Below the pieces are notes generated by a model that saw nothing but the letters and a program-made list of their open reading frames with translations, was not told where the DNA came from and searched no databases. The translations under genes and the position numbers were made by a program. From Flagellimonas amoyensis (GTDB lineage: Bacteria; Bacteroidota; Bacteroidia; Flavobacteriales; Flavobacteriaceae): DNA of 64,000 bases. Below, one piece after another: positions 1 through 64,000 of the stretch (positions within the stretch are counted from its first letter, which is position 1; each line of letters opens with the position of its first letter). Location of the stretch: assembly GCF_003058265.1 (NCBI RefSeq), contig NZ_QBUK01000003.1:310001-374000 (forward strand). The letters are read 5' to 3'.

Positions 1-1533
1 GAGTACCATCTTGCCGCTAATGGCGTTCGAGCCTGGGGCAACACGGGCAATCATACGGTAAGAACCGATATTGTCCTCTGAAAAGGAAAGATTCAACCAG
101 TTGTCGGAGAAGTCCAGCTTGGAATCGATCTTATCATCCCCTTTCTTCAATTCGGCCTTGGGCTTGTCTATGGAGCCGGTAAGGGCCACGGAATAGGTGT
201 TGCCGTTCACGCTGAGGTCATAATTCCCTCGGATGTCCACCAAGTCCATGGATTGGATGATGTTCTTGGTTCCCTGTACCCAGTTTTCGTAGAGGATGGT
301 ACCTTCGTCAAAAATTTCACCGGAAGTGATCAAGAAGTTCGCCTGACTGCCGGTTTGTAGAGATCCTATTTGGCCGGACATGCCCAAAATGCCTGCGGGC
401 ACTGTGGTCAGTGCTTCCAAAGCCTTGGTCTTGGAAAGCCCGTACGTGATGGCCTTGGCCAATTTTTCCTTCAGGTCGGAAGGGGACTTCAATTCGTGTA
501 GTGTGATGGAAAATTCCACCCCATTTTCAGCCAATACCTTAGGGTTGGATGGTGCCAAGTTCCAATGCCTCATATCCTTGAGGGCGATGAATTCGGCCTG
601 ATAGGGATTGGATACGTCGAAGGCATCTGGAAAATTCAAGGGAAGGATCAACTTGGCCTTGGTGGCCTTGATGTCCTCAATGCGTTCATATTCATCGCCT
701 CCGCCCAAAATGGCGTATTGGATGCCGAACAGGTCCCCGATCTTATCGGCCCGTAGTACATTTCCATTGTCACCGGCAGCAAAAATCTGGGTAAGGCCCT
801 TGTTGGCTGCCAAAGCTTCCAGTGAGCGGTCCTTGGTGTCCACATTGCCTTTGTTGTACCAGTCCAGATCATAGTACAATTGTCTCATCAAGGCCATGGC
901 CCCCATGAGGGAACCGGGGTAGGATTGTCTTTTGGCTACGCTTTTTTGAAAGGAAAAGTATTGCGCGGATTTGTCCGAAAGGATTCTTTGGGCCTCGGTT
1001 CCAGCGTCGTTCAGTGCGACCAGTAGTCCCGTTCCCCTTGCAATACCGTCCTGGATATGGGTGTTCACTGTCCCAAAACCTGCTTTTCGGAGCTCTTCGG
1101 CTTTTTTGGAGTCGTAGGAGAAGCTGTTCACGGCATTGTTCTCTGGCATGATGTGGTCGTTCCAATAGAACCCTTCTCGCTCCGGGCCATATTGTGCAGA
1201 CCTTCCTGCATTATTTGCCCTTTCGGGCGCCTTTACCCCAAAATTCGAAAAAATGTCCACAAAGGAAGGGTATATGGACTTCCCGTCAAGGTCTTGGATC
1301 ACGGCATTCTTGGGAATGCTCACGGACTTGCCTACCTGCACTACCTTTCCGTTCTGGATCAGTAGGGTCCCTTTTTCAATGACCTGTGTGGGTGTCACGT
1401 GGATCTTGGCATTCGTGAATGCCGTGTAGTTGTTGTTCTTTGTCTTTACACCATCATTTGTTGGAAAATAATCTTGTGCGAACAAAGAAATACCGCCCCA
1501 AAAGAAGGACAGCGCCAAGAGTTTAATTTTCAT
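1..1533 (-). CDS. Amidohydrolase-family exported protein, N-terminal part (runs off left edge)
   Basis: The reading frame is open from an ATG at 1533 to the left edge, 511 codons, so the 3' end lies outside the window. Residues 1-19 form a signal peptide ending ISLFAQ, so the protein is exported. Residues from about 40 resemble the composite beta-sandwich start of imidazolonepropionase-like amidohydrolases (an LLIQNGKVVQVG strand, then LDGKSIYPSFVD). A later segment (KALEALTTVPAGILGMSGQIGSL region, about 375-405) matches the usual TxxPAxxLG end of such domains. The metal-binding HxH expected after the PSFVD strand is absent: the segment reads DIFSNFG. Flavobacteria often carry about 1,000-residue double amidohydrolases with a degenerate first half, and this is probably one. 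Substrate unknown; the catalytic half, if present, is to the left. Confidence 0.8.
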   Translation of the reverse strand, partial: MKIKLLALSFFWGGISLFAQDYFPTNDGVKTKNNNYTAFTNAKIHVTPTQVIEKGTLLIQNGKVVQVGKSVSIPKNAVIQDLDGKSIYPSFVDIFSNFGVKAPERANNAGRSAQYGPEREGFYWNDHIMPENNAVNSFSYDSKKAEELRKAGFGTVNTHIQDGIARGTGLLVALNDAGTEAQRILSDKSAQYFSFQKSVAKRQSYPGSLMGAMALMRQLYYDLDWYNKGNVDTKDRSLEALAANKGLTQIFAAGDNGNVLRADKIGDLFGIQYAILGGGDEYERIEDIKATKAKLILPLNFPDAFDVSNPYQAEFIALKDMRHWNLAPSNPKVLAENGVEFSITLHELKSPSDLKEKLAKAITYGLSKTKALEALTTVPAGILGMSGQIGSLQTGSQANFLITSGEIFDEGTILYENWVQGTKNIIQSMDLVDIRGNYDLSVNGNTYSVALTGSIDKPKAELKKGDDKIDSKLDFSDNWLNLSFSEDNIGSYRMIARVAPGSNAISGKMVL

Positions 1534-1595
1534 AAAGTTGAATTGAATTAGTTTAGTGGTCTAAATATAAAGGAAGTGTGCAGACCCCACAAGTT

Positions 1596-2672
1596 TCAGT
1601 CATGCTTCCCAAGGCGTTTTTGGTGGTTGATCATCAACCCAACGACCGAGTTGTAACTTTTGATTCCCTCTTTTTGGTTGTTCGCCTTCAAAAAAGTGTT
1701 GAACAGGGCCTTGAAGACCGGCTCCATGGGATTTTCATATTTTTTCCAAAAATCTGCCAATTCCTTATAATTTTTTTTCACGCCGGGGTGAAGAGCGTTC
1801 AAAATTTCATTGTATTTGACTTCATCTTTTTGGTATAGATCCACAAGGCAGTACCCCAATGCATGGTTATACGCTGCATATTTGAAGTAAGGGTCGTCGC
1901 TTTGCGATGTGACCAAAAAACCTATGAAATTAGTGGCATCCTCGGCGGAATAGCCCAATTGGTGCCCCACTTCGTGCCCGCTCACGGCAGGCAGCCGGAA
2001 CAATGGCGTCAGACCGTTCACCTGGGCCTCGTTCGTGAAGGGGTTGAGGTAACCCCCATATCCCATATAGGTTAGGGGAAGACTGTAGATTGATGATTTC
2101 AGGCTGGGAGTTTCGTAGTTGAAGCTAGGGTATGTTTGGTTTAAAAGATGATAGGCATCCTCTGTTTTGGTGAAAATTTCCCTTTTGGTATAGGGAATAT
2201 GCACAGGGGAAAGGGTATCTCCGGTAATCTCGTTTTGGTACTGGTTGGCCCTCTCTGCCAGATATTCGGTGAAATCCACCAATTCGTCAAGTGTATACTC
2301 ACGTGCTATGCCCAACCGCCATGTGATGGGCTGTCGGTAATAGTTGAGTCCCCAGAGCAAATGGAACGCAAAATAGGCAATGGAGAATACCACCAAGATG
2401 TCTTTGAGAAAAAAAAGCGGTCGTTTTTTGATGGTCTTCCAATGGCGGTAACAGTACCTGATGGCCATCACGGTCAAGGCGGTATAGACCAGGTCCCCAA
2501 CCGAAAAGGGAATCCATCCGAAAAGGGTACGCAACAATCCGGAGATATAGGGGTATACTCCATTACTGTAATAATTCTCGACAAAGAGGGGATAGCTTCC
2601 CATCCATTTGACCAATATAATTTGGATTGGAAGCGCAATGGCAAGGATAGTTTTCGTTTTTTGTCCCATCAA
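1596..2672 (-). CDS. DUF3810 membrane protein with HExxH zinc-protease signature
   Basis: A 358-residue protein matching the DUF3810 family by overall pattern. It has a membrane segment at about 7-24, a second hydrophobic stretch near 60-75 and a third at about 91-109, then a large soluble domain. HEVGH at 233-237 followed by YSAED near 241-245 looks like a gluzincin metal site (HExxH plus a downstream Glu), so a membrane-anchored zinc peptidase is plausible although no substrate is known. Two Met codons stand at the start (2672 and 2669). The gene follows the prolyl isomerase gene on the same strand but a hairpin terminator at 2705-2735 lies between, so it is probably transcribed separately. 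Confidence 0.82.
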   Translation of the reverse strand: MMGQKTKTILAIALPIQIILVKWMGSYPLFVENYYSNGVYPYISGLLRTLFGWIPFSVGDLVYTALTVMAIRYCYRHWKTIKKRPLFFLKDILVVFSIAYFAFHLLWGLNYYRQPITWRLGIAREYTLDELVDFTEYLAERANQYQNEITGDTLSPVHIPYTKREIFTKTEDAYHLLNQTYPSFNYETPSLKSSIYSLPLTYMGYGGYLNPFTNEAQVNGLTPLFRLPAVSGHEVGHQLGYSAEDATNFIGFLVTSQSDDPYFKYAAYNHALGYCLVDLYQKDEVKYNEILNALHPGVKKNYKELADFWKKYENPMEPVFKALFNTFLKANNQKEGIKSYNSVVGLMINHQKRLGKHD

Positions 2673-2704
2673 TATAAAGCGAAAATAGGTGCGACCATAA
2701 ATGG

Positions 2705-2735
2705 AAAAGCCGTACGGAAAAGTACGGCTTTTTTT
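2705..2735. terminator. Hairpin terminator, probably bidirectional
   Basis: Perfect 11-bp arms AAAAGCCGTAC (2705-2715) and GTACGGCTTTT (2722-2732) around a 6-nt loop, followed by T residues to 2735. It lies just past the stop of the minus-strand prolyl isomerase gene. On the minus strand the U-tract is 4 nt; on the plus strand it is 7 nt. Confidence 0.8.
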
Positions 2736-2753
2736 ATGTTCAATAGTTGGTTT

Positions 2754-3860
2754 TTATTCTTGGATTCCCACAATCTCTAGGTCAAAGACCAATGTGGAGC
2801 CTCCGGGAATGGGGCCATAGTCATTGTCGCCATATCCCAAATGCGGAGGGATGAACAAACGTATTTTGTCCCCCACTTTCATGGTGAGCAGTCCTTCCCT
2901 AAAGCCTGCCGCCAATTGGGCATCCGGGCTGTAATCCATAGGGTAGGGGCTGTATAGGCCACGATCTCTTTTGCCAGGGTTCACTTGGTTGAACTTTTCG
3001 GCAATTTCCATAATGTTGGTGTCGAACAGTTCGCCATTGGCCAACCAGCCGGCATAGTTCACCATTGCTTTTTGGCCTAGTTTAGGCTGTTCGCCATCCC
3101 CTTCATTCAGTTTGACTATTTTCAGTCCGGAAGGGGTCTCTTCGGCATTGGCCATTTGTGAAGTAAATTCGGCGACCCAATCCTCTTTCATTTTTTTGAA
3201 AGCGGCCTCAACTGCCTTTTCTTCTTCAAAATAAGCGTTCATTACCTGTATGGCATCAAATTTTTTGGCCTCCTTGCCATTTCGGACAATGGCCACTTTG
3301 TTCATCACCACATCCACTTTGGGTCTGTCGCCAGGTCCAGTTTCCGTGTTGGCGATGGAGTCCACCACTTCGATTCCCTTGACCACTTCCCCAAAAACGG
3401 TGTGCTTGCCGTTCAGCCATGGAGTTTCGTTGTGCGTGATGAAAAACTGGCTGCTATTGGTTTTTGGGCCTCTGTTGGCCATGGAGATGATGCCTTTTTT
3501 GGAATGTGTCAAGGAGTCATGGATCTCATCTTTGAACGTATATCCGATATTTCCACTGCCTGTTCCCGAAGGGTCACCGCCTTGGATCATAAAATCTTTG
3601 ATCACCCTGTGGAAAACAATGCCGTCATAGAACTTTTTTTCTTTGTACTCGTCATTCACAAAGGGGTTGTTCCCTTCTGCCAAGGACACGAAGTTGGCCA
3701 CAGTGACCGGGGTCTTTTCGTATTCCAGTTTGATGATGATGTCCCCTTTGGTCGTCTGGATATCGGCATAGATACCATCTCCCAAATCAGCATGCTGGCT
3801 GGATTTGCACCCCAAAATGACCAAGGAGAACAGGGTTATGATGTAAAGTGATTGTTTCAT
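2754..3860 (-). CDS. Cyclophilin-FKBP fusion peptidyl-prolyl isomerase, lipoprotein
   Basis: A 368-residue protein with a lipoprotein signal (LVILGC, acylated Cys18). Residues about 30-200 are a cyclophilin domain with FHRVIKDFMIQGGDPSGTG and the SSQFFIT strand. A charged linker follows, then an FKBP domain at about 260-368 (GQKAMVNYAG, YGDNDYGPIPGGSTLVFDLE). It should catalyse prolyl cis-trans isomerisation and fold exported proteins at an envelope membrane. The fused arrangement is known in Flavobacteriia. It lies 14 bp downstream of gldI on the same strand, and with nrnA the three genes form a likely operon read from 5436 leftwards, ending at the hairpin at 2705-2735. Confidence 0.93.
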   Translation of the reverse strand: MKQSLYIITLFSLVILGCKSSQHADLGDGIYADIQTTKGDIIIKLEYEKTPVTVANFVSLAEGNNPFVNDEYKEKKFYDGIVFHRVIKDFMIQGGDPSGTGSGNIGYTFKDEIHDSLTHSKKGIISMANRGPKTNSSQFFITHNETPWLNGKHTVFGEVVKGIEVVDSIANTETGPGDRPKVDVVMNKVAIVRNGKEAKKFDAIQVMNAYFEEEKAVEAAFKKMKEDWVAEFTSQMANAEETPSGLKIVKLNEGDGEQPKLGQKAMVNYAGWLANGELFDTNIMEIAEKFNQVNPGKRDRGLYSPYPMDYSPDAQLAAGFREGLLTMKVGDKIRLFIPPHLGYGDNDYGPIPGGSTLVFDLEIVGIQE

Positions 3861-3874
3861 TTGATGTATGGATT

Positions 3875-4423
3875 TTAGTTTAAACTGTCTTTATGGATAA
3901 TGATCGTATGTAGTTCCACCGAAGATTTCAATGGCGTCCGCGGGCCGATGGCCTTATTGTCCCCTTGATAGCCATAGGCCTGCAATGAGGGGAATATAAA
4001 TGTGGCCTTCTCGTTGATTTTGAGTAGTTTCACCGCATTTTGGAGCCCCGGGAACAATTGCTGCTTGTCCACCACATGCGATGTTGGGCCAATTTGCTCG
4101 GCGGTATAGATGGTGTCGTTTTGCAACGACATCAGATTATAGGAAAACAAGATTTGGTCCTCTGATTTGGGCAAATAGGTGGCCGTATCGTTTTTTGTTT
4201 CAAAATAGTACCAGAAACCATTGGGACTGGAGCTATATTCGTGAAGCGTGTCCTTGGCCATGAGTTCTTTGATCATTTCCTCTTCCTTGGCCAACAATTG
4301 TTTGCTTCGTTCTATGGATTCCTTGTAGAAGCTGCCGGATTTTACTTCCACGGGTTTTCGTGGTTCAGGGCCTTTGCAGCTTGCAAAAGCGATTACGGCT
4401 ATGCATAAAAGGACAATTCTCAT
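3875..4423 (-). CDS. gldI: Gliding motility-associated peptidyl-prolyl isomerase GldI
   Basis: A 182-residue FKBP-type lipoprotein. The signal peptide ends FASC with Cys16 as lipidation site. The C-terminal half carries the FKBP pattern LFPGLQNAVKLL, then KATFIFPSLQAYGYQGD. GldI is known in Flavobacterium johnsoniae as one of the lipoproteins required for gliding and type IX secretion, where it is thought to help fold gliding-machinery proteins. The gene start overlaps the nrnA stop by 4 bp (ATGA) and is followed 14 bp later by a second prolyl isomerase. The gene for a T9SS-dependent adhesin at 45111 fits a gliding, T9SS-bearing cell. Length is close to that of known GldI proteins. Confidence 0.92.
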   Translation of the reverse strand: MRIVLLCIAVIAFASCKGPEPRKPVEVKSGSFYKESIERSKQLLAKEEEMIKELMAKDTLHEYSSSPNGFWYYFETKNDTATYLPKSEDQILFSYNLMSLQNDTIYTAEQIGPTSHVVDKQQLFPGLQNAVKLLKINEKATFIFPSLQAYGYQGDNKAIGPRTPLKSSVELHTIIIHKDSLN

Positions 4424-5436
4424 GGGTTCAATCGGCTTTTATAGGTTTTCAGGATGGCATTGAACTGTTCGATGGTCTCTTCCATGCCCAGGTCACTTTT
4501 GCCACCTGCGGCATTGTCGTGCCCGCCCCCTTGAAAATGCTTTCGGGCAAATTCGTTCACCGAAAAGTCACCCACGGAACGTAGGGAGATTTTGATAATG
4601 CCTTCTTCCTTGTTTTCAATAAAGATCAATGCAAAAACAATCTCCTCCAAGGTAAGTCCATAATTCACAAATCCTTCCGTGTCCCCTTTCTTGAAATCAT
4701 GGGCATCCAGTTCGTTCTGCGTTAGGGTGATGTATGCCGTCCGATATTCGGGCAAGATAACCATATTGCTCAGGGCTACGCCCAACAAATGCAATCTGGA
4801 AGGCGAATTGGTATCGAACACCTGTCTGTGGATTTCCATGTTCTCTGCGCCCCTGTCTATCAGCTCCGCCACTACGCGGTGGGTTTTGCTCGATGTGGAC
4901 CGGTACTTGAAGGAACCCGTATCGGTCATGATGCCCGTGTAAAGGTTAGTGGCAATTTCCTTGGTCACCTGCTCGGCTCCGCCCAAAAAAGAGATGAAAT
5001 TATAGACCATCTCGCAGGTGGAGCTCATGCTGACATCGGAATAGGTCACCTTGGCATAATCACCAGGTTGCTGGTGATGGTCTATCATGATGAAATCGGC
5101 CTTGGCCTGCCTCAGTGCGGATTCCATCTGTCCAACCCTGGACAGGTCGTTGAAATCCAAAGTGAAGATCAAGGAAGATTCATCCAACAATCGCTGGGCC
5201 CTTTGGGTCTCCCATTCGTAATTGATGACCGTCTCGTTGCCGGGCATCCATTTCAGGAACTTGGGGTAATCGTTAGGGGCAATTACATGGGCCGTGTGGC
5301 CCATTCCCTTCAAAAACCCATAGAGTGCCAAGCAAGAGCCGATAGCATCGCCATCGGGGTTTTTATGAGGAACGATCACAATTTTTTGAGGCTGGGAAAG
5401 TATCGACTTTACTGTCGTGATATCCGCTGAATTCAT
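4420..5436 (-). CDS. DHH-family phosphoesterase, NrnA-like oligoribonuclease / pAp phosphatase
   Basis: A 338-residue protein with the full DHH/DHHA1 arrangement: NPDGDAIGS at 26-34, the DFND strand near 94-97, the DHH triad at 119-121, TGIMTDTGSF, and the C-terminal GGGHDNAAGG substrate loop. This family degrades short RNA oligonucleotides and 3'-phosphoadenosine-5'-phosphate using manganese. I start at 5436 (MNSADITT), not at an upstream in-frame Met at 5505, because homology begins here and the upstream stretch contains the promoter. A TATATTTG box ends only 5 nt before this ATG, so the mRNA may be nearly leaderless. The stop overlaps the gldI start. Confidence 0.9.
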   Translation of the reverse strand: MNSADITTVKSILSQPQKIVIVPHKNPDGDAIGSCLALYGFLKGMGHTAHVIAPNDYPKFLKWMPGNETVINYEWETQRAQRLLDESSLIFTLDFNDLSRVGQMESALRQAKADFIMIDHHQQPGDYAKVTYSDVSMSSTCEMVYNFISFLGGAEQVTKEIATNLYTGIMTDTGSFKYRSTSSKTHRVVAELIDRGAENMEIHRQVFDTNSPSRLHLLGVALSNMVILPEYRTAYITLTQNELDAHDFKKGDTEGFVNYGLTLEEIVFALIFIENKEEGIIKISLRSVGDFSVNEFARKHFQGGGHDNAAGGKSDLGMEETIEQFNAILKTYKSRLNP

Positions 5437-5441
5437 GCGGC

Positions 5442-5449
5442 CAAATATA
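5442..5449 (-). promoter_or_regulatory. Putative -7 promoter box of nrnA-gldI operon
   Basis: TATATTTG on the minus strand fits the Bacteroidota TAnnTTTG -7 consensus. No TTG stands at the ideal upstream spacing; the nearest is 26 nt away. The box is separated from the nrnA ATG by only 5 nt. Confidence 0.5.
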
Positions 5450-5484
5450 CAATAATATAATATAGAGGTAACTGGCAATATCCT

Positions 5485-5492
5485 TATTTTTG
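5485..5492 (+). promoter_or_regulatory. Putative -7 promoter box of the PhoD-like gene
   Basis: TATTTTTG matches the TAnnTTTG consensus and ends 18 nt before the ATG at 5511. No clear TTG -33 element is visible. It is divergent from the nrnA box at 5442-5449. Confidence 0.5.
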
Positions 5493-5510
5493 AACCTCTA
5501 AACACTGACG

Positions 5511-6545
5511 ATGAAGCACACTTCCGTTTTGCTGGTCCTTGTGGTCCTTTTTATGGGATGCAAAAGGAAAGATGGGAAACAACCATTGGAAAAAGAAAAG
5601 CAACGGCCTGATTTTGTGGTGGCCTTTGGCTCCTGCAACATGCCCCAGGAACCCAACCCGTTTTGGGACGATGTACTGGTCGAAAACCCGGATGTCTGGG
5701 TTTGGGGAGGTGATATTGTCTATGCCGATACGGACGATGTGGACAGGATCAGGGCCATTTATGCGATGCAGGATACGGTGCAGGGCTATGCCCGATTGAA
5801 GGCAGAGGTTCCCATTATCGGGACTTGGGACGATCATGATTTTGGGCTGAACGATGGAGGCTCCGGATTTGCCGTGAAAAAGGAAAGTCAGCAGGTGTTC
5901 TTGGATTTTATGGGAGTGCCTTCGGACAGTGAGCGAAGAACCCGCGAAGGAGTCTATGCCTCGCACGAATTTGAACTACCTGAGGGAAAAGTGAAGATCA
6001 TCGTTTTGGATATCCGATATTTCCGAAGTGACCTGATCAGGGACGAAGACCCCAAAAGAAGGTATAAGCCCAATATCGAGGATGGGGCCACCATACTCGG
6101 GAATGTCCAATGGGACTGGTTGCAGGGCGAGTTGGCCAATTCCGATGCGGATTTTAACCTGATCATGTCCAGTATACAGATATTGTCCGGGGAGCACGGT
6201 TTTGAGACTTGGGGCAATTTTCCGCATGAGGTCGAAAAATTGGAAACCATGATTGTGGAATCAGGGGCGAAGGGGGTCATCATTTTGTCCGGGGACCGTC
6301 ACATCTCTGAATTTTCAAGGAGCACTGTCACTGGATTGCCCTATCCCTTGGTGGATTTTACGAGCAGTGGGCTCACCCATTCCTATGCATCCTTCAGTGG
6401 GGAACCTAATAGCTATAGGGTAGGTGAGGTGGTTTCCGATAAAAGTTACGGGATCATCGACCTAAATTTCAAGGATAAAGAAGCCCACATGAAGATCATG
6501 GGCGATAACGGAGCTGTGCTTCAGGAGTTAAAACAAACCTATTAA
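5511..6545 (+). CDS. PhoD-like alkaline phosphatase / phosphodiesterase, lipoprotein
   Basis: A 344-residue protein with a lipobox ending MGC (Cys17). The PhoD-like metallophosphatase motifs appear in order: FGSCN, then [10 protein letters not shown] (metal-binding Asp), [12 protein letters not shown], and [10 protein letters not shown] near 245-255. Members hydrolyse phosphomonoesters or diesters outside the cytoplasm; the substrate cannot be read from sequence. It is transcribed alone, divergent from nrnA and 50 bp upstream of ndk, which has its own promoter. The start is supported by the signal peptide and by an upstream TAnnTTTG box. Confidence 0.88.
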
Positions 6546-6548
6546 CAC

Positions 6549-6578
6549 TTGTCCGTTGTTCCAAAAACTGTACTTTTG
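6549..6578 (+). promoter_or_regulatory. Bacteroidota promoter of ndk
   Basis: TTG at 6549-6551, a 19-nt spacer and TACTTTTG at 6571-6578 match the TTG-N17-23-TAnnTTTG housekeeping promoter consensus. The ATG of ndk follows 17 nt later. Confidence 0.8.
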
Positions 6579-6595
6579 CGCAAAATTTAAAGAAA

Positions 6596-7015
6596 ATGAC
6601 GGGAAATAGAACGTTTACCATGATCAAGCCAGATGCTGTTGAAAACGGATACATCGGCGCGATTTTGGAAAAAATAACGGCTGCCGGATTTAAGATCGTG
6701 GCCATGAAGTACACCCAATTGAGCCAAAGGGATGCCGAGGAATTCTACGGTATCCACAGAGAGCGTCCTTTCTTTGGTGAATTGGTAGAGTTTATGACCA
6801 GGGGTCCCATTGTGGCCGCCATATTGGAGAAGGACAATGCCGTTGATGATTTTCGTGCCTTGATCGGTGCCACCAACCCGGCCGAAGCCGCCGAGGGGAC
6901 TATCCGTAAGTTGTATGCAGCCAGCATCGGTGAGAACGCCGTTCACGGATCGGACAGTGATGAGAATGCCGCCATTGAAGGTGCTTTCCATTTTTCGGGA
7001 AGGGAAGTGTTCTAA
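6596..7015 (+). CDS. ndk: Nucleoside-diphosphate kinase
   Basis: A 139-residue cytoplasmic enzyme that transfers the gamma-phosphate of ATP to nucleoside diphosphates through a phosphohistidine. It opens with [10 protein letters not shown], carries RPFFGELV near 57-64, and has the catalytic histidine in NAVHGSDS (His117). The length is normal for the family. It sits alone behind its own TTG/TAnnTTTG promoter and ends at a hairpin terminator (7040-7066) that overlaps the end of the convergent GNAT gene. Confidence 0.97.
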
Positions 7016-7030
7016 TTTGAACCAAAGATA

Positions 7031-7570
7031 TCAAGAAGAAGCCGCTCCATTGGAGTGGCTTTTTTTATTGGAAAATAGCAGCAGTTCCGCATGGCTTCCC
7101 TTCGGCGTCACTTTTCCAATTTCTTGGAGCCCCAATTTCATCAGTAATTGGCGGGATCGATCATTGGATGGAAGGACAATGGCGAGCACTTCATCAAAAT
7201 CCAATTGGGATCGGGAATGTTCCAAAAGTGCTTTGCCGGCCTCCAACATCAAACCTTTTCCTTCATGATCTGGCAATAGGGCGAAACCGATGTCCGGATG
7301 ATCCAGATAGTCGCGTTTCAAGAATCCGCAAAGGCCTATCGGGACCATGGATTCCTTTAAGCAGAGCTTATGCAGTCCAAAACCGTGTGTCTGGTAGGAA
7401 TCCATCAGACTTTTCTGGATATAGTTTTCCGCCTCTTCCATCGTATATATTCCCTTGTCCCCAATAAATTGGATCCATGTAGGGCTGTTCAGCAATTCCA
7501 AAATGAATGTGGCATCGGAAAGTTCTGCTTCTGAGATGACGAGCCGTTCTGTGGATAGGATGACTTTCAT
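7031..7570 (-). CDS. GNAT-family N-acetyltransferase, RimJ/RimL type
   Basis: A 179-residue protein beginning MKVILSTERLVISEAE, the typical opening of RimJ/RimL-like GNATs. The acetyl-CoA-binding region is near DIGFALLPDHEGKGLMLEAG (about 95-115), followed by NDRSRQLLMKLGLQEIG. The acceptor is unknown. I use the ATG at 7570; an in-frame Met at 7636 would add 22 residues that do not belong to the domain and overlap the upstream gene. It is the last gene of the recF-lipocalin-DUF721 cluster, 19 bp after DUF721. Its last codons lie inside the ndk terminator. Confidence 0.85.
   Translation of the reverse strand: MKVILSTERLVISEAELSDATFILELLNSPTWIQFIGDKGIYTMEEAENYIQKSLMDSYQTHGFGLHKLCLKESMVPIGLCGFLKRDYLDHPDIGFALLPDHEGKGLMLEAGKALLEHSRSQLDFDEVLAIVLPSNDRSRQLLMKLGLQEIGKVTPKGSHAELLLFSNKKSHSNGAASS
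7040..7066 (+). terminator. Intrinsic terminator of ndk, inside the 3' end of the GNAT gene
   Basis: Stem AGCCGCTCC (7040-7048) pairs with GGAGTGGCT (7052-7060), with one G-U pair and a 3-nt loop, followed by seven T residues to 7066. It starts 24 bp after the ndk stop and is also coding sequence for the last residues of the opposite-strand acetyltransferase. Confidence 0.8.
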
Positions 7571-7589
7571 GAGTGTTGAAGGATCAAGA

Positions 7590-7886
7590 TCAACGAAGCA
7601 CCAATTTCTTGACCAGTTCCCGACCCAGTTCCTCATTGATCATGGAAATGATCTTGGTCTTGCCCAAACTGAGTTCTTCCCGGAGCACGGAGGAGGAAAG
7701 CGAGACGTAGAGTGTCTCGTTCTTGAGTTCCACGGCCGTAGTGTAGTTGTTCACCCCATTGCCCATCTGATTGGTCCATGCCTCGCGGGCATCCACCTTG
7801 TCCATGCCTTTTTGGAGCTTGTTTTCCTTGATGAACTCGTTCAAGGCTTCGCTCAGTGGCAGATGGGAGTTGTTCCGTTTGGCCAT
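7590..7886 (-). CDS. DUF721 (DciA-like) protein
   Basis: A 98-residue protein of the DUF721 family. It starts MAKRNNSHLPLSEAL and has the compact domain containing REAWTNQMG, TLYVSLSSSVLREELS and the closing INEELGRELVKKLVLR. DciA proteins of this family help load the replicative helicase in bacteria lacking DnaC/DnaI; that role is an inference for this short flavobacterial member. Its neighbour recF supports a replication/repair context. The ATG overlaps the lipocalin stop by one base (TAATG), so 7886 is preferred over a longer frame from 7994. Confidence 0.88.
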   Translation of the reverse strand: MAKRNNSHLPLSEALNEFIKENKLQKGMDKVDAREAWTNQMGNGVNNYTTAVELKNETLYVSLSSSVLREELSLGKTKIISMINEELGRELVKKLVLR

Positions 7887-8308
7887 TACTTCGGAATTTG
7901 GATAGGTTGGAACCGCTTGTAGGAATAGGTGACCCCTTCTTCGTTGGTCACCGAAAACGAAAGGGAATCCGCGGACACCAATTTTTCCTCCCATTCGCTG
8001 AACTCATTTTTGTAGCGCAGCGTATAGGTCTCTTGGTTTGCCGATACGGTGAAGAACTCCGTATCGTTCGAGGTGTCGTAGGAGCCATCAAACTGGGGCT
8101 GCATCTTTTTGCGGAACCCTTCGCCATCCTTCAATTTGATGAAATCGATGCTGGGGTTGACCGAGTACTGCTTTTTGGAGCCATCCGGAAATTCCACTTC
8201 GGCAATCTCCCAATATCCGTTCAGATACTGTAGGTCCGCCTCGGCCACAGCGGTTTTTTTGCAGCCCATGAGCATCAATAGCAATATAAAAGGAAAAATC
8301 TGGCGCAT
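7886..8308 (-). CDS. Lipocalin-like small lipoprotein
   Basis: A 140-residue protein with a lipoprotein signal (LLMLMGC, Cys16). The mature part begins with LNGYWEIAEVEFPDGSKK, the W-containing first strand typical of bacterial lipocalin-like domains, and is rich in beta-strand patterns. It probably sits in an envelope membrane with an unknown ligand. It starts one nucleotide after the recF stop and ends in a TAATG overlap with DUF721, so the three are co-transcribed. Confidence 0.75.
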   Translation of the reverse strand: MRQIFPFILLLMLMGCKKTAVAEADLQYLNGYWEIAEVEFPDGSKKQYSVNPSIDFIKLKDGEGFRKKMQPQFDGSYDTSNDTEFFTVSANQETYTLRYKNEFSEWEEKLVSADSLSFSVTNEEGVTYSYKRFQPIQIPK

Positions 8309-8309
8309 G

Positions 8310-9389
8310 TTACAAGGTAAAGATTTTATAGCTCTGATGGATGGTTTTTACCACATTTTCCGTGCGCTCCGCATGCGTGTCGCTGATGAAGATCTGACCG
8401 AAATTGTCGTTCTTCACCAAGCCCACAATATGGGAGACCCGGTTCTCGTCCAGTTTGTCAAAAATATCATCCAGCAACAGGATGGGCGTGGTGTTCGCCT
8501 GTTCCTTGATGAAATGGAATTGGGCCAGTTTCAGGGCGATCAAAAAGGATTTCTGTTGGCCTTGGCTCCCGAATTTTTTGATGGGATGTCCCGCGATCGT
8601 AAAGTCCAGGTCGTCCTTGTGCACTCCCACCGAAGTGTATTGCAGGGCACGGTCTTTCTCCACATTGTCCTCCAAAAGTTTCAAGAGTGGACCTTCGGAG
8701 AGCGGGCTTTCGTAGGAGAGCATGATCTGTTCTTCCTTTTCCGAGATATGACTGTACTGCTCCTTGAAAATGGGCACAAAAGCGGACATGAATTCCTTAC
8801 GTTTTTTGTGGATCTCCGTCCCCAGTCCATGCAATTGTTCGTTATAAATGGAAAGGGTGTTCGGGTCAAAGGTGCGATTGGCCACAAAGTATTTCAACAG
8901 GGAATTGCGCTGTACCAAAACCTTGTTATACTTGATGAGGTTCTGTAGATAAACTTTGTCCGATTGTGAAATAACGCCGTCCATAAACTTCCTACGGGTT
9001 TCGCTGCCCTCAAGGATAAGGTCGCGGTCCGAAGGGGAAATGATCACCAAGGGCAAAAAGCCAATATGCTCGGAGAACTTTTCGTAGGGTTTTCCATTGC
9101 GTTTGATGACCTTTTTGGTCCCTTTTTTGAAGCTGCAGATGATTTTTTCCGTTTTTCCCTCCTTTTCAAACTCACCTTCCACCACAAAAAAATCAGTGTC
9201 GTGTTTGATGTTCTGTGTGGCCACCGGATTAAAATAGCTCTTACCGAAACAGAGGTGGTAAATGGCATCCAGAATATTCGTTTTTCCCACGCCGTTATCG
9301 CCCACCAAGCAGTTGATGACTGGGTCGAACTCCAGGGTCTTGGAGTCGAAGTTTTTGTAATTGACTAAAGATAAATGTCTTAAAAACAT
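8310..9389 (-). CDS. recF: DNA replication/repair protein RecF
   Basis: A 359-residue SMC-like ATPase. The Walker A motif GDNGVGKT spans 30-37 after the LVNYKNF start characteristic of RecF. The central [18 protein letters not shown] region follows, then a signature [16 protein letters not shown] and Walker [14 protein letters not shown], near 270-315. RecF helps load RecA at gapped DNA with RecO and RecR. It is the first gene of a minus-strand cluster with the lipocalin-like, DUF721 and GNAT genes, and is divergent from the TPR gene at 9516. Length is normal. Confidence 0.97.
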
Positions 9390-9467
9390 AAAAATCTAAA
9401 GGGACAAAGTGGGTTTTTCTGATCGGTATTCCGTTAAGGGTTCCAAAAATAACGAATAAATTACCTT

Positions 9468-9495
9468 TTGGTTTTGGATAAAAACTTTATTTTTG
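9468..9495 (+). promoter_or_regulatory. Bacteroidota promoter of the TPR-ribH operon
   Basis: TTG at 9468-9470, a 17-nt spacer and TATTTTTG at 9488-9495 fit TTG-N17-23-TAnnTTTG. The ATG follows 20 nt downstream. Confidence 0.75.
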
Positions 9496-9515
9496 CGCGA
9501 CCAATTAAATGACGG

Positions 9516-10277
9516 ATGGCAACATACAAGAAGAGAGGCTTTAAGCCAAAAAATAAGGCAGAAGAAGCTCAGATAGAAGAACACGAGAGCACAACGGCGG
9601 AAGTGTTCAACACGCTGGACGAAGGTGCATCACGCACCGAGGCATGGGTACAAAAGAACCAAAACTATATTTTGGGGGTCATTGGAGCCGTTGCCATTGG
9701 GGTGCTTGCCTATTTGGGTTACCACCAGTTCATCCAAAAGCCCAAAGAGGCTTCTGCGGCCAACGAGCTTTTCTACCCACAACAATATTTTGACCAAGCA
9801 TTGAACAGCGAGACCGAAAAGGACTCCCTGTTTACATTGGCGCTCAACGGTGCCGAGGGTAAATATGGTTTCTTGGATATCATTGAGGAATACAGCGGGA
9901 CCAAAGCGGCCAATTTGGCCAAATATTCTGCTGGAATGACCTATTTGAACCTTCAGCAATACGATGAGGCCATTTCCCATTTGGAAAGCTTTTCATCCGA
10001 AGACGATATCATGGGAGCCATGGCCAAAGGCGGGATCGGTGATGCTTTTTCACAGTTGAACCAGTCCGAAGATGCTTTGGATTACTACGAAAAGGCCGTT
10101 GCCCATAGCGAAAATGAGTTCACCACACCAAGATTTCTATACAAGGCAGGAGTGGTTGCCATGGAATTGGGACAAAAAGACAAGGCATTGGGATATTTTG
10201 AGCGCATCAAGGAGGAGTATCCGAACGCCCAAGAAGCCAATGGCGTCGAAGCCCTGATCGGAATGGCCCAAAACTAA
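9516..10277 (+). CDS. Tetratricopeptide-repeat membrane protein, YfgM-like
   Basis: A 253-residue protein with a cytoplasmic charged N-terminus, one membrane segment at about 51-69 and a periplasmic TPR domain. TPR units are visible around 130-165 (KYSAGMTYLNLQQYDEAISHLE), 166-200 (GIGDAFSQLNQSEDALDYYEKA) and 205-240 (YKAGVVAMELGQKDKALGYFERI). The layout matches YfgM-type proteins, which act as envelope chaperone partners near the Sec translocon; that role is inferred. The ribH start follows 3 bp after the stop, so the two are one operon. Confidence 0.87.
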   Translation: MATYKKRGFKPKNKAEEAQIEEHESTTAEVFNTLDEGASRTEAWVQKNQNYILGVIGAVAIGVLAYLGYHQFIQKPKEASAANELFYPQQYFDQALNSETEKDSLFTLALNGAEGKYGFLDIIEEYSGTKAANLAKYSAGMTYLNLQQYDEAISHLESFSSEDDIMGAMAKGGIGDAFSQLNQSEDALDYYEKAVAHSENEFTTPRFLYKAGVVAMELGQKDKALGYFERIKEEYPNAQEANGVEALIGMAQN

Positions 10278-10280
10278 ACT

Positions 10281-10763
10281 ATGGCCACAGCGAACAAAAA
10301 TTTATCCACTTACGATAAAAACAAAATCCCAAATGCGAAGGACCTTCGGTTTGGGATTGTTGTTTCGGAATGGAACGGAGAGATTACCGGAGCCCTTTGT
10401 GAAGGGGCCAAAGAAGCCCTTTTGGATTGTGGGGCACTTCCCGAAAACATATTGGTGTGGGATGTTCCCGGCAGTTTTGAGCTCACTTTTGGCTGCAAAA
10501 AAATGATGGATACCCAAAAAGTGGATGCCGTCATCGCCATAGGCAGTGTCATCCGTGGGGAGACCAGTCACTTCGATTTTGTGTGCAGTGCCACGGCGCA
10601 GGGCATCAAAGATCTGAACGTGGCCTATGACGTTCCTGTCATTTTCTGTGTCCTGACCGATGACAATCTTCAGCAGGCCAAGGACAGGAGTGGGGGCAAA
10701 CACGGCAATAAGGGCACGGAAGCGGCCATAGCGGCCATCCAAATGGCAGTATTGGGGAAATAA
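10281..10763 (+). CDS. ribH: 6,7-dimethyl-8-ribityllumazine synthase
   Basis: A 160-residue lumazine synthase that condenses 5-amino-6-ribitylaminouracil with dihydroxybutanone phosphate, the penultimate step of riboflavin synthesis. Visible motifs are VPGSFEL near 64-70, GSVIRGETSHFDFV with the catalytic His, and GNKGTEAA near the end. It follows the TPR gene by 3 bp; no other rib genes are near. Its stop codon lies in the left arm of a long inverted repeat (10763-10877). Confidence 0.97.
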   Translation: MATANKNLSTYDKNKIPNAKDLRFGIVVSEWNGEITGALCEGAKEALLDCGALPENILVWDVPGSFELTFGCKKMMDTQKVDAVIAIGSVIRGETSHFDFVCSATAQGIKDLNVAYDVPVIFCVLTDDNLQQAKDRSGGKHGNKGTEAAIAAIQMAVLGK

Positions 10764-10877
10764 TAAGCTCAAGTACAAGTATCAAGTTCAAGAACATATA
10801 TGGGCTGTCTTCTATCAAGTTAACTTTTGGATGGTTGGATTGTTGAACTTGAAACTTTAACTTGTACTTGAGCTTAT
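10763..10877. repeat. Long inverted repeat after ribH (intergenic hairpin element)
   Basis: The arms ATAAGCTCAAGTACAAGT (10763-10780) and its perfect reverse complement (10860-10877) are 18 bp. A second inner complementary pair (TCAAGTTCAA around 10782-10791 with TTGAACTTGA around 10843-10852) lengthens the stem with a bulge. The loop is about 50 nt and there is no terminal U-run. It resembles the AAGTTCAAGTACAAGT-type intergenic repeats of flavobacterial genomes and may be a small non-autonomous element or a 3'-end stabiliser. Confidence 0.8.
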
Positions 10878-10934
10878 CTCTCCCCTGTTAACATTTTTTG
10901 GCAGCACCGTCCAACGCCTTTTTTCTATTTTGAG

Positions 10935-10942
10935 TACCTTTG
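10935..10942 (+). promoter_or_regulatory. Putative -7 box for the mutL operon
   Basis: TACCTTTG fits TAnnTTTG and ends 22 nt before the ATG at 10965. The nearest TTG is 34 nt upstream, too far for a standard -33 box. Confidence 0.4.
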
Positions 10943-10964
10943 AGGTGATACGGAGAAGGATGTT

Positions 10965-11249
10965 ATGCGAAACCCCTTAAAACTTAGGAAAAATAAATCA
11001 TTTGATTATTCACCGCGCTACTACAAGGGGGAGGGCAATCCGTATAAAATAGAACACAAACTGGATAAGTTTCGAAGTACGGCACATACCAATAGAGGGC
11101 TCAAGAATAAGTTTTCATCGGCAATGGACGATCTGAAAACAGAAGGGGACAAGAACCTGAAACTGCGCCTTCTCATTATTGTGGGCATATTGGTGTTGTT
11201 GTTCCTTTTTATCATCGACTTCGACCTATCGATATTCCTGAATCCCTAA
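10965..11249 (+). CDS. Small C-tail-anchored membrane protein, conserved between ribH and mutL
   Basis: A 94-residue basic protein (MRNPLKLRKNKSFDYSPRYY start) with one hydrophobic segment at about 67-84 near the C-terminus, followed by a short acidic tail. Flavobacterial orthologues are usually annotated as 'riboflavin synthase subunit beta' because of their place after ribH, but nothing in the sequence resembles lumazine synthase, so that name should not be used. Its stop overlaps the mutL start by one base (TAATG). Function unknown. Confidence 0.8.
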   Translation: MRNPLKLRKNKSFDYSPRYYKGEGNPYKIEHKLDKFRSTAHTNRGLKNKFSSAMDDLKTEGDKNLKLRLLIIVGILVLLFLFIIDFDLSIFLNP

Positions 11250-13096
11250 TGGCTGACATCATCAAACTTTTGCCAGACCATGTTGCCAACCAGATTGCAG
11301 CAGGGGAAGTGGTCCAACGGCCTGCTTCGGTGGTCAAGGAACTCTTGGAAAATGCCATCGATGCCGGTGCCAAGGTCATCAAATTGATCATCAAGGATGG
11401 CGGAAAGACCCTCGTCCAAGTGGTCGATGATGGTGTTGGGATGAGTGAAACCGATGCCCGATTGTCGTTTGAGCGTCACGCGACTTCCAAAATATCCTCT
11501 GCGCAGGACCTGTTCAATTTGCAGACCAAGGGTTTCCGAGGTGAGGCCCTGGCCTCCATTGCGGCCATTGCCCATGTGGATATGCATACGCGGACGGCAT
11601 CCAATGAGGTGGGTACACACATAAAAATAGAAGGGAGTAAAATTGTTTCCCAAGAGGTTGTGGCATCCCCAAAGGGGACTTCCATTTCAGTGAAAAACCT
11701 CTTCTTCAATATACCCGCAAGACGAAATTTTTTGAAATCCGATCAAGTGGAACTCCGTCACATCACCGATGAGTTTCATAGAGTGGCCTTGGTGCACCCG
11801 GATATCGAGTTCCATTTCTACAATAATGGTTCGGATATCTTCAACCTGCCATCGGCAAAGCACCGTCAGCGCATTGCCCATATTTTTGGCAGCAAAATGG
11901 ACGGTCGATTGGTGCCTGTGCAGGAGGAAACGGAGGTGGTCAAAATCTCAGGATTTGTCTGTAAGCCCGAATTTGCCAAGAAGAGCAGGGGCGAACAGTT
12001 CTTTTTTGCCAATGGCAGATTCATCAAAAGTCCGTATTTGCACCATGCCGTGGTCGCCGCATTTGAAGGTTTGATCAAATCGGATCTGTACCCGGGCTAT
12101 TTTCTGTACTTGCAAGTGGACCCGTCTTCCATCGACATCAATATCCACCCCACAAAAACAGAAGTGAAGTTTGATGACGAGAACACGCTATATGCCATTC
12201 TCCGATCGACCATAAAGCATAGCTTGGGACAGTTCAATGTGGCCCCGGTACTTGATTTTGAGCATGACCCTAATCTGGACACGCCCTATTCGTACAAGGA
12301 AAAGGGGGCGACCTTGCCCAAGGTTACCGTGGATGCCAGTTTCAATCCCTTTCAGCAAACGACAGAGCGAAGAAACACGGGTGGTGGAACCTATCAAAAA
12401 ACCAGCGTCAAGGGTTGGGAGGGGCTGTACGAAGGACTGGAAAAAAGCACCGATATTGAAGGTTTCAGCAGTGTGGTCATCGAATCGGAAAGTGACGAGC
12501 AGGGCACTTTGTATCCGGAAGACGGGACAGGGCATTTGGCCTCCACGTTTCAACTTCGACGAAAATATGTGGTGAGCACGGTGAAGTCCGGAATGCTCGT
12601 TATCCATCAAAACAGGGCACATGAACGCATCCTTTTTGAAAAATTTTTAGGGGAGATCACGGTGAAGGAAGGTTTGAGCCAGCAACTGTTGTTTCCCATG
12701 GAACTGACCTTCAACAAGCAGGAGCTGGTCGTTCTGAACGAGATCAAGGAAAGCCTGACAAACATCGGTTTTGCCTTTGAAAGTCTGGAACAGGAGACTG
12801 TAAAAGTGACAGGTGTGCCTTTGGTCGTCCCCGAAAGTGGGATTGGCACGGTATTGGACCGCCTCATCGCAGATTATACGGAAGGGTTCAGTGACGGTTC
12901 CGTTTCGCAGGCAGAGGTCTTGGCCAAAGTGCTTTCCAAGAACTTGGCGGTACGGACCGGCGAGGTTTTGGACCAAGAATCGCAGTTGGCCCTTTTGGAC
13001 AACCTGTTCGCATGTAAGGAACCCTCTTTGAGTCCGTTCCAGAAATTAACGTACACTATTATCTCCGAAGGGGATATCGATAAAAAATTCAGTTAG
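11249..13096 (+). CDS. mutL: DNA mismatch repair endonuclease MutL
   Basis: A 615-residue GHKL ATPase. N-terminal motifs are complete: ELLENAIDAG (31-40, general-base Glu34), DDGVGMS (60-66) and GFRGEA (95-100). The C-terminal dimerisation domain (about 420-615) includes the RAHERILFEKF segment. MutL couples MutS mismatch recognition to downstream excision. It overlaps the upstream small membrane protein gene by one base, and the rhomboid gene begins on the next base after its stop, so transcription is shared. Confidence 0.96.
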   Translation: MADIIKLLPDHVANQIAAGEVVQRPASVVKELLENAIDAGAKVIKLIIKDGGKTLVQVVDDGVGMSETDARLSFERHATSKISSAQDLFNLQTKGFRGEALASIAAIAHVDMHTRTASNEVGTHIKIEGSKIVSQEVVASPKGTSISVKNLFFNIPARRNFLKSDQVELRHITDEFHRVALVHPDIEFHFYNNGSDIFNLPSAKHRQRIAHIFGSKMDGRLVPVQEETEVVKISGFVCKPEFAKKSRGEQFFFANGRFIKSPYLHHAVVAAFEGLIKSDLYPGYFLYLQVDPSSIDINIHPTKTEVKFDDENTLYAILRSTIKHSLGQFNVAPVLDFEHDPNLDTPYSYKEKGATLPKVTVDASFNPFQQTTERRNTGGGTYQKTSVKGWEGLYEGLEKSTDIEGFSSVVIESESDEQGTLYPEDGTGHLASTFQLRRKYVVSTVKSGMLVIHQNRAHERILFEKFLGEITVKEGLSQQLLFPMELTFNKQELVVLNEIKESLTNIGFAFESLEQETVKVTGVPLVVPESGIGTVLDRLIADYTEGFSDGSVSQAEVLAKVLSKNLAVRTGEVLDQESQLALLDNLFACKEPSLSPFQKLTYTIISEGDIDKKFS

Positions 13097-13831
13097 ATGG
13101 GTAGAATGACCGAGGCAGTAAAGCATTTGTTGATCGTTAACGTGATCTTGTTTTTTGCCACACAACTATATGGGGATCAGATGTACCAATGGATGTCGCT
13201 CTGGTTTCCCAAGAACAACAACTTTCAATGGTGGCAAGTGGTCACCCATATGTTCATGCACGGTAACCTGATGCACATTGTGTTCAACATGTACGCCTTG
13301 TGGGCCTTTGGAACGCCTTTGGAGCAGGTATGGGGAAAGGGAAAGTTCCTGTTCTTCTATTTTTCCGCTGGATTGGGGTCCGCTGCACTGCATACCGGCG
13401 TAAATTATTTCCTTTTCAACGAAGGATTGAGTGCTTTGGAAGGAGCTGGCATTGTCAGGACTCAGGTTTTGGATATTTTGGTCAATGGGCAATACAGTCC
13501 TGGTTGGTATGATTTGGCCCCTAAAAGTACGATAGATGCCATGCTGACTGCATTCAACACTCCGGTAGTAGGCGCTTCGGGAGCTATTTACGGTATTTTA
13601 GTGGCATTTGCCTTTATGTATTCCGAGGCCAAGTTGATGCTCATCTTCCTGCCCGTTCCCATCAAGGCAAAATATTTTGTGCCCATACTGATCGCAGTGG
13701 ATCTGATTTTTGGTATAGGGAACGTGAACACGGGAGTGGCACACTTTGCGCATATCGGTGGTGCCCTGATTGGTTTTATAATGATGTGGTACTGGAAAAA
13801 GAACCAGTTCAACAATAGAAGATGGGATTGA
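13097..13831 (+). CDS. Rhomboid-family intramembrane serine protease (first of pair)
   Basis: A 244-residue polytopic membrane protein. The catalytic serine lies in VVGASGAIYG (Ser161) and the catalytic histidine in HFAHIGG (His219). The HGNLMHIVFNMYALW stretch (55-69) is the conserved loop and helix. It should cleave transmembrane substrates within the inner membrane. The ATG directly follows the mutL stop. A second rhomboid follows 3 bp later. Confidence 0.92.
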   Translation: MGRMTEAVKHLLIVNVILFFATQLYGDQMYQWMSLWFPKNNNFQWWQVVTHMFMHGNLMHIVFNMYALWAFGTPLEQVWGKGKFLFFYFSAGLGSAALHTGVNYFLFNEGLSALEGAGIVRTQVLDILVNGQYSPGWYDLAPKSTIDAMLTAFNTPVVGASGAIYGILVAFAFMYSEAKLMLIFLPVPIKAKYFVPILIAVDLIFGIGNVNTGVAHFAHIGGALIGFIMMWYWKKNQFNNRRWD

Positions 13832-13834
13832 TCT

Positions 13835-14698
13835 ATGACGAATGGCGGACTTCAATATCAATTTGCCCGACTCAGCATTGCTGAGAAACTGATTGTTGTC
13901 AATGTCCTGATCTTTATTCTGGACGGATTGTCAACAGCCTTGTTGGGCCATTCGGTGTCCCACTGGTTCCACTTGCCCAAGGACTTTTTGGAATTTGTAG
14001 GGCAACCATGGTCTTTGGTCACCTACTCTTTTTTTCATGCGGGATTGGGGCATATCTTTTGGAACATGCTCATGCTCTATTTTGCGAGTCGCATCTTCCT
14101 GAACCTTTTTGACGCCCAAAAGTTCATCAACGTATATTTTTTGGGTGTCATTGTGGGAGGATTGGTCTTTCTGCTCAGTTACAATGTATTCCCGACCCTG
14201 TTGAACACCAATACTGCGTTGATCGGCGCATCGGCAGGGGTGACGGCCGTGCTGATCTTTGTCTGTGCGTATATCCCAAATCAAGAGGTCAGGGTGATTT
14301 TCTTCAACATCAAATTATGGTATGTTGGGGTGTTCTTCGTTCTGGTGGATTTGATCCAGATACCTTATGGTGGAAATATTGGGGGGCGTTTGGCCCATTT
14401 GGGCGGTGCTTTTTTGGGCTATATGTATGCCCGACAATTGCTCAATGGCAATGATATTGGTGCTGGGTTCACCAAGCTGAGGAATTCCATCGGGCAACTG
14501 TTCAAACCAAAGGAAAAAAAGGCCTCGATGAAGACCGTGTATAGAAAAAACACTGCCGCGGACAGTCAGGCAGATTATGATAGGCAGGCCAGGCAGCGCA
14601 AAATCGATACCATTCTGGACAAGATCAGCAAGTCGGGCTACGAGAGTCTGTCCAAAGAGGAAAAAGACTTTTTGTTTAAAGCAGGTAAGGAAGATTGA
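13835..14698 (+). CDS. Rhomboid-family intramembrane serine protease (second of pair)
   Basis: A 287-residue rhomboid with catalytic Ser133 in LIGASAGVTA and His188 in LAHLGGAFLGY. The loop motif HAGLGHIFWNMLMLYF is at 68-83. After the membrane core it has a cytoplasmic tail of about 80 residues, rich in Lys/Arg/Asp, ending KISKSGYESLSKEEKDFLFK, a short motif also found at the end of many flavobacterial rhomboids. It starts 3 bp after the first rhomboid gene. The two differ clearly in sequence, so this is an old pair, not a recent duplication. Confidence 0.92.
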   Translation: MTNGGLQYQFARLSIAEKLIVVNVLIFILDGLSTALLGHSVSHWFHLPKDFLEFVGQPWSLVTYSFFHAGLGHIFWNMLMLYFASRIFLNLFDAQKFINVYFLGVIVGGLVFLLSYNVFPTLLNTNTALIGASAGVTAVLIFVCAYIPNQEVRVIFFNIKLWYVGVFFVLVDLIQIPYGGNIGGRLAHLGGAFLGYMYARQLLNGNDIGAGFTKLRNSIGQLFKPKEKKASMKTVYRKNTAADSQADYDRQARQRKIDTILDKISKSGYESLSKEEKDFLFKAGKED

Positions 14699-14719
14699 TG
14701 TATAAAAAAATCACCATCA

Positions 14720-15739
14720 ATGCTGGATAGGATAATTCTCGGCATCAATATTTTGATTGCCCTTTTATTGGGCATCATATCCATTTTTTCCTTTTTGCCG
14801 TTCCAGCCAATACCTGTTCTCTCGGTGTTGAGCCTCTTCGTACCTTTTCTTTTTATCCTTAATTTGTTGTTTTTGCTCTATTGGTTGTTCAAAAAAAGGA
14901 AAAGAGCAGTTTATTCCATATCGGCATTGCTCATAGGATATATCTCCTTTGGATTTTTCTATGGATTTGGAGATAATGATCAGGTGGAGGCAAAGACCAC
15001 TGATCTGAAGATAATGACCTACAATGTTTGGGGCTTCAATAAGAACGGATGGATCAAGCAACCTGGCATTGGTGACAGTATAATCAATTTTGTAAAGGAA
15101 AAAGACCCAGACATCCTTTGCATCCAAGAGCACAATAGAATTCGCCATCGCCAATTGCGCCAATATCCTTACAGAAGCGAAACTCCCTACTCAACTGGGC
15201 GGACCACCCAAGCGATTTTCTCAAAATATCCCATAGTGGGAAATGGTTCGCTGGATTTGCCAGGAACGATCAATAATATTATTTATGCTGATATTGCCCA
15301 TGGAAAGGACACAATACGGGTATATAATATCCATTTGCAATCATTCAGTATTGTGCCGAGTGCAGCTTCCTTTTCGGATGGGGACAAGTCTGAAAAAGCG
15401 TACAGGCGTTTGGTGAACACCTTCACCAAGCAACTGGAACAGGCAAAAATTTTTAGGGAACATATTGAGAAGAGTCCTTTTACGAACATTGTATGTGGAG
15501 ATTTCAATAACACCCAATTTTCAAATATCTATAAAATGGTCAGGGGGAATCTGCAAGATACTTTTTTGGAGAAAGGAGAAGGGTTTGGACGAACCTATGA
15601 TCTCTTCAGGACCCCGATCCGGATAGACTATATCTTGACGGATCCCGATTTGGAAATCTTGGATCATGAAAATTTCGATAAAAAACTGTCCGATCATTAC
15701 CCTGTGATGGCCACGCTACGCCTCAGTTCACATCAATAG
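14720..15739 (+). CDS. Endonuclease/exonuclease/phosphatase family protein, membrane-anchored
   Basis: A 339-residue protein. Two or three hydrophobic segments occupy about 1-85, then a complete EEP domain follows: IMTYNVWGFN, ILCIQEHNR, VCGDFNNTQFS and the final SDHYPVMATL. EEP enzymes cleave phosphodiesters using Mg2+; nuclease, sphingomyelinase and inositol phosphatase activities all occur in the family, so the substrate is open. It ends the mutL-rhomboid run, 21 bp after the second rhomboid, and its last 12 bp overlap the convergent DUF6122 gene. Confidence 0.88.
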   Translation: MLDRIILGINILIALLLGIISIFSFLPFQPIPVLSVLSLFVPFLFILNLLFLLYWLFKKRKRAVYSISALLIGYISFGFFYGFGDNDQVEAKTTDLKIMTYNVWGFNKNGWIKQPGIGDSIINFVKEKDPDILCIQEHNRIRHRQLRQYPYRSETPYSTGRTTQAIFSKYPIVGNGSLDLPGTINNIIYADIAHGKDTIRVYNIHLQSFSIVPSAASFSDGDKSEKAYRRLVNTFTKQLEQAKIFREHIEKSPFTNIVCGDFNNTQFSNIYKMVRGNLQDTFLEKGEGFGRTYDLFRTPIRIDYILTDPDLEILDHENFDKKLSDHYPVMATLRLSSHQ

Positions 15740-16036
15740 ACAGTCCAGCATGTCCGCCACAATGTGGATGATGAGCGCTAGACCAATGATCCTAGTGGGT
15801 TTGAAAAAGGGTAGGATGCAATACACCATTATGGCCCAATAGCTGTGCAAGGGATGAAAACCGATACTGCAACGGTTTGGGTCGAATAACGGCTCTGCCA
15901 ACAGATGGTCCACATCGATAAGAATGCCTGCCAACAAGATCAAGGCAATTTGCAGTCGATTCCCCTTGAAAAACCAAACGGCAATAAGAATGGGCACCAG
16001 AAAATGGATGCCATAATGGACCACGTGCCTAAGCAT
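15728..16036 (-). CDS. DUF6122 small membrane protein
   Basis: A 102-residue polytopic protein with hydrophobic segments at about 10-24, 30-41, 65-78 and 82-100, and polar conserved spots (IDVDHLLAEPLFDPNRCS, FHPLHSYWA). The His/Asp-rich loop recalls membrane metal-dependent hydrolases, but function is unknown. Its start overlaps the WbqC-like gene stop by 8 bp, so it is the last gene of the par-dapB-lepB operon. Confidence 0.82.
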   Translation of the reverse strand: MLRHVVHYGIHFLVPILIAVWFFKGNRLQIALILLAGILIDVDHLLAEPLFDPNRCSIGFHPLHSYWAIMVYCILPFFKPTRIIGLALIIHIVADMLDCLLM

Positions 16037-16661
16037 GGGGAAAATCCAAAGATTGGTTCTTTAAGTAGGTAAGGGCATTGGTGCCCTCATTGAACAAAAG
16101 GTCCAATATGCTCAGGTCGGGGATAAAGCCATGACGATCATCGAACACTTGTGGGTAAGGTTCCAAGTGTATTTTTCCTTCTCGTTTGGCCTCTGCCAAA
16201 AAACGGGTGTCTATTAGTTCGGTCGGATCCACTTGGAATTTCTCGGTCTTGGCCGTGGGCATTTCCACGCCCAAACAGTTGACGACCACCTCGATGGTCT
16301 TTAGGTTGAACTCGAACAAAGAGACGTCGGTTCCTTCATACAGCGGTCTTATCTCATCTTCATAGAACTCAAAGAAAGGGGATGTCCTGTAGGCTGTTTC
16401 CAAGGTGCGCCAGTGTTGTTTTTTCCAGGGATAGCTGTTGTCCATTTCCACATCGGCGTATTTTTGCCTGCCCTCATCACCACCAACATGTTTGATGGGA
16501 ATGTTGAGCATGTGTTTTCCTTTGTCCGTACAGATGTAGCACCGGTTTCGGTAGGTCTGCTTCTGAAAATTGTCCTTGGCTTCCCAGACCACATCATTTT
16601 GGACCATGGCGGCAAAAGAGGCCACGTTCGGAAAATAGGTGGGGTGGAGCAATATTTTCAA
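16029..16661 (-). CDS. WbqC-like family protein
   Basis: A 210-residue protein of the WbqC family (start MKILLHPTYFPNVASFAAMV; conserved KQTYRNRCYICTDKGKHMLNIP region at about 33-55; the WKKQHWRTLETAYRTSPFF segment at about 78-97). WbqC proteins occur in O-antigen and sugar-nucleotide loci but their activity is not established. In flavobacteria the gene commonly follows lepB, as here (17 bp). No signal peptide is visible; probably cytoplasmic. Confidence 0.87.
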   Translation of the reverse strand: MKILLHPTYFPNVASFAAMVQNDVVWEAKDNFQKQTYRNRCYICTDKGKHMLNIPIKHVGGDEGRQKYADVEMDNSYPWKKQHWRTLETAYRTSPFFEFYEDEIRPLYEGTDVSLFEFNLKTIEVVVNCLGVEMPTAKTEKFQVDPTELIDTRFLAEAKREGKIHLEPYPQVFDDRHGFIPDLSILDLLFNEGTNALTYLKNQSLDFPHA

Positions 16662-16678
16662 AGGAAACGGATTAAGGG

Positions 16679-18421
16679 TTATTCAGCCTTTTTCTTTTTT
16701 CGCTTTCGGAAGAAATCAAAAACAAACCATCCAACCAACAAGATCAGAAAATATTTGAGGTAGGAAACAGGTTCCCCGCTACCGCCCACAGTGGTGAAGA
16801 CACGCTCCCATCTGGGTTTCCAATTGGCGATGCCTTCCGTGAAATTGTCAAAGCTCATCCAAAGAAAGACAGGTTTGCCCACAATATGGTCTGCAGGGAC
16901 ATAGCCCCAGGTTCTACTATCCTCGGAGTGGTCACGATTGTCCCCCATCATCCAGTAATAATCCTGTCTGAAGGTATAAGAAGTGGCTTCTTGTCCATTG
17001 ATCAGCACTTTCCCTCCTGTGACCTCGACATCGTTGTGCTCGTAATCCCTGATAATTTTTTTGTACAAGGGAATCGTCCTGGAATTGATTTCCACCGTGG
17101 TTCCCGCTTTTGGAATGTAAATAGGTCCAAAATTGTCATTGTTCCACGGATAGAGGTTGGGTTTTTGCGGAAAGGAGCCGCCGTAAACACCTTTGGGGTC
17201 CAGTGTCATCACTACGGAATCAATGGCTGGGTTTTGACGCAATTTTTCCACCATTTCGGTAGTCATATTGGCAATTCGGGAAAGGGGCTTCTCCTCGGTC
17301 AGGGAAAGCCTTGATTGTCGGATGACTTCTGTTGGGATTCCCTTTTCTTCAGTGATCAGCTCTATTTTTCCATCTTTAGTACGATTGGCTCCCATGGCAT
17401 AAGGGGCCAGGGCATTGTACTGTGCTTCGCTTATGGTCGTGGCAATATACTTTCGCAAATAGTCCGATGCATCCACTTCTTCCAAATAACGGCTGGATAC
17501 GCCATTTTTGGCATATATTTCATAATTGTACATGGGTTTGGCCCTGTCCGAAAGCTGTAGTTTTTTTCCATTGATGTGTACAAAGCCATCAACCACGGAA
17601 AGGGAATCCCCTGGGGTGCCCACACAACGTTTTACGTAATTGGATTTTTTGTCGATGGGCTTTTTGACGGCCTTTTCGGCCCTGAAAAATTGGTACAGGG
17701 TATCCGAGGGCAGACTAAAGACCACAATATCGTTCTTCTTCACTTCTTCAAAACCGGGCAATCGCATGTAGGGCAATTGCAGTTTGTTGATCCAGGAAGT
17801 CTTGGCGGTCTCGGGGTCCACATCGGCCAAGTAAGACCTTGTCTTGAGAACGGGAAGTGTATCGTGTACCATTGGGGCGGCCAAGGTGGTCATGGGCACT
17901 CGGGCACCGTAATGGAACTTGCTCACAAAAAGGAAGTCCCCGACCCGGAGGGTGCGCTCCAATGATCCCGTCGGAATCACATAAGGCTGGATGAAATAGG
18001 TGTGCACCAAGGTTGCGGCCACAATGGCAAAGACAATGGAACTGACCCATTCGCCCAGACCGGTTTTGGGCTTCAGGCTACGGTCTTCGATGTAGGTGAC
18101 ATTTTCAGCGTAATTGATGTAGTAGATGTAGAATCCAAGCGTGAGGATCACCAACCAAGTGTGCAGCAAGGAATTCTTGCCAAAACTTCGGATGGTCTCC
18201 ACCCAAACCACGGGGAACATCAATAAATTGATGATGGGGATGAACAACAAGATGACCCACCACTTGGGCCTGTTGATGATCTTCATCAATACGATCCCGT
18301 TATACACGGGAATGGCGGCTTCCCAAGCCTTTCGTCCTGCTTTTACATATAGTTTCCAAGTACCCAAAAAATGGATGATCTGGATGATCAAGATAAAAAT
18401 GATCCACTGTGTACCGTCCAT
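16679..18421 (-). CDS. lepB: Signal peptidase I, large Bacteroidota form
   Basis: A 580-residue leader peptidase. Residues 1-110 hold several membrane helices, then the anchor helix at about 125-145 leads to the catalytic Ser153 in IPTGSLERTL. The lysine general base is Lys264 in YVKRCVGTPGD. The C-terminal box MMGDNRDHSEDSRTWGYVP is near 505-525, and a final membrane helix ends in KKRKKKK-type charge. At 580 residues it is much longer than E. coli LepB (324), because of the N-terminal helices and a roughly 230-residue insertion between the lysine motif and the GDNRDHS box. It lies in the operon 48 bp after dapB. Confidence 0.95.
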   Translation of the reverse strand: MDGTQWIIFILIIQIIHFLGTWKLYVKAGRKAWEAAIPVYNGIVLMKIINRPKWWVILLFIPIINLLMFPVVWVETIRSFGKNSLLHTWLVILTLGFYIYYINYAENVTYIEDRSLKPKTGLGEWVSSIVFAIVAATLVHTYFIQPYVIPTGSLERTLRVGDFLFVSKFHYGARVPMTTLAAPMVHDTLPVLKTRSYLADVDPETAKTSWINKLQLPYMRLPGFEEVKKNDIVVFSLPSDTLYQFFRAEKAVKKPIDKKSNYVKRCVGTPGDSLSVVDGFVHINGKKLQLSDRAKPMYNYEIYAKNGVSSRYLEEVDASDYLRKYIATTISEAQYNALAPYAMGANRTKDGKIELITEEKGIPTEVIRQSRLSLTEEKPLSRIANMTTEMVEKLRQNPAIDSVVMTLDPKGVYGGSFPQKPNLYPWNNDNFGPIYIPKAGTTVEINSRTIPLYKKIIRDYEHNDVEVTGGKVLINGQEATSYTFRQDYYWMMGDNRDHSEDSRTWGYVPADHIVGKPVFLWMSFDNFTEGIANWKPRWERVFTTVGGSGEPVSYLKYFLILLVGWFVFDFFRKRKKKKAE

Positions 18422-18469
18422 ATAAAGTTTTCTTTGTTAGACTAAATGCCTAAATTGTTGTTACGTTTT

Positions 18470-19171
18470 TTAGCTTAGGTTTAACACGTCCTTCATGGAA
18501 AAGACACCTGTTTTACCTTGGATCCATTCCGCTGCGATCACGGCCCCAAGGGCAAAACCCTGTCTATTGTGTGCCGTGTGCTTTATCTCGATGCTGTCCA
18601 CATCACTTTCGTAGCAGATGCTATGGGTGCCGGGCACCATGCCTTCCCGTATTGATGTTATGGGAATGGTTGTATCACCTGCGGTGTCCAGTTTCCAATC
18701 CCTGTACGAAGAGTTCCCAATGATCCCTTCCGCCAAGGTGATGGCGGTCCCGCTGGGTGCATCCAGTTTTTGGGTATGGTGGATCTCCTCCATGGAAACC
18801 TTGTACTGCTCCAATTGGGCCATCATTTTGGCCAAATACGAATTCAGTTCAAAAAAGATGTTCACGCCCAAACTGAAATTGGATGCGTAGATAAAGGCAC
18901 CTTTGTTTTCTGTGCACTGCTCCACGGCTTCATCGTAGCGGGACAACCATCCCGTGGTGCCACTGATGACCGGAACACCGTTTTTGAAACAGTTGGTGAT
19001 ATTTTCAAAGGCGGCATCGGGCGTACTGAAATCTATGGCAACGTCCATGGCGCCATAATCCACATCTGCCGTGCCGACGTCTATTTTTGCCACTATGGTA
19101 TGGCCCCTTTCTTGGGCGATCTGTTCAATCATCTTACCCATTTTGCCATAACCGAACAAAGCAATGTTCAT
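18470..19171 (-). CDS. dapB: 4-hydroxy-tetrahydrodipicolinate reductase
   Basis: A 233-residue NAD(P)H-dependent reductase of the diaminopimelate/lysine pathway, supplying peptidoglycan crosslinks. It has the nucleotide-binding GYGKMG near 8-13, the GTTGW loop and the catalytic EIHHTQKLDAPSGTA segment near 130-145. It is shorter than the E. coli enzyme (273), as is usual in Bacteroidota. It follows the DUF5683 gene by 3 bp and precedes lepB. Confidence 0.95.
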   Translation of the reverse strand: MNIALFGYGKMGKMIEQIAQERGHTIVAKIDVGTADVDYGAMDVAIDFSTPDAAFENITNCFKNGVPVISGTTGWLSRYDEAVEQCTENKGAFIYASNFSLGVNIFFELNSYLAKMMAQLEQYKVSMEEIHHTQKLDAPSGTAITLAEGIIGNSSYRDWKLDTAGDTTIPITSIREGMVPGTHSICYESDVDSIEIKHTAHNRQGFALGAVIAAEWIQGKTGVFSMKDVLNLS

Positions 19172-19174
19172 ACA

Positions 19175-19801
19175 CTAAAATTTTACGACCAAGGCCATTC
19201 CATAATTGGGCTGGTTGGTCACGGGGTTTACATCTATATAAGGTTGAAAATCAACCGCGAGATTGTCATCGACGTTATATTGTTTTAGGTGGGCGTCCAC
19301 ATTGGCGTCTATGATGTTAAAGGCATAGAGCGCAATGGTGATCACGAGGGCCAAGTCCCTATCTCTTTGGGTATTCTCCTGTGCTCCCTCCAAAGCCTCA
19401 TCGGAAATACGACCAAAAAATTCATCGTCGGTAAAGCCTGCCAATCGTCGCTTGAAGGCGTTTCTGGCTCTTTTGTATTCGGTGTTGTTATAGGAATACA
19501 CGTAGATTCCAGTGCCAATGGCACCCCAGACAATAGGGGCTTTCCAGTAGCGTTTGTTGTAGATCTGTCCAAGACCGGGAAGTACCGCCGAGTAGAATGC
19601 GGCTTTGCTGGGAGCAAGTGGATTCACGCTCTCCCTTTTGGTCACTTCCTCAAAAGTGATGCCTTCGCCTTCCATATTTTGGGCCAGGGAATCCACTTCT
19701 TGGGGTTGGGGTTCTTCCTTGCCTGTTTCCTCTTTTTCTTGGGAAAGACCAATGTGCAGAAACAACAAGGCAAAGAACAAAAAGAGGAGGTTTTTATTCA
19801 C
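19175..19801 (-). CDS. DUF5683 exported/membrane protein
   Basis: A 208-residue protein with a signal peptide (residues 1-20), an acidic Glu/Gln-rich linker (21-55), then the DUF5683 domain with LPGLGQIYNKRYWKAPIVWG near 73-92 and a membrane segment at about 88-103, followed by a second hydrophobic helix near 155-170. Function unknown. It overlaps the parB stop by 8 bp and sits 3 bp before dapB in the conserved parAB-DUF5683-dapB-lepB order. Confidence 0.87.
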   Translation of the reverse strand: MNKNLLFLFFALLFLHIGLSQEKEETGKEEPQPQEVDSLAQNMEGEGITFEEVTKRESVNPLAPSKAAFYSAVLPGLGQIYNKRYWKAPIVWGAIGTGIYVYSYNNTEYKRARNAFKRRLAGFTDDEFFGRISDEALEGAQENTQRDRDLALVITIALYAFNIIDANVDAHLKQYNVDDNLAVDFQPYIDVNPVTNQPNYGMALVVKF

Positions 19802-20702
19802 CTGTCAACAATTTTTTTATTCGCTTGAATTCCTCTTCAGAGTGGAAAGGAATCACAATCTTGCCCTTTCCGTTGCTGGAGGCGGAAATGTCCACTTTTG
19901 CGGAAAGGTGTTCTTTGATGGCTTCAATGCTTTTGGATACAAATCCGGGAACATCCTTGCTGCCTTTTTTCTTCGGTGCCCCCGTTTGGCTTTCGGGCTC
20001 CTTGTAGGCTTTCACCAATTGTTCTGTATCGCGGACGGAAAGGCCATCGGAAACAATTTTTTCGTAGATGGAGATCTGGTCCTTTTTCTTGTCGATGTTG
20101 ATGAGCGCCCTACCGTGTCCCATGCTGATGAACCCGTCCCTCATCCCTGTTTGGATGATGGGGTCCAGTTTCAACAGACGAAGGTAATTGGTGATGGTGG
20201 AACGTTTTTTTCCTACACGATCGCTCAGTTTTTCTTGGGTAATCTGGATCTCATCGATCAGTCGCTGATAGGAAAGTGCTATTTCAATGGGGTCAAGGTC
20301 TTGCCTCTGGATGTTTTCCACCAAGGCCATTTCCAAGGATTCTTGATCGTTGGCGATGCGGATGTAGGCAGGAATGGTCTCCAGTCCGACCAGTTTGGAG
20401 GCACGGTACCTTCTCTCCCCGGATACCAGCTGGAATTTGTTGAAATCCAGTTTTCTAACGGTGATGGGTTGGATGATGCCCAATTCCCGAATGGAACTGG
20501 CCAATTCCTCAAGAGCTTCATCGTTGAAGTTGGATCGGGGCTGGAACGGGTTCATCTCTATGGATTCGATGTCCAGTTCCACCACATTTCCTATCACCTT
20601 GTCCGCATTTTTGTCCGAAACGGATTGGATATCGTTCTCGGGATCTTTCAATAGGGCGGACAGGCCTCTTCCCAAAGCCTGCTTTTTAGTTGCTTTCGCC
20701 AT
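19794..20702 (-). CDS. parB: Chromosome-partitioning protein ParB
   Basis: A 302-residue ParB/Spo0J protein that binds parS and spreads as a CTP-dependent clamp. It starts KKQALGRGLSALL, typical of chromosomal ParB. The CTP-binding motif is GERRYRASKLVGL near 114-126, and the ENIQRQDLDPIEIALSYQRL region leads into the HTH (LSDRVGKKRSTITNYLRLL). The C-terminal dimerisation end is near 270-302. It starts the base after the parA stop. I saw no clear parS site in the window. Confidence 0.96.
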   Translation of the reverse strand: MAKATKKQALGRGLSALLKDPENDIQSVSDKNADKVIGNVVELDIESIEMNPFQPRSNFNDEALEELASSIRELGIIQPITVRKLDFNKFQLVSGERRYRASKLVGLETIPAYIRIANDQESLEMALVENIQRQDLDPIEIALSYQRLIDEIQITQEKLSDRVGKKRSTITNYLRLLKLDPIIQTGMRDGFISMGHGRALINIDKKKDQISIYEKIVSDGLSVRDTEQLVKAYKEPESQTGAPKKKGSKDVPGFVSKSIEAIKEHLSAKVDISASSNGKGKIVIPFHSEEEFKRIKKLLTGE

Positions 20703-21476
20703 TTAAACTTTCTCCTTGTTTTTCTTCAAAATTTCATTGGCCAAGTTAAGGTAATTGGAGGCACCTTTGCTGCTGGCATCATATTTTATGATGCTCTCTC
20801 CATAACTTGGGGCTTCACTCAGTCTCACATTTCTTTGGATGATGGTGTCGAACACCATATCGGCAAAATGTTTTTTCACTTCTTCCACAACTTGGTTGGA
20901 CAAGCGGAGCCTGGAATCGTACATGGTCAGTAGCATACCCTCGATGTCCAGGTCGTTGTTATGTATTTTTTGTACGCTTTTTACGGTATTCAACAGCTTA
21001 CCAAGACCTTCCAGCGCAAAATATTCGCATTGGATGGGAATCATGACAGAATCTGCCGCAGTAAGGGCATTCAGGGTCAAAAGGCCCAGGGATGGGGCAC
21101 AATCGATCAAGACAAAATCATATCGGTCACCAAGGTCCTTTAGGGCTTCTTTCATCATGTATTCCCTATTGTCCTTGTCCACCAGTTCTATTTCGATGGC
21201 CACAAGGTCAATGTGTGCGGGAACTAGATCTACATTGGGGGAATCTGTCTGGATGATGACCTCGTCCACGCTCATGGTATGTTCCAAAAGTTGGTAGGTG
21301 CCATATTCCACGGAATCCACATCGATGCCAAGGCCAGATGTTGCATTGGCCTGGGGGTCGGCGTCGATCAACAATACTTTCTTTTCCAATACGCCAAGGG
21401 AGGCTGCAAGGTTTACCGTAGTGGTCGTTTTGCCCACACCGCCCTTTTGGTTCGCGATAGCAATAATCTTGCCCAT
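20703..21476 (-). CDS. parA: Chromosome-partitioning ATPase ParA/Soj
   Basis: A 257-residue ParA with the deviant Walker A KGGVGKTTT near 10-18, VLLIDADPQANAT near 34-46 and FVLIDCAPSLGLLT near 120-133. It segregates the replicated origin with ParB. It is the first gene of a seven-gene minus-strand operon down to DUF6122 at 15728. The upstream 130 bp (21477-21609) holds no good TAnnTTTG box that I could identify. Confidence 0.97.
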   Translation of the reverse strand: MGKIIAIANQKGGVGKTTTTVNLAASLGVLEKKVLLIDADPQANATSGLGIDVDSVEYGTYQLLEHTMSVDEVIIQTDSPNVDLVPAHIDLVAIEIELVDKDNREYMMKEALKDLGDRYDFVLIDCAPSLGLLTLNALTAADSVMIPIQCEYFALEGLGKLLNTVKSVQKIHNNDLDIEGMLLTMYDSRLRLSNQVVEEVKKHFADMVFDTIIQRNVRLSEAPSYGESIIKYDASSKGASNYLNLANEILKKNKEKV

Positions 21477-21609
21477 TTCATAGTAAGTTAGGTGCTAAAA
21501 ATACGATTATTTAAGATGCCAGAAAATGTATTTTGTTAACAAGGGGTGAATAACGGCCGCTTTGGGCGTTAAAGAAAGTTAAAGTTATCTGTATTAGATC
21601 GTTAAGCCA

Positions 21610-23697
21610 TTAGCCCATCAAAATGTTGAGTATTTCAATGGCGGCATCACTGATCTTGGTGCCCGGCCCGAACACCGCTACGGCGCCATGTTCCAGTAGG
21701 TGTGCGTAATCCTGTTTGGGGACAACACCGCCCACGATCACCATAATATCCTCCCTTCCCATTTTTTTGAGTTCTTGGACCACTTCCGGTACCAAGGTCT
21801 TATGGCCTCCGGCCAAGGAGGAGATGCCAAGTACATGCACGTCGTTTTCCACAGCTTGTTTGGCCACTTCCGAAGGGGTCTGGAACAAGGGGCCTATATC
21901 CACATCAAAACCGAGGTCGGCATAGCCTGTGGCCACCACCTTTGCCCCGCGATCATGTCCGTCCTGACCCATTTTGGCCACCATGATCCTGGGGCGACGG
22001 CCTTCCTTAACGGCAAATTCATCGGCCATTTTTCGGGCCTTTTCAAAGCTTTCGTCGTTCTTGATTTCTTTGGAATACACTCCGGAAAAGGATTGGATTT
22101 TTGCTTTGTAGCGTCCAAAGGCACTCTCCATGGCATCACTGATCTCGCCCAGCGTAGCACGTTCTTTGGCCGCTTCCACTGCTAAAGCTAACAAATTTTC
22201 ACGGTCGGTCTCCTGTTGCACTGCTTTTTTTGCCGCGGTCCTTATGTTTTCCAAGGCTTTTTCGACCGAAGCGGTATTTCTGGTGGATTTGATGTGTTGC
22301 AGACGCTCCATCTGCTGCTTGCGGACCTTTACATTGTCCACTTCCAGAATTTGGAGCTCGTCCTCATTCTCCAATTTGTATTTGTTCACGCCCACAATAA
22401 TGTCCTGTCCGCTGTCTATCCGGGCCTGCTTTTTGGCTGCTGCCTCCTCAATGCGCATTTTGGGGATACCCTCCTCGATGGCCTTGGTCATTCCGCCCAG
22501 TTTTTCAATTTCCGTGATGAGTTCCCAGGCCTCTTTGGCGATTTCTTGGGTCAATTTTTCAACGAGATGGCTACCGGCCCAAGGGTCCACAGTTCTTGTG
22601 ATATGGGTTTCAAGCTGAAGATAGATCTGTGTGTTCCGTGCAATACGTGCAGAAAAATCTGTGGGAAGGGCAATGGCCTCGTCCAACGCATTGGTGTGTA
22701 AGCTCTGTGTTCCGCCCAAGGCCGCTGCCATGGCCTCAATGGTGGTCCTTGCCACATTGTTGAAGGGGTCTTGCTCGGTCAAGCTCCATCCACTGGTCTG
22801 GCTGTGGGTACGCAGCATGGACGATTTTTCATTTTTCGGCCCAAATTGCTGTACCAGCTTGGCCCAGAGCATGCGACCTGCACGCATTTTGGCAATTTCC
22901 GTGAAATGGTTCATCCCAATCCCCCAGAAAAAGGAAAGTCGGGGGGCAAAATCGTCTATTTTCATGCCGGCCTTGATTCCGGTCCGGATGTATTCGACCC
23001 CATCGGCCAAGGTGTAGGCCAGCTCCATGGCTGCAGGCGCACCTGCTTCGTGCATGTGGTAGCCAGAAATGCTGATACTGTTGAACTTCGGCATATGTTT
23101 GCTGGTGAACTCGAAAATGTCGGCCACCAACTGCATCGAGGGCGTGGGGGGGTAGATGTAGGTGTTCCGTACCATGAACTCCTTCAAAATATCGTTTTGG
23201 ATGGTCCCTGAAAGTTTTTCCATGGGCACGCCCTGTTCCAGTGCCGCCACAATGTAGAAGGCCATAATGGGAATCACGGCGCCGTTCATGGTCATGGAAA
23301 CGGACATTTGGTCCAACGGAATGCCGTCGAAGAGAATTTTCATGTCTTCCACCGAATCTATGGCGACCCCAGCCTTGCCCACATCCCCGACAACACGTTC
23401 ATTGTCAGAATCATATCCACGATGGGTCGGGAGGTCAAAGGCAACGGAAAGTCCTTTTTGCCCTGCCTCCAAGTTTCTGCGGTAGAAGGCATTGCTCTCT
23501 TCGGCAGTGGAAAATCCGGCATATTGACGGATGGTCCATGGTCTGCTCACGTACATGGTGGAGTAGGGACCCCGAAGGAAGGGAGAGATGCCGGCAGCGA
23601 AGTTGGCATGCCTATAGTTATGGGTTATGGGTTTTGAATTATGAGTTTCACCCAACTCTGAACTCAATTCCAAATGTTGAAGGTCCTTTCTACTCAT
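21610..23697 (-). CDS. mutB: Methylmalonyl-CoA mutase, large catalytic subunit
   Basis: A 695-residue B12-dependent mutase interconverting methylmalonyl-CoA and succinyl-CoA. The TIM-barrel domain starts near [15 protein letters not shown], and contains [19 protein letters not shown] and [11 protein letters not shown]. The C-terminal cobalamin domain has the DxHxxG ligand motif in [16 protein letters not shown] start at 23697 (MSRKDLQHL), 8 bp inside the end of mutA; an upstream in-frame Met at 23754 lies within mutA. The linker at residues 12-28 is encoded by an unusual repeat-like segment (see 23614-23664). Confidence 0.95.
23614..23664 (-). repeat. Repeat-like insertion in frame within mutB
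   Basis: This stretch encodes the low-complexity linker [15 protein letters not shown]. Its DNA holds an imperfect inverted pair (GAATTGAGTTC just upstream and GAAACTCATAATTC within) and tandem CCCATAA units, a style seen in intergenic repeats of flavobacteria. The frame is kept. Confidence 0.45.
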
Positions 23698-25069
23698 TGT
23701 CCAATCTTTTTTGTTCGATAGCTTCGGCCAATCTTTTTTCAATGATGGGTTCAATGATAGTTTTTCGGGACTGTGTCTTCACAAAGGGATACAGCTCCAG
23801 ATCATCTTTCATACGATCTTGGGGGTTCTGGTATTTGTTCGTTCCCAATGATATAATCTTCCCCTCATCAAAAAGCTGTTGTTCCTTTGCGGCACTTTCC
23901 TTGATTTTTTGCTGTATGGTCCCTTTTTTCAAGGCGTCCAAAAATCCCCCTGAAGCCTCTATCTGTTTGAAGAGCGTCAAGGCCTTTTCTGCCAGTTGTT
24001 GGGTCAACGATTCGATGTAGTAAGCTCCTTCCGACGCATTTGAAGTACTGTCAAAATAACTCTCCTCTTTCAGTAACAACAATTGGTTTCGGGCCAAACG
24101 GCTGCCAAACTCATTGTCCTTGTGGTAAATGGCATCATAGGGAAGGTTGCATATCGTATCGGCACCGCCCAGTACGGCAGACATGCATTCGGAAGTGGTA
24201 CGGAGCATGTTCACGTTATAATCATATAGGGTCTTGTTCCGTTTGGTGGGCACGGCAAGGATATGGCAGTCATTTTTTAAACCGTATGCAACAGCCAACG
24301 TGTTCCAGAGCCAACGCAATGCCTTCAATTTTGCTATTTCAAAGAAATAGTTGCCGTCCACGGCCACTTTGAACACGATTGGAAAAGACTCTTCAACTGC
24401 TCCCGATGGGACAAAATGGTTCAGGTACTCATGGGCATGGGCCAACCCATAGGCCAGTTGCTGAATCCGGTTCGCTCCAGCATTTTGGTAATGGGAAACA
24501 TCGACGCCCACTATCGGAATGTTGCCCAATGCGTTGATTTCCCCGACCAGTTCATGGTCTTTTTCCAGATTGTGGTACCAGTTTCCATCTTTGGTCAAAT
24601 GCCCGATGATGTCCAAGTTGAGAAATATATTCGCTTTTTGGCCACCGGTGACGGACAATAGCCGTTTGATGGGTTCCACGTCCAAAAACCCGAAATTGAA
24701 ATGGACCGGGGTCTTTTCCAAATCGATATGGGCAAGCAGGACCGAGAAATCTGTTTTTGGGTCGGGAATGGTAAAGATCAAGCTGCCAGCTCCCTTTTTG
24801 AGGGCATCCAAGGCCTTTGCATTCGCTTTTTTGGGGTCTCCGGCATAGACGTTCTCTGCAATTTGCCACGTATGGCCTTCGGGTAGGGCAAAGGTCTTGG
24901 TGCTTTCCATGTCCTCCGAGTGGTAGAAGGGCTTTACCTTGATGCCCTCCAACGATTCCCAGACGAGGGTGTCGTTATAGTCTGCCCCTTTTAGGTCATA
25001 TTGGATCTTCTGTTTCCACTGTTTGGCGGAAATTTCGGGAAATTCATCAAATAGGCCACTGTCAGTCAT
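23690..25069 (-). CDS. mutA: Methylmalonyl-CoA mutase, small subunit
   Basis: A 459-residue subunit resembling the mutase barrel domain ([20 protein letters not shown] start; [24 protein letters not shown] near 285-310). It lacks the DxHxxG cobalamin domain present in mutB, so the active site and cofactor belong to mutB and this chain is structural, as in known heterodimeric mutases. Its start overlaps the ftsB/divIC stop by 8 bp (ATGACTGA) and its end overlaps the mutB start by 8 bp. Confidence 0.93.
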
Positions 25070-25394
25070 CTTGTTTGTTTTTCAAACTGTCCTCGTACTC
25101 GATAAGGAAGATTTCCTCTTTTTCCTTTTTCATGTAATATTTTTCGCGGGCCAGTTTTTCCAATTCATTTTTGTCCGACATCTTTTCAAGGATCTCCTTG
25201 TCCTTTGCAATTTCATCTTTCAGGAAATCCTTCTGTTTTTCCAGTTTCTTGATCTCGTTCCGCAGCTCCATGTGGATCAATAGGGAGTTGGTGTCGAAAA
25301 AGGCCATCCATATCACAAAAATGGTCAGTACCAAAATATACGTATTGGTAAAGACTTTGAACCATTTTTTCTGCTTTAATTCCTTCAGGCCCAT
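25062..25394 (-). CDS. FtsB/DivIC-family septum protein
   Basis: A 110-residue bitopic membrane protein: short basic cytoplasmic start, membrane segment at about 17-34, then a coiled coil at about 40-75 (MELRNEIKKLEKQKDFLKDE) and a charged end containing LAREKYYMKKEKEEIF, the conserved FtsB/DivIC pattern. It should belong to the FtsQLB complex that activates septal peptidoglycan synthesis. It lies 2 bp after udk and overlaps mutA by 8 bp, so a division gene is in a metabolic operon. Confidence 0.88.
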   Translation of the reverse strand: MGLKELKQKKWFKVFTNTYILVLTIFVIWMAFFDTNSLLIHMELRNEIKKLEKQKDFLKDEIAKDKEILEKMSDKNELEKLAREKYYMKKEKEEIFLIEYEDSLKNKQDD

Positions 25395-25396
25395 GG

Positions 25397-26005
25397 CTAT
25401 GCCAGTTTATTGTTGATGATGGTCCGTACAATATCCACGGCCACCGTGTTGTAGTGGTTGTTCGGGATGATGATGTCCGCAAACTCCTTGGAAGGTTCAA
25501 TGAACTGTTCGTGCATGGGCTTTACGGCGGTCTGGTAGCGGGTGAGCACCTTGTCCAGGTCGTGCCCCCGTTCCCTGATGTCGCGCTGCAACCTGCGGAT
25601 CAACCGCTCATCGGAGTCGGCATGCACAAATATTTTGATGTCGAACAGATCGCGAAGTTTTGGATTGCTCAACACCAAAATGCCCTCTACGATCATCACC
25701 TTTCGGGGCGGGGTGGGTACGGTCTCTTCCAAACGTGTTTCCTCCACAAAGGAATATACCGGCATCTGAATGGTCTTGCCTTCCCTCAACTGCATCATAT
25801 GGGAGATCAAAAGGTCAAAATCAATGGAGTTCGGATGGTCAAAATTGACCTTTCCCCGCTCCTTTCGTTCCATATGGGAAAGGTCTTTGTAATACGAGTC
25901 CTGCGAAATGACACCTACCTCATTTTTAGGAAGTTGGTCAACAATTTGATTGACCACTGTCGTTTTTCCACACCCGGTGCCCCCGGCAATCCCTAAGATC
26001 AGCAT
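25397..26005 (-). CDS. udk: Uridine kinase
   Basis: A 202-residue P-loop kinase that phosphorylates uridine and cytidine in pyrimidine salvage. The P-loop GGTGCGKT is near residues 8-15; other visible motifs are DSYYKDLSHM, NFDHPNSIDFDLL and the LID region DERLIRRLQRDIRERGHD. I start at 26005 (MLILGIAGG); a Met ten codons upstream adds only residues outside the fold. It heads the operon udk-ftsB-mutA-mutB. Confidence 0.94.
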   Translation of the reverse strand: MLILGIAGGTGCGKTTVVNQIVDQLPKNEVGVISQDSYYKDLSHMERKERGKVNFDHPNSIDFDLLISHMMQLREGKTIQMPVYSFVEETRLEETVPTPPRKVMIVEGILVLSNPKLRDLFDIKIFVHADSDERLIRRLQRDIRERGHDLDKVLTRYQTAVKPMHEQFIEPSKEFADIIIPNNHYNTVAVDIVRTIINNKLA

Positions 26006-26022
26006 ACGAACCAATTTAGCCC

Positions 26023-26030
26023 CAAAAATA
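26023..26030 (-). promoter_or_regulatory. Putative -7 box of the udk operon
   Basis: TATTTTTG on the minus strand matches TAnnTTTG and ends 17 nt before the udk ATG at 26005. No TTG at standard spacing is visible. Confidence 0.45.
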
Positions 26031-26180
26031 AACATTTGAATATATCTGTTGCCATCCTATCGTTCCCAAGCGGGTAAAATGATGTCCATCCGCAGATCAT
26101 AACAATAGGATAACCGGAATGTCTTGTGCAATTCCAAACCATTACCCTTATATTTATCCAACTAACCAAAGAAAGTCGCT

Positions 26181-26666
26181 ATGGACAGTTCGTACTCGGT
26201 AAAGGTGGGCGAGAATGTTGATTTTGCGTTCTCCCATGAACAAATTGCCGCATTGGATTTGATCAAAACGGGGAAAACTAGCTTTCATTTGCTCCATAAA
26301 GGGCAATCCTACACCATCGAAATCTTGCAATCCAATTACAATGAGGGCACCTATACCATTTCAGTCAACGGAAATGAATACACGGCATCCATCCACACGC
26401 CATTGGATGAACTCATTCTGAAAATGGGTTTTGCTACCAACGGGGCCAAGAACATCGACTCCATTTCCGCGCCCATGCCCGGCCTCATCTTGGATATTTT
26501 GGTAAAAGTAGGGCAAGAGGTGGATGAAGAAGATCAACTGTTGGTCTTGGAAGCCATGAAGATGGAAAACATCATCACTTCGCCGAGAAAGGGAGTGGTG
26601 AAACAGGTGGCCGTGAAGCAAGGTGATACGGTTGATAAAAAACAATTGTTGATAGCGTTTGAATGA
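26181..26666 (+). CDS. Biotin carboxyl carrier subunit of acyl-CoA carboxylase
   Basis: A 161-residue protein with a biotinyl domain in its last 75 residues: ISAPMPGLILDILVKVGQEV, then the biotin-accepting lysine in VLEAMKMENII and KGVVKQVAVKQGDTV. The N-terminal half is the linker domain seen in separate carrier subunits of propionyl/acyl-CoA carboxylases. It overlaps the biotin carboxylase gene by 3 bp, forming a three-gene carboxylase operon opposite to the mutase operon. Confidence 0.92.
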   Translation: MDSSYSVKVGENVDFAFSHEQIAALDLIKTGKTSFHLLHKGQSYTIEILQSNYNEGTYTISVNGNEYTASIHTPLDELILKMGFATNGAKNIDSISAPMPGLILDILVKVGQEVDEEDQLLVLEAMKMENIITSPRKGVVKQVAVKQGDTVDKKQLLIAFE

Positions 26667-28108
26667 TGAGAAAGATATTGATAGCCAACCGCGGCGAGAT
26701 TGCGGTCCGTGTGATGAAAACCGCCAAAAAGATGGGCATACAAACTGTGGCCGTGTTTTCAAAAGCGGACAGGAACGCACCCCATGTAAAGTTTGCCGAT
26801 GAGGCTGTTTGCATTGGTGAGGCGCCCTCCAACCAATCCTATTTGAGGGGGGACAAGATCATTGAAGTGGCCAAGGCGCTTGGTGTGGATGGCATCCATC
26901 CCGGATATGGTTTCCTCAGCGAGAACGCTGACTTTGCCGAAGCTGTCGAGAAAAGCGGAATCACTTTCATTGGTCCCAAATCCAAGGCCATCCAAATGAT
27001 GGGGAGCAAATTGGCGGCCAAAGAAGCGGTCAAGGCCTACGACATTCCCATGGTTCCCGGTATAGATGAGGCCATTACCGATGTGACCAAGGCCAAAAAG
27101 ATTGCAAAAGAGGTGGGCTATCCCATTCTGATCAAGGCATCCGCAGGCGGTGGGGGCAAAGGAATGCGTATTGTGGAGAAGGAAGAGGAGTTGGAATCGG
27201 GCATGAAACGTGCCATCAGTGAGGCTACCTCTGCATTTGGGGATGGTTCGGTGTTCTTGGAAAAATATGTGAAGTCCCCCAGACATATCGAAGTACAGGT
27301 GATGGCGGACACCCACGGGAATGTCCTTCACTTTTTTGAGCGGGAATGCAGCGTGCAAAGACGGCACCAAAAAGTGGTGGAAGAGGCCCCTTCCTCCATC
27401 TTGACCCCGGAACTGAGGGAAAAAATGGGCGTGGCAGCGACCAAAGTGGCCAAGGCCTGCGATTATATAGGGGCTGGTACAGTGGAATTTCTGATGGACG
27501 CCGACCACAATTTCTATTTTTTGGAAATGAACACCCGTTTGCAAGTGGAACATCCCGTTACCGAGATGATCACAGGAGTAGATCTGGTGGAATTGCAGAT
27601 TCGCGTGGCGCGTGGGGAAGAACTGCCCATGAAGCAGGAAGACCTGAAAATCCATGGGCATGCCGTGGAACTTCGGGTGTATGCGGAAGACCCTTTGAAC
27701 GATTTTTTGCCGAGTGTGGGCACCTTGGAAATATATAGGCCGCCCAGTGGACAAGGCATCCGTGTGGACGATGGTTTTGAGGAGGGCATGGACGTGCCCA
27801 TCTATTATGACCCCATGCTGTCCAAGCTCATTACCTATGGTAAAACGAGGGAAGAGGCCATAGCGCTGATGCTGGACACCATCAAGCAATACAAGGTGAA
27901 GGGAGTGCAGACCACATTACCATTCGGGAGTTTTGTCTTTGCCCATGAAGCCTTTCGTTCGGGCAATTTTGACACCCACTTTGTGAAAAACCATTATGCC
28001 CCGGACGACATCAAAGAGCGCAATGCCAAACAAGCCGAAGTAGCTGCACTGGTTGCACTCTATCAGTATTTGGAAGATAAAAAAACAGTACGGTTGCCAT
28101 CAAATTGA
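26663..28108 (+). CDS. Biotin carboxylase subunit of acyl-CoA carboxylase
   Basis: A 481-residue ATP-grasp enzyme that carboxylates biotin. It begins [14 protein letters not shown], has the glycine-rich ATP loop [10 protein letters not shown] near 163-172, the [14 protein letters not shown] and [12 protein letters not shown] segments, and the [18 protein letters not shown] active-site region near 292-309. It resembles AccC and the alpha chain of propionyl-CoA carboxylases without the biotinyl tail, which is supplied by the upstream gene. A second Met codon follows the first. Confidence 0.94.
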
Positions 28109-28113
28109 ACCCA

Positions 28114-29655
28114 ATGGACAATAAAATAAAGACGCTTCAGGAAAAAATGGCCCAAGCCCTTTTGGGAGGTGGGGAAAAGCGAATTGAAAAGCAGCATCAA
28201 AAGAAAAAATTGACAGCCCGTGAGCGGGTCCATTACTTTTTGGATGAAGGTTCCTTCGAAGAAATGGGGGCCTTGGTCACCCATCGCACCAAAGATTTTG
28301 GGATGGACAAGGAAATCTACTACGGGGATGGGGTGGTGACAGGGTATGGCACTGTGAACGGAAGGCTTGTCTATGTATATGCCCAGGATTTTACGGTCTT
28401 TGGTGGTGCCTTGTCCGAGACCCATGCCGAAAAAATCTGTAAGGTGATGGACTTGGCCATGAAGGTCGGGGCGCCCATTGTGGGGCTGAACGATTCCGGA
28501 GGGGCAAGGATACAGGAAGGGGTACGGTCTTTGGGAGGTTATGCCGATATTTTTTACCGAAACGTGCAGGCTTCGGGCGTGATTCCACAGGTTTCGGCCA
28601 TTATGGGTCCCTGCGCGGGTGGTGCTGTCTATTCCCCGGCCATGACGGATTTTATTGTGATGGTAGAGGAGACCAGCTATATGTTTGTCACAGGCCCGAA
28701 TGTGGTGAAAACGGTGACCAATGAAGAGGTCACTTCCGAAGAATTGGGAGGGGCCAGCACACACGCAGCGAAGTCGGGCGTGGCACACCGGACGGCTTCC
28801 AACGATGCCACTTGCTTGGACGATATCAAACGATTGTTGGACTACCTGCCCCAGAACAATACCGAACGGCCCAAAATAAAACCGTATGAGCTTGGTGATG
28901 AGCTTCGGGAGCAGCTTACCACCATTGTGCCCGATAATTCAAACAAGCCGTACGATATGCACGATGTGATCCAGGGTGTCATCGACAACGACACGTTCTA
29001 TGAGATCCATAAGGACTTTGCGGAAAACATCATCACAGGTTTTGCCCGTTTGGGAGGACGAAGTATAGGCATCATTGCCAATCAACCTATGTTCTTGGCA
29101 GGGGTATTGGATGTACGAAGTTCGCAGAAAGCAGCCCGTTTTACCCGTTTTTGTGATGCGTTCAACATTCCATTGCTTGTTTTGGTGGATGTCCCTGGAT
29201 TTTTGCCGGGAACGGACCAGGAGTGGAGCGGGATCATCATGCATGGGGCCAAATTGCTCTATGCCCTAAGCGAAGCAACCGTGCCACGGGTGACGGTGAT
29301 CACCCGAAAGGCGTATGGCGGTGCCTATGATGTGATGAATTCCAAGCACATTGGTGCCGACTTCAATTTTGCATGGCCCAGTGCCGAGATTGCCGTGATG
29401 GGAGCCAAGGGAGCCAGCGAGATCATTTTTAGGCGAGAGATTGCCGATTCAGATGACCCCGAAGCCAAGTTGAAGGAGAAAGAGGCCGAATATGCGGAAA
29501 AGTTCGCCAACCCCTATCGAGCTGCGGAGCGCGGTTTCATTGACGAGGTGATCTTACCAAAAGATACAAGGCGCAAACTGTTGAAGGCCTATGCCATGTT
29601 GGAGAAAAAAGAAGTGCAGACTCCATGGAAGAAGCATGGTAATATTCCGTTGTAG
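28114..29655 (+). CDS. Acyl-CoA carboxylase carboxyltransferase (beta) subunit, propionyl-CoA type
   Basis: A 513-residue carboxyltransferase that moves CO2 from carboxybiotin to an acyl-CoA. It shows [18 protein letters not shown], the N-terminal oxyanion region [29 protein letters not shown], and the C-terminal [16 protein letters not shown] and [10 protein letters not shown] segments. This single-chain form is typical of propionyl/methylcrotonyl carboxylases; pairing with the adjacent methylmalonyl-CoA mutase genes favours propionyl-CoA. I use the ATG at 28114; a TTG at 28105 overlapping the upstream stop is an alternative start adding three residues. Confidence 0.93.
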
Positions 29656-29711
29656 GTTTTGCGGTGTTTTGACACGAATGGCACGAATTTTCACTAATTG
29701 AATTTATAAAG

Positions 29712-29873
29712 TCATTTCGAGTAATTTTTCGAGAGAAAAATTGTATCGAGAACCAGAATTTCGAGCCCAAAACCGATTAGCTCCGCTGAATCTTCGATTT
29801 CTCGACACAAAATTCCTTCGGAATTTCACTTGACCCGAGGCAAATCCGAACTGAGCGAAGCTAATTGACGGCT
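29712..29873. repeat. Flavobacterial TCGAG-rich palindromic intergenic repeat
   Basis: Contains an outer inverted pair ATTAGCTCCGCT (29776-29787) and AGCGAAGCTAAT (29854-29865), 11 of 12 complementary. Inside is a perfect hairpin AAATTCC-TTC-GGAATTT (29810-29826), and several TCGAG/CTCGA words flank it (29718-29805). The composition and the phrase TTCGAGTAATTTTTCGAGAG resemble dispersed extragenic palindromes of marine flavobacteria; only one copy is present here. Confidence 0.65.
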
Positions 29874-29980
29874 TTGGTATAAAAAACCTTCAAAATGTAC
29901 TAAAGGCGCTCATAGACAAAACCTATATCAACATATCATTAAACCTATCTTAAAAGTTTTATGGATCCATGGGCTATGCC

Positions 29981-29988
29981 TAATTTTG
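29981..29988 (+). promoter_or_regulatory. TAnnTTTG box abutting the MFS start
   Basis: TAATTTTG followed by only 4 nt before the ATG at 29993. If it is the -7 element, transcription would start at about the ATG, giving a leaderless mRNA. Confidence 0.45.
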
Positions 29989-29992
29989 CGCC

Positions 29993-31207
29993 ATGCAAAA
30001 AGAAACCCAAAAACCTCATTTTGAATTTGTAGCCATGATGGCTGCCTTGATGTCCATTGTTGCCCTTGCGATTGATGCCATTTTGCCCGCTATTTCAAAC
30101 ATCGGTGTGGCCATCAACAGTTTGGACACAACGGACAACCAATTGTTGGTTACCATGATTTTCTTGGGCTTGGGTGTGGGACAATTGTTCTTTGGCCCCA
30201 TATCCGACAGTTTTGGTAGAAAACCCGTGGTCTATATTGGGTTCACCATTTTCTTGGTGGCCAGTATCATCTGTCTCTATGCACCATCACTGGAAATCAT
30301 GGTCATTGGAAGGATATTCCAAGGAATAGGACTGTCCGCTCCCCGCACCATATCCATTTCCATCATCCGAGATACGTATGAAGGCGATTACATGGCGAAG
30401 ATCATGTCATTTGTGGTGGCTTTCTTCATTTTGGTGCCTGTTGTGGCCCCTGCCATAGGCAAATTGATCATGGATGCTGCCGGATGGCAGGCCATTTTTT
30501 ATGTGCAGTTGTTCTTTGCCTTGGTGGTCGCACTTTGGTTTTGGAAGCGACAGCCAGAGACCTTGCACCCCGAATACAAGATTCCGTTCACAGGCCATGT
30601 TTTTATAGATGGTCTGAAGGAGTTTGTGAAACATAGGGAAACCGTTGCCTTTACACTGACTTCAGGATTGGTCACAGGGGCGTTCTTGGTCTACCTGAGT
30701 TCTGCCCAGCATATTTTTGAGGACCAATATGCGCTGAAGGAGATGTTCCCCTACATTTTTGCAGGATTGGCCATTTCCATTGGACTTTCCACTTTTCTGA
30801 ACGGTACCTTGGTGATGCGCTTTGGGATGCGAAAACTGTCCCTGATGGCCACCATCGTGTTCTGTTCGGTAGCCCTGTTGTATTCCTTTTTGTACCTGAA
30901 CTCACCCAATCCAAGTATCTATGTGTTGGTCGGGTTTCTGTCCGTGCAGTTCTTCTGTCTTGGGTTTATGTGGGGTAACTTCCGTTCCATTGCCATGGAG
31001 CCCATAGGCCATATTGCGGGAATAGGTGCGGCCATCAATGGTTTTGTGTCCACCCTGCTCTCCATTCCCATTGCGACCTTCATCGGGGAATTTGTGAAAG
31101 ATAGTGTATGGCCTCTTTTTGCTGGTTTGGCCATCTGTGGACTGTGTTCCCTTGCCATTTTCTTGATGGTGAGAAAGCCTAGAAGGAAAAAGCTGGCCGC
31201 GGTTTAA
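29993..31207 (+). CDS. Bcr/CflA-type multidrug efflux MFS transporter
   Basis: A 404-residue transporter with about 12 membrane helices. The first helix LMSIVALAIDAILPAI and the loop GQLFFGPISDSFGRKPVVYIG (motif A of drug:H+ antiporters) near 64-84 place it in the Bcr/CflA group. The GIGLSAPRTISISIIRD stretch is the motif C region. Substrate unknown. It is a single-gene unit; its last 4 bp overlap the convergent anmK stop. The start at 29993 sits 4 nt after a promoter-like box. Confidence 0.9.
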   Translation: MQKETQKPHFEFVAMMAALMSIVALAIDAILPAISNIGVAINSLDTTDNQLLVTMIFLGLGVGQLFFGPISDSFGRKPVVYIGFTIFLVASIICLYAPSLEIMVIGRIFQGIGLSAPRTISISIIRDTYEGDYMAKIMSFVVAFFILVPVVAPAIGKLIMDAAGWQAIFYVQLFFALVVALWFWKRQPETLHPEYKIPFTGHVFIDGLKEFVKHRETVAFTLTSGLVTGAFLVYLSSAQHIFEDQYALKEMFPYIFAGLAISIGLSTFLNGTLVMRFGMRKLSLMATIVFCSVALLYSFLYLNSPNPSIYVLVGFLSVQFFCLGFMWGNFRSIAMEPIGHIAGIGAAINGFVSTLLSIPIATFIGEFVKDSVWPLFAGLAICGLCSLAIFLMVRKPRRKKLAAV

Positions 31208-32286
31208 CCTTGGTTGGGAAGGAAGATCTCCCCACTGCAAGAATCTGATGTGGCCCCAGTAACAGAGCGCAGCACATTGGTCTGGCCTTCCAAACGCAGC
31301 ACACCCATCAGTGCAAAGACCAAGGCTTCTTTGTAAGCGATCAATGTTTTGCTCGGGACGACCACTTCGGTATGGGAACCCAACTTCTCTTGTAATGTAT
31401 CCACAAAGAATTGGTTGAGTGCCCCTCCACCGGTCGCCAATAATTTATTTTGGGATTTGCTTTGATGTTTATGGACCGAAAGGGCAATCTGTTCGCAATT
31501 ATGGTGGATAAAGGTGTGCAAAAGTTCAATCTCGGAACTTCCGGAAGCTTCAACCAAGGGAACAATCTCGCCGGTGAACCATTCGTAACCTGTGGATTTG
31601 GGGTAGGGAAGCTGGTAATACGCCAAGGCGTTCAGTTGTTGTAAAAGATTGTGGTCCAATTTCCCCGAACGGGCCAATTTTCCATTTTCATCGTAGGCCA
31701 GACCCATTTTATGGGTAATATAATTCAAGGGCATGTTGGCCAATCCGATGTCATAGGCAATCCGCTTCCCATTCTTATCAAAGGAAATATTACTGATTCC
31801 GCCCAAATTCAAACAAAAATCATATTCATGGAACAGCAATTTATCGCCAATGGGAACCAATGGGGCACCTTGTCCCTTTAGGGACACATCCTTGGTCCTG
31901 AAATCGCAGACCACTTTTTTGCCACTGGTATCTGCCAAGAGTTGTCCATCACCCAATTGAAAAGTGATGCCGTCGTGTGGCCTGTGATGGGAAGTATGGC
32001 CATGACTGGCAATAAAATCCACCTCTGGACCAAACGCCTCCATAAAATTTTTGGACTGTTCCCCCAACCAAATACCATAATCCCGGTGCAACTGGGCATG
32101 ATCTTTTTCGGATAGGTAAATGGCATTTTTGAGATGTTCCCTCATTTCATCGGAGTAGGCAACATCCATGGAGTGTTTGATGGTGAAGTTCCAGTGTCCA
32201 TTTTCCTGCCAAATATGGCAAAGGGCCATGTCCAGACCATCCAGTGATGTGCCCGACATCAACCCCAATACGTTATAGCTGCTCAT
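31204..32286 (-). CDS. anmK: Anhydro-N-acetylmuramic acid kinase
   Basis: A 360-residue ASKHA-fold kinase that opens the 1,6-anhydro ring of anhMurNAc while phosphorylating it to MurNAc-6-phosphate. Visible are GLMSGTSLDGLDMAL (8-22), FIASHGHTSHHRP, FNLGGISNISF and the late TGGGALNQFFVD loop. Its start overlaps the nagZ stop by 14 bp. It is the last gene of the GHL10-GNAT-ampG-nagZ-anmK run; MurQ at 43019 is the next enzyme of the pathway. Confidence 0.95.
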   Translation of the reverse strand: MSSYNVLGLMSGTSLDGLDMALCHIWQENGHWNFTIKHSMDVAYSDEMREHLKNAIYLSEKDHAQLHRDYGIWLGEQSKNFMEAFGPEVDFIASHGHTSHHRPHDGITFQLGDGQLLADTSGKKVVCDFRTKDVSLKGQGAPLVPIGDKLLFHEYDFCLNLGGISNISFDKNGKRIAYDIGLANMPLNYITHKMGLAYDENGKLARSGKLDHNLLQQLNALAYYQLPYPKSTGYEWFTGEIVPLVEASGSSEIELLHTFIHHNCEQIALSVHKHQSKSQNKLLATGGGALNQFFVDTLQEKLGSHTEVVVPSKTLIAYKEALVFALMGVLRLEGQTNVLRSVTGATSDSCSGEIFLPNQG

Positions 32287-33868
32287 GAAATTTGGTTTTT
32301 AATTGGATGGGAAGTGTTCCTTTTGCTTCAATTTTTCCCATAAAATGATCGAAGGCAACATCTTGAAACTCCGCAAAATCTTGATATACCACTACCACAT
32401 TGGAATTCGGCCGCAACTTTAAAATATCCAGCACATACGGATTCCCGAAAAGATAGATCAAGCTATTTTTTTCTGCTACACATTTATGGATGTTTGCCAA
32501 CGTGATTTCACCAAAACCAAAAAAGTTTTTGGGTTTTACGGCAGGTGGGAAGATGCTCAGTACAATATTTTTGTTATCGGTAGATAGCACATCATTCAAA
32601 TCAATGGTTTTTGACCCGAAATTGGACGAAATCTGCTCGGAAAAGGTGTTTTTCTTTCCAAAATCCACGGAAACATTCAAAAAACGAGAAGATTTTATTT
32701 GATCGACCGCAGACACATCTGAAATGAGTTCTGTAATGCTGCTTTCTGCTATTTCCCGGTTTAGCTTCGAAGGTGATTTGGTATTGAACTCTTCAGGTCG
32801 GGAGTTGTCTGCAAATACATTGTATTTTATTTTCCAAATCCTTTCAAAGCTCTCTTGGATTCTTTCTTCCGATGCATTTCCCAATATTTCTTCAATCCCT
32901 TCCTTCACGTTCCCGCTGAAACAAAGAACATCCATCCCCGCTTCAAAAGCGGCCTGTTCCAATTTTCCTTTTTGGGGATATTTTTTGGAGACGGCATGCA
33001 TGTTCAGGGCATCTGAAATGATCACACCCTCAAAGCCCATTTGTTTCCGAAGGAGATCAGTGATGATTTTTGATGAAGTGGTCGATGGATTTTCGGCGTC
33101 CAATTGAGGTAATGACAAATGGCCTACCATCACGGAATCCACTCCTTTGTTGATGAGTTCCTGAAATGGGAACAGTTCGTTTTCTTTTAACTCGGACAAA
33201 GATTTATCGATGACGGGCAGTCCCAAATGGGAATCGGTGGCCGTATCACCGTGACCGGGAAAGTGTTTGATGGAGTTCAGCGCCCCGGTACTTTTCATTC
33301 CTTGTATAAAAGCTTCGGATTTGGCCAACACCTTTCTTTTGTTTTCCCCAAATGAACGGTAGCCAATCACCGGGTTTTCAGGATTGTTATTGATGTCCAC
33401 CACTGGGGCAAGGTTCCACTGAATGCCAGCAGCCTTGCAATCCCATCCGATATGCTGTCCAGCTTGATAGATAAGATTTTCGCCACCGTTCAGTGCGCCC
33501 AAGGTAATGGCGTAGGGAAACTGGGGGGTGTTCTCAATGCGCATGGCCAATCCCCATTCGGCATCAATGGCTACCAAAATCGGAACTTCAGCCGCTTTCT
33601 GATAGCGGGCAATGAGTTCTTTTAACCGATCATAGCTTTTGGCATTGTGCACCACTTTTTTCTTCCCTTCAAAATTGGTCGCAGCACTGGCCCTACTGTG
33701 GAAAAAGCAGATGGACCCCACATGGTGTTCCTTGATGAGGCTTTCCATTTTTTGGACTTCTTCCTCGGTATCATTAATGAAAACTGCAGGCATGAACAAT
33801 TGCCCCACTTTTTGTCTTAGGGTCAATTCTTTCTTTGGAAGCGTATAGATTGGATGGGTATCAGTCAT
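32273..33868 (-). CDS. nagZ: Beta-N-acetylhexosaminidase, GH3 (NagZ-like)
   Basis: A 531-residue GH3 hydrolase. The catalytic His/Asp loop is KHFPGHGDTATDSHLGLP, and the nucleophile Asp lies in GVIISDALNMHAVSKK. Residues about 370-531 form a C-terminal extension that single-domain NagZ of E. coli (341 residues) lacks. No signal peptide is visible, so cytoplasmic release of GlcNAc from GlcNAc-anhMurNAc is likely. I start at 33868 (MTDTHPIYT), giving an 8-bp ATGACTGA overlap with the upstream permease gene; an in-frame Met at 33892 would overlap by 32 bp. Confidence 0.92.
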   Translation of the reverse strand: MTDTHPIYTLPKKELTLRQKVGQLFMPAVFINDTEEEVQKMESLIKEHHVGSICFFHSRASAATNFEGKKKVVHNAKSYDRLKELIARYQKAAEVPILVAIDAEWGLAMRIENTPQFPYAITLGALNGGENLIYQAGQHIGWDCKAAGIQWNLAPVVDINNNPENPVIGYRSFGENKRKVLAKSEAFIQGMKSTGALNSIKHFPGHGDTATDSHLGLPVIDKSLSELKENELFPFQELINKGVDSVMVGHLSLPQLDAENPSTTSSKIITDLLRKQMGFEGVIISDALNMHAVSKKYPQKGKLEQAAFEAGMDVLCFSGNVKEGIEEILGNASEERIQESFERIWKIKYNVFADNSRPEEFNTKSPSKLNREIAESSITELISDVSAVDQIKSSRFLNVSVDFGKKNTFSEQISSNFGSKTIDLNDVLSTDNKNIVLSIFPPAVKPKNFFGFGEITLANIHKCVAEKNSLIYLFGNPYVLDILKLRPNSNVVVVYQDFAEFQDVAFDHFMGKIEAKGTLPIQLKTKFHEQL

Positions 33869-35141
33869 TGGTGTCGATAGTTTTTTTGCCATAATCCGCA
33901 GGATATTTCAAAAAGCGCAGTACCACAAATGCGGGTAGCGCAGCAATCACGACCCAAGTGAAGAAGCCGCCATATCCCAACCACTCCTGAATGTATCCAC
34001 TCAGCATGCCGGGGAGCATCATCCCGAGGGCCATAAATCCGGTGGCGATGGCGTAATGCGATGTTTTGGAGGCCCCTTCGGCCACATAGATGAGGTACAT
34101 CATAAATGCAGCAAACCCAAAACCATAACCAAATTGCTCGATGACCACGGTGCCCACCACGGCAAACATGCTGGTGGTTTGGGTGATTGCCAAAAGTGCA
34201 TACAGGGCATTGGGCAGGTTCAGGGCCAGCAACATGGGCAGCATCCATTTTTTTAGGCCATCCCTCGAGATCAGGATTCCACCCAAGATTCCGCCCAAGG
34301 ATAGCATGATGATGCCCACCGTGCCATAGATGGTGCCCACGGCTTCAGTGGAATAGGCCAATCCGCCCACCTCGAGTTTGTCCAAAAGGAAGGGGGAGGC
34401 CATTTTTACCAATTGGGATTCGCCCAAACGGTAGGTGAGGATGAACAGGAGCACCCAGCCTATCTGTTTTTTCTTGAAAAAGGAAGCGAACACCTCTAAA
34501 AAGCCCACTTGTTTTTCTTTGGGTCGGGGTGCTGTTTCTTCAAACTTGGGCGTGGCAAAAAAGTTGGAAATGGTGAGGGCGATCATCAAAACGGCCGCAC
34601 TGATCATGGTAACGGACCATGCTTTGGTGTTGTCACCATATCTGTTCTCCAAAAATCCAGCAAAAATGACCAAGAGCCCTTGCCCTGTCACCATGGCCAA
34701 TCGGTAAAAGGTGCTGCGAAGGCCAATGAAGAAGGATTGTTTTTTCTGGGTAAGACCGATCATGTAATAACCATCCGAAGCAATATCGTTGGTGGCGGAG
34801 GCGAAGGCGGCCATCCAGAAAAACGCCAAGGTGATGGTGAAAAAGGAATTGGAGGGCAGGAACAGCCCGATTCCCAAAAATGCAAGGGCAATGACCAATT
34901 GCATGCCCAGGAACCATTTTCGTTTGGTGCCGTTCAGGTCCACAATGGGGCTCCACAAGGGTTTGATGACCCAAGGCAAATAGAGCCAACTGGTGTACAG
35001 CCCTATTTCGGCATTGCCAATGCCCAACCGCTTGTACATGATCACGGAGACCGTGACCACCAGAATGTAAGGGATCCCTTGGGTGAAGTATAAAAAGGGA
35101 ATCCACAGCCAGGCGTTTTTGTCTTTTGGAACTACATTCAT
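33861..35141 (-). CDS. AmpG-like muropeptide/anhydro-sugar permease (MFS)
   Basis: A 426-residue inner-membrane transporter with about 12 helices. The opening WLWIPFLYFTQGIPYILV, then YLPWVIKPLWSPIVD and ASATNDIASDGYYMIGL are the AmpG-family landmarks. AmpG imports GlcNAc-anhMurNAc with or without peptide. Encoded directly before nagZ and anmK (8-bp overlap with nagZ, 4-bp overlap with the upstream GNAT), this is very probably the entry step of the recycling pathway. Confidence 0.9.
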   Translation of the reverse strand: MNVVPKDKNAWLWIPFLYFTQGIPYILVVTVSVIMYKRLGIGNAEIGLYTSWLYLPWVIKPLWSPIVDLNGTKRKWFLGMQLVIALAFLGIGLFLPSNSFFTITLAFFWMAAFASATNDIASDGYYMIGLTQKKQSFFIGLRSTFYRLAMVTGQGLLVIFAGFLENRYGDNTKAWSVTMISAAVLMIALTISNFFATPKFEETAPRPKEKQVGFLEVFASFFKKKQIGWVLLFILTYRLGESQLVKMASPFLLDKLEVGGLAYSTEAVGTIYGTVGIIMLSLGGILGGILISRDGLKKWMLPMLLALNLPNALYALLAITQTTSMFAVVGTVVIEQFGYGFGFAAFMMYLIYVAEGASKTSHYAIATGFMALGMMLPGMLSGYIQEWLGYGGFFTWVVIAALPAFVVLRFLKYPADYGKKTIDTND

Positions 35142-35620
35142 TTGGGATGTTTTAATAGGTTCTGGTAGATGCTTTTTTCCGATTTCTCGATGATGGTGGC
35201 ACCTACGGTTTTTTCGTAATAGCTGGCAGGGCCAACCCCACCGATGATGGCGTAGGCATACCCCATTTCCTTCAGTGCGAGCAAGGATTTCACCAGCAGG
35301 ATCTTGCCCAAGTTTTTGCCCCTCTCGGAGGGAAGAACTCCCGTAGGGCCAAAAAAGTTCCTTGCCGTGCTCTCAAAACAGGCAAAACCCAAAATTTCCT
35401 GCTCCCGTTGGGCAATGAAACAATTTACGGGCAATGCCGTGAAGGCAGCCTCGGTCTCATCCGCCCAGTTTGTGCTGAAATGCTGGCCGACCCACTGGAC
35501 CACAATGCTCTTTTCGGGGGGTATGGGCCTTTTAAAAATGATGCCCTCTTTCTCCAAAAGTGCTTTTTCCGCTGTGGAGGTGTCGGGGAGGTCCATAAGT
35601 CGAACAAGCATGTCGTGCAT
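35138..35620 (-). CDS. GNAT-family N-acetyltransferase in the peptidoglycan-sugar operon
   Basis: A 160-residue GNAT. The acetyl-CoA pyrophosphate loop is in LPSERGKNLGKILLVKSL near 95-112, followed by YAYAIIGGVGPASYYEKTVGA. The acceptor is unknown; an amino sugar or wall peptide is a guess from position only. It starts 6 bp after the GHL10 stop and overlaps the permease start (ATGA). A second Met at residue 4 is an alternative start. Confidence 0.85.
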   Translation of the reverse strand: MHDMLVRLMDLPDTSTAEKALLEKEGIIFKRPIPPEKSIVVQWVGQHFSTNWADETEAAFTALPVNCFIAQREQEILGFACFESTARNFFGPTGVLPSERGKNLGKILLVKSLLALKEMGYAYAIIGGVGPASYYEKTVGATIIEKSEKSIYQNLLKHPK

Positions 35621-35626
35621 ATCGGT

Positions 35627-37111
35627 CTATTTGATGTTCAGGGGTAGCATGGCGCTTTTATTGCCATAGGCATCACTGATGTTGATTTGGAGATTGCCAC
35701 GTAGCTGTTTTGGCGATAGGTTGAATGCAAAGCATCCTTCCCCATCACTTTCTGAAAGATATTCTTTTGCAAGGAGCTGTGTTTTTCCATTTTTTACAAG
35801 GTAAAGGTTCAGAAAACGAGGAATACGGTCCGTGTGGTCGATACAAATTTTCACGGATTGCCCTGTTTTTTCCAAAGAAATGATTGCGGGCAATTGTACG
35901 GCCCTTGTCACTTGGTTGATGGCCCCCGGATTTTCTGCGGGCAGGGCATAAAATTTCTTTGCCAGTTTGGTATTGACCTTTTCATGCTGGCCCATCAATG
36001 ATTTGGCACTGAAGAAGATATTGCCATCAATGTTTTCCAGGTTACGGGCATGGCTCAACTGTTTGGGGATCTCATTGTCCTTTTCCCAAGCTTTGTCGGC
36101 ATTGTTCTTGATTTTGTAGGTGCCGTTGCCCATGTACAGGTTGGTGTTTGGTGTGGCATTGGCCCACCATGAAGCAATTTTTTTGTGTGAAGCCACTGGG
36201 TAATCCATGCTCCAATAGGCTTGTGGGGCCAAATAGTCCAACCAACCTTCCTGCACCCAGAGCACGGGGTCTGCATACAGGTCCTCGTAGGTGGTCTGTC
36301 CGGCTTGGGTGTCGGAGCCCCTTGGGTCGGTGCTTTTGTTTTTCCAGACCCCGAACGGACTGATGCCGAACTGTACCCAAGGTTTGTTCTTTTTGATGGT
36401 GGCGTGTACATTTTTCACGAGGGAATCCACATTACTTCGTCGCCAATCTTCCAAGGATTGTCCGGGCAATCCGTATTTGGAAAAAGTTTCGGCATCCCCA
36501 AATGTTTCCCCTTCAATTTTATAGGGATAGAAATAATCATCAAAATGGATGGCATCCAGCTCATAGTTGATGACCAATTCTTCAATGATCTGGTTGAATT
36601 TGTCCTGCACTTCGGGAAGGCCGGGGTGATAGTAGTATTTTTTGCCGTACTTGATCATCCAGTCGGGATGTTGGTAAAAATCATGGGATTTGGAGAGGGC
36701 CAAGGTGTCCAGGTCAAACGTGGCGCGGTAGGGATTGAGCCAAGCGTGGAATTCCATTCCCCTTTTATGGGTTTCCTCGATCATCCATTGGAGCGGTTTT
36801 TCAAAACCTTCGGGTGCTTTTCCCTGTTGGCCCGATAGGTATTTGGACCATGGGGCGAGCCGGGTGGGGTAGAGGGCATCGCCGGCGGTCCTCACCTGCA
36901 CAATGGCTGCATTGAAGTTCAACTTTTCGTAAAAGTCCAGAATGGCAATAAAGTCCTTCTTTTTCTTTTCAACATCATCGGATGGGTGCTTGGGCCAATC
37001 GATGTTGGCCACTGTGGCTATCCATACCCCCCTGAATTCTTCCTTGGGTGCTTTGGAAACGGCACAGGAAATCAAAAATGCAAAAGGAACCAGGTAGAGA
37101 AATCTTTTCAT
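35627..37111 (-). CDS. GHL10-family (DUF187) glycoside hydrolase, lipoprotein; DigH-like
   Basis: A 494-residue lipoprotein (FLISCAVS, Cys16). Residues about 24-400 form the GHL10 TIM barrel: EFRGVWIATVANIDWP, IVQVRTAGDALY, GMEFHAWLNPYRA, DAIHFDDYFYPY, WVQFGISPFGVW and LDYLAPQAYWSMD. A beta-sandwich-like end domain follows. E. coli DigH (YddW), from the same family, cuts glycan strands stripped of peptides. The neighbours NagZ, AnmK and AmpG strongly favour peptidoglycan glycan as substrate. It starts the five-gene operon, behind a terminator-like hairpin after susD. Confidence 0.9.
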   Translation of the reverse strand: MKRFLYLVPFAFLISCAVSKAPKEEFRGVWIATVANIDWPKHPSDDVEKKKKDFIAILDFYEKLNFNAAIVQVRTAGDALYPTRLAPWSKYLSGQQGKAPEGFEKPLQWMIEETHKRGMEFHAWLNPYRATFDLDTLALSKSHDFYQHPDWMIKYGKKYYYHPGLPEVQDKFNQIIEELVINYELDAIHFDDYFYPYKIEGETFGDAETFSKYGLPGQSLEDWRRSNVDSLVKNVHATIKKNKPWVQFGISPFGVWKNKSTDPRGSDTQAGQTTYEDLYADPVLWVQEGWLDYLAPQAYWSMDYPVASHKKIASWWANATPNTNLYMGNGTYKIKNNADKAWEKDNEIPKQLSHARNLENIDGNIFFSAKSLMGQHEKVNTKLAKKFYALPAENPGAINQVTRAVQLPAIISLEKTGQSVKICIDHTDRIPRFLNLYLVKNGKTQLLAKEYLSESDGEGCFAFNLSPKQLRGNLQINISDAYGNKSAMLPLNIK

Positions 37112-37126
37112 GAACTGAGATAAATA

Positions 37127-37162
37127 AAAAAGGCCTACTATGCACTAAATGTAGGCCTTTTT
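37127..37162 (-). terminator. Hairpin terminator between SusD and GHL10 genes
   Basis: Perfect 12-bp arms AAAAAGGCCTAC (37127-37138) and GTAGGCCTTTTT (37151-37162) with a 12-nt loop; the minus-strand U-tract is six. It lies 44 bp past the susD stop. Partial read-through could set the ratio of outer-membrane to downstream proteins. Confidence 0.85.
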
Positions 37163-37206
37163 GCTAAAATTGAATTAAACAACTAACAACTCAAAATGAA
37201 ATTCCT

Positions 37207-38706
37207 TTATTCTTCGGTATTCCACCAAACAGGTGTTGTGAGTCTGATGTAAGGATTGTTGTCGGGCATATTCACATAATTCCTGTCCTCTTCATTGTAT
37301 TCGTACATCATTGCTTGAAGCCAATCATTTGCTCCAGGGAAGATGTCCAGGTTGACATGGTCCGGTCTTTGCAGGCCGGGATAAATATCGGCACTGTAAT
37401 CCATCCTGCGCATATCCACCCAGGTTTCTGGATTGAGCATGTTGGCGATGTATTTTTGGACCATGATGTGTGACAGGCTTATGTTGTCACTGCCCACTTG
37501 GGTGTCCAACTCATTTAAATAAGCGGTTGCCTCTGTATTGGGGACTCCCAATTTTTCCAAGTCGGCCTGAACGCCCATTCTAAAGGCTGTATAGGCTTCA
37601 CCTGGGTTTCCACTCCTAAATTGGGCCTCGGCCTCAATGAATTTGACCTCGCTGTAGTTCATCATATAGGTTGGAGATGTTGAACTGGTATAAAAACCTC
37701 CATTTCCGAGTGAGAAATCATCGGAAGGCAATCCGTCCAACCCTCGACCGGTCACCACGCCATGATAACCACCATTGACCGCTTCGGGAACAATAATACT
37801 TAGTCTGGGGTCTTCATAAGGGGTTTCCAGATTCATGGGGTTTTTGAGCATTTCCACAAAGAAATCGGAGAAATAGTCAAAACGGGATGATCCATACCCT
37901 GTGGAGCTAAAGGGCTGGTTGTCGTTTTCCGCTTCACCACCGCCAAAGGTCACCTGTGCGTTGTCCGCATTGGAAGTGAATGATTCTTGGCAAAGGGTAA
38001 TGATCTGTTGTGCATCGTAGGCCATGTCCCCAGAGGATTTCTTGCTCAAGTGGTTCAAATACCGAGCTTTGATGGCTTTGGCAAATTTTATCCACTGATC
38101 TTGATCGCCTTGATAGAGTACGTCGCCGCCTTCCTGGTCCAATCCTATGGCACTGGGCTGTTGCAATTCCTCGATGGCCTCGTCCAACATCTGAAAGATG
38201 GTCGCGTACACTTCCCTTTGCGTTACAAACTCAGGGGTAAGGTTCATGGAGGACTCACCGTCGTAGGTCTGATCTGTAACGATATCGCCATATTGGTCGG
38301 TGGTCATTCCAAAATTGTAGGCTCTCAGTATTTTACCTACCGCAACATAGTTGGGGGAGTTGTATCGATTACCCAGAACAATAAGGTCGGCGGTATTTGG
38401 CAGGGCATAGACATAGGCATTTTGCCACAGAAAATATCGGCCTGTGGTAAATTCATTGCTCCAAGTCTCCGAATAGTAGTTGGCCACGTTCTGGGATCCG
38501 TACTGGACCACTCCCAAAACTTCCCTCATTCCTCTATACTGGGCCGTTCCCGTAGTGTTCTCTATGGCACCTTGAATCCTATATTGGGGTTCCAGCGATG
38601 CTGTGGTCGGTGCTGTCTCGGAACTGTTCACATCAAAATAGTCATCCGAGCAGGATGCCACTCCAACAAGTAACAGTGATATATATATGTGTTTGATAAT
38701 TTTCAT
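37207..38706 (-). CDS. SusD/RagB-like nutrient-binding lipoprotein
   Basis: A 499-residue outer-membrane lipoprotein (LLVGVASC, Cys19). The TPR-like SusD fold is suggested by FMTTDQYGDIVTDQTYDG-type segments near 135-155, and by the late VKFIEAEAQFRSGNPGEAYTAF helix pair. It resembles the SusD-like_2 subgroup. It caps the TonB transporter encoded 13 bp upstream and captures glycan at the cell surface. Context suggests peptidoglycan-derived saccharides, though SusD sequence alone does not reveal the ligand. Confidence 0.9.
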   Translation of the reverse strand: MKIIKHIYISLLLVGVASCSDDYFDVNSSETAPTTASLEPQYRIQGAIENTTGTAQYRGMREVLGVVQYGSQNVANYYSETWSNEFTTGRYFLWQNAYVYALPNTADLIVLGNRYNSPNYVAVGKILRAYNFGMTTDQYGDIVTDQTYDGESSMNLTPEFVTQREVYATIFQMLDEAIEELQQPSAIGLDQEGGDVLYQGDQDQWIKFAKAIKARYLNHLSKKSSGDMAYDAQQIITLCQESFTSNADNAQVTFGGGEAENDNQPFSSTGYGSSRFDYFSDFFVEMLKNPMNLETPYEDPRLSIIVPEAVNGGYHGVVTGRGLDGLPSDDFSLGNGGFYTSSTSPTYMMNYSEVKFIEAEAQFRSGNPGEAYTAFRMGVQADLEKLGVPNTEATAYLNELDTQVGSDNISLSHIMVQKYIANMLNPETWVDMRRMDYSADIYPGLQRPDHVNLDIFPGANDWLQAMMYEYNEEDRNYVNMPDNNPYIRLTTPVWWNTEE

Positions 38707-38719
38707 AGTCCTTTTGGTT

Positions 38720-41700
38720 TTAAAAAGTAAATTTCAATCCTAAATCAAATCCTTGGGTGTTCGGTGTGCCCAAGTTATCAATGTATGTGGAACCAGCGCC
38801 TGAAATCCCTGCTCCAAACGTATTCACATCTGGGTCAACTCCGCTGTAATCCGTGATGGTAAGCAGATTTCGTCCAGTGGCGTAAAGCTCAAGAGCGGAT
38901 AGGGATAGTTTGTCCAAAATTGTTTTTGGGAACTTGTAGCTAAGGGTCACATACCTCAAACGTGCAAAAGAACCATCCTCAATAAAGTTTTCCGAATTAA
39001 GGGAATAGTAGTTTTGATAGTAGCTCTGGTTCATCACCACGGGCGTTTGGTTGGCAACACCGTTTACATCCACACCCGGGATAATGGTGGTTTCCCCTCT
39101 ATTAAGGGTGATGGGGCTTTGCCCGTAATACACCAAGGCAGAAGAGGTGGCATTGTAGATGTCCTGGCCCATGGCTATGTCAAACAAAAAGGAAAGGCTC
39201 AAGTTTTTGTACTTGAAGCTGTTGGTGATGCCCAAAGTCCAGTCTGGCAACCTGTTTACGTCGTCATGAATTGCATCTTCCAAAACAGGCAATCCATTGG
39301 ATTGGACCAGCACCTCTCCATTTTCGTTCCTTTGAGGTCGTTTTCCCCTAAGGCCGAAAAGTGAGCCATCCAAGATGGCTGCGCCGGCAGCCGAATCTCT
39401 AAAGGTCCAAGAGTCGGATAGATATACTTCACTCAAAAAGCCGGGAAGAGTGGCTACCGTACTTTTGTTGGTGCCGAAGTTGAAGGTGGCATCCCAAGAA
39501 AAGCCTTGGGGGTTGTTGAAAATATTTGCCGAAAGCAATGCCTCGACCCCTCTGTTTTCTATGGAGCCTCCGTTGAGGGTAGCCAAAAAGGTACCCGTGG
39601 TCGGAGGGACTCGGATATCCTTTAATATCTGATTGTCCGATTTGCTGTTGTAATAAGTGACCTCCAATGAGACCCTATTGTCAAGAAGACGCATATCCGC
39701 ACCAATCTCAAAACTGTTGGTGAACTCTGGCTCCAAATTTGGGTTTCCGACATTCTGCCCGTTCCAGGCATATCCAGAACTTGCAGCACCGTTTAGGTTG
39801 GTCCCCAATGAACTCTCCAAAGCTCCTATTGGCGCATCTTTACCAACTTGTGCCCAAGTGGCCCTCAATTTCAAATAATTGAATTTATCGCTGGAGAAAT
39901 CAAATAGGTCCGTCAATATGGCCGATGTTCCTACAGAGGGATAGAAGAAAGAACGCTTGTCTGCAGGTAGGGTGGATGTCCAGTCATTCCTTCCGGTCGC
40001 GGTCAAGAACAAGGCATTTTTCCAACCCAATTTAATGTCTCCAAAAACACCCACGATTCTTTTTCTGTTGATGATCTCGTTAATGGACTGGTTTTCGATG
40101 AGCACATTGGCAATGCTATAGATTCCTGGGGCCTGGAAACCATCCCCGTAGGTGTAAGTGGTTCGGATGTCCAATTCTTCCACAGAATTCCCGACCATGG
40201 CCTCCACGGAAAAATCATCGGTGATCTGCTTGTCGTACCTTAAGAACAAGTTGGAGGTTAAACGGCTGTGGTCCCTTTCGAACTGACTGATATAACCATC
40301 GGCCCTATTTTCAACCAAGGAGCCTGTCCCGATTATCTTTTTGTCATATTCGTGATAATCATCGGTACCTATTTTGTAGGTAAGGTTGAAATCGTTCAGG
40401 AAATTATAACTCAGATTGAGCACCCCGATCAACCTTTTGACATTATTATTGTTTGGGCTATTGGCGATGCTCCAATACGCATTGTCAAACTGTTGGTCCA
40501 AATAAAATGGCTCTTGGAGTCCATCCTCATTGAGGTAATCTTTTGCATTGACATTCACAGGATAGGCCAAAAGGCTGTTAAGACTTCCCCCGGTGGAGTT
40601 CCCTTGACGGGTGCTGGCAGTTTTGGTGTCAATGTAGTTTCCTGAAATTCCTATGGTGAAATTATCACCAAACTTGGAGTTTGCGTTGATTTTAAAGGAG
40701 GTCTTGTCGTAGCTGGTACTAGGAATGATCCCATCTTGTGACATGTCGCCTATGGAAAAATACAAGTTGCTTTTTTCTGTACCGCTGGAATAGCTCACAT
40801 TGTGGTTCTGGGTAACGGCTGTCTTGTAAAAATCCTCCATGTTGTAATATATGGGGGTTCCTGCAGCTAGCGGTGCCCCCCAGGAGAAAGAAGACTCAGG
40901 GTCATATTCGGTCCCTGATTCGGTCACAATTTCCATTCCCTGCCCATAGGCACTTTGTACATCTGGAGTTCCTAGGATTTTATCCACGGACAAGGAACCG
41001 GAATAGCTTATTGTACTGACCCCTGCTTTCCCTTTTTTGGTGGTAATGATAACAGCACCACTAGCGGCCTGGATACCATAAAGTGCAGCTGCAGCAGGGC
41101 CTTTCAATACGGAAATGCTCTCCACATCTGCTGGGTTGATGTCCGAAGCCCTGTTGATACTGGCCACATCCAATGAAGAATTGGTGGAGTTGTCAATTGG
41201 GATACCGTCCACCACGAACAGTGGTTGATTGCTTCCTGTAATGGAAGAACCACCTCTTATCAAAATAATGGATGATGTTCCAGGAGCACCTCCGGAGGAA
41301 ACAATATTGACCCCGGAGACCTTACCTTGCAGTCCATTGACCATGTTTGCTTGGTTTCCTTCCAAAAGTTGGTCGGCCTTAATGTTCTGGATGGAGTTGG
41401 ACAAGGATTTTTTGTTGGCCTCGATTCCCAATGCGGTGACCACCACTTCATCAAGGCTGGTCAAATCCTCTGAAAGTGAGGCATTGTTGGTGATTGTGGA
41501 ATTCCCCCCTGCGGTAAAGGTAATTTTTTGAGGGGTGAAGCCCAGTGAGCTGAGCGACAAGGTGTAGGTTCCTTGTTCCAGTGTTGCCGTGAAACTGTAA
41601 TTTCCATCAAAATCGGTAACCGTACCGAATGATGTGTTCTCGATGAATACAGAAGCGCCGGTCAATGGCAGTCCTGACCCGCTTTCTGTTACGGTTCCCG

Positions 41701-41806
41701 TCAAGGTGTATTGACTTTGGGCAAACGCTGATAGCGATGACGCCATAAGTGCAATAAAAACCAATCGGAACCTCATTTTTCCTAAAAAGTCATGAAGTTT
41801 TTGCAT
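38720..41806 (-). CDS. SusC/RagA TonB-linked outer-membrane transporter
   Basis: A 1,028-residue protein. Signal peptide to about residue 29, a carboxypeptidase-like beta-sandwich (about 32-105: LTGTVTESGSGLPLTGASVF), the TonB box region LDEVVVTALG, the plug with GLQGKVSGVNIVSSGG and FVVDGIPIDN, then a 22-strand barrel ending with GFDLGLKFTF. SusC proteins import oligosaccharides together with SusD in a pedal-bin mechanism powered by TonB. It is divergent from the DeoR-type regulator across a 460-bp control region with phased boxes, so its induction is probably tied to that regulator. Confidence 0.95.
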   Translation of the reverse strand: MQKLHDFLGKMRFRLVFIALMASSLSAFAQSQYTLTGTVTESGSGLPLTGASVFIENTSFGTVTDFDGNYSFTATLEQGTYTLSLSSLGFTPQKITFTAGGNSTITNNASLSEDLTSLDEVVVTALGIEANKKSLSNSIQNIKADQLLEGNQANMVNGLQGKVSGVNIVSSGGAPGTSSIILIRGGSSITGSNQPLFVVDGIPIDNSTNSSLDVASINRASDINPADVESISVLKGPAAAALYGIQAASGAVIITTKKGKAGVSTISYSGSLSVDKILGTPDVQSAYGQGMEIVTESGTEYDPESSFSWGAPLAAGTPIYYNMEDFYKTAVTQNHNVSYSSGTEKSNLYFSIGDMSQDGIIPSTSYDKTSFKINANSKFGDNFTIGISGNYIDTKTASTRQGNSTGGSLNSLLAYPVNVNAKDYLNEDGLQEPFYLDQQFDNAYWSIANSPNNNNVKRLIGVLNLSYNFLNDFNLTYKIGTDDYHEYDKKIIGTGSLVENRADGYISQFERDHSRLTSNLFLRYDKQITDDFSVEAMVGNSVEELDIRTTYTYGDGFQAPGIYSIANVLIENQSINEIINRKRIVGVFGDIKLGWKNALFLTATGRNDWTSTLPADKRSFFYPSVGTSAILTDLFDFSSDKFNYLKLRATWAQVGKDAPIGALESSLGTNLNGAASSGYAWNGQNVGNPNLEPEFTNSFEIGADMRLLDNRVSLEVTYYNSKSDNQILKDIRVPPTTGTFLATLNGGSIENRGVEALLSANIFNNPQGFSWDATFNFGTNKSTVATLPGFLSEVYLSDSWTFRDSAAGAAILDGSLFGLRGKRPQRNENGEVLVQSNGLPVLEDAIHDDVNRLPDWTLGITNSFKYKNLSLSFLFDIAMGQDIYNATSSALVYYGQSPITLNRGETTIIPGVDVNGVANQTPVVMNQSYYQNYYSLNSENFIEDGSFARLRYVTLSYKFPKTILDKLSLSALELYATGRNLLTITDYSGVDPDVNTFGAGISGAGSTYIDNLGTPNTQGFDLGLKFTF

Positions 41807-42136
41807 AAATGAGTAGTTTAATTGAGTTACATAATTGATAGCATAAAATCCTTTTCATGACCCTAATTTTCAGTCAATATTGGGATTTTATATCTATTTG
41901 CGGTTTTTCAATCGATAAGGGCATCGGAGCCTTGTTGTCCATAGTCCTGTGGATATGGTATGGTCTTTTATGGGAAAGGTTTCTGCGAGCGGCATCCTAA
42001 TCTTTTCTTCATGCCCTTGCCCCAAGGTAATCGTAAGACCAATTCAAGTTTTGTTTCTTTCTGCCAGCATCAAAAGCATCCAAATATCATATTCTTGCAA
42101 AAGACAGAAAGATTATTTCAAATATATATTAAAAGC

Positions 42137-42220
42137 AGCATAATAATGCATTTATTTGCAAGGATTTGCAATTATTGAAAATATATTTATAAAATCTGCA
42201 TATTTTTGCAGTATTTTGCT
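42137..42220. promoter_or_regulatory. Helically phased TGCA/TTTGCA box array (candidate operator)
   Basis: TGCA occurs at 42147, 42157, 42167, 42197 and 42207, exactly in 10-bp register, with the variants AGCA at 42137 and TGCT at 42217 keeping the same phase. Four of the boxes are preceded by T-rich runs (TTTGCA at 42155, 42165 and 42205). The array spans the promoter of the regulator-murQ operon and faces susC, as expected for binding sites of the DeoR-type protein encoded next to it. Confidence 0.55.
42175..42208 (+). promoter_or_regulatory. Promoter of the deoR-murQ operon
   Basis: TTG at 42175-42177, a 23-nt spacer and TATTTTTG at 42201-42208 fit the Bacteroidota consensus at its longest spacing. 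The -7 box overlaps one phased TGCA box. The leader to the ATG at 42267 is about 50 nt. Confidence 0.6.
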
Positions 42221-42266
42221 GGTATTGGTATTCTTTTTTGGTTTTATTTAACTTTACCCCAATACT

Positions 42267-43016
42267 ATGTTGAAGGAAGAAAGACATCAGTTTATCCTCA
42301 ATGAGGTTGGGATCCACAACAGGGTACTGTTGACGGATATAGCCAATCTGCTCAATGTTTCTGTGGATACCATACGTAGGGACATCAAAGAGCTGCACAA
42401 TGCCAAACAATTGAAGAAAGTGCATGGAGGAGCCATTTCCCTAGGGTTTAATAATTACAGTCCCACGGGAAAGAAAATATACTCCTTGGAGAAAAAATCA
42501 CTGATAGCCGAAAAGGCATTGGGGTTGATCAAAGAGGGACAGGTCATTTTGCTGAGTGGGGGAACCACCAATCTGGAATTGGCAAGACGGTTGCCCTCAA
42601 AAATAAAACTGACCTGCTTTACCCCAAGCCTTCCCATAGCAGTGCAATTGTTGGGAAAAAGCAATGTTGAGGTCATTTTCATTGGGGGAAGGTTGTCCCA
42701 GGATTCCCAAATAGCCATAGGGGGCAGTGCCATCAATATGCTTTCGGATATCAAGGTGGATATCTGTTTTTTGGGAACCAATTCCATTCACCCAACAGAG
42801 GGTCTAATGGAGTTTGATTGGGAGATTGTCCAAGTAAAAAAGGCCATGATCCAAAGTTCAAGAAGGGTCGTATCTCCCTGTATATCCGAAAAAATTGGGT
42901 CATTACAGCGATATAGGATTTGTGGGGTGGAAGAAATTGACGTGTTGATCACTGAATTGGACCCTTGGGATGTAAAACTGGATGCTTTTAAAAATATGAA
43001 CATACAATTATTATAA
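42267..43016 (+). CDS. DeoR/GlpR-family transcriptional regulator
   Basis: A 249-residue protein. The N-terminal HTH (LTDIANLLNVSVDTIRRDIK, about 17-37, followed by VHGGAI) is the DeoR signature. The C-terminal DeoRC sugar-phosphate sensor domain has LLSGGTTNLELARRLP and VIFIGGRLSQDSQIAIGG. Members bind a phosphorylated sugar; MurNAc-6P or GlcNAc-6P would suit the murQ gene 2 bp downstream. It is divergent from susC and probably controls both directions. Confidence 0.92.
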   Translation: MLKEERHQFILNEVGIHNRVLLTDIANLLNVSVDTIRRDIKELHNAKQLKKVHGGAISLGFNNYSPTGKKIYSLEKKSLIAEKALGLIKEGQVILLSGGTTNLELARRLPSKIKLTCFTPSLPIAVQLLGKSNVEVIFIGGRLSQDSQIAIGGSAINMLSDIKVDICFLGTNSIHPTEGLMEFDWEIVQVKKAMIQSSRRVVSPCISEKIGSLQRYRICGVEEIDVLITELDPWDVKLDAFKNMNIQLL

Positions 43017-43018
43017 TA

Positions 43019-43834
43019 GTGGTAGAAAAGCACATAAAGATAACCGAAGAACCGTCTTTGTACGACCGATTGGATGAAATGGATACATTGGACATAGTGG
43101 CCAATATCAATAATGAGGACAAGAAAGTGGCGGATGCCGTGGAACAGGTCCTTCCCCAAGTGGCGCGTGTCGTGGATGAAACTTCAAAGCGGTTTGAAAA
43201 AGGCGGTAGGCTCTTCTATATTGGTGCCGGCACCAGCGGACGATTGGGAATCCTTGATGCTTCCGAGATACCGCCCACCTTCGGGCTACCCTACGACAGG
43301 GTGATCGGTCTCATTGCTGGAGGCGACAAGGCCATTCGAAAGGCCGTGGAATTTGCAGAGGACGATACGGAACAAGCGTGGAAAGACCTTCAGGAATATG
43401 GCATTGCCAACAATGATGTTCTGATCGGTATAGCGGCTTCCGGGACCACTCCTTATGTGCTGGGCGGCATTGCAGATGCCAAAAAGCATGGTATATTGAC
43501 CGTGGGCATTACCAATAACCCAGGTTCACCTTTGGCAACGGATACGGATATTCCGATAGAGGTCAATGTAGGACCCGAGTTTTTGACGGGAAGTACCCGG
43601 ATGAAAAGTGGTACCAGCCAAAAGTTGGTGCTCAATATGATTTCCACAGCGCTGATGATACGTGTAGGCCGTGTGAAGGGCAATAAAATGGTGAACATGC
43701 AGCTCAGCAACACCAAATTGGTGGACAGGGGCACACGCTATATTATGGAAGAGTTGGGGCTCAACTATGAAGATGCGGAAAAAGCATTGAAAGAATACGG
43801 TTCGGTCAAAAGGGCCATTGATGCCTTGAGATAA
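43019..43834 (+). CDS. murQ: N-acetylmuramic acid 6-phosphate etherase
   Basis: A 271-residue SIS-domain lyase that splits MurNAc-6-phosphate into GlcNAc-6-phosphate and D-lactate. Visible are TEEPSLYDRLDEMDTLDIV, YIGAGTSGRLGILDASEIPP and the LTGSTRMKSGTSQKLVLNM segment. The start is GTG, 2 bp after the regulator stop; homology covers the first residues, so the GTG is preferred over later Met codons. It completes the AmpG-NagZ-AnmK-MurQ route encoded in this locus. It converges with the sugar dehydrogenase gene (2 bp apart). Confidence 0.95.
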   Translation: MVEKHIKITEEPSLYDRLDEMDTLDIVANINNEDKKVADAVEQVLPQVARVVDETSKRFEKGGRLFYIGAGTSGRLGILDASEIPPTFGLPYDRVIGLIAGGDKAIRKAVEFAEDDTEQAWKDLQEYGIANNDVLIGIAASGTTPYVLGGIADAKKHGILTVGITNNPGSPLATDTDIPIEVNVGPEFLTGSTRMKSGTSQKLVLNMISTALMIRVGRVKGNKMVNMQLSNTKLVDRGTRYIMEELGLNYEDAEKALKEYGSVKRAIDALR

Positions 43835-43836
43835 GG

Positions 43837-44997
43837 TTACTTGGGGACCAATCGGAAAACTCCCTTGCCCTCTATACCTACATAAATGTAGCCGTCTGGG
43901 CCTTGTCGTACATTACGGACCCTTCCCATACCATCCAATAATTTTTCCCGGTGCACTACTTTGTTGTCTTTGATCACCAAGCGTTCCAAATATTGGAACG
44001 ATAAAGAACCCACCAAAAGATTGTTTTTCCAATCGGGGTATTTGTCGGAAGTGACAAAAGCCAACCCAGAAGGCGCAATGGAGGGTGTCCATTGGTATAG
44101 GGGTTGTTCCATGCCGGACCGTGAAGTTTCATCAGTGATTTTGGTGCCGCTGTAGTTGATGCCATAGGTAATCACAGGCCAGCCATAGTTTTTTCCTTTT
44201 TTTATGATATTGATTTCGTCACCACCCCTTGGGCCATGCTCGTGTTCCCACAACTGCCCAGTTTCCGGGTGCAGCGCCAACCCCTGTGGGTTTCGATGGC
44301 CGTAACTGTAGATGGCCGTCTTGGCACCGTCTTGGCCTACGAACGGATTATCTTCGGGAACCTTTCCATCATCATGAAGGCGATAGATTTTGCCGCCGTC
44401 CCTATTGATGTCCTGTGGGTTCACATCCCGATCTCCACGTTCACCGATGGAGAAGAACAGATAGCCATCCCGGTCAAACTCCAAACGCGACCCAAAGTGC
44501 TGTCCTTTGGTGGTATTGGGGACCGCTTTGTAGAGCAATTGTTTTTGGACGAGCTTATTGTTGGAAAGTTTCGCCCGCATGATTGCAGTGTTTCCACCTT
44601 TGTCATCACCCTCGCTTGAGGCATAGGAAAAGTAGATCCAGCCATTGTTTTTGTAATTGGGATGCAGTTCAATGTCCATCAATCCGCCTTGTCCGCGGTT
44701 ATAGACCTCGGGAGGATTTCCCACTTCAATGGTCTTTCCGGACTGGTGGAGGAGCAGTTTTCCTGATTTTTCGGATATGAGGATGCCATTATTGGGCAAG
44801 AAAACCATGCCCCATGGATTTTGAATGCCATCCACTACAATTTCCGAAGTAAAACTGTCGTTATTCGTAAGATTTATCTTAGAGTTGGAATTTTGCGCGC
44901 AGGATGTATTGAGCAGTACAACGAAAAAATAAGGAAATAAGGTACTTTTTTCTATAATTTTACGTTGAAATAATAGATTTATTGGACGAACGGTCAT
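43837..44997 (-). CDS. PQQ-type soluble sugar dehydrogenase-like lipoprotein
   Basis: A 386-residue protein with a late lipobox (LLNTSC, Cys33 from the ATG used). The six-bladed propeller of the glucose/sorbosone dehydrogenase family is indicated by NPWGMVFLPNNGILISEKSG, the metal/cofactor loop SRLEFDRDGYLFFSIGERGD, YSYGHRNPQGLALHP, WEHEHGPRGGDEIN and GRVRNVRQGPDGYIYVG. It should oxidise sugars with pyrroloquinoline quinone in the envelope; no PQQ synthesis genes are here. The long 16-residue start before the hydrophobic core suggests the true start may be a few codons further in. A role in the adjacent amino-sugar locus is possible but unproven. Confidence 0.88.
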   Translation of the reverse strand: MTVRPINLLFQRKIIEKSTLFPYFFVVLLNTSCAQNSNSKINLTNNDSFTSEIVVDGIQNPWGMVFLPNNGILISEKSGKLLLHQSGKTIEVGNPPEVYNRGQGGLMDIELHPNYKNNGWIYFSYASSEGDDKGGNTAIMRAKLSNNKLVQKQLLYKAVPNTTKGQHFGSRLEFDRDGYLFFSIGERGDRDVNPQDINRDGGKIYRLHDDGKVPEDNPFVGQDGAKTAIYSYGHRNPQGLALHPETGQLWEHEHGPRGGDEINIIKKGKNYGWPVITYGINYSGTKITDETSRSGMEQPLYQWTPSIAPSGLAFVTSDKYPDWKNNLLVGSLSFQYLERLVIKDNKVVHREKLLDGMGRVRNVRQGPDGYIYVGIEGKGVFRLVPK

Positions 44998-45110
44998 TTT
45001 TAGAGAATCATTTGCTGTAAGATAAACAGAATTTTTATAAGTATAGACAATTACAACTTAGAATATTAAGGTCCCAAATCTGACATATTCTGCTAACAAG
45101 ACTTAACCCT

Positions 45111-48100
45111 ATGCTCCCTCAAAAAACAAGGCATTTGCTATATGCCGTGTTGCTGGTGTTCATATCCATATTTGGTTCCACGGTATTAGCAAAAACAGAC
45201 GTCAAACGAATTTTGACAAAAATAGTATCCACCGTTTCCGCGGAAGATGCCGGGGAAGAAGAGGTGGTTTCCGTTCCAGAGATGCCATCGGCCACAGAAG
45301 TGACCTATGCTCCGGCGAGTGCCAGTATGTTCGCGACCATTATCCAGGGGAGCGACCAACAGGTCATCTGTCCCAACGATGGAAGTACATTGGCCAAATT
45401 CTTCCTTTGTGGAACCAGTGACATCAGGACCTTGAGCCTGAGCCAATCCGGTAGTACTTACCAATGGCAACAGTTGGACCCCAATACCTGTGCCCCGACG
45501 GTAGTGGATAACTGTCCCACCATAAATGGTGCCTGTACGTGGAACACCGTGGGAACAGGAGCTACTTATAATCTTTCGACCGCAGGGGAATTCAGGGTAC
45601 GGGTGAATTCTGGACAGTACTATTATTTTAAATCGACCCTTAACCCCTTGAACCCACAATTGATCAAAGAAGACATAGTTTGTGGAAATCCGGGAAGGGT
45701 GGAGGTGACCAACGTTCCTGCTGGTTATGAATACAGTTTGAACAGTCCTGCCGGACCATATCAGGACACTCCTTATTTCGATATCACTTCACCAGGGACT
45801 TACAGGGTCTATGTGCGTTTGAAAAATGTTTCCGCCAGTGCCTGTGTCTTTCCATCAAATCCTGTGACCGTGAACGACCTTGACATCAATGTGGATGTGA
45901 CCGCCAACGATATTCTATGTAGCGGGGAACTGGGAAGCATTGACATCCAAGTTTCGGGAGTGCCGGGATTTTATACCTATCGTTTGATCAAAAATGGAGT
46001 GACCGTGAATACTTTCGGTCCAAACGGGGCCGATTCCTATACGTTTGCGAACATAAGCCCCGGAACCTATAGTATTCGGGTGGAGACCAACGATTGTTCC
46101 GTGACCATTACGGAAGATGTCAATGGAGATCCCATTGTAATAGGTGGGGGCATAAGTCCTTTGGCCGTATCTGCCACTGCATCGGACAGTTTCGGCTGTG
46201 GTGCCACCTCGGTCGATGTCAATTTGACCACTTCAGGGGGTACGGCCCCCTATCGCTTCAGCGTGGATGGAGCACCTTTTGGGTCAACCTATGCCAGTAC
46301 TGCCAGCTTTTCGGTGACAACGGCAGGGACCTATTCCGTTTTGGTGGAAGATGCCAATGGTTGCCAACGAAGCGCTTCGGTAGATGTTCAGGATATTCCC
46401 CAGCCCATTTTCAATATCACCGAAGAAGATGCCAACTGTGGGGGTGCCAATGATGGAAGGGTCACCGTTAATGTGACCAACGGATTTGGTTACGAGATCG
46501 AATACAGTGTCAACAATGGGACCACCTATCAAATAAGCAATGTGTTCTCCAATTTGGCACCAGGCTCCTACGATGTGGTCCTAAGGTACCAACAGGATTC
46601 CTTTACCTGTACCACAACACCGCAAACCGTTACGGTGGGCACACCGTCCACCATAACTGCATCGGCCACTCCCGATTTTCAACCCACCTGTGGGAATGAA
46701 AATGGGGGGCAGATTACCATTTCAGGTGTTTTAGGGGGGACAGGACCTTATGAATATAGTATCGGTGCAGGTTTTGGGGCCAGTAATGTGTTCCCCAATT
46801 TAGGTGTGGGAACCTATACGCCCATGGTAAGGGATGCCAACGGATGTGTTGAAGCACTTCCGAACATCGTTTTCAGTACGTTGAACAAACCCACAAATCT
46901 GGATTTCAGCATTTCCAGTTTGGATTGTATCACTACCACCGCTTCTTTGGATTTGGTAGTAACTGGTGGAACGGGACCATATACCTACGAAATCATTGCC
47001 CCATCGACAAGTGCCATCAACAATGGCGCCAACAATACCTTTACAGGTTTGGGACTGGGAACCTATACGTTCAGGGTCACTGACAATGAAGGATGTTCTT
47101 ATGAAGAGAATTACGCCATTACCGATATCAGTTCCATTGGTGTACAGGCCCAACAGACTAGGGTGGTGACCTGCGTTGGTGATTCCGACGGGGAAGGTCG
47201 CTTTTTGGTGGATGGCTTCAGCACCAGCTATAGCTACAGTATAGACGGAGGCCCAGTGTTCACAGGTCAGAATGGTAGTATCATTCCCGTAACAGGATTG
47301 ACCGCCGGAAGTTATGTGATTTCCGTGACCGATGAAGGGACCAATTGTACCGACACGGCCACTTTGATCATTGAAGAACCATCAACCGCTTTTGATATTT
47401 CAGGCTTGAACGTAACGGACATGAGCTGTCAAAATGGAAACATTGGAGCGGTCCAGATCAATACCGTAGGAGGATGGGGAGGTAACCGATACACCTTGAT
47501 CCAACCCGATGGTTCCACAAGAGGACCAAAAAGTGGAAGCACGTTCTCCAATCTTTCCTTGGATGGGACCTATCAAGTGATTGTTGCCGATGCCAATGGA
47601 TGTGAGGTCACCGATAGTTTTACCTTGACCCGATTAGATGCGCCTACGCTCACGCTGGACAACGGAGTCTCTGATTTCTGTTACGATAATTTTAATGCCT
47701 CTACCTTGGCGGTTAATGCAGCAGGCGGATTGGCCCCATACCGCTACAGGATCAACGGAGGTCCTTTGGAGGCCAGCAACAGCTTTTCCGGACTTACTCC
47801 CGGAACCTATACCATCGAAGTGGTGGATGCCAACGACTGTCGAGATACGGTCACCGCTACAATTCAGCCTCAGGTGATGGCCAATGCCACCATTATCCAA
47901 GAATTGGATTGTGCAGGACCTCCGGGACAGATTCGTGTAAACATCAGTAATGGATATACCTCCGGGGGCAACTATGATATTTATGAAGTAAGTATCAATG
48001 GTGCGCCTTACACTTCAGATAACAACAACATTACAGGGAACTCGTTTGTGTACAATGTTCCCAACGATGGTTCCATCATCACGGATACAACCTTTCAGTT

Positions 48101-51100
48101 TTTGATTACGGATAGCCGTGGATGTACCACGCAATCGAACATGGTGACCATGTCTCCTCCCGAGACCATAGCCGGGTCTGTGGTGGGTACGGATACGCAA
48201 TGTGGAGACATTTCGAGTGGTATTGTGGAGTTAGTTCCTGACACTACACAAGGTATTCCACCGTATGAATACAGTAATGACAATGGGGCGACATTCAGCA
48301 GCCAAAATATCTTTTCGGGTTATGGACCTGGAACGCACGGAGGGTTTGTCATCCGGGACAGTAGGGGCTGTGTGAGCCCGGCCTATTCCGTCACCATAGG
48401 TGCCAGTGATCCTTTGGATGCTTCCGCAACACCCACCGATGCGATTTGTTCATCGGGAGCGGTCGATGGGGAGATATTGGCATCCATCAGCAATGGGGTT
48501 GCACCTTTCGATTATGTATTGGTGGATGAATTTGGGGGAACAGTGGCATCATCAATAGGAACCACCAGTACTTCGGTGAACTTTACCAATCTACCTAGGG
48601 GCAACTATACCCTGATCACTACCGATGCCCAAGGTTGTGAGGACCGAGATCCGGTAGTGATAGACCAAAACCAATTAGATTTGATTCCTTTGGACCCAGC
48701 CCCGACAGATTGTTTTGATACTTCGTTTCCATATCGAGTCCAAGCCGTTGGCGGAACAGCACCCTACGATTTTAGATTGGTGGGTGACCCTACATGGCAG
48801 GATGGAACAGGTCCTGGAGAAGATATATTTGATGTGACCGGATTGGTGGTTCCAGGAGTGACCTACTTTGTAGAAGTGATGGATGCCAACGGTTGTACCT
48901 ATATTGAAGAAATTGACCCCATTGGTCCAACCAATCCTGTTGCTGTGACCGCCACCTCCTTGGCAGCTTCCTGTAATGTGGCAGGAAGTGGCTCCATTGA
49001 TTTTGAGGTATCTGGAATTTCAGCACCTGGAAACTTTACCGTCAGGGTAGAAAACACCGATACTGGAGCAACAGTTTCGACCCAACCATTTACAGGAGAA
49101 ACCATTCCCTATACTGGAACCCTGACCGGATTGGCTCCTGGAAACTATCAGATTATTGTCACGGACGACTTTACGGGATGTAGCTCAAGTACCTTGGCAT
49201 TCATTGACATCAGTGCTGTTTCCATAGCCATCGACAACTTTGTGGAGGCCACGTGTAATGCTGGTGCCTTGGTGACTGTCAGAGGTTTTGGAAGCACAGG
49301 TCCATACACCTATGCCTATGTGCCTTCGGGAGATCCGGCGCCGACAACATTTGTGCCGGAAACCACTTTTGAGGTTCCTGGGCCTTACCCAACGACATAT
49401 GATTTCTATGCCCAAGATGCCAACGGGTGTACGGCTTTCACCACGCTTGCGGTGACCCAAGAGGCCGGTGTTCCAGACCCTATGATCGATGTGGTGAACC
49501 AATGTACGGCCACAAGCGGGTATCAAATCAATATGGTATCGCCGATCACTTCAGGTCCTGAGCCGGAAAATACATTCCAATACAACATCGGAAGTGGTTA
49601 CCAGACAGGAACTACCTTTATTGTGCCCAACCCTGGCACCTATGTGATCACGGTTCGGGATGGAAACGGGTGTACCAATACCGTTACTGCGGAAGTATTC
49701 GATTTCTTCGCCATTACGGCCGATGCCACCTCTTTCCCTACCTGTAATGCAGGGGATGGAGTCATTACAGTGAACACCACGGGGGGTAGTGGAAATTTTG
49801 AATACCAATTGAGGGATGCCCTCACTTTGACAGATCTTGGACCACCACAGTACACCAACGAATTTACCGGTGTGATGCCTGGGGACTACAACATTCTGGT
49901 AACGGATTTGGATTCCAATACATCCCCATTGTGCTCGGATGAGGCCGAAGTTATTGTCTCCACAGTGGATACCCCGATCATTACCGCCACGAACAGTAGC
50001 CATGTGACCTGTAATGGGGCCGATAATGGTACTATTTCCGTAGAACTTCAACCTGGCACAGATACCGATACACCGATTCAATATATCCTGTACCAAGGTT
50101 CCAGTTCGACCATCGTGGCCGGTCCGCAAGGCTCTCCCGTTTTTGATGACCTTCAACCAGGCACCTATCAGGCCGAAGTGGTTTCCGATAGGGGATGTGC
50201 AAATAGATCAGGAGACATCATCATTGGTGAACCATCCCTATTGATGGCCAATGCAATACATACCGAATTTAGCTGTAACCCATCCAGCAATCAGTTCAGT
50301 ACGGCGACCATGACCATTTATACCGATACCAATGGTGATGGAACTGGAACAGCAACTGGAACAGGTCCTTATACCTACAGCATGAACGATGGTACGCCAC
50401 AGTTTGATGGCACCAATTTCCAGACCAGCAATACTTTTGAAGTGATCGATAATGGTACCAATCAGACCATTACCCTCACTGCCCGTGACTATAATGGATG
50501 CGAGGAAACATCAACCATAACCATCAACAGCCCAACAGACATCACTTTTAGTTATAATGTGAACCCTATCACTTGTGATGCTTCGGGAACGGGGGTAAGC
50601 CCAGGTTCCATTGATATCATCATCAACGAAGGACCAGGGGATTACCAAGTCGAAATTCTACCGTTGCTTTCCGAACCAGCAAGAAGTTCTGGAGGCAGTG
50701 ATCGTGTAACCTGGGATATTGCCACTCCCGGTGATTATATTTTCGCCGTGACCGATGTGGGCAGTGGTGGATGTACGTATTTGACCACGACCATCAACAT
50801 GCCCGAATACAATACCATCGAGGCCCTGATCGCCGAGGTGGAACCCGTGACCTGTTTTGATGGAAGAGATGGTTCCATAAGTTTGCAGATCAGCAACTAT
50901 AATGGCGTGTACAATTATGAAGTGTTCACTCGTGATAATGCAGGAGTGGAAACCACTACAGGGGTAACTGGGACTTTTGATACCAATGCCCCGATCAATA
51001 CTCCCGAGATCATCGAAAATTTACCTGCAGGCAACCTGATTGTCCGTATCGAGGCCGTGGATTCGCCCTATTGCGATACCGTGAGCAATGTGACCACAGT

Positions 51101-53417
51101 GCGCTCTCCTGATAGGGAACTGACCGTTGATTTATTGCAAACCTCCCCGGTGACCTGTAATGTGCCCGGTTTGGGTGAAATCACAGCCACTGGCGATGGT
51201 GGATGGGGAACTTACCAATATCAGTTGGTGGCATCCGATGGAACCATTTTGGTGGATTATCCCAATACCAATCCAGTATTTGAAAATCTATCTACAGATA
51301 CATATACGGTAAATATCAGAGATGTGAGAGGTTGTGAGAGATTCAATACCATCAATTTGCCATTGCCTGTGGAAATCACGGCAGACATTCGTGTGGTGAG
51401 CCCATTGGCCTGTAACAACGATAATGATGGGGTCATCGAGGCTTTTGCGGTTTCGGGAGGCCAAGGACCAGGAAATTACCTATACCAATTGAACCGCATC
51501 ACTGACGGTACCAATAGTGGACTCCAGACCACCCCAACCTTTGCCAACCTATCGGCGGGAGATTATACCATCACCATTTTTGACGGATGGAACTGTAGTG
51601 CCCTCACCGATGTGATCACCATTGCCGATCCAGAAATCGTGGTGGCCGAATTGGTGGAGTTGCAACCTCCGGGTTGTGGGGATTTGGGTAGAATGGAATT
51701 AACGGTCACCAATCCTGAGCCCTTGGTCGAGTATTTCTATCGTAAATCAGGTACTTCTGACCCATTTACCCCTTTTGGGGCGGGAATGACCAGTGTAGAG
51801 ATCACAGTGGACATTACTATGGATGCAGGACCTTTCCAGTTTGATGTGCAGAATTCCAATGGCTGTCCTTCAGAGAAATCGAACCAGATCTCCTTGGATC
51901 CAGCGGCACCTTTGGTGGTTTCCTTGGACCTTACCAATGCAACGATCAATTGTGCAGGGGAGTCAACCGCTATCATTCGCTCGGAAGCCTTCGGGGGTAT
52001 TGGAAGTTATACGTACACCTTGGTGAACACGAATACCTTGCCTGTAATGCCAGCCAATATTGTCCGTCCATCACAAAACTCAGGAATCTTTAGGGACCTG
52101 GATGTTGGCACCTACTACGTGTATGCCCAAAGTGGTGGATGTGAAGCCATGTCGGACCCTATCGTCATCGAACCTAAACCACCATTGGTATTGGAATATC
52201 TGGAAGCAGTGCCCGTCATGTGTGCCGGAGATACCAACGGACAGATCATCATCGAGGCCAGTGGAGGTACAGGAAGGATCAGGTACTCCATTTCAGATAC
52301 ATTGAGCGAGTTCTTTGAAGGGGATGACCCGGACAATCCAAACCGAAAAACTTTCAACGATCTTAGCCCTAGGACCTATGACATCATAATTCAGGACGAT
52401 CTAGGATGTACCATAACCCGAACACTGGAAATCACCCAGCCTACGGAACTTGTCGCCGCAGTGGTTTCTACGACTCCAGAGGTATGTATGGGGGATGGTG
52501 ATGGTACCTTGACCTTGGGAGTTTCTGGAGGAACGGCACCCTATTACACCAGTATAAATTCTGTGGACGATGCTGATTTTGTCCAAAATGATACCATGTT
52601 CTTTGATCATCTTCAGGGAGGGGAAACCTATGCCATCTTTATTAGGGATGCGAATGGTTGCCAGACCAACGTGATAGCAGAAATTGGCATTGGAATAAAC
52701 ATTATTGCTGAACCCATAGTGGAATATGGTTGTGAGGGAATATTCCCGAACAGTACGGCCACTGTCAGTATTGCAGACAGTTCACAGCTTTCCGACCTTT
52801 TGTTTTCATTGGATGTGGATGATATTCAACTGGCCACGAACCAAAGGACCTTTGGGGACCTGCCACCAGGTGAACACACGGTATATATTTACCACGCCAA
52901 CGGTTGTGTGACCTTTGTGGAATTTGAAATTGATGCCTACGAGCCACTTACGCTGGAAGCCATGAAAACTGGCCCAAATGAGGTCACGGCCATTGCTACA
53001 GGCGGATTTGGGGGATATGAATATTTCTTCCAAGGGGAGTCCTATGGGGATATCAACACCTTCAACATCAATGTGGATTCAAACATCAACATCATGGTCC
53101 GGGACAGTAATGGTTGTGTGGCCAATCTGGTGCTGCCGTTCAATTTTGAGGGAATGCCCGAAATGCCGCCGTTCTTTACCCCGGATGGTGATAACCTGAA
53201 CGATTACTGGTATCCAGGGAACCGTGAGTTTTTCCCCAATATCGATGTCATTATTTATGATCGATATGGTAGGGTAGTGGCCCGATTGGACCAGGTCAAA
53301 AAATGGGATGGGACCTATGAGGGCAAACCGCTGCCCACTGGTGACTACTGGTATGTGGTGAATGCAAACGATAGGGAAAAGCAACGATTTGTAGGTCACT
53401 TTACACTATACAGATAG
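45111..53417 (+). CDS. Giant SprB-like repeat adhesin with T9SS type-B sorting domain
   Basis: A 2,768-residue secreted protein. Signal peptide 1-27 ends TVLAK. From about residue 180 to 2,650 I count about 28 degenerate repeats of 75-100 residues. Each has a Cys near the start, then GxGxIxV, a GGTGPYxYxI core, LxPGxYxIxVxDxNGC and often a second Cys: the SprB-repeat pattern of F. johnsoniae gliding adhesins. The last 85 residues (FFTPDGDNLNDYWYP, IIYDRYGRVVARLD, WDGTYEGKPLPTGDYWYVV) are the gliding-associated C-terminal (type B) T9SS signal. It is probably a cell-surface filament moved by the Gld/Spr machinery, or an adhesin. It stands alone. Confidence 0.93.
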   Translation: MLPQKTRHLLYAVLLVFISIFGSTVLAKTDVKRILTKIVSTVSAEDAGEEEVVSVPEMPSATEVTYAPASASMFATIIQGSDQQVICPNDGSTLAKFFLCGTSDIRTLSLSQSGSTYQWQQLDPNTCAPTVVDNCPTINGACTWNTVGTGATYNLSTAGEFRVRVNSGQYYYFKSTLNPLNPQLIKEDIVCGNPGRVEVTNVPAGYEYSLNSPAGPYQDTPYFDITSPGTYRVYVRLKNVSASACVFPSNPVTVNDLDINVDVTANDILCSGELGSIDIQVSGVPGFYTYRLIKNGVTVNTFGPNGADSYTFANISPGTYSIRVETNDCSVTITEDVNGDPIVIGGGISPLAVSATASDSFGCGATSVDVNLTTSGGTAPYRFSVDGAPFGSTYASTASFSVTTAGTYSVLVEDANGCQRSASVDVQDIPQPIFNITEEDANCGGANDGRVTVNVTNGFGYEIEYSVNNGTTYQISNVFSNLAPGSYDVVLRYQQDSFTCTTTPQTVTVGTPSTITASATPDFQPTCGNENGGQITISGVLGGTGPYEYSIGAGFGASNVFPNLGVGTYTPMVRDANGCVEALPNIVFSTLNKPTNLDFSISSLDCITTTASLDLVVTGGTGPYTYEIIAPSTSAINNGANNTFTGLGLGTYTFRVTDNEGCSYEENYAITDISSIGVQAQQTRVVTCVGDSDGEGRFLVDGFSTSYSYSIDGGPVFTGQNGSIIPVTGLTAGSYVISVTDEGTNCTDTATLIIEEPSTAFDISGLNVTDMSCQNGNIGAVQINTVGGWGGNRYTLIQPDGSTRGPKSGSTFSNLSLDGTYQVIVADANGCEVTDSFTLTRLDAPTLTLDNGVSDFCYDNFNASTLAVNAAGGLAPYRYRINGGPLEASNSFSGLTPGTYTIEVVDANDCRDTVTATIQPQVMANATIIQELDCAGPPGQIRVNISNGYTSGGNYDIYEVSINGAPYTSDNNNITGNSFVYNVPNDGSIITDTTFQFLITDSRGCTTQSNMVTMSPPETIAGSVVGTDTQCGDISSGIVELVPDTTQGIPPYEYSNDNGATFSSQNIFSGYGPGTHGGFVIRDSRGCVSPAYSVTIGASDPLDASATPTDAICSSGAVDGEILASISNGVAPFDYVLVDEFGGTVASSIGTTSTSVNFTNLPRGNYTLITTDAQGCEDRDPVVIDQNQLDLIPLDPAPTDCFDTSFPYRVQAVGGTAPYDFRLVGDPTWQDGTGPGEDIFDVTGLVVPGVTYFVEVMDANGCTYIEEIDPIGPTNPVAVTATSLAASCNVAGSGSIDFEVSGISAPGNFTVRVENTDTGATVSTQPFTGETIPYTGTLTGLAPGNYQIIVTDDFTGCSSSTLAFIDISAVSIAIDNFVEATCNAGALVTVRGFGSTGPYTYAYVPSGDPAPTTFVPETTFEVPGPYPTTYDFYAQDANGCTAFTTLAVTQEAGVPDPMIDVVNQCTATSGYQINMVSPITSGPEPENTFQYNIGSGYQTGTTFIVPNPGTYVITVRDGNGCTNTVTAEVFDFFAITADATSFPTCNAGDGVITVNTTGGSGNFEYQLRDALTLTDLGPPQYTNEFTGVMPGDYNILVTDLDSNTSPLCSDEAEVIVSTVDTPIITATNSSHVTCNGADNGTISVELQPGTDTDTPIQYILYQGSSSTIVAGPQGSPVFDDLQPGTYQAEVVSDRGCANRSGDIIIGEPSLLMANAIHTEFSCNPSSNQFSTATMTIYTDTNGDGTGTATGTGPYTYSMNDGTPQFDGTNFQTSNTFEVIDNGTNQTITLTARDYNGCEETSTITINSPTDITFSYNVNPITCDASGTGVSPGSIDIIINEGPGDYQVEILPLLSEPARSSGGSDRVTWDIATPGDYIFAVTDVGSGGCTYLTTTINMPEYNTIEALIAEVEPVTCFDGRDGSISLQISNYNGVYNYEVFTRDNAGVETTTGVTGTFDTNAPINTPEIIENLPAGNLIVRIEAVDSPYCDTVSNVTTVRSPDRELTVDLLQTSPVTCNVPGLGEITATGDGGWGTYQYQLVASDGTILVDYPNTNPVFENLSTDTYTVNIRDVRGCERFNTINLPLPVEITADIRVVSPLACNNDNDGVIEAFAVSGGQGPGNYLYQLNRITDGTNSGLQTTPTFANLSAGDYTITIFDGWNCSALTDVITIADPEIVVAELVELQPPGCGDLGRMELTVTNPEPLVEYFYRKSGTSDPFTPFGAGMTSVEITVDITMDAGPFQFDVQNSNGCPSEKSNQISLDPAAPLVVSLDLTNATINCAGESTAIIRSEAFGGIGSYTYTLVNTNTLPVMPANIVRPSQNSGIFRDLDVGTYYVYAQSGGCEAMSDPIVIEPKPPLVLEYLEAVPVMCAGDTNGQIIIEASGGTGRIRYSISDTLSEFFEGDDPDNPNRKTFNDLSPRTYDIIIQDDLGCTITRTLEITQPTELVAAVVSTTPEVCMGDGDGTLTLGVSGGTAPYYTSINSVDDADFVQNDTMFFDHLQGGETYAIFIRDANGCQTNVIAEIGIGINIIAEPIVEYGCEGIFPNSTATVSIADSSQLSDLLFSLDVDDIQLATNQRTFGDLPPGEHTVYIYHANGCVTFVEFEIDAYEPLTLEAMKTGPNEVTAIATGGFGGYEYFFQGESYGDINTFNINVDSNINIMVRDSNGCVANLVLPFNFEGMPEMPPFFTPDGDNLNDYWYPGNREFFPNIDVIIYDRYGRVVARLDQVKKWDGTYEGKPLPTGDYWYVVNANDREKQRFVGHFTLYR

Positions 53418-53544
53418 AAGGATTTATTTTATAAATCATTGACACTAAGACTGAAGCGTATTTTGGTGTCAAGAGAGGAGCGTCTATTTTGCATTCAAGA
53501 GCAAAAGTTTTGTAGGGGCTGGGGCAAAATATCATCAAAATTTA

Positions 53545-53552
53545 TATTTTTG
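53545..53552 (+). promoter_or_regulatory. Putative -7 box ahead of tRNA-Pro
   Basis: TATTTTTG at 53545-53552, preceded by TTA and followed by CAGTCCGATTT. It stands 11 nt before the partial copy of the tRNA 5' end (53564) and 133 nt before the intact tRNA. Confidence 0.45.
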
Positions 53553-53563
53553 CAGTCCGATTT

Positions 53564-53685
53564 CGGGATGTGGCCCTTCGGCCATGCTCAGGATTGACTC
53601 CGTCTGGCACCCAGACTGCTTAAAGCAGTGGACGTTTTGAAAATTGGGTATTGTTTATTGAAAATTGTTGACCGAAGGTCAAATA
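53564..53685. repeat. 122-bp segment bounded by a direct repeat of the tRNA-Pro 5' end
   Basis: CGGGATGTGGC at 53564-53574 exactly repeats the first 11 nt of the tRNA (53686-53696). The segment between contains several small palindromes: GGCC-CTTC-GGCC (53572-53583), ACTGCTT-A-AAGCAGT near 53616-53630, and TTGACC-GAA-GGTCAA (53668-53682). It separates the tRNA from its likely promoter and looks like a small inserted element with target duplication, or a recombination scar. Confidence 0.55.
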
Positions 53686-53759
53686 CGGGATGTGGCGCAG
53701 TCTGGTAGCGTACACGCATGGGGTGCGTGTGGTCGCTGGTTCGAATCCAGTCATCCCGA
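53686..53759 (+). tRNA. tRNA-Pro (anticodon GGG)
   Basis: A 74-nt cloverleaf: acceptor arms CGGGATG and CATCCCG (discriminator A at 53759), D-arm with TCTGGTAGCGTA, anticodon stem CACGC/GCGTG around the loop ATGGGGT giving GGG, and T-arm CTGGTTCGAATCCAG. CCA is not encoded (the next bases are CGA). The integrase gene lies 222 bp downstream, pointing away, so the tRNA 3' end is the probable attachment site of the island. Confidence 0.92.
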
Positions 53760-53802
53760 CGAACCATGGTTTTATGACACTAAGTAAAACCTTAATTAAT
53801 TG

Positions 53803-53836
53803 AAAACCAGAAAATTAATTTTTTCTGGTTTTTTTT
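53803..53836 (+). terminator. Intrinsic terminator after tRNA-Pro
   Basis: Arms AAAACCAGAAAA (53803-53814) and TTTTCTGGTTTT (53821-53832) with a 6-nt loop and a following T-run to 53836. Confidence 0.8.
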
Positions 53837-53981
53837 ATTTCCATCTGAAACCATCGGTGAGGATGTCCTATAGAGTGTCCTATTTTTGTCGGGAAAAATT
53901 CCCTAAATTGTACTTCCATTATTGATTTTTCGTGTGATTTGACTTTCGCTTCAACCAATGTTTCACTTAAAGCGAGAACAC

Positions 53982-55256
53982 ATGAATACCTCTAACTCCT
54001 TCAGTATCAGTTTTTGGCTGAAAAAATCAGGAAGAAAAAAAGATGGACGGTTTCCAATTTATGTCCGGATCAGATGTAAAGGAAAAAATGCAGATCTCAG
54101 TGTCCATAGATCAACTTTTGAAGAACGATGGTGTCCTATTTTGGGAAAAATGGACCATAGGGCCAGTGAATCCGTTGTTGTAAACAAATATCTGGACGAC
54201 GTCCGTGCAAAGTTGCTGGAATGCCATCGGCAACTTAGTGCCGAGAGTAACTTTATAACGGCACAATCCATCAAGCTTCGATATCTGGGAAAGGACAAGG
54301 TGATGCTCACCCTATTGGACCTTTTGGAGTACAACCGAACCTATGAGTTGCCCAAACTGGCCAAAGGGACGGTCAAGAACTATTCCTCCACAGAGACCTA
54401 CCTGAAACGCTTCATTGCCAAAAAATATCGGGTACCCGATATTGGGCTGGCCTCGATAGACTATGCCTTTTTGATCGAGTTTGAAAACTTCCTGCGGAAC
54501 TGCGAACCCATCAAATCGTTCCAGACATTGAACAACAACGGTATCATGAAACATATGCTGCGGTTCAAGAAATTGGTGACCATGGCCTATAAATTTGATT
54601 GTATCCCCAAGAATCCCTTCAATCTGTATAAAGTGAAAATGGAGGATTATGACAGTGCTTTCTTGGAAGAGGAGGAAATTCTGGCGCTGGACCAATTGGA
54701 ATTCGAGGAAAAGGGCATGGAACTGGTCCGGGATATTTTCCTTTTTGCCTGTTATACCGGACTCAGCTACATAGAGATCAAACTTCTCAATCCCAATGGT
54801 ATCGTATCCGGCATCGACGGGGAACTCTGGATCGATGTAAAACGCCAAAAGACCAAGACCGAAGTGAAGGTTCCCCTATTGCCCAAAGCCAAGAAAATCT
54901 TGGAGAAGTATGTGGATTTTCCCAAAAATGAAAATACCGTTCTTCCAGTGTATTCCAATCAAAAGGTGAACCAATACCTAAAGATCATTGCACAAAGGGC
55001 AAATATTGATAAGCACCTAACCTTCCATGTGGCCAGACATACCTTTGCAACGACAATCACCTTAATGAACGACGTGCCCATTGAGACCGTTTCCAAACTC
55101 CTCGGGCATACCAAGCTTTCAACGACCCAAAAGTATGCTAGGGTCGTGGAAAAGAAAATCAGCAAGGACATGGCCCAGTTGAAGGAGAAATTGGGAAGCG
55201 GGCAAAGTAAAGCGAACGACAATTCGGAATATCCGACCCTAAAGATTATCAGGTAA
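53982..55256 (+). CDS. Tyrosine-type site-specific integrase (IntDOT-like)
   Basis: A 424-residue recombinase with an arm-binding start (SISFWLKKSGRKKDG), a SAM-like core-binding domain (about 105-210) and a catalytic domain. Catalytic residues are His349-x-x-Arg352 (FHVARHTFATT), His376 (LLGHTKLS) and the nucleophile Tyr385; lysines at 290-294 lie in the beta-hairpin. The first conserved arginine of the family is replaced by Ser262 in CYTGLSYIE, as in the Bacteroides CTnDOT integrase. I start at 53982 (MNTSNSF); a Met at 53958 is eight codons earlier. It lies just downstream of tRNA-Pro and marks the left end of an integrated island. Confidence 0.92.
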   Translation: MNTSNSFSISFWLKKSGRKKDGRFPIYVRIRCKGKNADLSVHRSTFEERWCPILGKMDHRASESVVVNKYLDDVRAKLLECHRQLSAESNFITAQSIKLRYLGKDKVMLTLLDLLEYNRTYELPKLAKGTVKNYSSTETYLKRFIAKKYRVPDIGLASIDYAFLIEFENFLRNCEPIKSFQTLNNNGIMKHMLRFKKLVTMAYKFDCIPKNPFNLYKVKMEDYDSAFLEEEEILALDQLEFEEKGMELVRDIFLFACYTGLSYIEIKLLNPNGIVSGIDGELWIDVKRQKTKTEVKVPLLPKAKKILEKYVDFPKNENTVLPVYSNQKVNQYLKIIAQRANIDKHLTFHVARHTFATTITLMNDVPIETVSKLLGHTKLSTTQKYARVVEKKISKDMAQLKEKLGSGQSKANDNSEYPTLKIIR

Positions 55257-55294
55257 TGTGACCCAGGGCTTGATATTGTTCTTTTGCCACCCAT

Positions 55295-55318
55295 TTATTT
55301 TAGAGTTTGCTAAAATAA
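55295..55318. promoter_or_regulatory. Candidate ArsR-type operator (mer cassette)
   Basis: A perfect inverted repeat TTATTTTAG (55295-55303) / CTAAAATAA (55310-55318) with a 6-nt centre, ending 22 bp before the ArsR-type gene. Size and place fit an ArsR/SmtB dimer site for autorepression. Confidence 0.6.
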
Positions 55319-55340
55319 TAAATTACTGTAACTTCGTAGT

Positions 55341-55724
55341 ATGGATAAGAACATATGCATACGTTTGGAGGCGGATGCCAAACAGATAATGGAATGCAGG
55401 GAAACTATGCAAAATTTGGAAAATTCCATGGACTCCCTTTCAGGGATAATGAATTTAATGGGCAATCCGGTTCGGCTTAAGATTCTCTACCTTTTGAACC
55501 AAGAGCAACGCTTATGTGTCTGTGACCTTAGTGATATACTGGAAATGAATGTATCCGCAATTTCACAACATTTGCGCAAGCTCAAGGACAGAAATTTGAT
55601 CACATCCCAAAAGGAAGGCCAGATGATCCATTATTCCTTGGTGACCGATCATTCGCCGTTACTTTTTCCAATTTTTGACCTGCTCGATAAAAAAGAACAA
55701 ATAAAACCAGTAAACCATGAATAA
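55341..55724 (+). CDS. ArsR/SmtB-family metalloregulator of the mer-like cassette
   Basis: A 127-residue winged-helix repressor. The metal-binding Cys pair is in RLCVCDL (Cys59, Cys61) at the start of alpha-3, the classical ArsR site; extra cysteines occur at 6 and 19 in the N-terminus and could complete a Hg/As/Cd site. The recognition helix is near VSAISQHLRKLKD. It overlaps the merTP start by 8 bp, so it represses its own cassette, probably through the inverted repeat at 55295-55318. Confidence 0.9.
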   Translation: MDKNICIRLEADAKQIMECRETMQNLENSMDSLSGIMNLMGNPVRLKILYLLNQEQRLCVCDLSDILEMNVSAISQHLRKLKDRNLITSQKEGQMIHYSLVTDHSPLLFPIFDLLDKKEQIKPVNHE

Positions 55725-56319
55725 CAAGAAAACCTTAATGGGATCTTCCATTATTTTGGCCATGGCCACCTCCCTTTGTTGCATAGGACCACTTTTGGCC
55801 ATTGTGGCCGGAACATCTGGCCTGGCGTCCAATTTTAAGTTTTTGGAACCGTTCAGACCGTATTTGATCGGAATTACGGGTTTGGTTTTGGTAGTGGCGT
55901 GGTACCAACAGTTAAGGACAGTCGCCAAAAAGGAAATAGACTGTGCATGCGATACGGACGAAAAGCCGGCCTTTTGGAAGGGTAAAATTTGGTTGATGAC
56001 CATCACGGTCTTTGCCTTAGCGATGCTTGCCTTTCCCTATTATGCCCAATCTTTGTACCCGAAACAGGAAGCCAAGGGTCAAACGAACTTTTTTGCGAGC
56101 CAAGATGTCAAGGAAATCAATATTCCGGTCGTGGGAATGACATGCAGTGGGTGCGAGGCACATATTGAACACGAGGTCAATGGACTTGATGGGATCATCA
56201 TGGTCAAGGCAGATTACCAAAAAGCCAATGCACAGATAATGTACGATCCCGCCAAAACCACCAGGGATGCTATCGTGAACGCCATTTTGAAAACCGGATA
56301 CACCATAAAGGACCAGTGA
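55717..56319 (+). CDS. merTP: Mercuric transport protein MerTP (MerT-MerP fusion)
   Basis: A 200-residue protein. The N-terminal part has three membrane segments (about 10-32, 45-63, 88-107) with the MerT vicinal pair Cys21-Cys22 in the first and a cytoplasmic Cys76/Cys78 pair. The C-terminal part (from about 133) is an HMA domain with GMTCSGC (Cys143, Cys146), equivalent to periplasmic MerP. It would pass Hg(II) or a related soft metal inward. It overlaps both neighbours (8 bp with the regulator). No mercuric reductase gene is present in the window. Confidence 0.88.
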   Translation: MNNKKTLMGSSIILAMATSLCCIGPLLAIVAGTSGLASNFKFLEPFRPYLIGITGLVLVVAWYQQLRTVAKKEIDCACDTDEKPAFWKGKIWLMTITVFALAMLAFPYYAQSLYPKQEAKGQTNFFASQDVKEINIPVVGMTCSGCEAHIEHEVNGLDGIIMVKADYQKANAQIMYDPAKTTRDAIVNAILKTGYTIKDQ

Positions 56320-56321
56320 TA

Positions 56322-56534
56322 ATGGATATCAATCTGTACTCTACAATTACCTGTCCGCATTGTGGCAATTCCAAAGAGGAAAAGATGCCTACGGATTCTT
56401 GTCAGTTCTTTTATGAATGTGAAAATTGCGGCTCCATTCTAAGGCCCAAAAATGGCGATTGTTGCGTGTATTGTTCCTTTGGTTCGGTGGCCTGTCCCCC
56501 CATTCAGGCAACATCCGGATGTTGTGGTACATGA
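56322..56534 (+). CDS. GDCCVxC-domain small cysteine-rich protein
   Basis: A 70-residue protein with eleven cysteines: a zinc-ribbon-like pair of CPHC (11-14) and CENC (33-36), then GDCCVYC (46-51), ACPPIQ and a terminal GCC. The GDCCVxC family travels with mer-type transporters and in some members the motif contains selenocysteine; here it is all cysteine. I use ATG 56322, 2 bp after the merTP stop; a GTG at 56316 overlapping the merTP end is an alternative. It probably binds the metal delivered by MerTP, but this is inferred. Confidence 0.85.
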   Translation: MDINLYSTITCPHCGNSKEEKMPTDSCQFFYECENCGSILRPKNGDCCVYCSFGSVACPPIQATSGCCGT

Positions 56535-56609
56535 CCAAGTGACCCTGAAAATTTGTAAAGCCTTGGTTTGAACCTAAGTATTTTTATCGAAAATCTTTTT
56601 ATGTTGAAT

Positions 56610-56627
56610 CAATATATTGTAATATTG
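56610..56627. promoter_or_regulatory. Candidate ArsR operator of the ars regulator gene
   Basis: Inverted repeat CAATAT (56610-56615) / ATATTG (56622-56627) with a 6-nt centre, 15 bp before the second ArsR gene. The word ATTGCGAT next to it recurs in the inverted repeat at 56992-57013. Confidence 0.45.
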
Positions 56628-56642
56628 CGATAAAATAATGAT

Positions 56643-56975
56643 ATGGGACTGGCAAAGACCGAAATATTTACCGAAAACCAGAATGAGCTCGCCCTCATCG
56701 GTAAGGTATTTGCCCATCCCGCCCGGATTGCCATATTGCAGCACCTCTTCAAGGTCAAGGCCTGTGTCTGTGGTGACCTTGTGGACGAGATAGGACTGGC
56801 ACAGCCTACGGTTTCACAACACTTGAAGGAACTCCGGAACATGGGACTCATCAAGGGCGATGTGGAGGGCACCAGTGTCTGTTACTGTGTCAATGTGGCA
56901 AATTGGAACGAAATGAAGGATAAGTTCAAGGCATTCCTCGATCAGGGGATTGAACTGGACCAAGAGTGCTGTTAG
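56643..56975 (+). CDS. arsR: ArsR-family arsenic-responsive repressor
   Basis: A 110-residue winged-helix protein. The arsenite site is the ACVCGDL motif (Cys41, Cys43), followed by the recognition helix AQPTVSQHLKELRNMGL. It ends ECC, extra potential thiol ligands. It lies 68 bp upstream of the exported pseudo-arsenate reductase gene, and an inverted repeat occurs both before it and before that gene, so it probably controls the whole ars operon to 60615. Confidence 0.92.
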   Translation: MGLAKTEIFTENQNELALIGKVFAHPARIAILQHLFKVKACVCGDLVDEIGLAQPTVSQHLKELRNMGLIKGDVEGTSVCYCVNVANWNEMKDKFKAFLDQGIELDQECC

Positions 56976-56991
56976 TATTTTTTTGAACCCA

Positions 56992-57013
56992 TTAATCGTT
57001 TTATTGCGATTAA
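56992..57013. promoter_or_regulatory. Candidate ArsR operator upstream of the ars operon genes
   Basis: Perfect 7-bp arms TTAATCG (56992-56998) and CGATTAA (57007-57013) around an 8-nt centre, 30 bp before the ATG at 57044 and 16 bp after the arsR stop. The right half ATTGCGATTAA resembles ATTGCGATAAA next to the site at 56610-56627. Confidence 0.5.
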
Positions 57014-57043
57014 CTAATAAACTGAAACCATAAAATAGAAACC

Positions 57044-57676
57044 ATGAAAACAAAAATGATCCTAACCATGGCACTGCTGCTGTTGTGCCTCCCATTGACC
57101 ACACATTCCCAGGAACTGAGGGGAAAGATCCAACGCTCCGTAAAGGAACTGAAGACCGTTTTTCCCCAGATACCCAAAGAAAAGATCCAGCTTTTGGACC
57201 AACTCGCCGCCAGAATGGTGTCCAATATGGGGGAGACCCCTTATACCGTTGTATTTGTGGACCAGGACAATGACGATATGGGCCAATTGGCCATGATCTG
57301 GCTCAGGACGGGCCTTATGTACTACGGATTATATGACAGGTTCAAGGTGGAATCCGCTGGTCTGGATACCGCCAATGAGACCCTTCCCGGTCTGGCCCTG
57401 CTGAAGAACGATGGGTTCAGGGTCTCCAATGCGCAGGGCGAATCCCTGTTCACGTATTCGGTCCGCTATGGCTCCGATAGTTGGACCATCAACAGAAAGA
57501 CCCTCGAATCCTTACATTTGGACGAGGACAGCAGTGTCAAGGTATATGTACAGGATGGGCTGACGGACCGAAATGCAGAGGTCCTTTTTGAAAACAAGGC
57601 CGTCATCGCGGGGGAAATGATCTATGTCGCCACCCAGGTCGATGCTATTATCAAAGCTAAAATGAACAATCCATGA
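57044..57676 (+). CDS. Exported cysteine-free pseudo-arsenate reductase (LMW-PTP-like fold)
   Basis: A 210-residue protein with a signal peptide (1-22, ending THSQ). I do not know a named family, but residues 48-143 align almost without gaps to the arsenate reductase encoded at 58160: LLDQLAARMVS with ILDPLAGFIQS, VVFVDQDNDDMGQLAMIWLR with LNFICTHNSRRSHLSQIWAQ, then ESAG with YSGG and LKNDGFRVS with LGKQGFQIQ. The catalytic CX5R loop is lost: Asp73 stands at the Cys and Met79 at the Arg, and the mature protein has no cysteine. It must act outside the cytoplasm and cannot be a thiol reductase. It overlaps the DUF6428 gene by 4 bp, so it is an ars operon member. Confidence 0.7.
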   Translation: MKTKMILTMALLLLCLPLTTHSQELRGKIQRSVKELKTVFPQIPKEKIQLLDQLAARMVSNMGETPYTVVFVDQDNDDMGQLAMIWLRTGLMYYGLYDRFKVESAGLDTANETLPGLALLKNDGFRVSNAQGESLFTYSVRYGSDSWTINRKTLESLHLDEDSSVKVYVQDGLTDRNAEVLFENKAVIAGEMIYVATQVDAIIKAKMNNP

Positions 57677-58143
57677 AATTATCAGAAGTAAAAGAAGTAC
57701 TGTCCCGATTGGAAACCCTTGGCTTCCAATTGCCCACCGGGGAAATGGTCCCCGGACATTTCCATGTCACCGAAGTGGGGAAGATTCACAAACACTTTAT
57801 AGACTGCGGGGGAACCGTGCGCCATGAGGAAGTGGTCAGTTTCCAACTGTGGGAGGCCAACGACTATGACCACAGGTTGCATCCCGAAAAGTTGGTTCAT
57901 ATCATCGAACTGTCCCAAAAGGTATTGGAAATAGAGGACTCACTGGAAGTCGAAGTGGAATACCAGGGCACCACTATCGGAAAATATGGCCTTGCCTTTG
58001 ATGAAGGGCATTTTCTGTTGACCACCAAGATGACCGACTGCCTTGCCAAGGACCAGTGTGGGGTCCCCGAAAAGAAACCAAAGGTAAGACTGTCCCAATT
58101 GAAAAGTGAGCCCTGCTGTTCCCCGGACGGCAATTGTTGCTAA
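57673..58143 (+). CDS. DUF6428 family protein
   Basis: A 156-residue cytoplasmic protein of the DUF6428 family, which I know from ars operons of Bacteroidota between arsR and arsenate reductase. It has HFHVTEVGKIHKHFIDCGG near 29-47, VSFQLWEANDYDHRLHP near 56-72, a metal-like His/Cys content, and ends CCSPDGNCC, a likely arsenic- or metal-binding tail. Its start overlaps the preceding stop (ATGA) and arsenate reductase follows after 16 bp. Molecular function unknown; an arsenic chaperone or sensor is plausible. Confidence 0.85.
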   Translation: MKLSEVKEVLSRLETLGFQLPTGEMVPGHFHVTEVGKIHKHFIDCGGTVRHEEVVSFQLWEANDYDHRLHPEKLVHIIELSQKVLEIEDSLEVEVEYQGTTIGKYGLAFDEGHFLLTTKMTDCLAKDQCGVPEKKPKVRLSQLKSEPCCSPDGNCC

Positions 58144-58159
58144 ATCTTAATTCTATATA

Positions 58160-58792
58160 ATGACTACGACCACAACTAGCCTGTTCCCTGAAATAGCGGG
58201 ATTCATCACAACCTTGAAACTGGATGCCGTTTCCCCGGAGCGTAGGGAAATCCTTGATCCCCTTGCCGGGTTCATACAGTCGAAAGTTTCCGAAGATCAG
58301 GAAATACGCCTGAATTTCATTTGCACCCACAATTCCAGGAGGAGCCACCTGTCACAGATATGGGCACAGGCCATGGCTTTCCATTTCAACATCAAGAACG
58401 TATTTTGCTATTCGGGGGGGACCGAAGCCACGGCCCTGTTCCCGATGGTGGCGGAAACCTTGGGGAAACAAGGGTTCCAGATCCAACAGCTTTCACAGGG
58501 ACAAAATCCTGTCTATGCCATCAAATATGCGGAAAATGCCCATCCGGTGATCGGGTTCTCCAAGAAAATGGACGATGCCTTCAACCCCAGTTCCGGCTTT
58601 GGGGCCATCATGACCTGTGATTCGGCCAATGAGGCCTGTCCCTTTGTGCCCGGTGCGGAAAAGCGCATCCCCATCACCTTTGAGGATCCCAAGGCCTTTG
58701 ACAATACCCCGCAACAGGCCGAGAAATACCTTGAAAGGAGCATACAGATAGCAACGGAACTTTGGTATGTATTTTCACAGATCAAATCATAA
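58160..58792 (+). CDS. Arsenate reductase, low-molecular-weight phosphatase type
   Basis: A 210-residue protein with the anion-binding CX5R loop CTHNSRR (Cys55, Arg61) and two further cysteines in MTCDSANEACPFVPG (Cys153, Cys160) suited to a thioredoxin-coupled thiol relay, then FEDPKAF with the Asp-Pro expected of the family. It should reduce arsenate to arsenite in the cytoplasm for export by the ACR3 pump encoded 3 bp downstream. The first 48 residues are a helical extension compared with B. subtilis ArsC (139 residues), as in the flavobacterial form. Confidence 0.9.
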   Translation: MTTTTTSLFPEIAGFITTLKLDAVSPERREILDPLAGFIQSKVSEDQEIRLNFICTHNSRRSHLSQIWAQAMAFHFNIKNVFCYSGGTEATALFPMVAETLGKQGFQIQQLSQGQNPVYAIKYAENAHPVIGFSKKMDDAFNPSSGFGAIMTCDSANEACPFVPGAEKRIPITFEDPKAFDNTPQQAEKYLERSIQIATELWYVFSQIKS

Positions 58793-58795
58793 CAC

Positions 58796-59842
58796 ATGGC
58801 AGTAAAAAAATTGAGCTTTTTGGACAGGAACCTTACCCTTTGGATCTTTATCGCCATGGCGGTAGGGGTCGGTATCGGTTACTTCTTCCCGTCCTTCCCC
58901 GACATCATCAATTCGTTCAACAGCGGCACCACTAACATCCCCATTGCCATAGGTCTCATCCTGATGATGTACCCACCTTTGGCAAAAGTGGATTATAAAC
59001 TGTTGCCCAAGGTGTTCAAGAACACCAGGATCTTGACCATTTCCCTGGTGCTCAACTGGATCATCGGCCCCGTGTTGATGTTCGTCCTGGCCATCCTCTT
59101 TTTGAGGGACTATCCCGAGTATATGGTCGGATTGATATTGATAGGTTTGGCCCGTTGCATTGCCATGGTGCTGGTCTGGAATGACCTGGCCGAGGGCAGT
59201 GCGGAATATGGTGCGGGACTGGTGGCCCTGAACAGTATCTTCCAAGTGTTTGCCTACAGTTTCTATGCGTGGATCTTTATCACCGTTTTGCCCCCATATT
59301 TTGGCTTTGAAGGGGCCATTGTGGACATCTCCATAGGGACCATAGCGGAGAGTGTGGCCATTTATTTGGGCATCCCCTTCCTTATGGGCATCCTTAGCCG
59401 AACGATATTGGTCCGGATCAAAGGGGAACAGTGGTATGCCCAAAAGTTTGTTCCCGCCATTTCTCCCATGACCTTGATCGCCCTGTTGTTCACCATTGTG
59501 ATCATGTTCTCCCTCAAAGGGGAACTTATCGTGGAGATTCCCATGGACGTGGTGGTGATCGCCATACCCCTCTTGGTGTACTTTACCCTGATGTTCATCA
59601 TTGGGTTCTTTTTCACCAAGGCGATGGGTGCCGAATATGACAAGACCGCTTCGGTGGCCTTTACAGCAGCCGGGAACAACTTTGAGCTCGCCATTGCCGT
59701 GGCCATTGCCGTCTTCGGACTGGATTCCGGCCAGGCCTTTGCAGGGGTCATCGGGCCCTTGGTGGAAGTTCCTGCCCTGATTCTGTTGGTAAGGGTCGCC
59801 TTTTGGTTGCGCAAAAAGTATTTTAAACCGCAAACCGCATAA
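58796..59842 (+). CDS. arsB: ACR3-family arsenite efflux permease
   Basis: A 348-residue polytopic protein with about ten membrane helices. The conserved functional cysteine is in [20 protein letters not shown] (Cys121). [19 protein letters not shown] near 295-313 is the second hallmark. It expels arsenite using the proton gradient. Named arsB here by convention for ACR3 pumps, though it is unrelated to E. coli ArsB. It stands 3 bp after arsenate reductase and 2 bp before the metallophosphoesterase gene. Confidence 0.95.
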
Positions 59843-59844
59843 GG

Positions 59845-60615
59845 ATGAAAATTGCACTCTTCTCGGACATCCACGCCAACCTTCCTGCCCTTGAGGCCTT
59901 TTTTGTGGATGTGGAAAAACATAGGCCGGACGCCATCTATTGCCTTGGGGACCTTGTGGGCTATAACATCTGGCCCAACGAGGTGGTCCATGAGATCAGA
60001 AAACGCCGGATACCCACCATTGCGGGCAACTATGATTTTGGCATCGGACGCAACAGTGATGATTGTGGCTGTGCCTACAAGAGCGATGAGGAAAAGGCGA
60101 ACGGGGCAATTTCCATATCCTATACCAACTCCATTATGGGGGATGATGAAAGGGCCTACCTGAAAAACCTTCCATCCCATATCAATGTGGAGTTCAAAAG
60201 GAACGATGAAACAGTGAACCTACTCCTGGTGCATGGAAGCCCAAGACGAATCAACGAGTATCTTTTCGAGGACCGGAAGGAGAAGAGCCTGGTACGCATC
60301 CTGCGGGATGCAAATGCCGATATCCTCTGTTTTGGACATACACACCAACCCTATCACAAGGCCCTTTTGGATTATGATGGAGGCACCATATACCGCCATG
60401 CGATAAATATCGGATCCATCGGAAAGCCCAAGGATGGCGACAATAGGGGATGCTATGTGCTGTTGAACATGGATGGGAACTTCCGTAGGCCGGACAAGAA
60501 TAGCATCCATGTGGAGTTTGTACGCTTCGAATATGATGTCGAAAAGGCGGCCAAAGCCGTTGAGGGCAGCATATTGCCCAACGCTTACGCTGGAGCATTG
60601 AGAAAGGCCCATTGA
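59845..60615 (+). CDS. Calcineurin-like metallophosphoesterase in the ars operon
   Basis: A 256-residue cytoplasmic phosphoesterase with every metal motif of the family: FSDIHANLPAL (Asp8, His10), CLGDLVGY, AGNYDFGIGR, LVHGSPRRINEY and FGHTHQPYHK. It resembles YfcE/DNA-phosphodiesterase-like proteins of about 250 residues. Its start is 2 bp after the ACR3 stop, so it is clearly an operon member, which suggests a link to arsenic or phosphate stress. The substrate is unknown. Confidence 0.87.
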   Translation: MKIALFSDIHANLPALEAFFVDVEKHRPDAIYCLGDLVGYNIWPNEVVHEIRKRRIPTIAGNYDFGIGRNSDDCGCAYKSDEEKANGAISISYTNSIMGDDERAYLKNLPSHINVEFKRNDETVNLLLVHGSPRRINEYLFEDRKEKSLVRILRDANADILCFGHTHQPYHKALLDYDGGTIYRHAINIGSIGKPKDGDNRGCYVLLNMDGNFRRPDKNSIHVEFVRFEYDVEKAAKAVEGSILPNAYAGALRKAH

Positions 60616-60937
60616 TTATTTTTTAAGGCCTTAGTCTAAATATTTTCTTGTAAGACAATCCAAATCTGTGATGAATTTTGTAAGGAACAATGTAAGTACA
60701 AGAATATAACAGGCAACTTGGTGGAAATATTTTCCATTGTAAATCTACCCTTGATCAGCATTTAAGGGAATTGAAAACCATGGTCAGTTACAGGGAAATT
60801 TTACCACTACTAAAGCTTCATCCTTAATTGACAAAGGAAATAGGAAGAGTGAAAAATAAAAGTTTCACCAACCTCTTTGTATACATATCCTGTGTAGGCT
60901 GGCACACCATTAAACCGAAAGCCATAAAAGCAAAGCC
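60616..60937. other. Intergenic region before the SigZ module, no gene seen
   Basis: A 322-bp AT-rich stretch with no TAnnTTTG/TTG promoter that I could identify. A 15-codon frame at 60779 (MVSYREILPLL) has a start like IS21 IstA proteins but stops at once. A GTATAC palindrome lies at 60880-60885. Confidence 0.6.
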
Positions 60938-61534
60938 ATGAAAAAGAAATGTTGCGATATTAATGAACAGATCGAAAGTTTCTACAGTTATTTAAAATAC
61001 TTTACCTTAAAAAAGGTTCGGGATGAAACCATTGCGGAAGATATTGTGCAAGAGGTAATGCTGAAACTGGTCGAGTCCTATCAAAAAAATAGGGAAATTG
61101 AAAACATCAAGGCCTGGCTGTTTCAAGTTGCCAGAAATACCATTTATGACCATTTCAAAAAGAGTGCCCCAATTGTTGAACTTAGTGATGTAAAGATACT
61201 TGAGGCAACTGAACCAACCAATCTGGAGCTATCCGTGTATGATCATATGATACCCATGATCCAGTTCCTTCCCAAAAAATATGCCGAGCCTTTACAATGG
61301 AGTGACATCGACAAACTATCCCAAAAAGATGTAGCTGAAAAGCTGAACTTGGGGTATTCGGCTGCAAAAATGCGGGTGCAAAGGGCAAGAACAAAGCTAA
61401 GGGAATTATTTGTGGAATGCTGTGATATCGTATATGATGCCAATGGCAACTTCGTCAATTGCTCTGTTAAGGAATCGTGTATCCCGTTAATAAACCACTT
61501 GGTTGATTTTCAGGCATCCACAAAGTACAAATAG
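60938..61534 (+). CDS. sigZ: SigZ-like ECF sigma factor (first of two)
   Basis: A 198-residue sigma-70 family factor. Region 2 is at about 10-75 (ETIAEDIVQEVMLKLVES, IKAWLFQVARNTIYDHFKK) and region 4 at about 110-160 (LSQKDVAEKLNLGYSAAKMRVQRARTKL). After the HTH comes a tail with CCDIVYDANGNFVNC and ESC, a cysteine pattern typical of SigZ proteins and a possible metal or redox sensor. It opens with KKKCCDINEQ, with two more cysteines. No anti-sigma gene is adjacent. A similar factor is encoded at 62856. Confidence 0.88.
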   Translation: MKKKCCDINEQIESFYSYLKYFTLKKVRDETIAEDIVQEVMLKLVESYQKNREIENIKAWLFQVARNTIYDHFKKSAPIVELSDVKILEATEPTNLELSVYDHMIPMIQFLPKKYAEPLQWSDIDKLSQKDVAEKLNLGYSAAKMRVQRARTKLRELFVECCDIVYDANGNFVNCSVKESCIPLINHLVDFQASTKYK

Positions 61535-61567
61535 GTAGAATCATTTTTTTATTGAGAATTGTGTCTT

Positions 61568-61605
61568 TTGACACGCCATTTTAGACTACATAGTAAAGTT
61601 TATTT
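61568..61605 (+). promoter_or_regulatory. Candidate SigZ-type promoter upstream of the thioredoxin-like gene
   Basis: TTG at 61568-61570, a 22-nt spacer, then GTAAAGTTTATTTAAAA from 61593. A similar TTG, 21-nt spacer and GTAAACTTTAATCTTAAAA precede the DUF2703 gene (63417-63459). It overlaps the small hairpin GTGTC-TTTT-GACAC at 61561-61574. Confidence 0.35.
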
Positions 61606-61619
61606 AAAATTACTGAACT

Positions 61620-61856
61620 ATGAGTACTGAAGTCAAAATTTTACATTCATCCTGCTGCGCCACTGCATCCCCCATAAGGGCACAAATCGAAAAAATTGCC
61701 AGTGAAAACCATCTGGACGTAAACATCACCGAGTTTTCTGACCTCAAGGACACCATGCCCTACGGGGTCCTTACCTTTCCTGCATTGGTCATTGACGGGA
61801 AGGTTTATGACTATAAAAAAGTCAGCAACGACAAGGTGTTATTAGCAATTCTTTAA
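61620..61856 (+). CDS. Small thioredoxin-like redox protein
   Basis: A 78-residue thioredoxin-fold protein of the MTH895/TM0996 type: strand VKILHSS, then Cys12-Cys13 in SSCCATASPI, and the cis-proline end MPYGVLTFPALVIDGKVYDYKKV. The family normally has CxxC; here the cysteines are adjacent, so it may carry a metal or use a vicinal pair. It is 12 bp upstream of the permease gene, an arrangement seen in YraQ/ArsP permease loci where the small protein may deliver or reduce the substrate. Confidence 0.85.
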   Translation: MSTEVKILHSSCCATASPIRAQIEKIASENHLDVNITEFSDLKDTMPYGVLTFPALVIDGKVYDYKKVSNDKVLLAIL

Positions 61857-61868
61857 AACGTTTTTAAG

Positions 61869-62843
61869 ATGGAAATCTTTACAAAACTGCTTACCCGACT
61901 GGCAGACTATGTTGTCCATGTCCTTTTGGGTATTCCTGATACGGATACATTCGGCTCAGCATTACACTATTTCATCATTGCCTTTGGCTCTATTTCCATT
62001 CTGGTTGTGCTGGTGACCTATGTAATGGGAGTGGTAACAAGCTATTTGCCCATGGAAAAAATCCGGGATTATTTGGAGAAACACAAAAAATCAGGTCTTG
62101 GGAATGTTGTGGCCTCCTCTTTGGGTGCCTTGACACCTTTTTGCTCGTGTTCTTCCATTCCTTTGTTCGTGGGAATGATGCAGGTCAGGATCCCACTGGG
62201 AATTTCACTTTCCTTCCTCATAACCTCACCCTTGGTGAACGAAATCGCTATTGCCATTTTCTGGTTGGGCTATGGTTGGAAAGTTACAATAGTGTACCTA
62301 CTTTCAGGAATCGTCTTGGGGGTGATCGGTGGAATTATCCTGGAAAAGATGGGTATGGCCAAATATGTGGCAGAATGGCTCAAGGACAATGAATGGAAAG
62401 CGCATTCGAGGGAAAAGGATAGCAGAAATTTGCTGAAACGATTTCCTGGAATTCATCGGGAGGCCATTCGGACCCTTAAAAACCTTGTCCCCTATATTTT
62501 TATAGGAATTGCAATAGGGTCATTTATCCACGGCTATGTCCCCGAGTCATTTTTTGGCACCTATATTTCAAAATCCAACCCTTTTGCGATTCCCATTGCC
62601 GTATTGGTATCGATTCCATTGTACATTGATGCGGTTGGAATCCTGCCCATATTGGATTCGCTCGTTGACAAAGGGGTTCCGTTAGGGACGGCCATGGCCT
62701 TTATCATGGGTTCGATCGGACTTTCCATCCCCGAAGGCCTGCTGCTCCAAAAAGTGATGCAAAGGCAGTTGATCATTGCCTTCTTTTCAACTATTGCCAT
62801 TGGAATGATCATTTCCGGTTATTTGTTCAACCTCCTTTTTTAA
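61869..62843 (+). CDS. YraQ/DUF318-family permease (ArsP / Cu-Zn efflux-like)
   Basis: A 324-residue inner-membrane protein with two symmetrical repeats of about four helices. The landmark TPFCSCSSIPLF (Cys92, Cys94) lies at the first re-entrant helix, followed by the ITSPLVNEIAIAIF helix; the second repeat contains IPLYIDAVGILPILDSL and SIPEGLLLQKV. The family includes ArsP, which exports trivalent organoarsenicals, and SO_0444-type metal exporters. In this island, with ArsR and ACR3, an arsenical or soft-metal substrate is the likeliest. It lies between two sigma factor genes. Confidence 0.9.
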   Translation: MEIFTKLLTRLADYVVHVLLGIPDTDTFGSALHYFIIAFGSISILVVLVTYVMGVVTSYLPMEKIRDYLEKHKKSGLGNVVASSLGALTPFCSCSSIPLFVGMMQVRIPLGISLSFLITSPLVNEIAIAIFWLGYGWKVTIVYLLSGIVLGVIGGIILEKMGMAKYVAEWLKDNEWKAHSREKDSRNLLKRFPGIHREAIRTLKNLVPYIFIGIAIGSFIHGYVPESFFGTYISKSNPFAIPIAVLVSIPLYIDAVGILPILDSLVDKGVPLGTAMAFIMGSIGLSIPEGLLLQKVMQRQLIIAFFSTIAIGMIISGYLFNLLF

Positions 62844-62855
62844 CAACCTATACTT

Positions 62856-63395
62856 ATGAAATGTGATATATTCAATATTTGGGAAGACCTTCGGACTGAT
62901 TTAAGGAACTATGTGGGCAAGCGTGTTTACAATGAGCATGATGTTGATGATATAATGCAAACGATTCTTATCAAGGTCATAACATATTGTGAGAAAAAAA
63001 ATGACGTAAGATATATAAAGGCTTGGTTATACAGGATTGCACAACATACAATTTTTGACTTTTACAAGAAGCCAAGAAAGACCACACTTGTTGACCTGGA
63101 ACAGTTGCACCTGTTTGTTCCGGATGAATATGATGAAAACGTCTTTGTTTGGCTCGATAAGTTTATAAATGGTCTCCCTATCGACTATTCAACTCCCTTG
63201 AGACTTTCGGATATAGAAGGCCTTCCGCAGAAAAGTATTGCCGCGCATCTGGGCTTGACATTATCGGCAACAAAGTCAAGGATCTTAAGGGCAAGGAAAA
63301 AGGTTAGGGCAAAGTTTGATGAATGTGGTGAAGTTGAATATTCTGAAAACCAAATGTGGAGATTTACCATTACAAAATCCTGTTGCCTATCATAA
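62856..63395 (+). CDS. SigZ-like ECF sigma factor (second of two)
   Basis: A 179-residue sigma factor. Region 2 is at about 25-75 (VDDIMQTILIKVITY, IKAWLYRIAQHTIFDFYKK) and region 4 at about 110-150 (LPQKSIAAHLGLTLSATKSRILRARKKV). It ends with DECGEVEYSENQ and TKSCCLS, fewer cysteines than the first copy but in the same positions. It starts 12 bp after the permease gene. Similarity to the product of 60938 is clear in both domains, but the two are diverged and not a recent duplicate. Confidence 0.88.
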   Translation: MKCDIFNIWEDLRTDLRNYVGKRVYNEHDVDDIMQTILIKVITYCEKKNDVRYIKAWLYRIAQHTIFDFYKKPRKTTLVDLEQLHLFVPDEYDENVFVWLDKFINGLPIDYSTPLRLSDIEGLPQKSIAAHLGLTLSATKSRILRARKKVRAKFDECGEVEYSENQMWRFTITKSCCLS

Positions 63396-63416
63396 TTTTG
63401 TATAAACCTGCATCCT

Positions 63417-63459
63417 TTGTCCATTTTCCATGTCTTAGGGGTAAACTTTAATCTTAAAA
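63417..63459 (+). promoter_or_regulatory. Candidate SigZ-type promoter upstream of the DUF2703 gene
   Basis: TTG (63417-63419), a 21-nt spacer and GTAAACTTTAATCTTAAAA from 63441, resembling the element at 61568-61605. The ATG follows at 63464. Confidence 0.35.
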
Positions 63460-63463
63460 ACGT

Positions 63464-63937
63464 ATGAACATGGAAGTAAAGACAAAAAATGCATTGAGAG
63501 TGACCCTTTTTCAAGTGGGAATGCCAACAACTGGGGAAGGTACTTGCTCAGCCTGTGATTCTGTTCAAGGTGTATTGCTATCGGCGATTCAAGAAGTTCA
63601 AGAACTCTTTGATCATTTGAACTGCGAAATCTTGTTCAGTTCAACCATGATTAAAACGATAGAGGAAGCCGAAAAAGCCCATATTGTTGCTTCCCCTACC
63701 ATAAGGGTCGGCAACCTCGATTTCCATCCTGAACATTTGGAAGACAGTCCGGAAGCCAGGGAATGGGTTTGGAATGGAGCTACAATGGGAGAACCCAATA
63801 AAGAAATCTTAATCGAGGTATTGCTCAAAGGCTATTTTGAACCCAAAAATGACCATGGGGAAATAACCTTGTACCCTTACATTCTAAAACACTTAAAAGG
63901 AGAAGTGACCGCGGATTCCAACTGCGGATGCCATTGA
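63464..63937 (+). CDS. DUF2703 domain protein, CxxC thioredoxin-like
   Basis: A 157-residue protein of the DUF2703 family. GTCSACDSVQ (Cys28, Cys31) is a redox or metal CxxC at the start of a helix after a beta strand, thioredoxin-like, and VASPTIRVGNLDF gives the cis-proline strand. It ends NCGCH, further metal ligands. It is the last gene before the edge. Its place in the sigma/permease module suggests it handles a soft metal or arsenical. Confidence 0.85.
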   Translation: MNMEVKTKNALRVTLFQVGMPTTGEGTCSACDSVQGVLLSAIQEVQELFDHLNCEILFSSTMIKTIEEAEKAHIVASPTIRVGNLDFHPEHLEDSPEAREWVWNGATMGEPNKEILIEVLLKGYFEPKNDHGEITLYPYILKHLKGEVTADSNCGCH

Positions 63938-64000
63938 TGAATGATTGGGTGAACCGCCTTAGGTTCTGTTAGATGAGATTTACCTCATACAAGAAAAGAC

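Follow-up and report, generated by a model that had tools for sequence, protein, structure and literature searches.

Arsenic resistance encoded by ars operons is usually viewed as reduction in the cytoplasm followed by export, and the ars locus of Flagellimonas amoyensis raises the question of what an apparently exported relative of the arsenate reductase ArsC, with its catalytic residues replaced, could contribute to such an operon. The locus lies in a window of 64,000 nucleotides (contig NZ_QBUK01000003.1, positions 310,001 to 374,000); its features are collected in Table 1. The protein in question, for which we use the name PS (exported ArsC-like pseudoenzyme), is encoded by an ORF of 210 codons with an ATG start. 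We propose that PS is a pseudoenzyme derived from the ArsC family of Bacteroidota, exported and under the control of ArsR, and that it most likely functions as a non-covalent binding protein in the periplasm, a reading that we hold with moderate confidence.

Table 1 Features of the arsenic locus in the window and of one comparison locus (L138, own coordinates)
Feature	Position	Strand	Basis or remark
tRNA-Pro	53686-53760	+	Island edge
Recombinase-like ORF	53958-55256	+	Named by eye; island edge
ArsR-type operator (inverted repeat) before arsR	56615-56631	+	Sole other match in the genome
arsR (ArsR/SmtB repressor)	56643-56975	+	Pfam HTH_5 1.1e-12; NCBIfam HTH_metalloreg 2.9e-19
ArsR-type operator (inverted repeat) before PS	56994-57010	+	33 nt before the ATG
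PS	57044-57676	+	ORF; homology to ArsC
Predicted signal peptide of PS	57044-57109	+	Residues 1-22; from hydropathy and alignment
Former P-loop of PS, DQDNDDMGQ (residues 73-81)	57260-57286	+	Replaces CTHNSRRSH of ArsC; alignments
DUF6428 protein	57673-58143	+	Pfam PF20001 2.6e-64
Bacteroidota-type ArsC	58160-58792	+	CTHNSRR, CX6C and DP present
ACR3 arsenite efflux pump	58796-59842	+	TIGR00832 1.5e-134
Calcineurin-like phosphoesterase	59845-60615	+	Pfam; recurrent in these ars clusters
L138 exported-looking ArsC and DsbD pair	5727-6485, 4380-5720	-	

The likeness of PS to an arsenate reductase, claimed in the first-pass annotation from a match to the ArsC encoded nearby downstream, is upheld by the following sequence comparisons. 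In a direct BLASTP comparison of the two proteins, the genes of which are separated by the single gene for the DUF6428 protein, 25 of 110 aligned residues are identical, with 6 gap positions and a pair E-value of 2e-5. A hidden Markov model built from 39 presumably cytosolic ArsC rows (L083 among them is doubtful) assigns 41.4 bits to mature PS versus at most 7.3 bits to any of 2000 shuffles of the same sequence, and each of the 13 PS rows (those of 12 genomes plus locus L036) matches this model at 6.9e-14 or better. Comparison of the PS and ArsC profiles by hhalign, with signal peptides removed, yielded a probability of 99.1 and an E-value of 1.1e-18 (the value for one single comparison) over 176 columns; the control, the phosphoesterase of the same operon, gave 0.52. 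The ArsC profile that includes exported rows, in turn, reaches the solved ArsC of B. subtilis at 2.6e-16, so that the chain leading from PS through the Bacteroidota ArsC to the solved ArsC holds. There is thus strong support from sequence comparison for the homology of PS to the ArsC/LMW-PTP superfamily over nearly the entire length, specifically, to the Bacteroidota branch of the thioredoxin-coupled ArsC (the pI258 and B. subtilis type, with the LMW-PTP fold), including the N-terminal extension of that branch.

Unlike these enzymes, PS looks exported and, judging by its residues, is inactive. In the alignment with ArsC, Asp73 of PS occupies the position of the nucleophilic Cys and Met79 that of the Arg in the CX5R loop, as the first-pass annotation had read them. 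Asp is found at the former position in 13 of the 13 PS rows and Arg at the latter in none (Lys in 4), with some remnants of the P-loop retained, namely, Asn at +3 in 11 rows and Ser at +7 in 9. The mature part contains no Cys in 11 of the 13 rows, among them the protein of the window, for which this had been noted before and where C15, within the signal peptide, is the sole Cys of the precursor; the rows from L004 and L005 have one (C62, before the loop). Since no row retains two Cys in its mature part, the resolving pair CX6C is gone; in the window protein, the first of these Cys aligns with Gln170, and the second is opposite a gap of 10 residues. The Asp-Pro motif is likewise absent from the last 60 residues of all 13 rows and is replaced in the window protein by Asn-Lys (Asn162-Lys163 in the PS-type numbering of the alignment), the next 17 residues being missing. 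Because the nucleophile, the Arg, the Cys pair and Asp-Pro are all absent, reduction or dephosphorylation by the mechanism of the ArsC family can be considered excluded by sequence, and the loss of chemistry claimed at the outset is borne out and extended to two further motifs. What the family retains instead is a set of 16 residues that are invariant in the mature part across the 13 aligned rows, including Asp73, the sole charged one, Gln81, Trp86, Thr89, Tyr93, Tyr94 and Trp147. No basic residue of the mature part is invariant in these rows, which, along with the loss of the Arg and the replacement of Cys by Asp, makes an anion site of the classical P-loop type less likely. Replacement of the catalytic Cys by Asp is known among the pseudoenzymes of protein phosphatases, in the D2 domains of some receptor tyrosine phosphatases; the loss there is of the same kind, and the fold class and the compartment are different.

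The N-terminus of PS consists of MKTK, a hydrophobic core and the sequence THS followed by Gln23, an arrangement resembling a Sec signal. The best mean hydropathy over 10 residues in this region is 2.90, compared to 1.55 in the neighbouring ArsC, which agrees with the signal peptide proposed in the first-pass annotation. A signal-like N-terminus, with hydropathy of 2.5-3.5, is apparent in 13 of the 13 rows, and Gln follows the presumed cleavage site in every one of them. On this basis, export of PS via a Sec signal peptide is predicted.

The genomic neighbourhood ties PS to arsenic. The gene directly upstream is arsR in 10 of the 12 genomes, ACR3 belongs to the same cluster in 8, and the Bacteroidota-type ArsC shares the operon in 6; in the seven named Flagellimonas/Muricauda genomes, where PS is 93-100% identical, arsR occupies the same place in every case. 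The ArsR of the window contains a CVC motif and a C-terminal CC, as detected by eye. The start of the DUF6428 gene overlaps the stop of PS by 4 nt, suggesting that the two are likely to be on one transcript. Two genomes (G236 and G657) have a stand-alone PS, located between an OsmC-like gene and an Rrf2/sulfate-assimilation cluster (named by look), and carry ArsC and ACR3 elsewhere. No ACR3 was detected in G113 by the query used. G1072 likewise yielded no ACR3 and, PS aside, no ArsC of the Bacteroidota type, but a short ArsC-like ORF is present there at another arsR locus. The survey did not reveal homologues commonly lacking ars genes, the outcome that would have spoken against the arsenic link drawn in the first-pass annotation, and even the two stand-alone copies keep an ArsR-type operator.

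This operator is an inverted repeat of the form TTAATCG-N3-TATTGCRATWAA. In all 13 loci (the 12 genomes and L036), its end is located 22-35 nt upstream of the PS start codon; in the two stand-alone copies, for which the start was placed at MKTK, three codons into the ORF, the distances are 22 and 29 nt. Across the 12 genomes, 36 sites match the pattern WATYGYWWTATYGCRAT, compared to 0 for the reversed control; 16 are located before PS and 17 before arsR-like genes, another separates arsR from a DUF6428-like gene, and the remaining two are found inside a gene (G285) and in contig 14 of G657. Since the pattern was derived from the PS sites, which match by construction, the telling part is that elsewhere it occurs almost exclusively at arsR, as well as at the stand-alone PS genes; in the genome of the window, there are just two matches, before arsR and before PS. 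The pattern is also present in many ArsC loci that lack PS, as expected of an ars operator, and a second operator box special to PS was considered and rejected given that two matches are found in several such loci among those fetched (for example, L010, L020 and L021). Taken together, these observations suggest that PS is under ArsR control.

Several other genes of these clusters attract attention in their own right. The calcineurin-like phosphoesterase recurs in L038, L040, L041, L101 and L113 and is located directly behind PS in G108 and G113. In the ars cluster of G054, a glycine-cleavage H protein (L038:8688-9068; PF01597, 1e-42) is encoded between the phosphoesterase and ACR3. The DUF6428 protein of the window has a Cys-rich tail, and a distant relative is encoded behind a second arsR with an ArsR box in G1072, G113 and G108 (L140, L141 and L144); a literature search on DUF6428 found no paper.

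Conservation of Asp73, Gln81, Thr89, Tyr93, Tyr94 and Trp147, combined with the loss of the chemistry, makes a binding role the most likely one. Under the scenario that we favour, arsenite entering the cell would cause ArsR to leave the operator before PS, and PS would then be synthesized and exported through the inner membrane during arsenic stress. In the periplasm, it would catalyse neither redox nor phosphatase reactions of the ArsC kind and would most likely bind non-covalently via a rebuilt pocket, in which Asp73, Gln81, Tyr93/94 and Trp147 may be grouped, and/or via its surface, holding a ligand or a partner protein there for as long as the stress persists. With respect to what is bound, our expectation is split among an oxyacid of arsenic or phosphate, a protein partner and something else, with about one third each.

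A more specific version of this scenario, which sharpens the role suggested in the first-pass annotation and which we consider doubtful, is that PS is a periplasmic receptor or buffer for oxyanions in which the nest of the old P-loop, with Asp73 accepting the proton of the acid, reversibly binds protonated arsenate, phosphate or arsenous acid, possibly for sensing or for keeping the oxyanion from phosphate uptake. The partly kept structural residues of the P-loop, the invariant Asp and Tyr pair and the ArsR-type operator are compatible with such a role, against which count the Arg lost from every row, the lack of an invariant basic residue, the net charge of the mature protein, which ranges from -7 to +12 over the family, and the lack of a sensor kinase evident by eye among the listed neighbours of PS. 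The argument that a site without basic residues would not bind an oxyanion was dropped, however: according to PMC5908839, AioX and ArrX bind arsenic oxyanions without Arg or Lys, the AioX pocket being formed by Tyr, Cys, Ser, His and Asp. Periplasmic, arsenic-linked binding without catalysis, proposed here for PS from sequence, is established for AioX, ArxX and ArrX; unlike PS, they have a PhnD-like periplasmic-binding fold and belong to an XSR signalling cluster, as described in the same paper.

The invariant Asp73 could also serve a chemistry of its own, as the nucleophile or base of some other periplasmic reaction. The presence of this residue in all 13 rows, accompanied by conserved Gln, Thr, Tyr and Trp, would fit a new Asp-based enzyme; given that Asp-Pro and the Arg are gone and that no other charged residue of the mature part is invariant, we regard this explanation as improbable and retain that of a binding protein.

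A profile search of 397 Flavobacteriaceae genomes, in which few candidates per genome were scored, such that misses are possible, produced 13 matches at 1e-18 or better, 12 of which, each at 209 bits or more, are PS; the 13th, from G521, scores 70 bits and is an intact-loop ArsC. Two other genomes of the genus of the window among the 397 yielded no PS, and samples of 395 genomes from the order and 395 from the phylum yielded no score at the PS level outside Flavobacteriaceae, the lower-scoring matches with fetched loci being ArsC with CTHNSRRS. In a search of IMG/VR with the PS profile, 16 stretches matched a pattern, none of them a relative, and the ArsC query produced no stretch; a search of plasmids for PS gave no match.

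In phylogenetic trees, PS forms one clade (support 100/99) with a long stem. The first tree comprised 86 rows, with near-copies from L031-L034 omitted, and the second comprised 64, namely, 13 PS, 12 exported ArsC, 30 earlier chosen ArsC and 9 ArsC from new loci; the attachment point of PS is loose, and the program warns of long branches. The possibility that PS arose by recent duplication of the adjacent ArsC was rejected on the strength of its separate clade and long stem, which is not nested within the Flavobacteriaceae ArsC. PS rows from outside Flagellimonas are 27-38% identical to the window protein, which implies that the family is old. Comparison of the window with L036, a single genome pair, gave dN/dS values of 0.153 for PS, 0.133 for ArsC, 0.091 for the DUF6428 protein, 0.067 for ACR3 (calculated on the first 900 nt) and zero for ArsR, indicating that PS is constrained. 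That PS is a decaying, functionless remnant of an exported ArsC might be argued from the lost catalytic residues, from its presence in merely 12 of the 397 genomes and absence from the two congeners, and from its having the weakest constraint among the five genes; however, the dN/dS is close to that of ArsC, and the intact frame, the signal-like N-terminus and the operator persist in all 13 loci despite the low identity outside Flagellimonas, so that we find this explanation very improbable.

In the window, PS is part of a mobile arsenic/mercury island (53686-62843) that consists of the tRNA-Pro, the recombinase-like ORF, ArsR1, MerTP, the ars genes, a SigZ-like sigma factor and ArsP. From the recombinase-like ORF to ArsP (for the latter, 805 of 975 nt were covered), five named species share 99.8-100% DNA identity, whereas their flanking gene is 77-91% identical; this combination indicates that Flagellimonas owes its PS in part to recent transfer. 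In L036 and L037 (10.6 kb compared), the match is limited to the segment from arsR to ACR3, at 92-94%. Three ORFs in and around the island were noticed by eye: a small, CC-containing, thioredoxin-like one before ArsP (61620-61856), a second sigma-factor-like one after ArsP (62856-63395) and, left of the island, one for a repetitive surface-type protein of 2768 aa (45111-53417).

The LMW-PTP fold, which the first-pass annotation had assigned to PS, is moderately supported; the assignment is carried by the homology rather than by structure prediction because the models are poor to middling. AlphaFold2 run on an alignment of PS only (5 near-identical rows) reached a pLDDT of 37.9, and this model was set aside as fold evidence; addition of three ArsC rows, which bias the model towards the ArsC fold, raised the pLDDT to 64.4, with a pTM of 0.62. 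The best Foldseek match of the PS model was a yeast LMW-PTP at E 0.031, with none at 0.001 or better. In VIA-align, where Z under 8 can reflect a common arrangement, LMW-PTPs scored Z 5.7-6.8 with rmsd 2.4-3.5 and the B. subtilis ArsC Z 6.0, and SIS-domain isomerases scored as high, with Z up to 7.2 at an rmsd of about 4. Sequence databases were silent: Pfam and NCBIfam contain no family with a credible E-value for PS, and no model in either names any of the 13 rows, the best E-values of 0.011 and 0.016 being at chance level (a Pfam CUE match at 0.2 was dropped for this reason); among the PDB sequences, none matches the single protein, and the PS profile produced one meaningless match, to an RNA-binding protein, at E 2.3. 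That the similarity to ArsC is local or fortuitous and PS adopts a different fold, as these misses, the weak models and the tie with SIS domains might suggest, is hardly credible in view of the near full-length profile match, the shuffling result and the match of every row to the ArsC model.

PS is not the only member of the ArsC family with an apparent signal peptide. Exported-looking ArsC that keep the active site (CTHNSRRS), recognized by N-terminal hydropathy, occur in Bacteroidota: 4 of the 73 ArsC-type ORFs (L083 doubtful) in the loci from the order, phylum and earlier searches, and 11 of the 22 in 21 loci picked for long frames or family, the latter figure not being a rate. Two pairs in this set, L124/L128 and L125/L127, are near-copies, and L101 requires an internal start. 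Many of these genes, like PS, are located beside arsR. The order arsR, methyltransferase, exported ArsC is seen in L098, L121 and L124 (by Pfam) and in L128, L135 and L136 (by eye); L130 has arsR, DUF6428 and exported ArsC; L101 has exported ArsC, ACR3 and phosphoesterase; L096 has arsR, glyoxalase, exported ArsC, aquaporin and a short ArsC; and L138 has arsR, a lipoprotein-like ArsC, DsbD (DsbD_TM 7.3e-27, Thioredoxin_7 6e-11) and a second ArsC. The exported ArsC of L097, L125, L127 and L131 have no ars neighbour in the stretch fetched, which argues against a strict link of this group to arsenic. The DsbD neighbour, a single case, suggests a supply of reductant to a periplasmic ArsC, which makes the ArsC and the DsbD-type reductase of L138 a candidate periplasmic arsenate reductase system.

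These proteins share with PS the signal-like N-terminus and the ArsC domain; unlike PS, they keep CTHNSRRS and the Cys pair and, by sequence, should be able to reduce arsenate. The exported ArsC of L096 further shares with PS the stretch W-L-x-T ... Y-Y-G-L, and a Trp is present in the region of Trp147 in those of L096 and L130 (all by eye). PS could be a dead descendant of an exported active ArsC; a single clade of exported active ArsC with PS as a branch was not supported, the former being scattered among other rows of the tree. The most far-reaching version of the history would be that export, the change of Cys to Asp and the loss of the Arg and the redox pair converted a covalent arsenate enzyme into a periplasmic protein that reversibly binds a protonated arsenic oxyacid, as a receptor or buffer. 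It would be produced solely in response to arsenite sensed by ArsR, would guard against re-uptake, and would derive from an undescribed periplasmic class of ArsC, some of which are fed by DsbD-type reductants; taken as a whole, this proposition is unlikely.

PMC9751042 and PMC5492636 treat ArsC as a cytoplasmic or ordinary detoxifying enzyme, and our literature searches, whose coverage excluded most subscription papers, found no description of an exported or Cys-less ArsC. PS and the exported ArsC with intact active sites suggest that Bacteroidota also handle arsenic at a periplasmic level, which has been missed by annotation. Together, the active forms of ArsC, cytosolic and exported, and the dead exported form may offer a way to study how an enzyme with a phosphatase fold becomes a binding protein.
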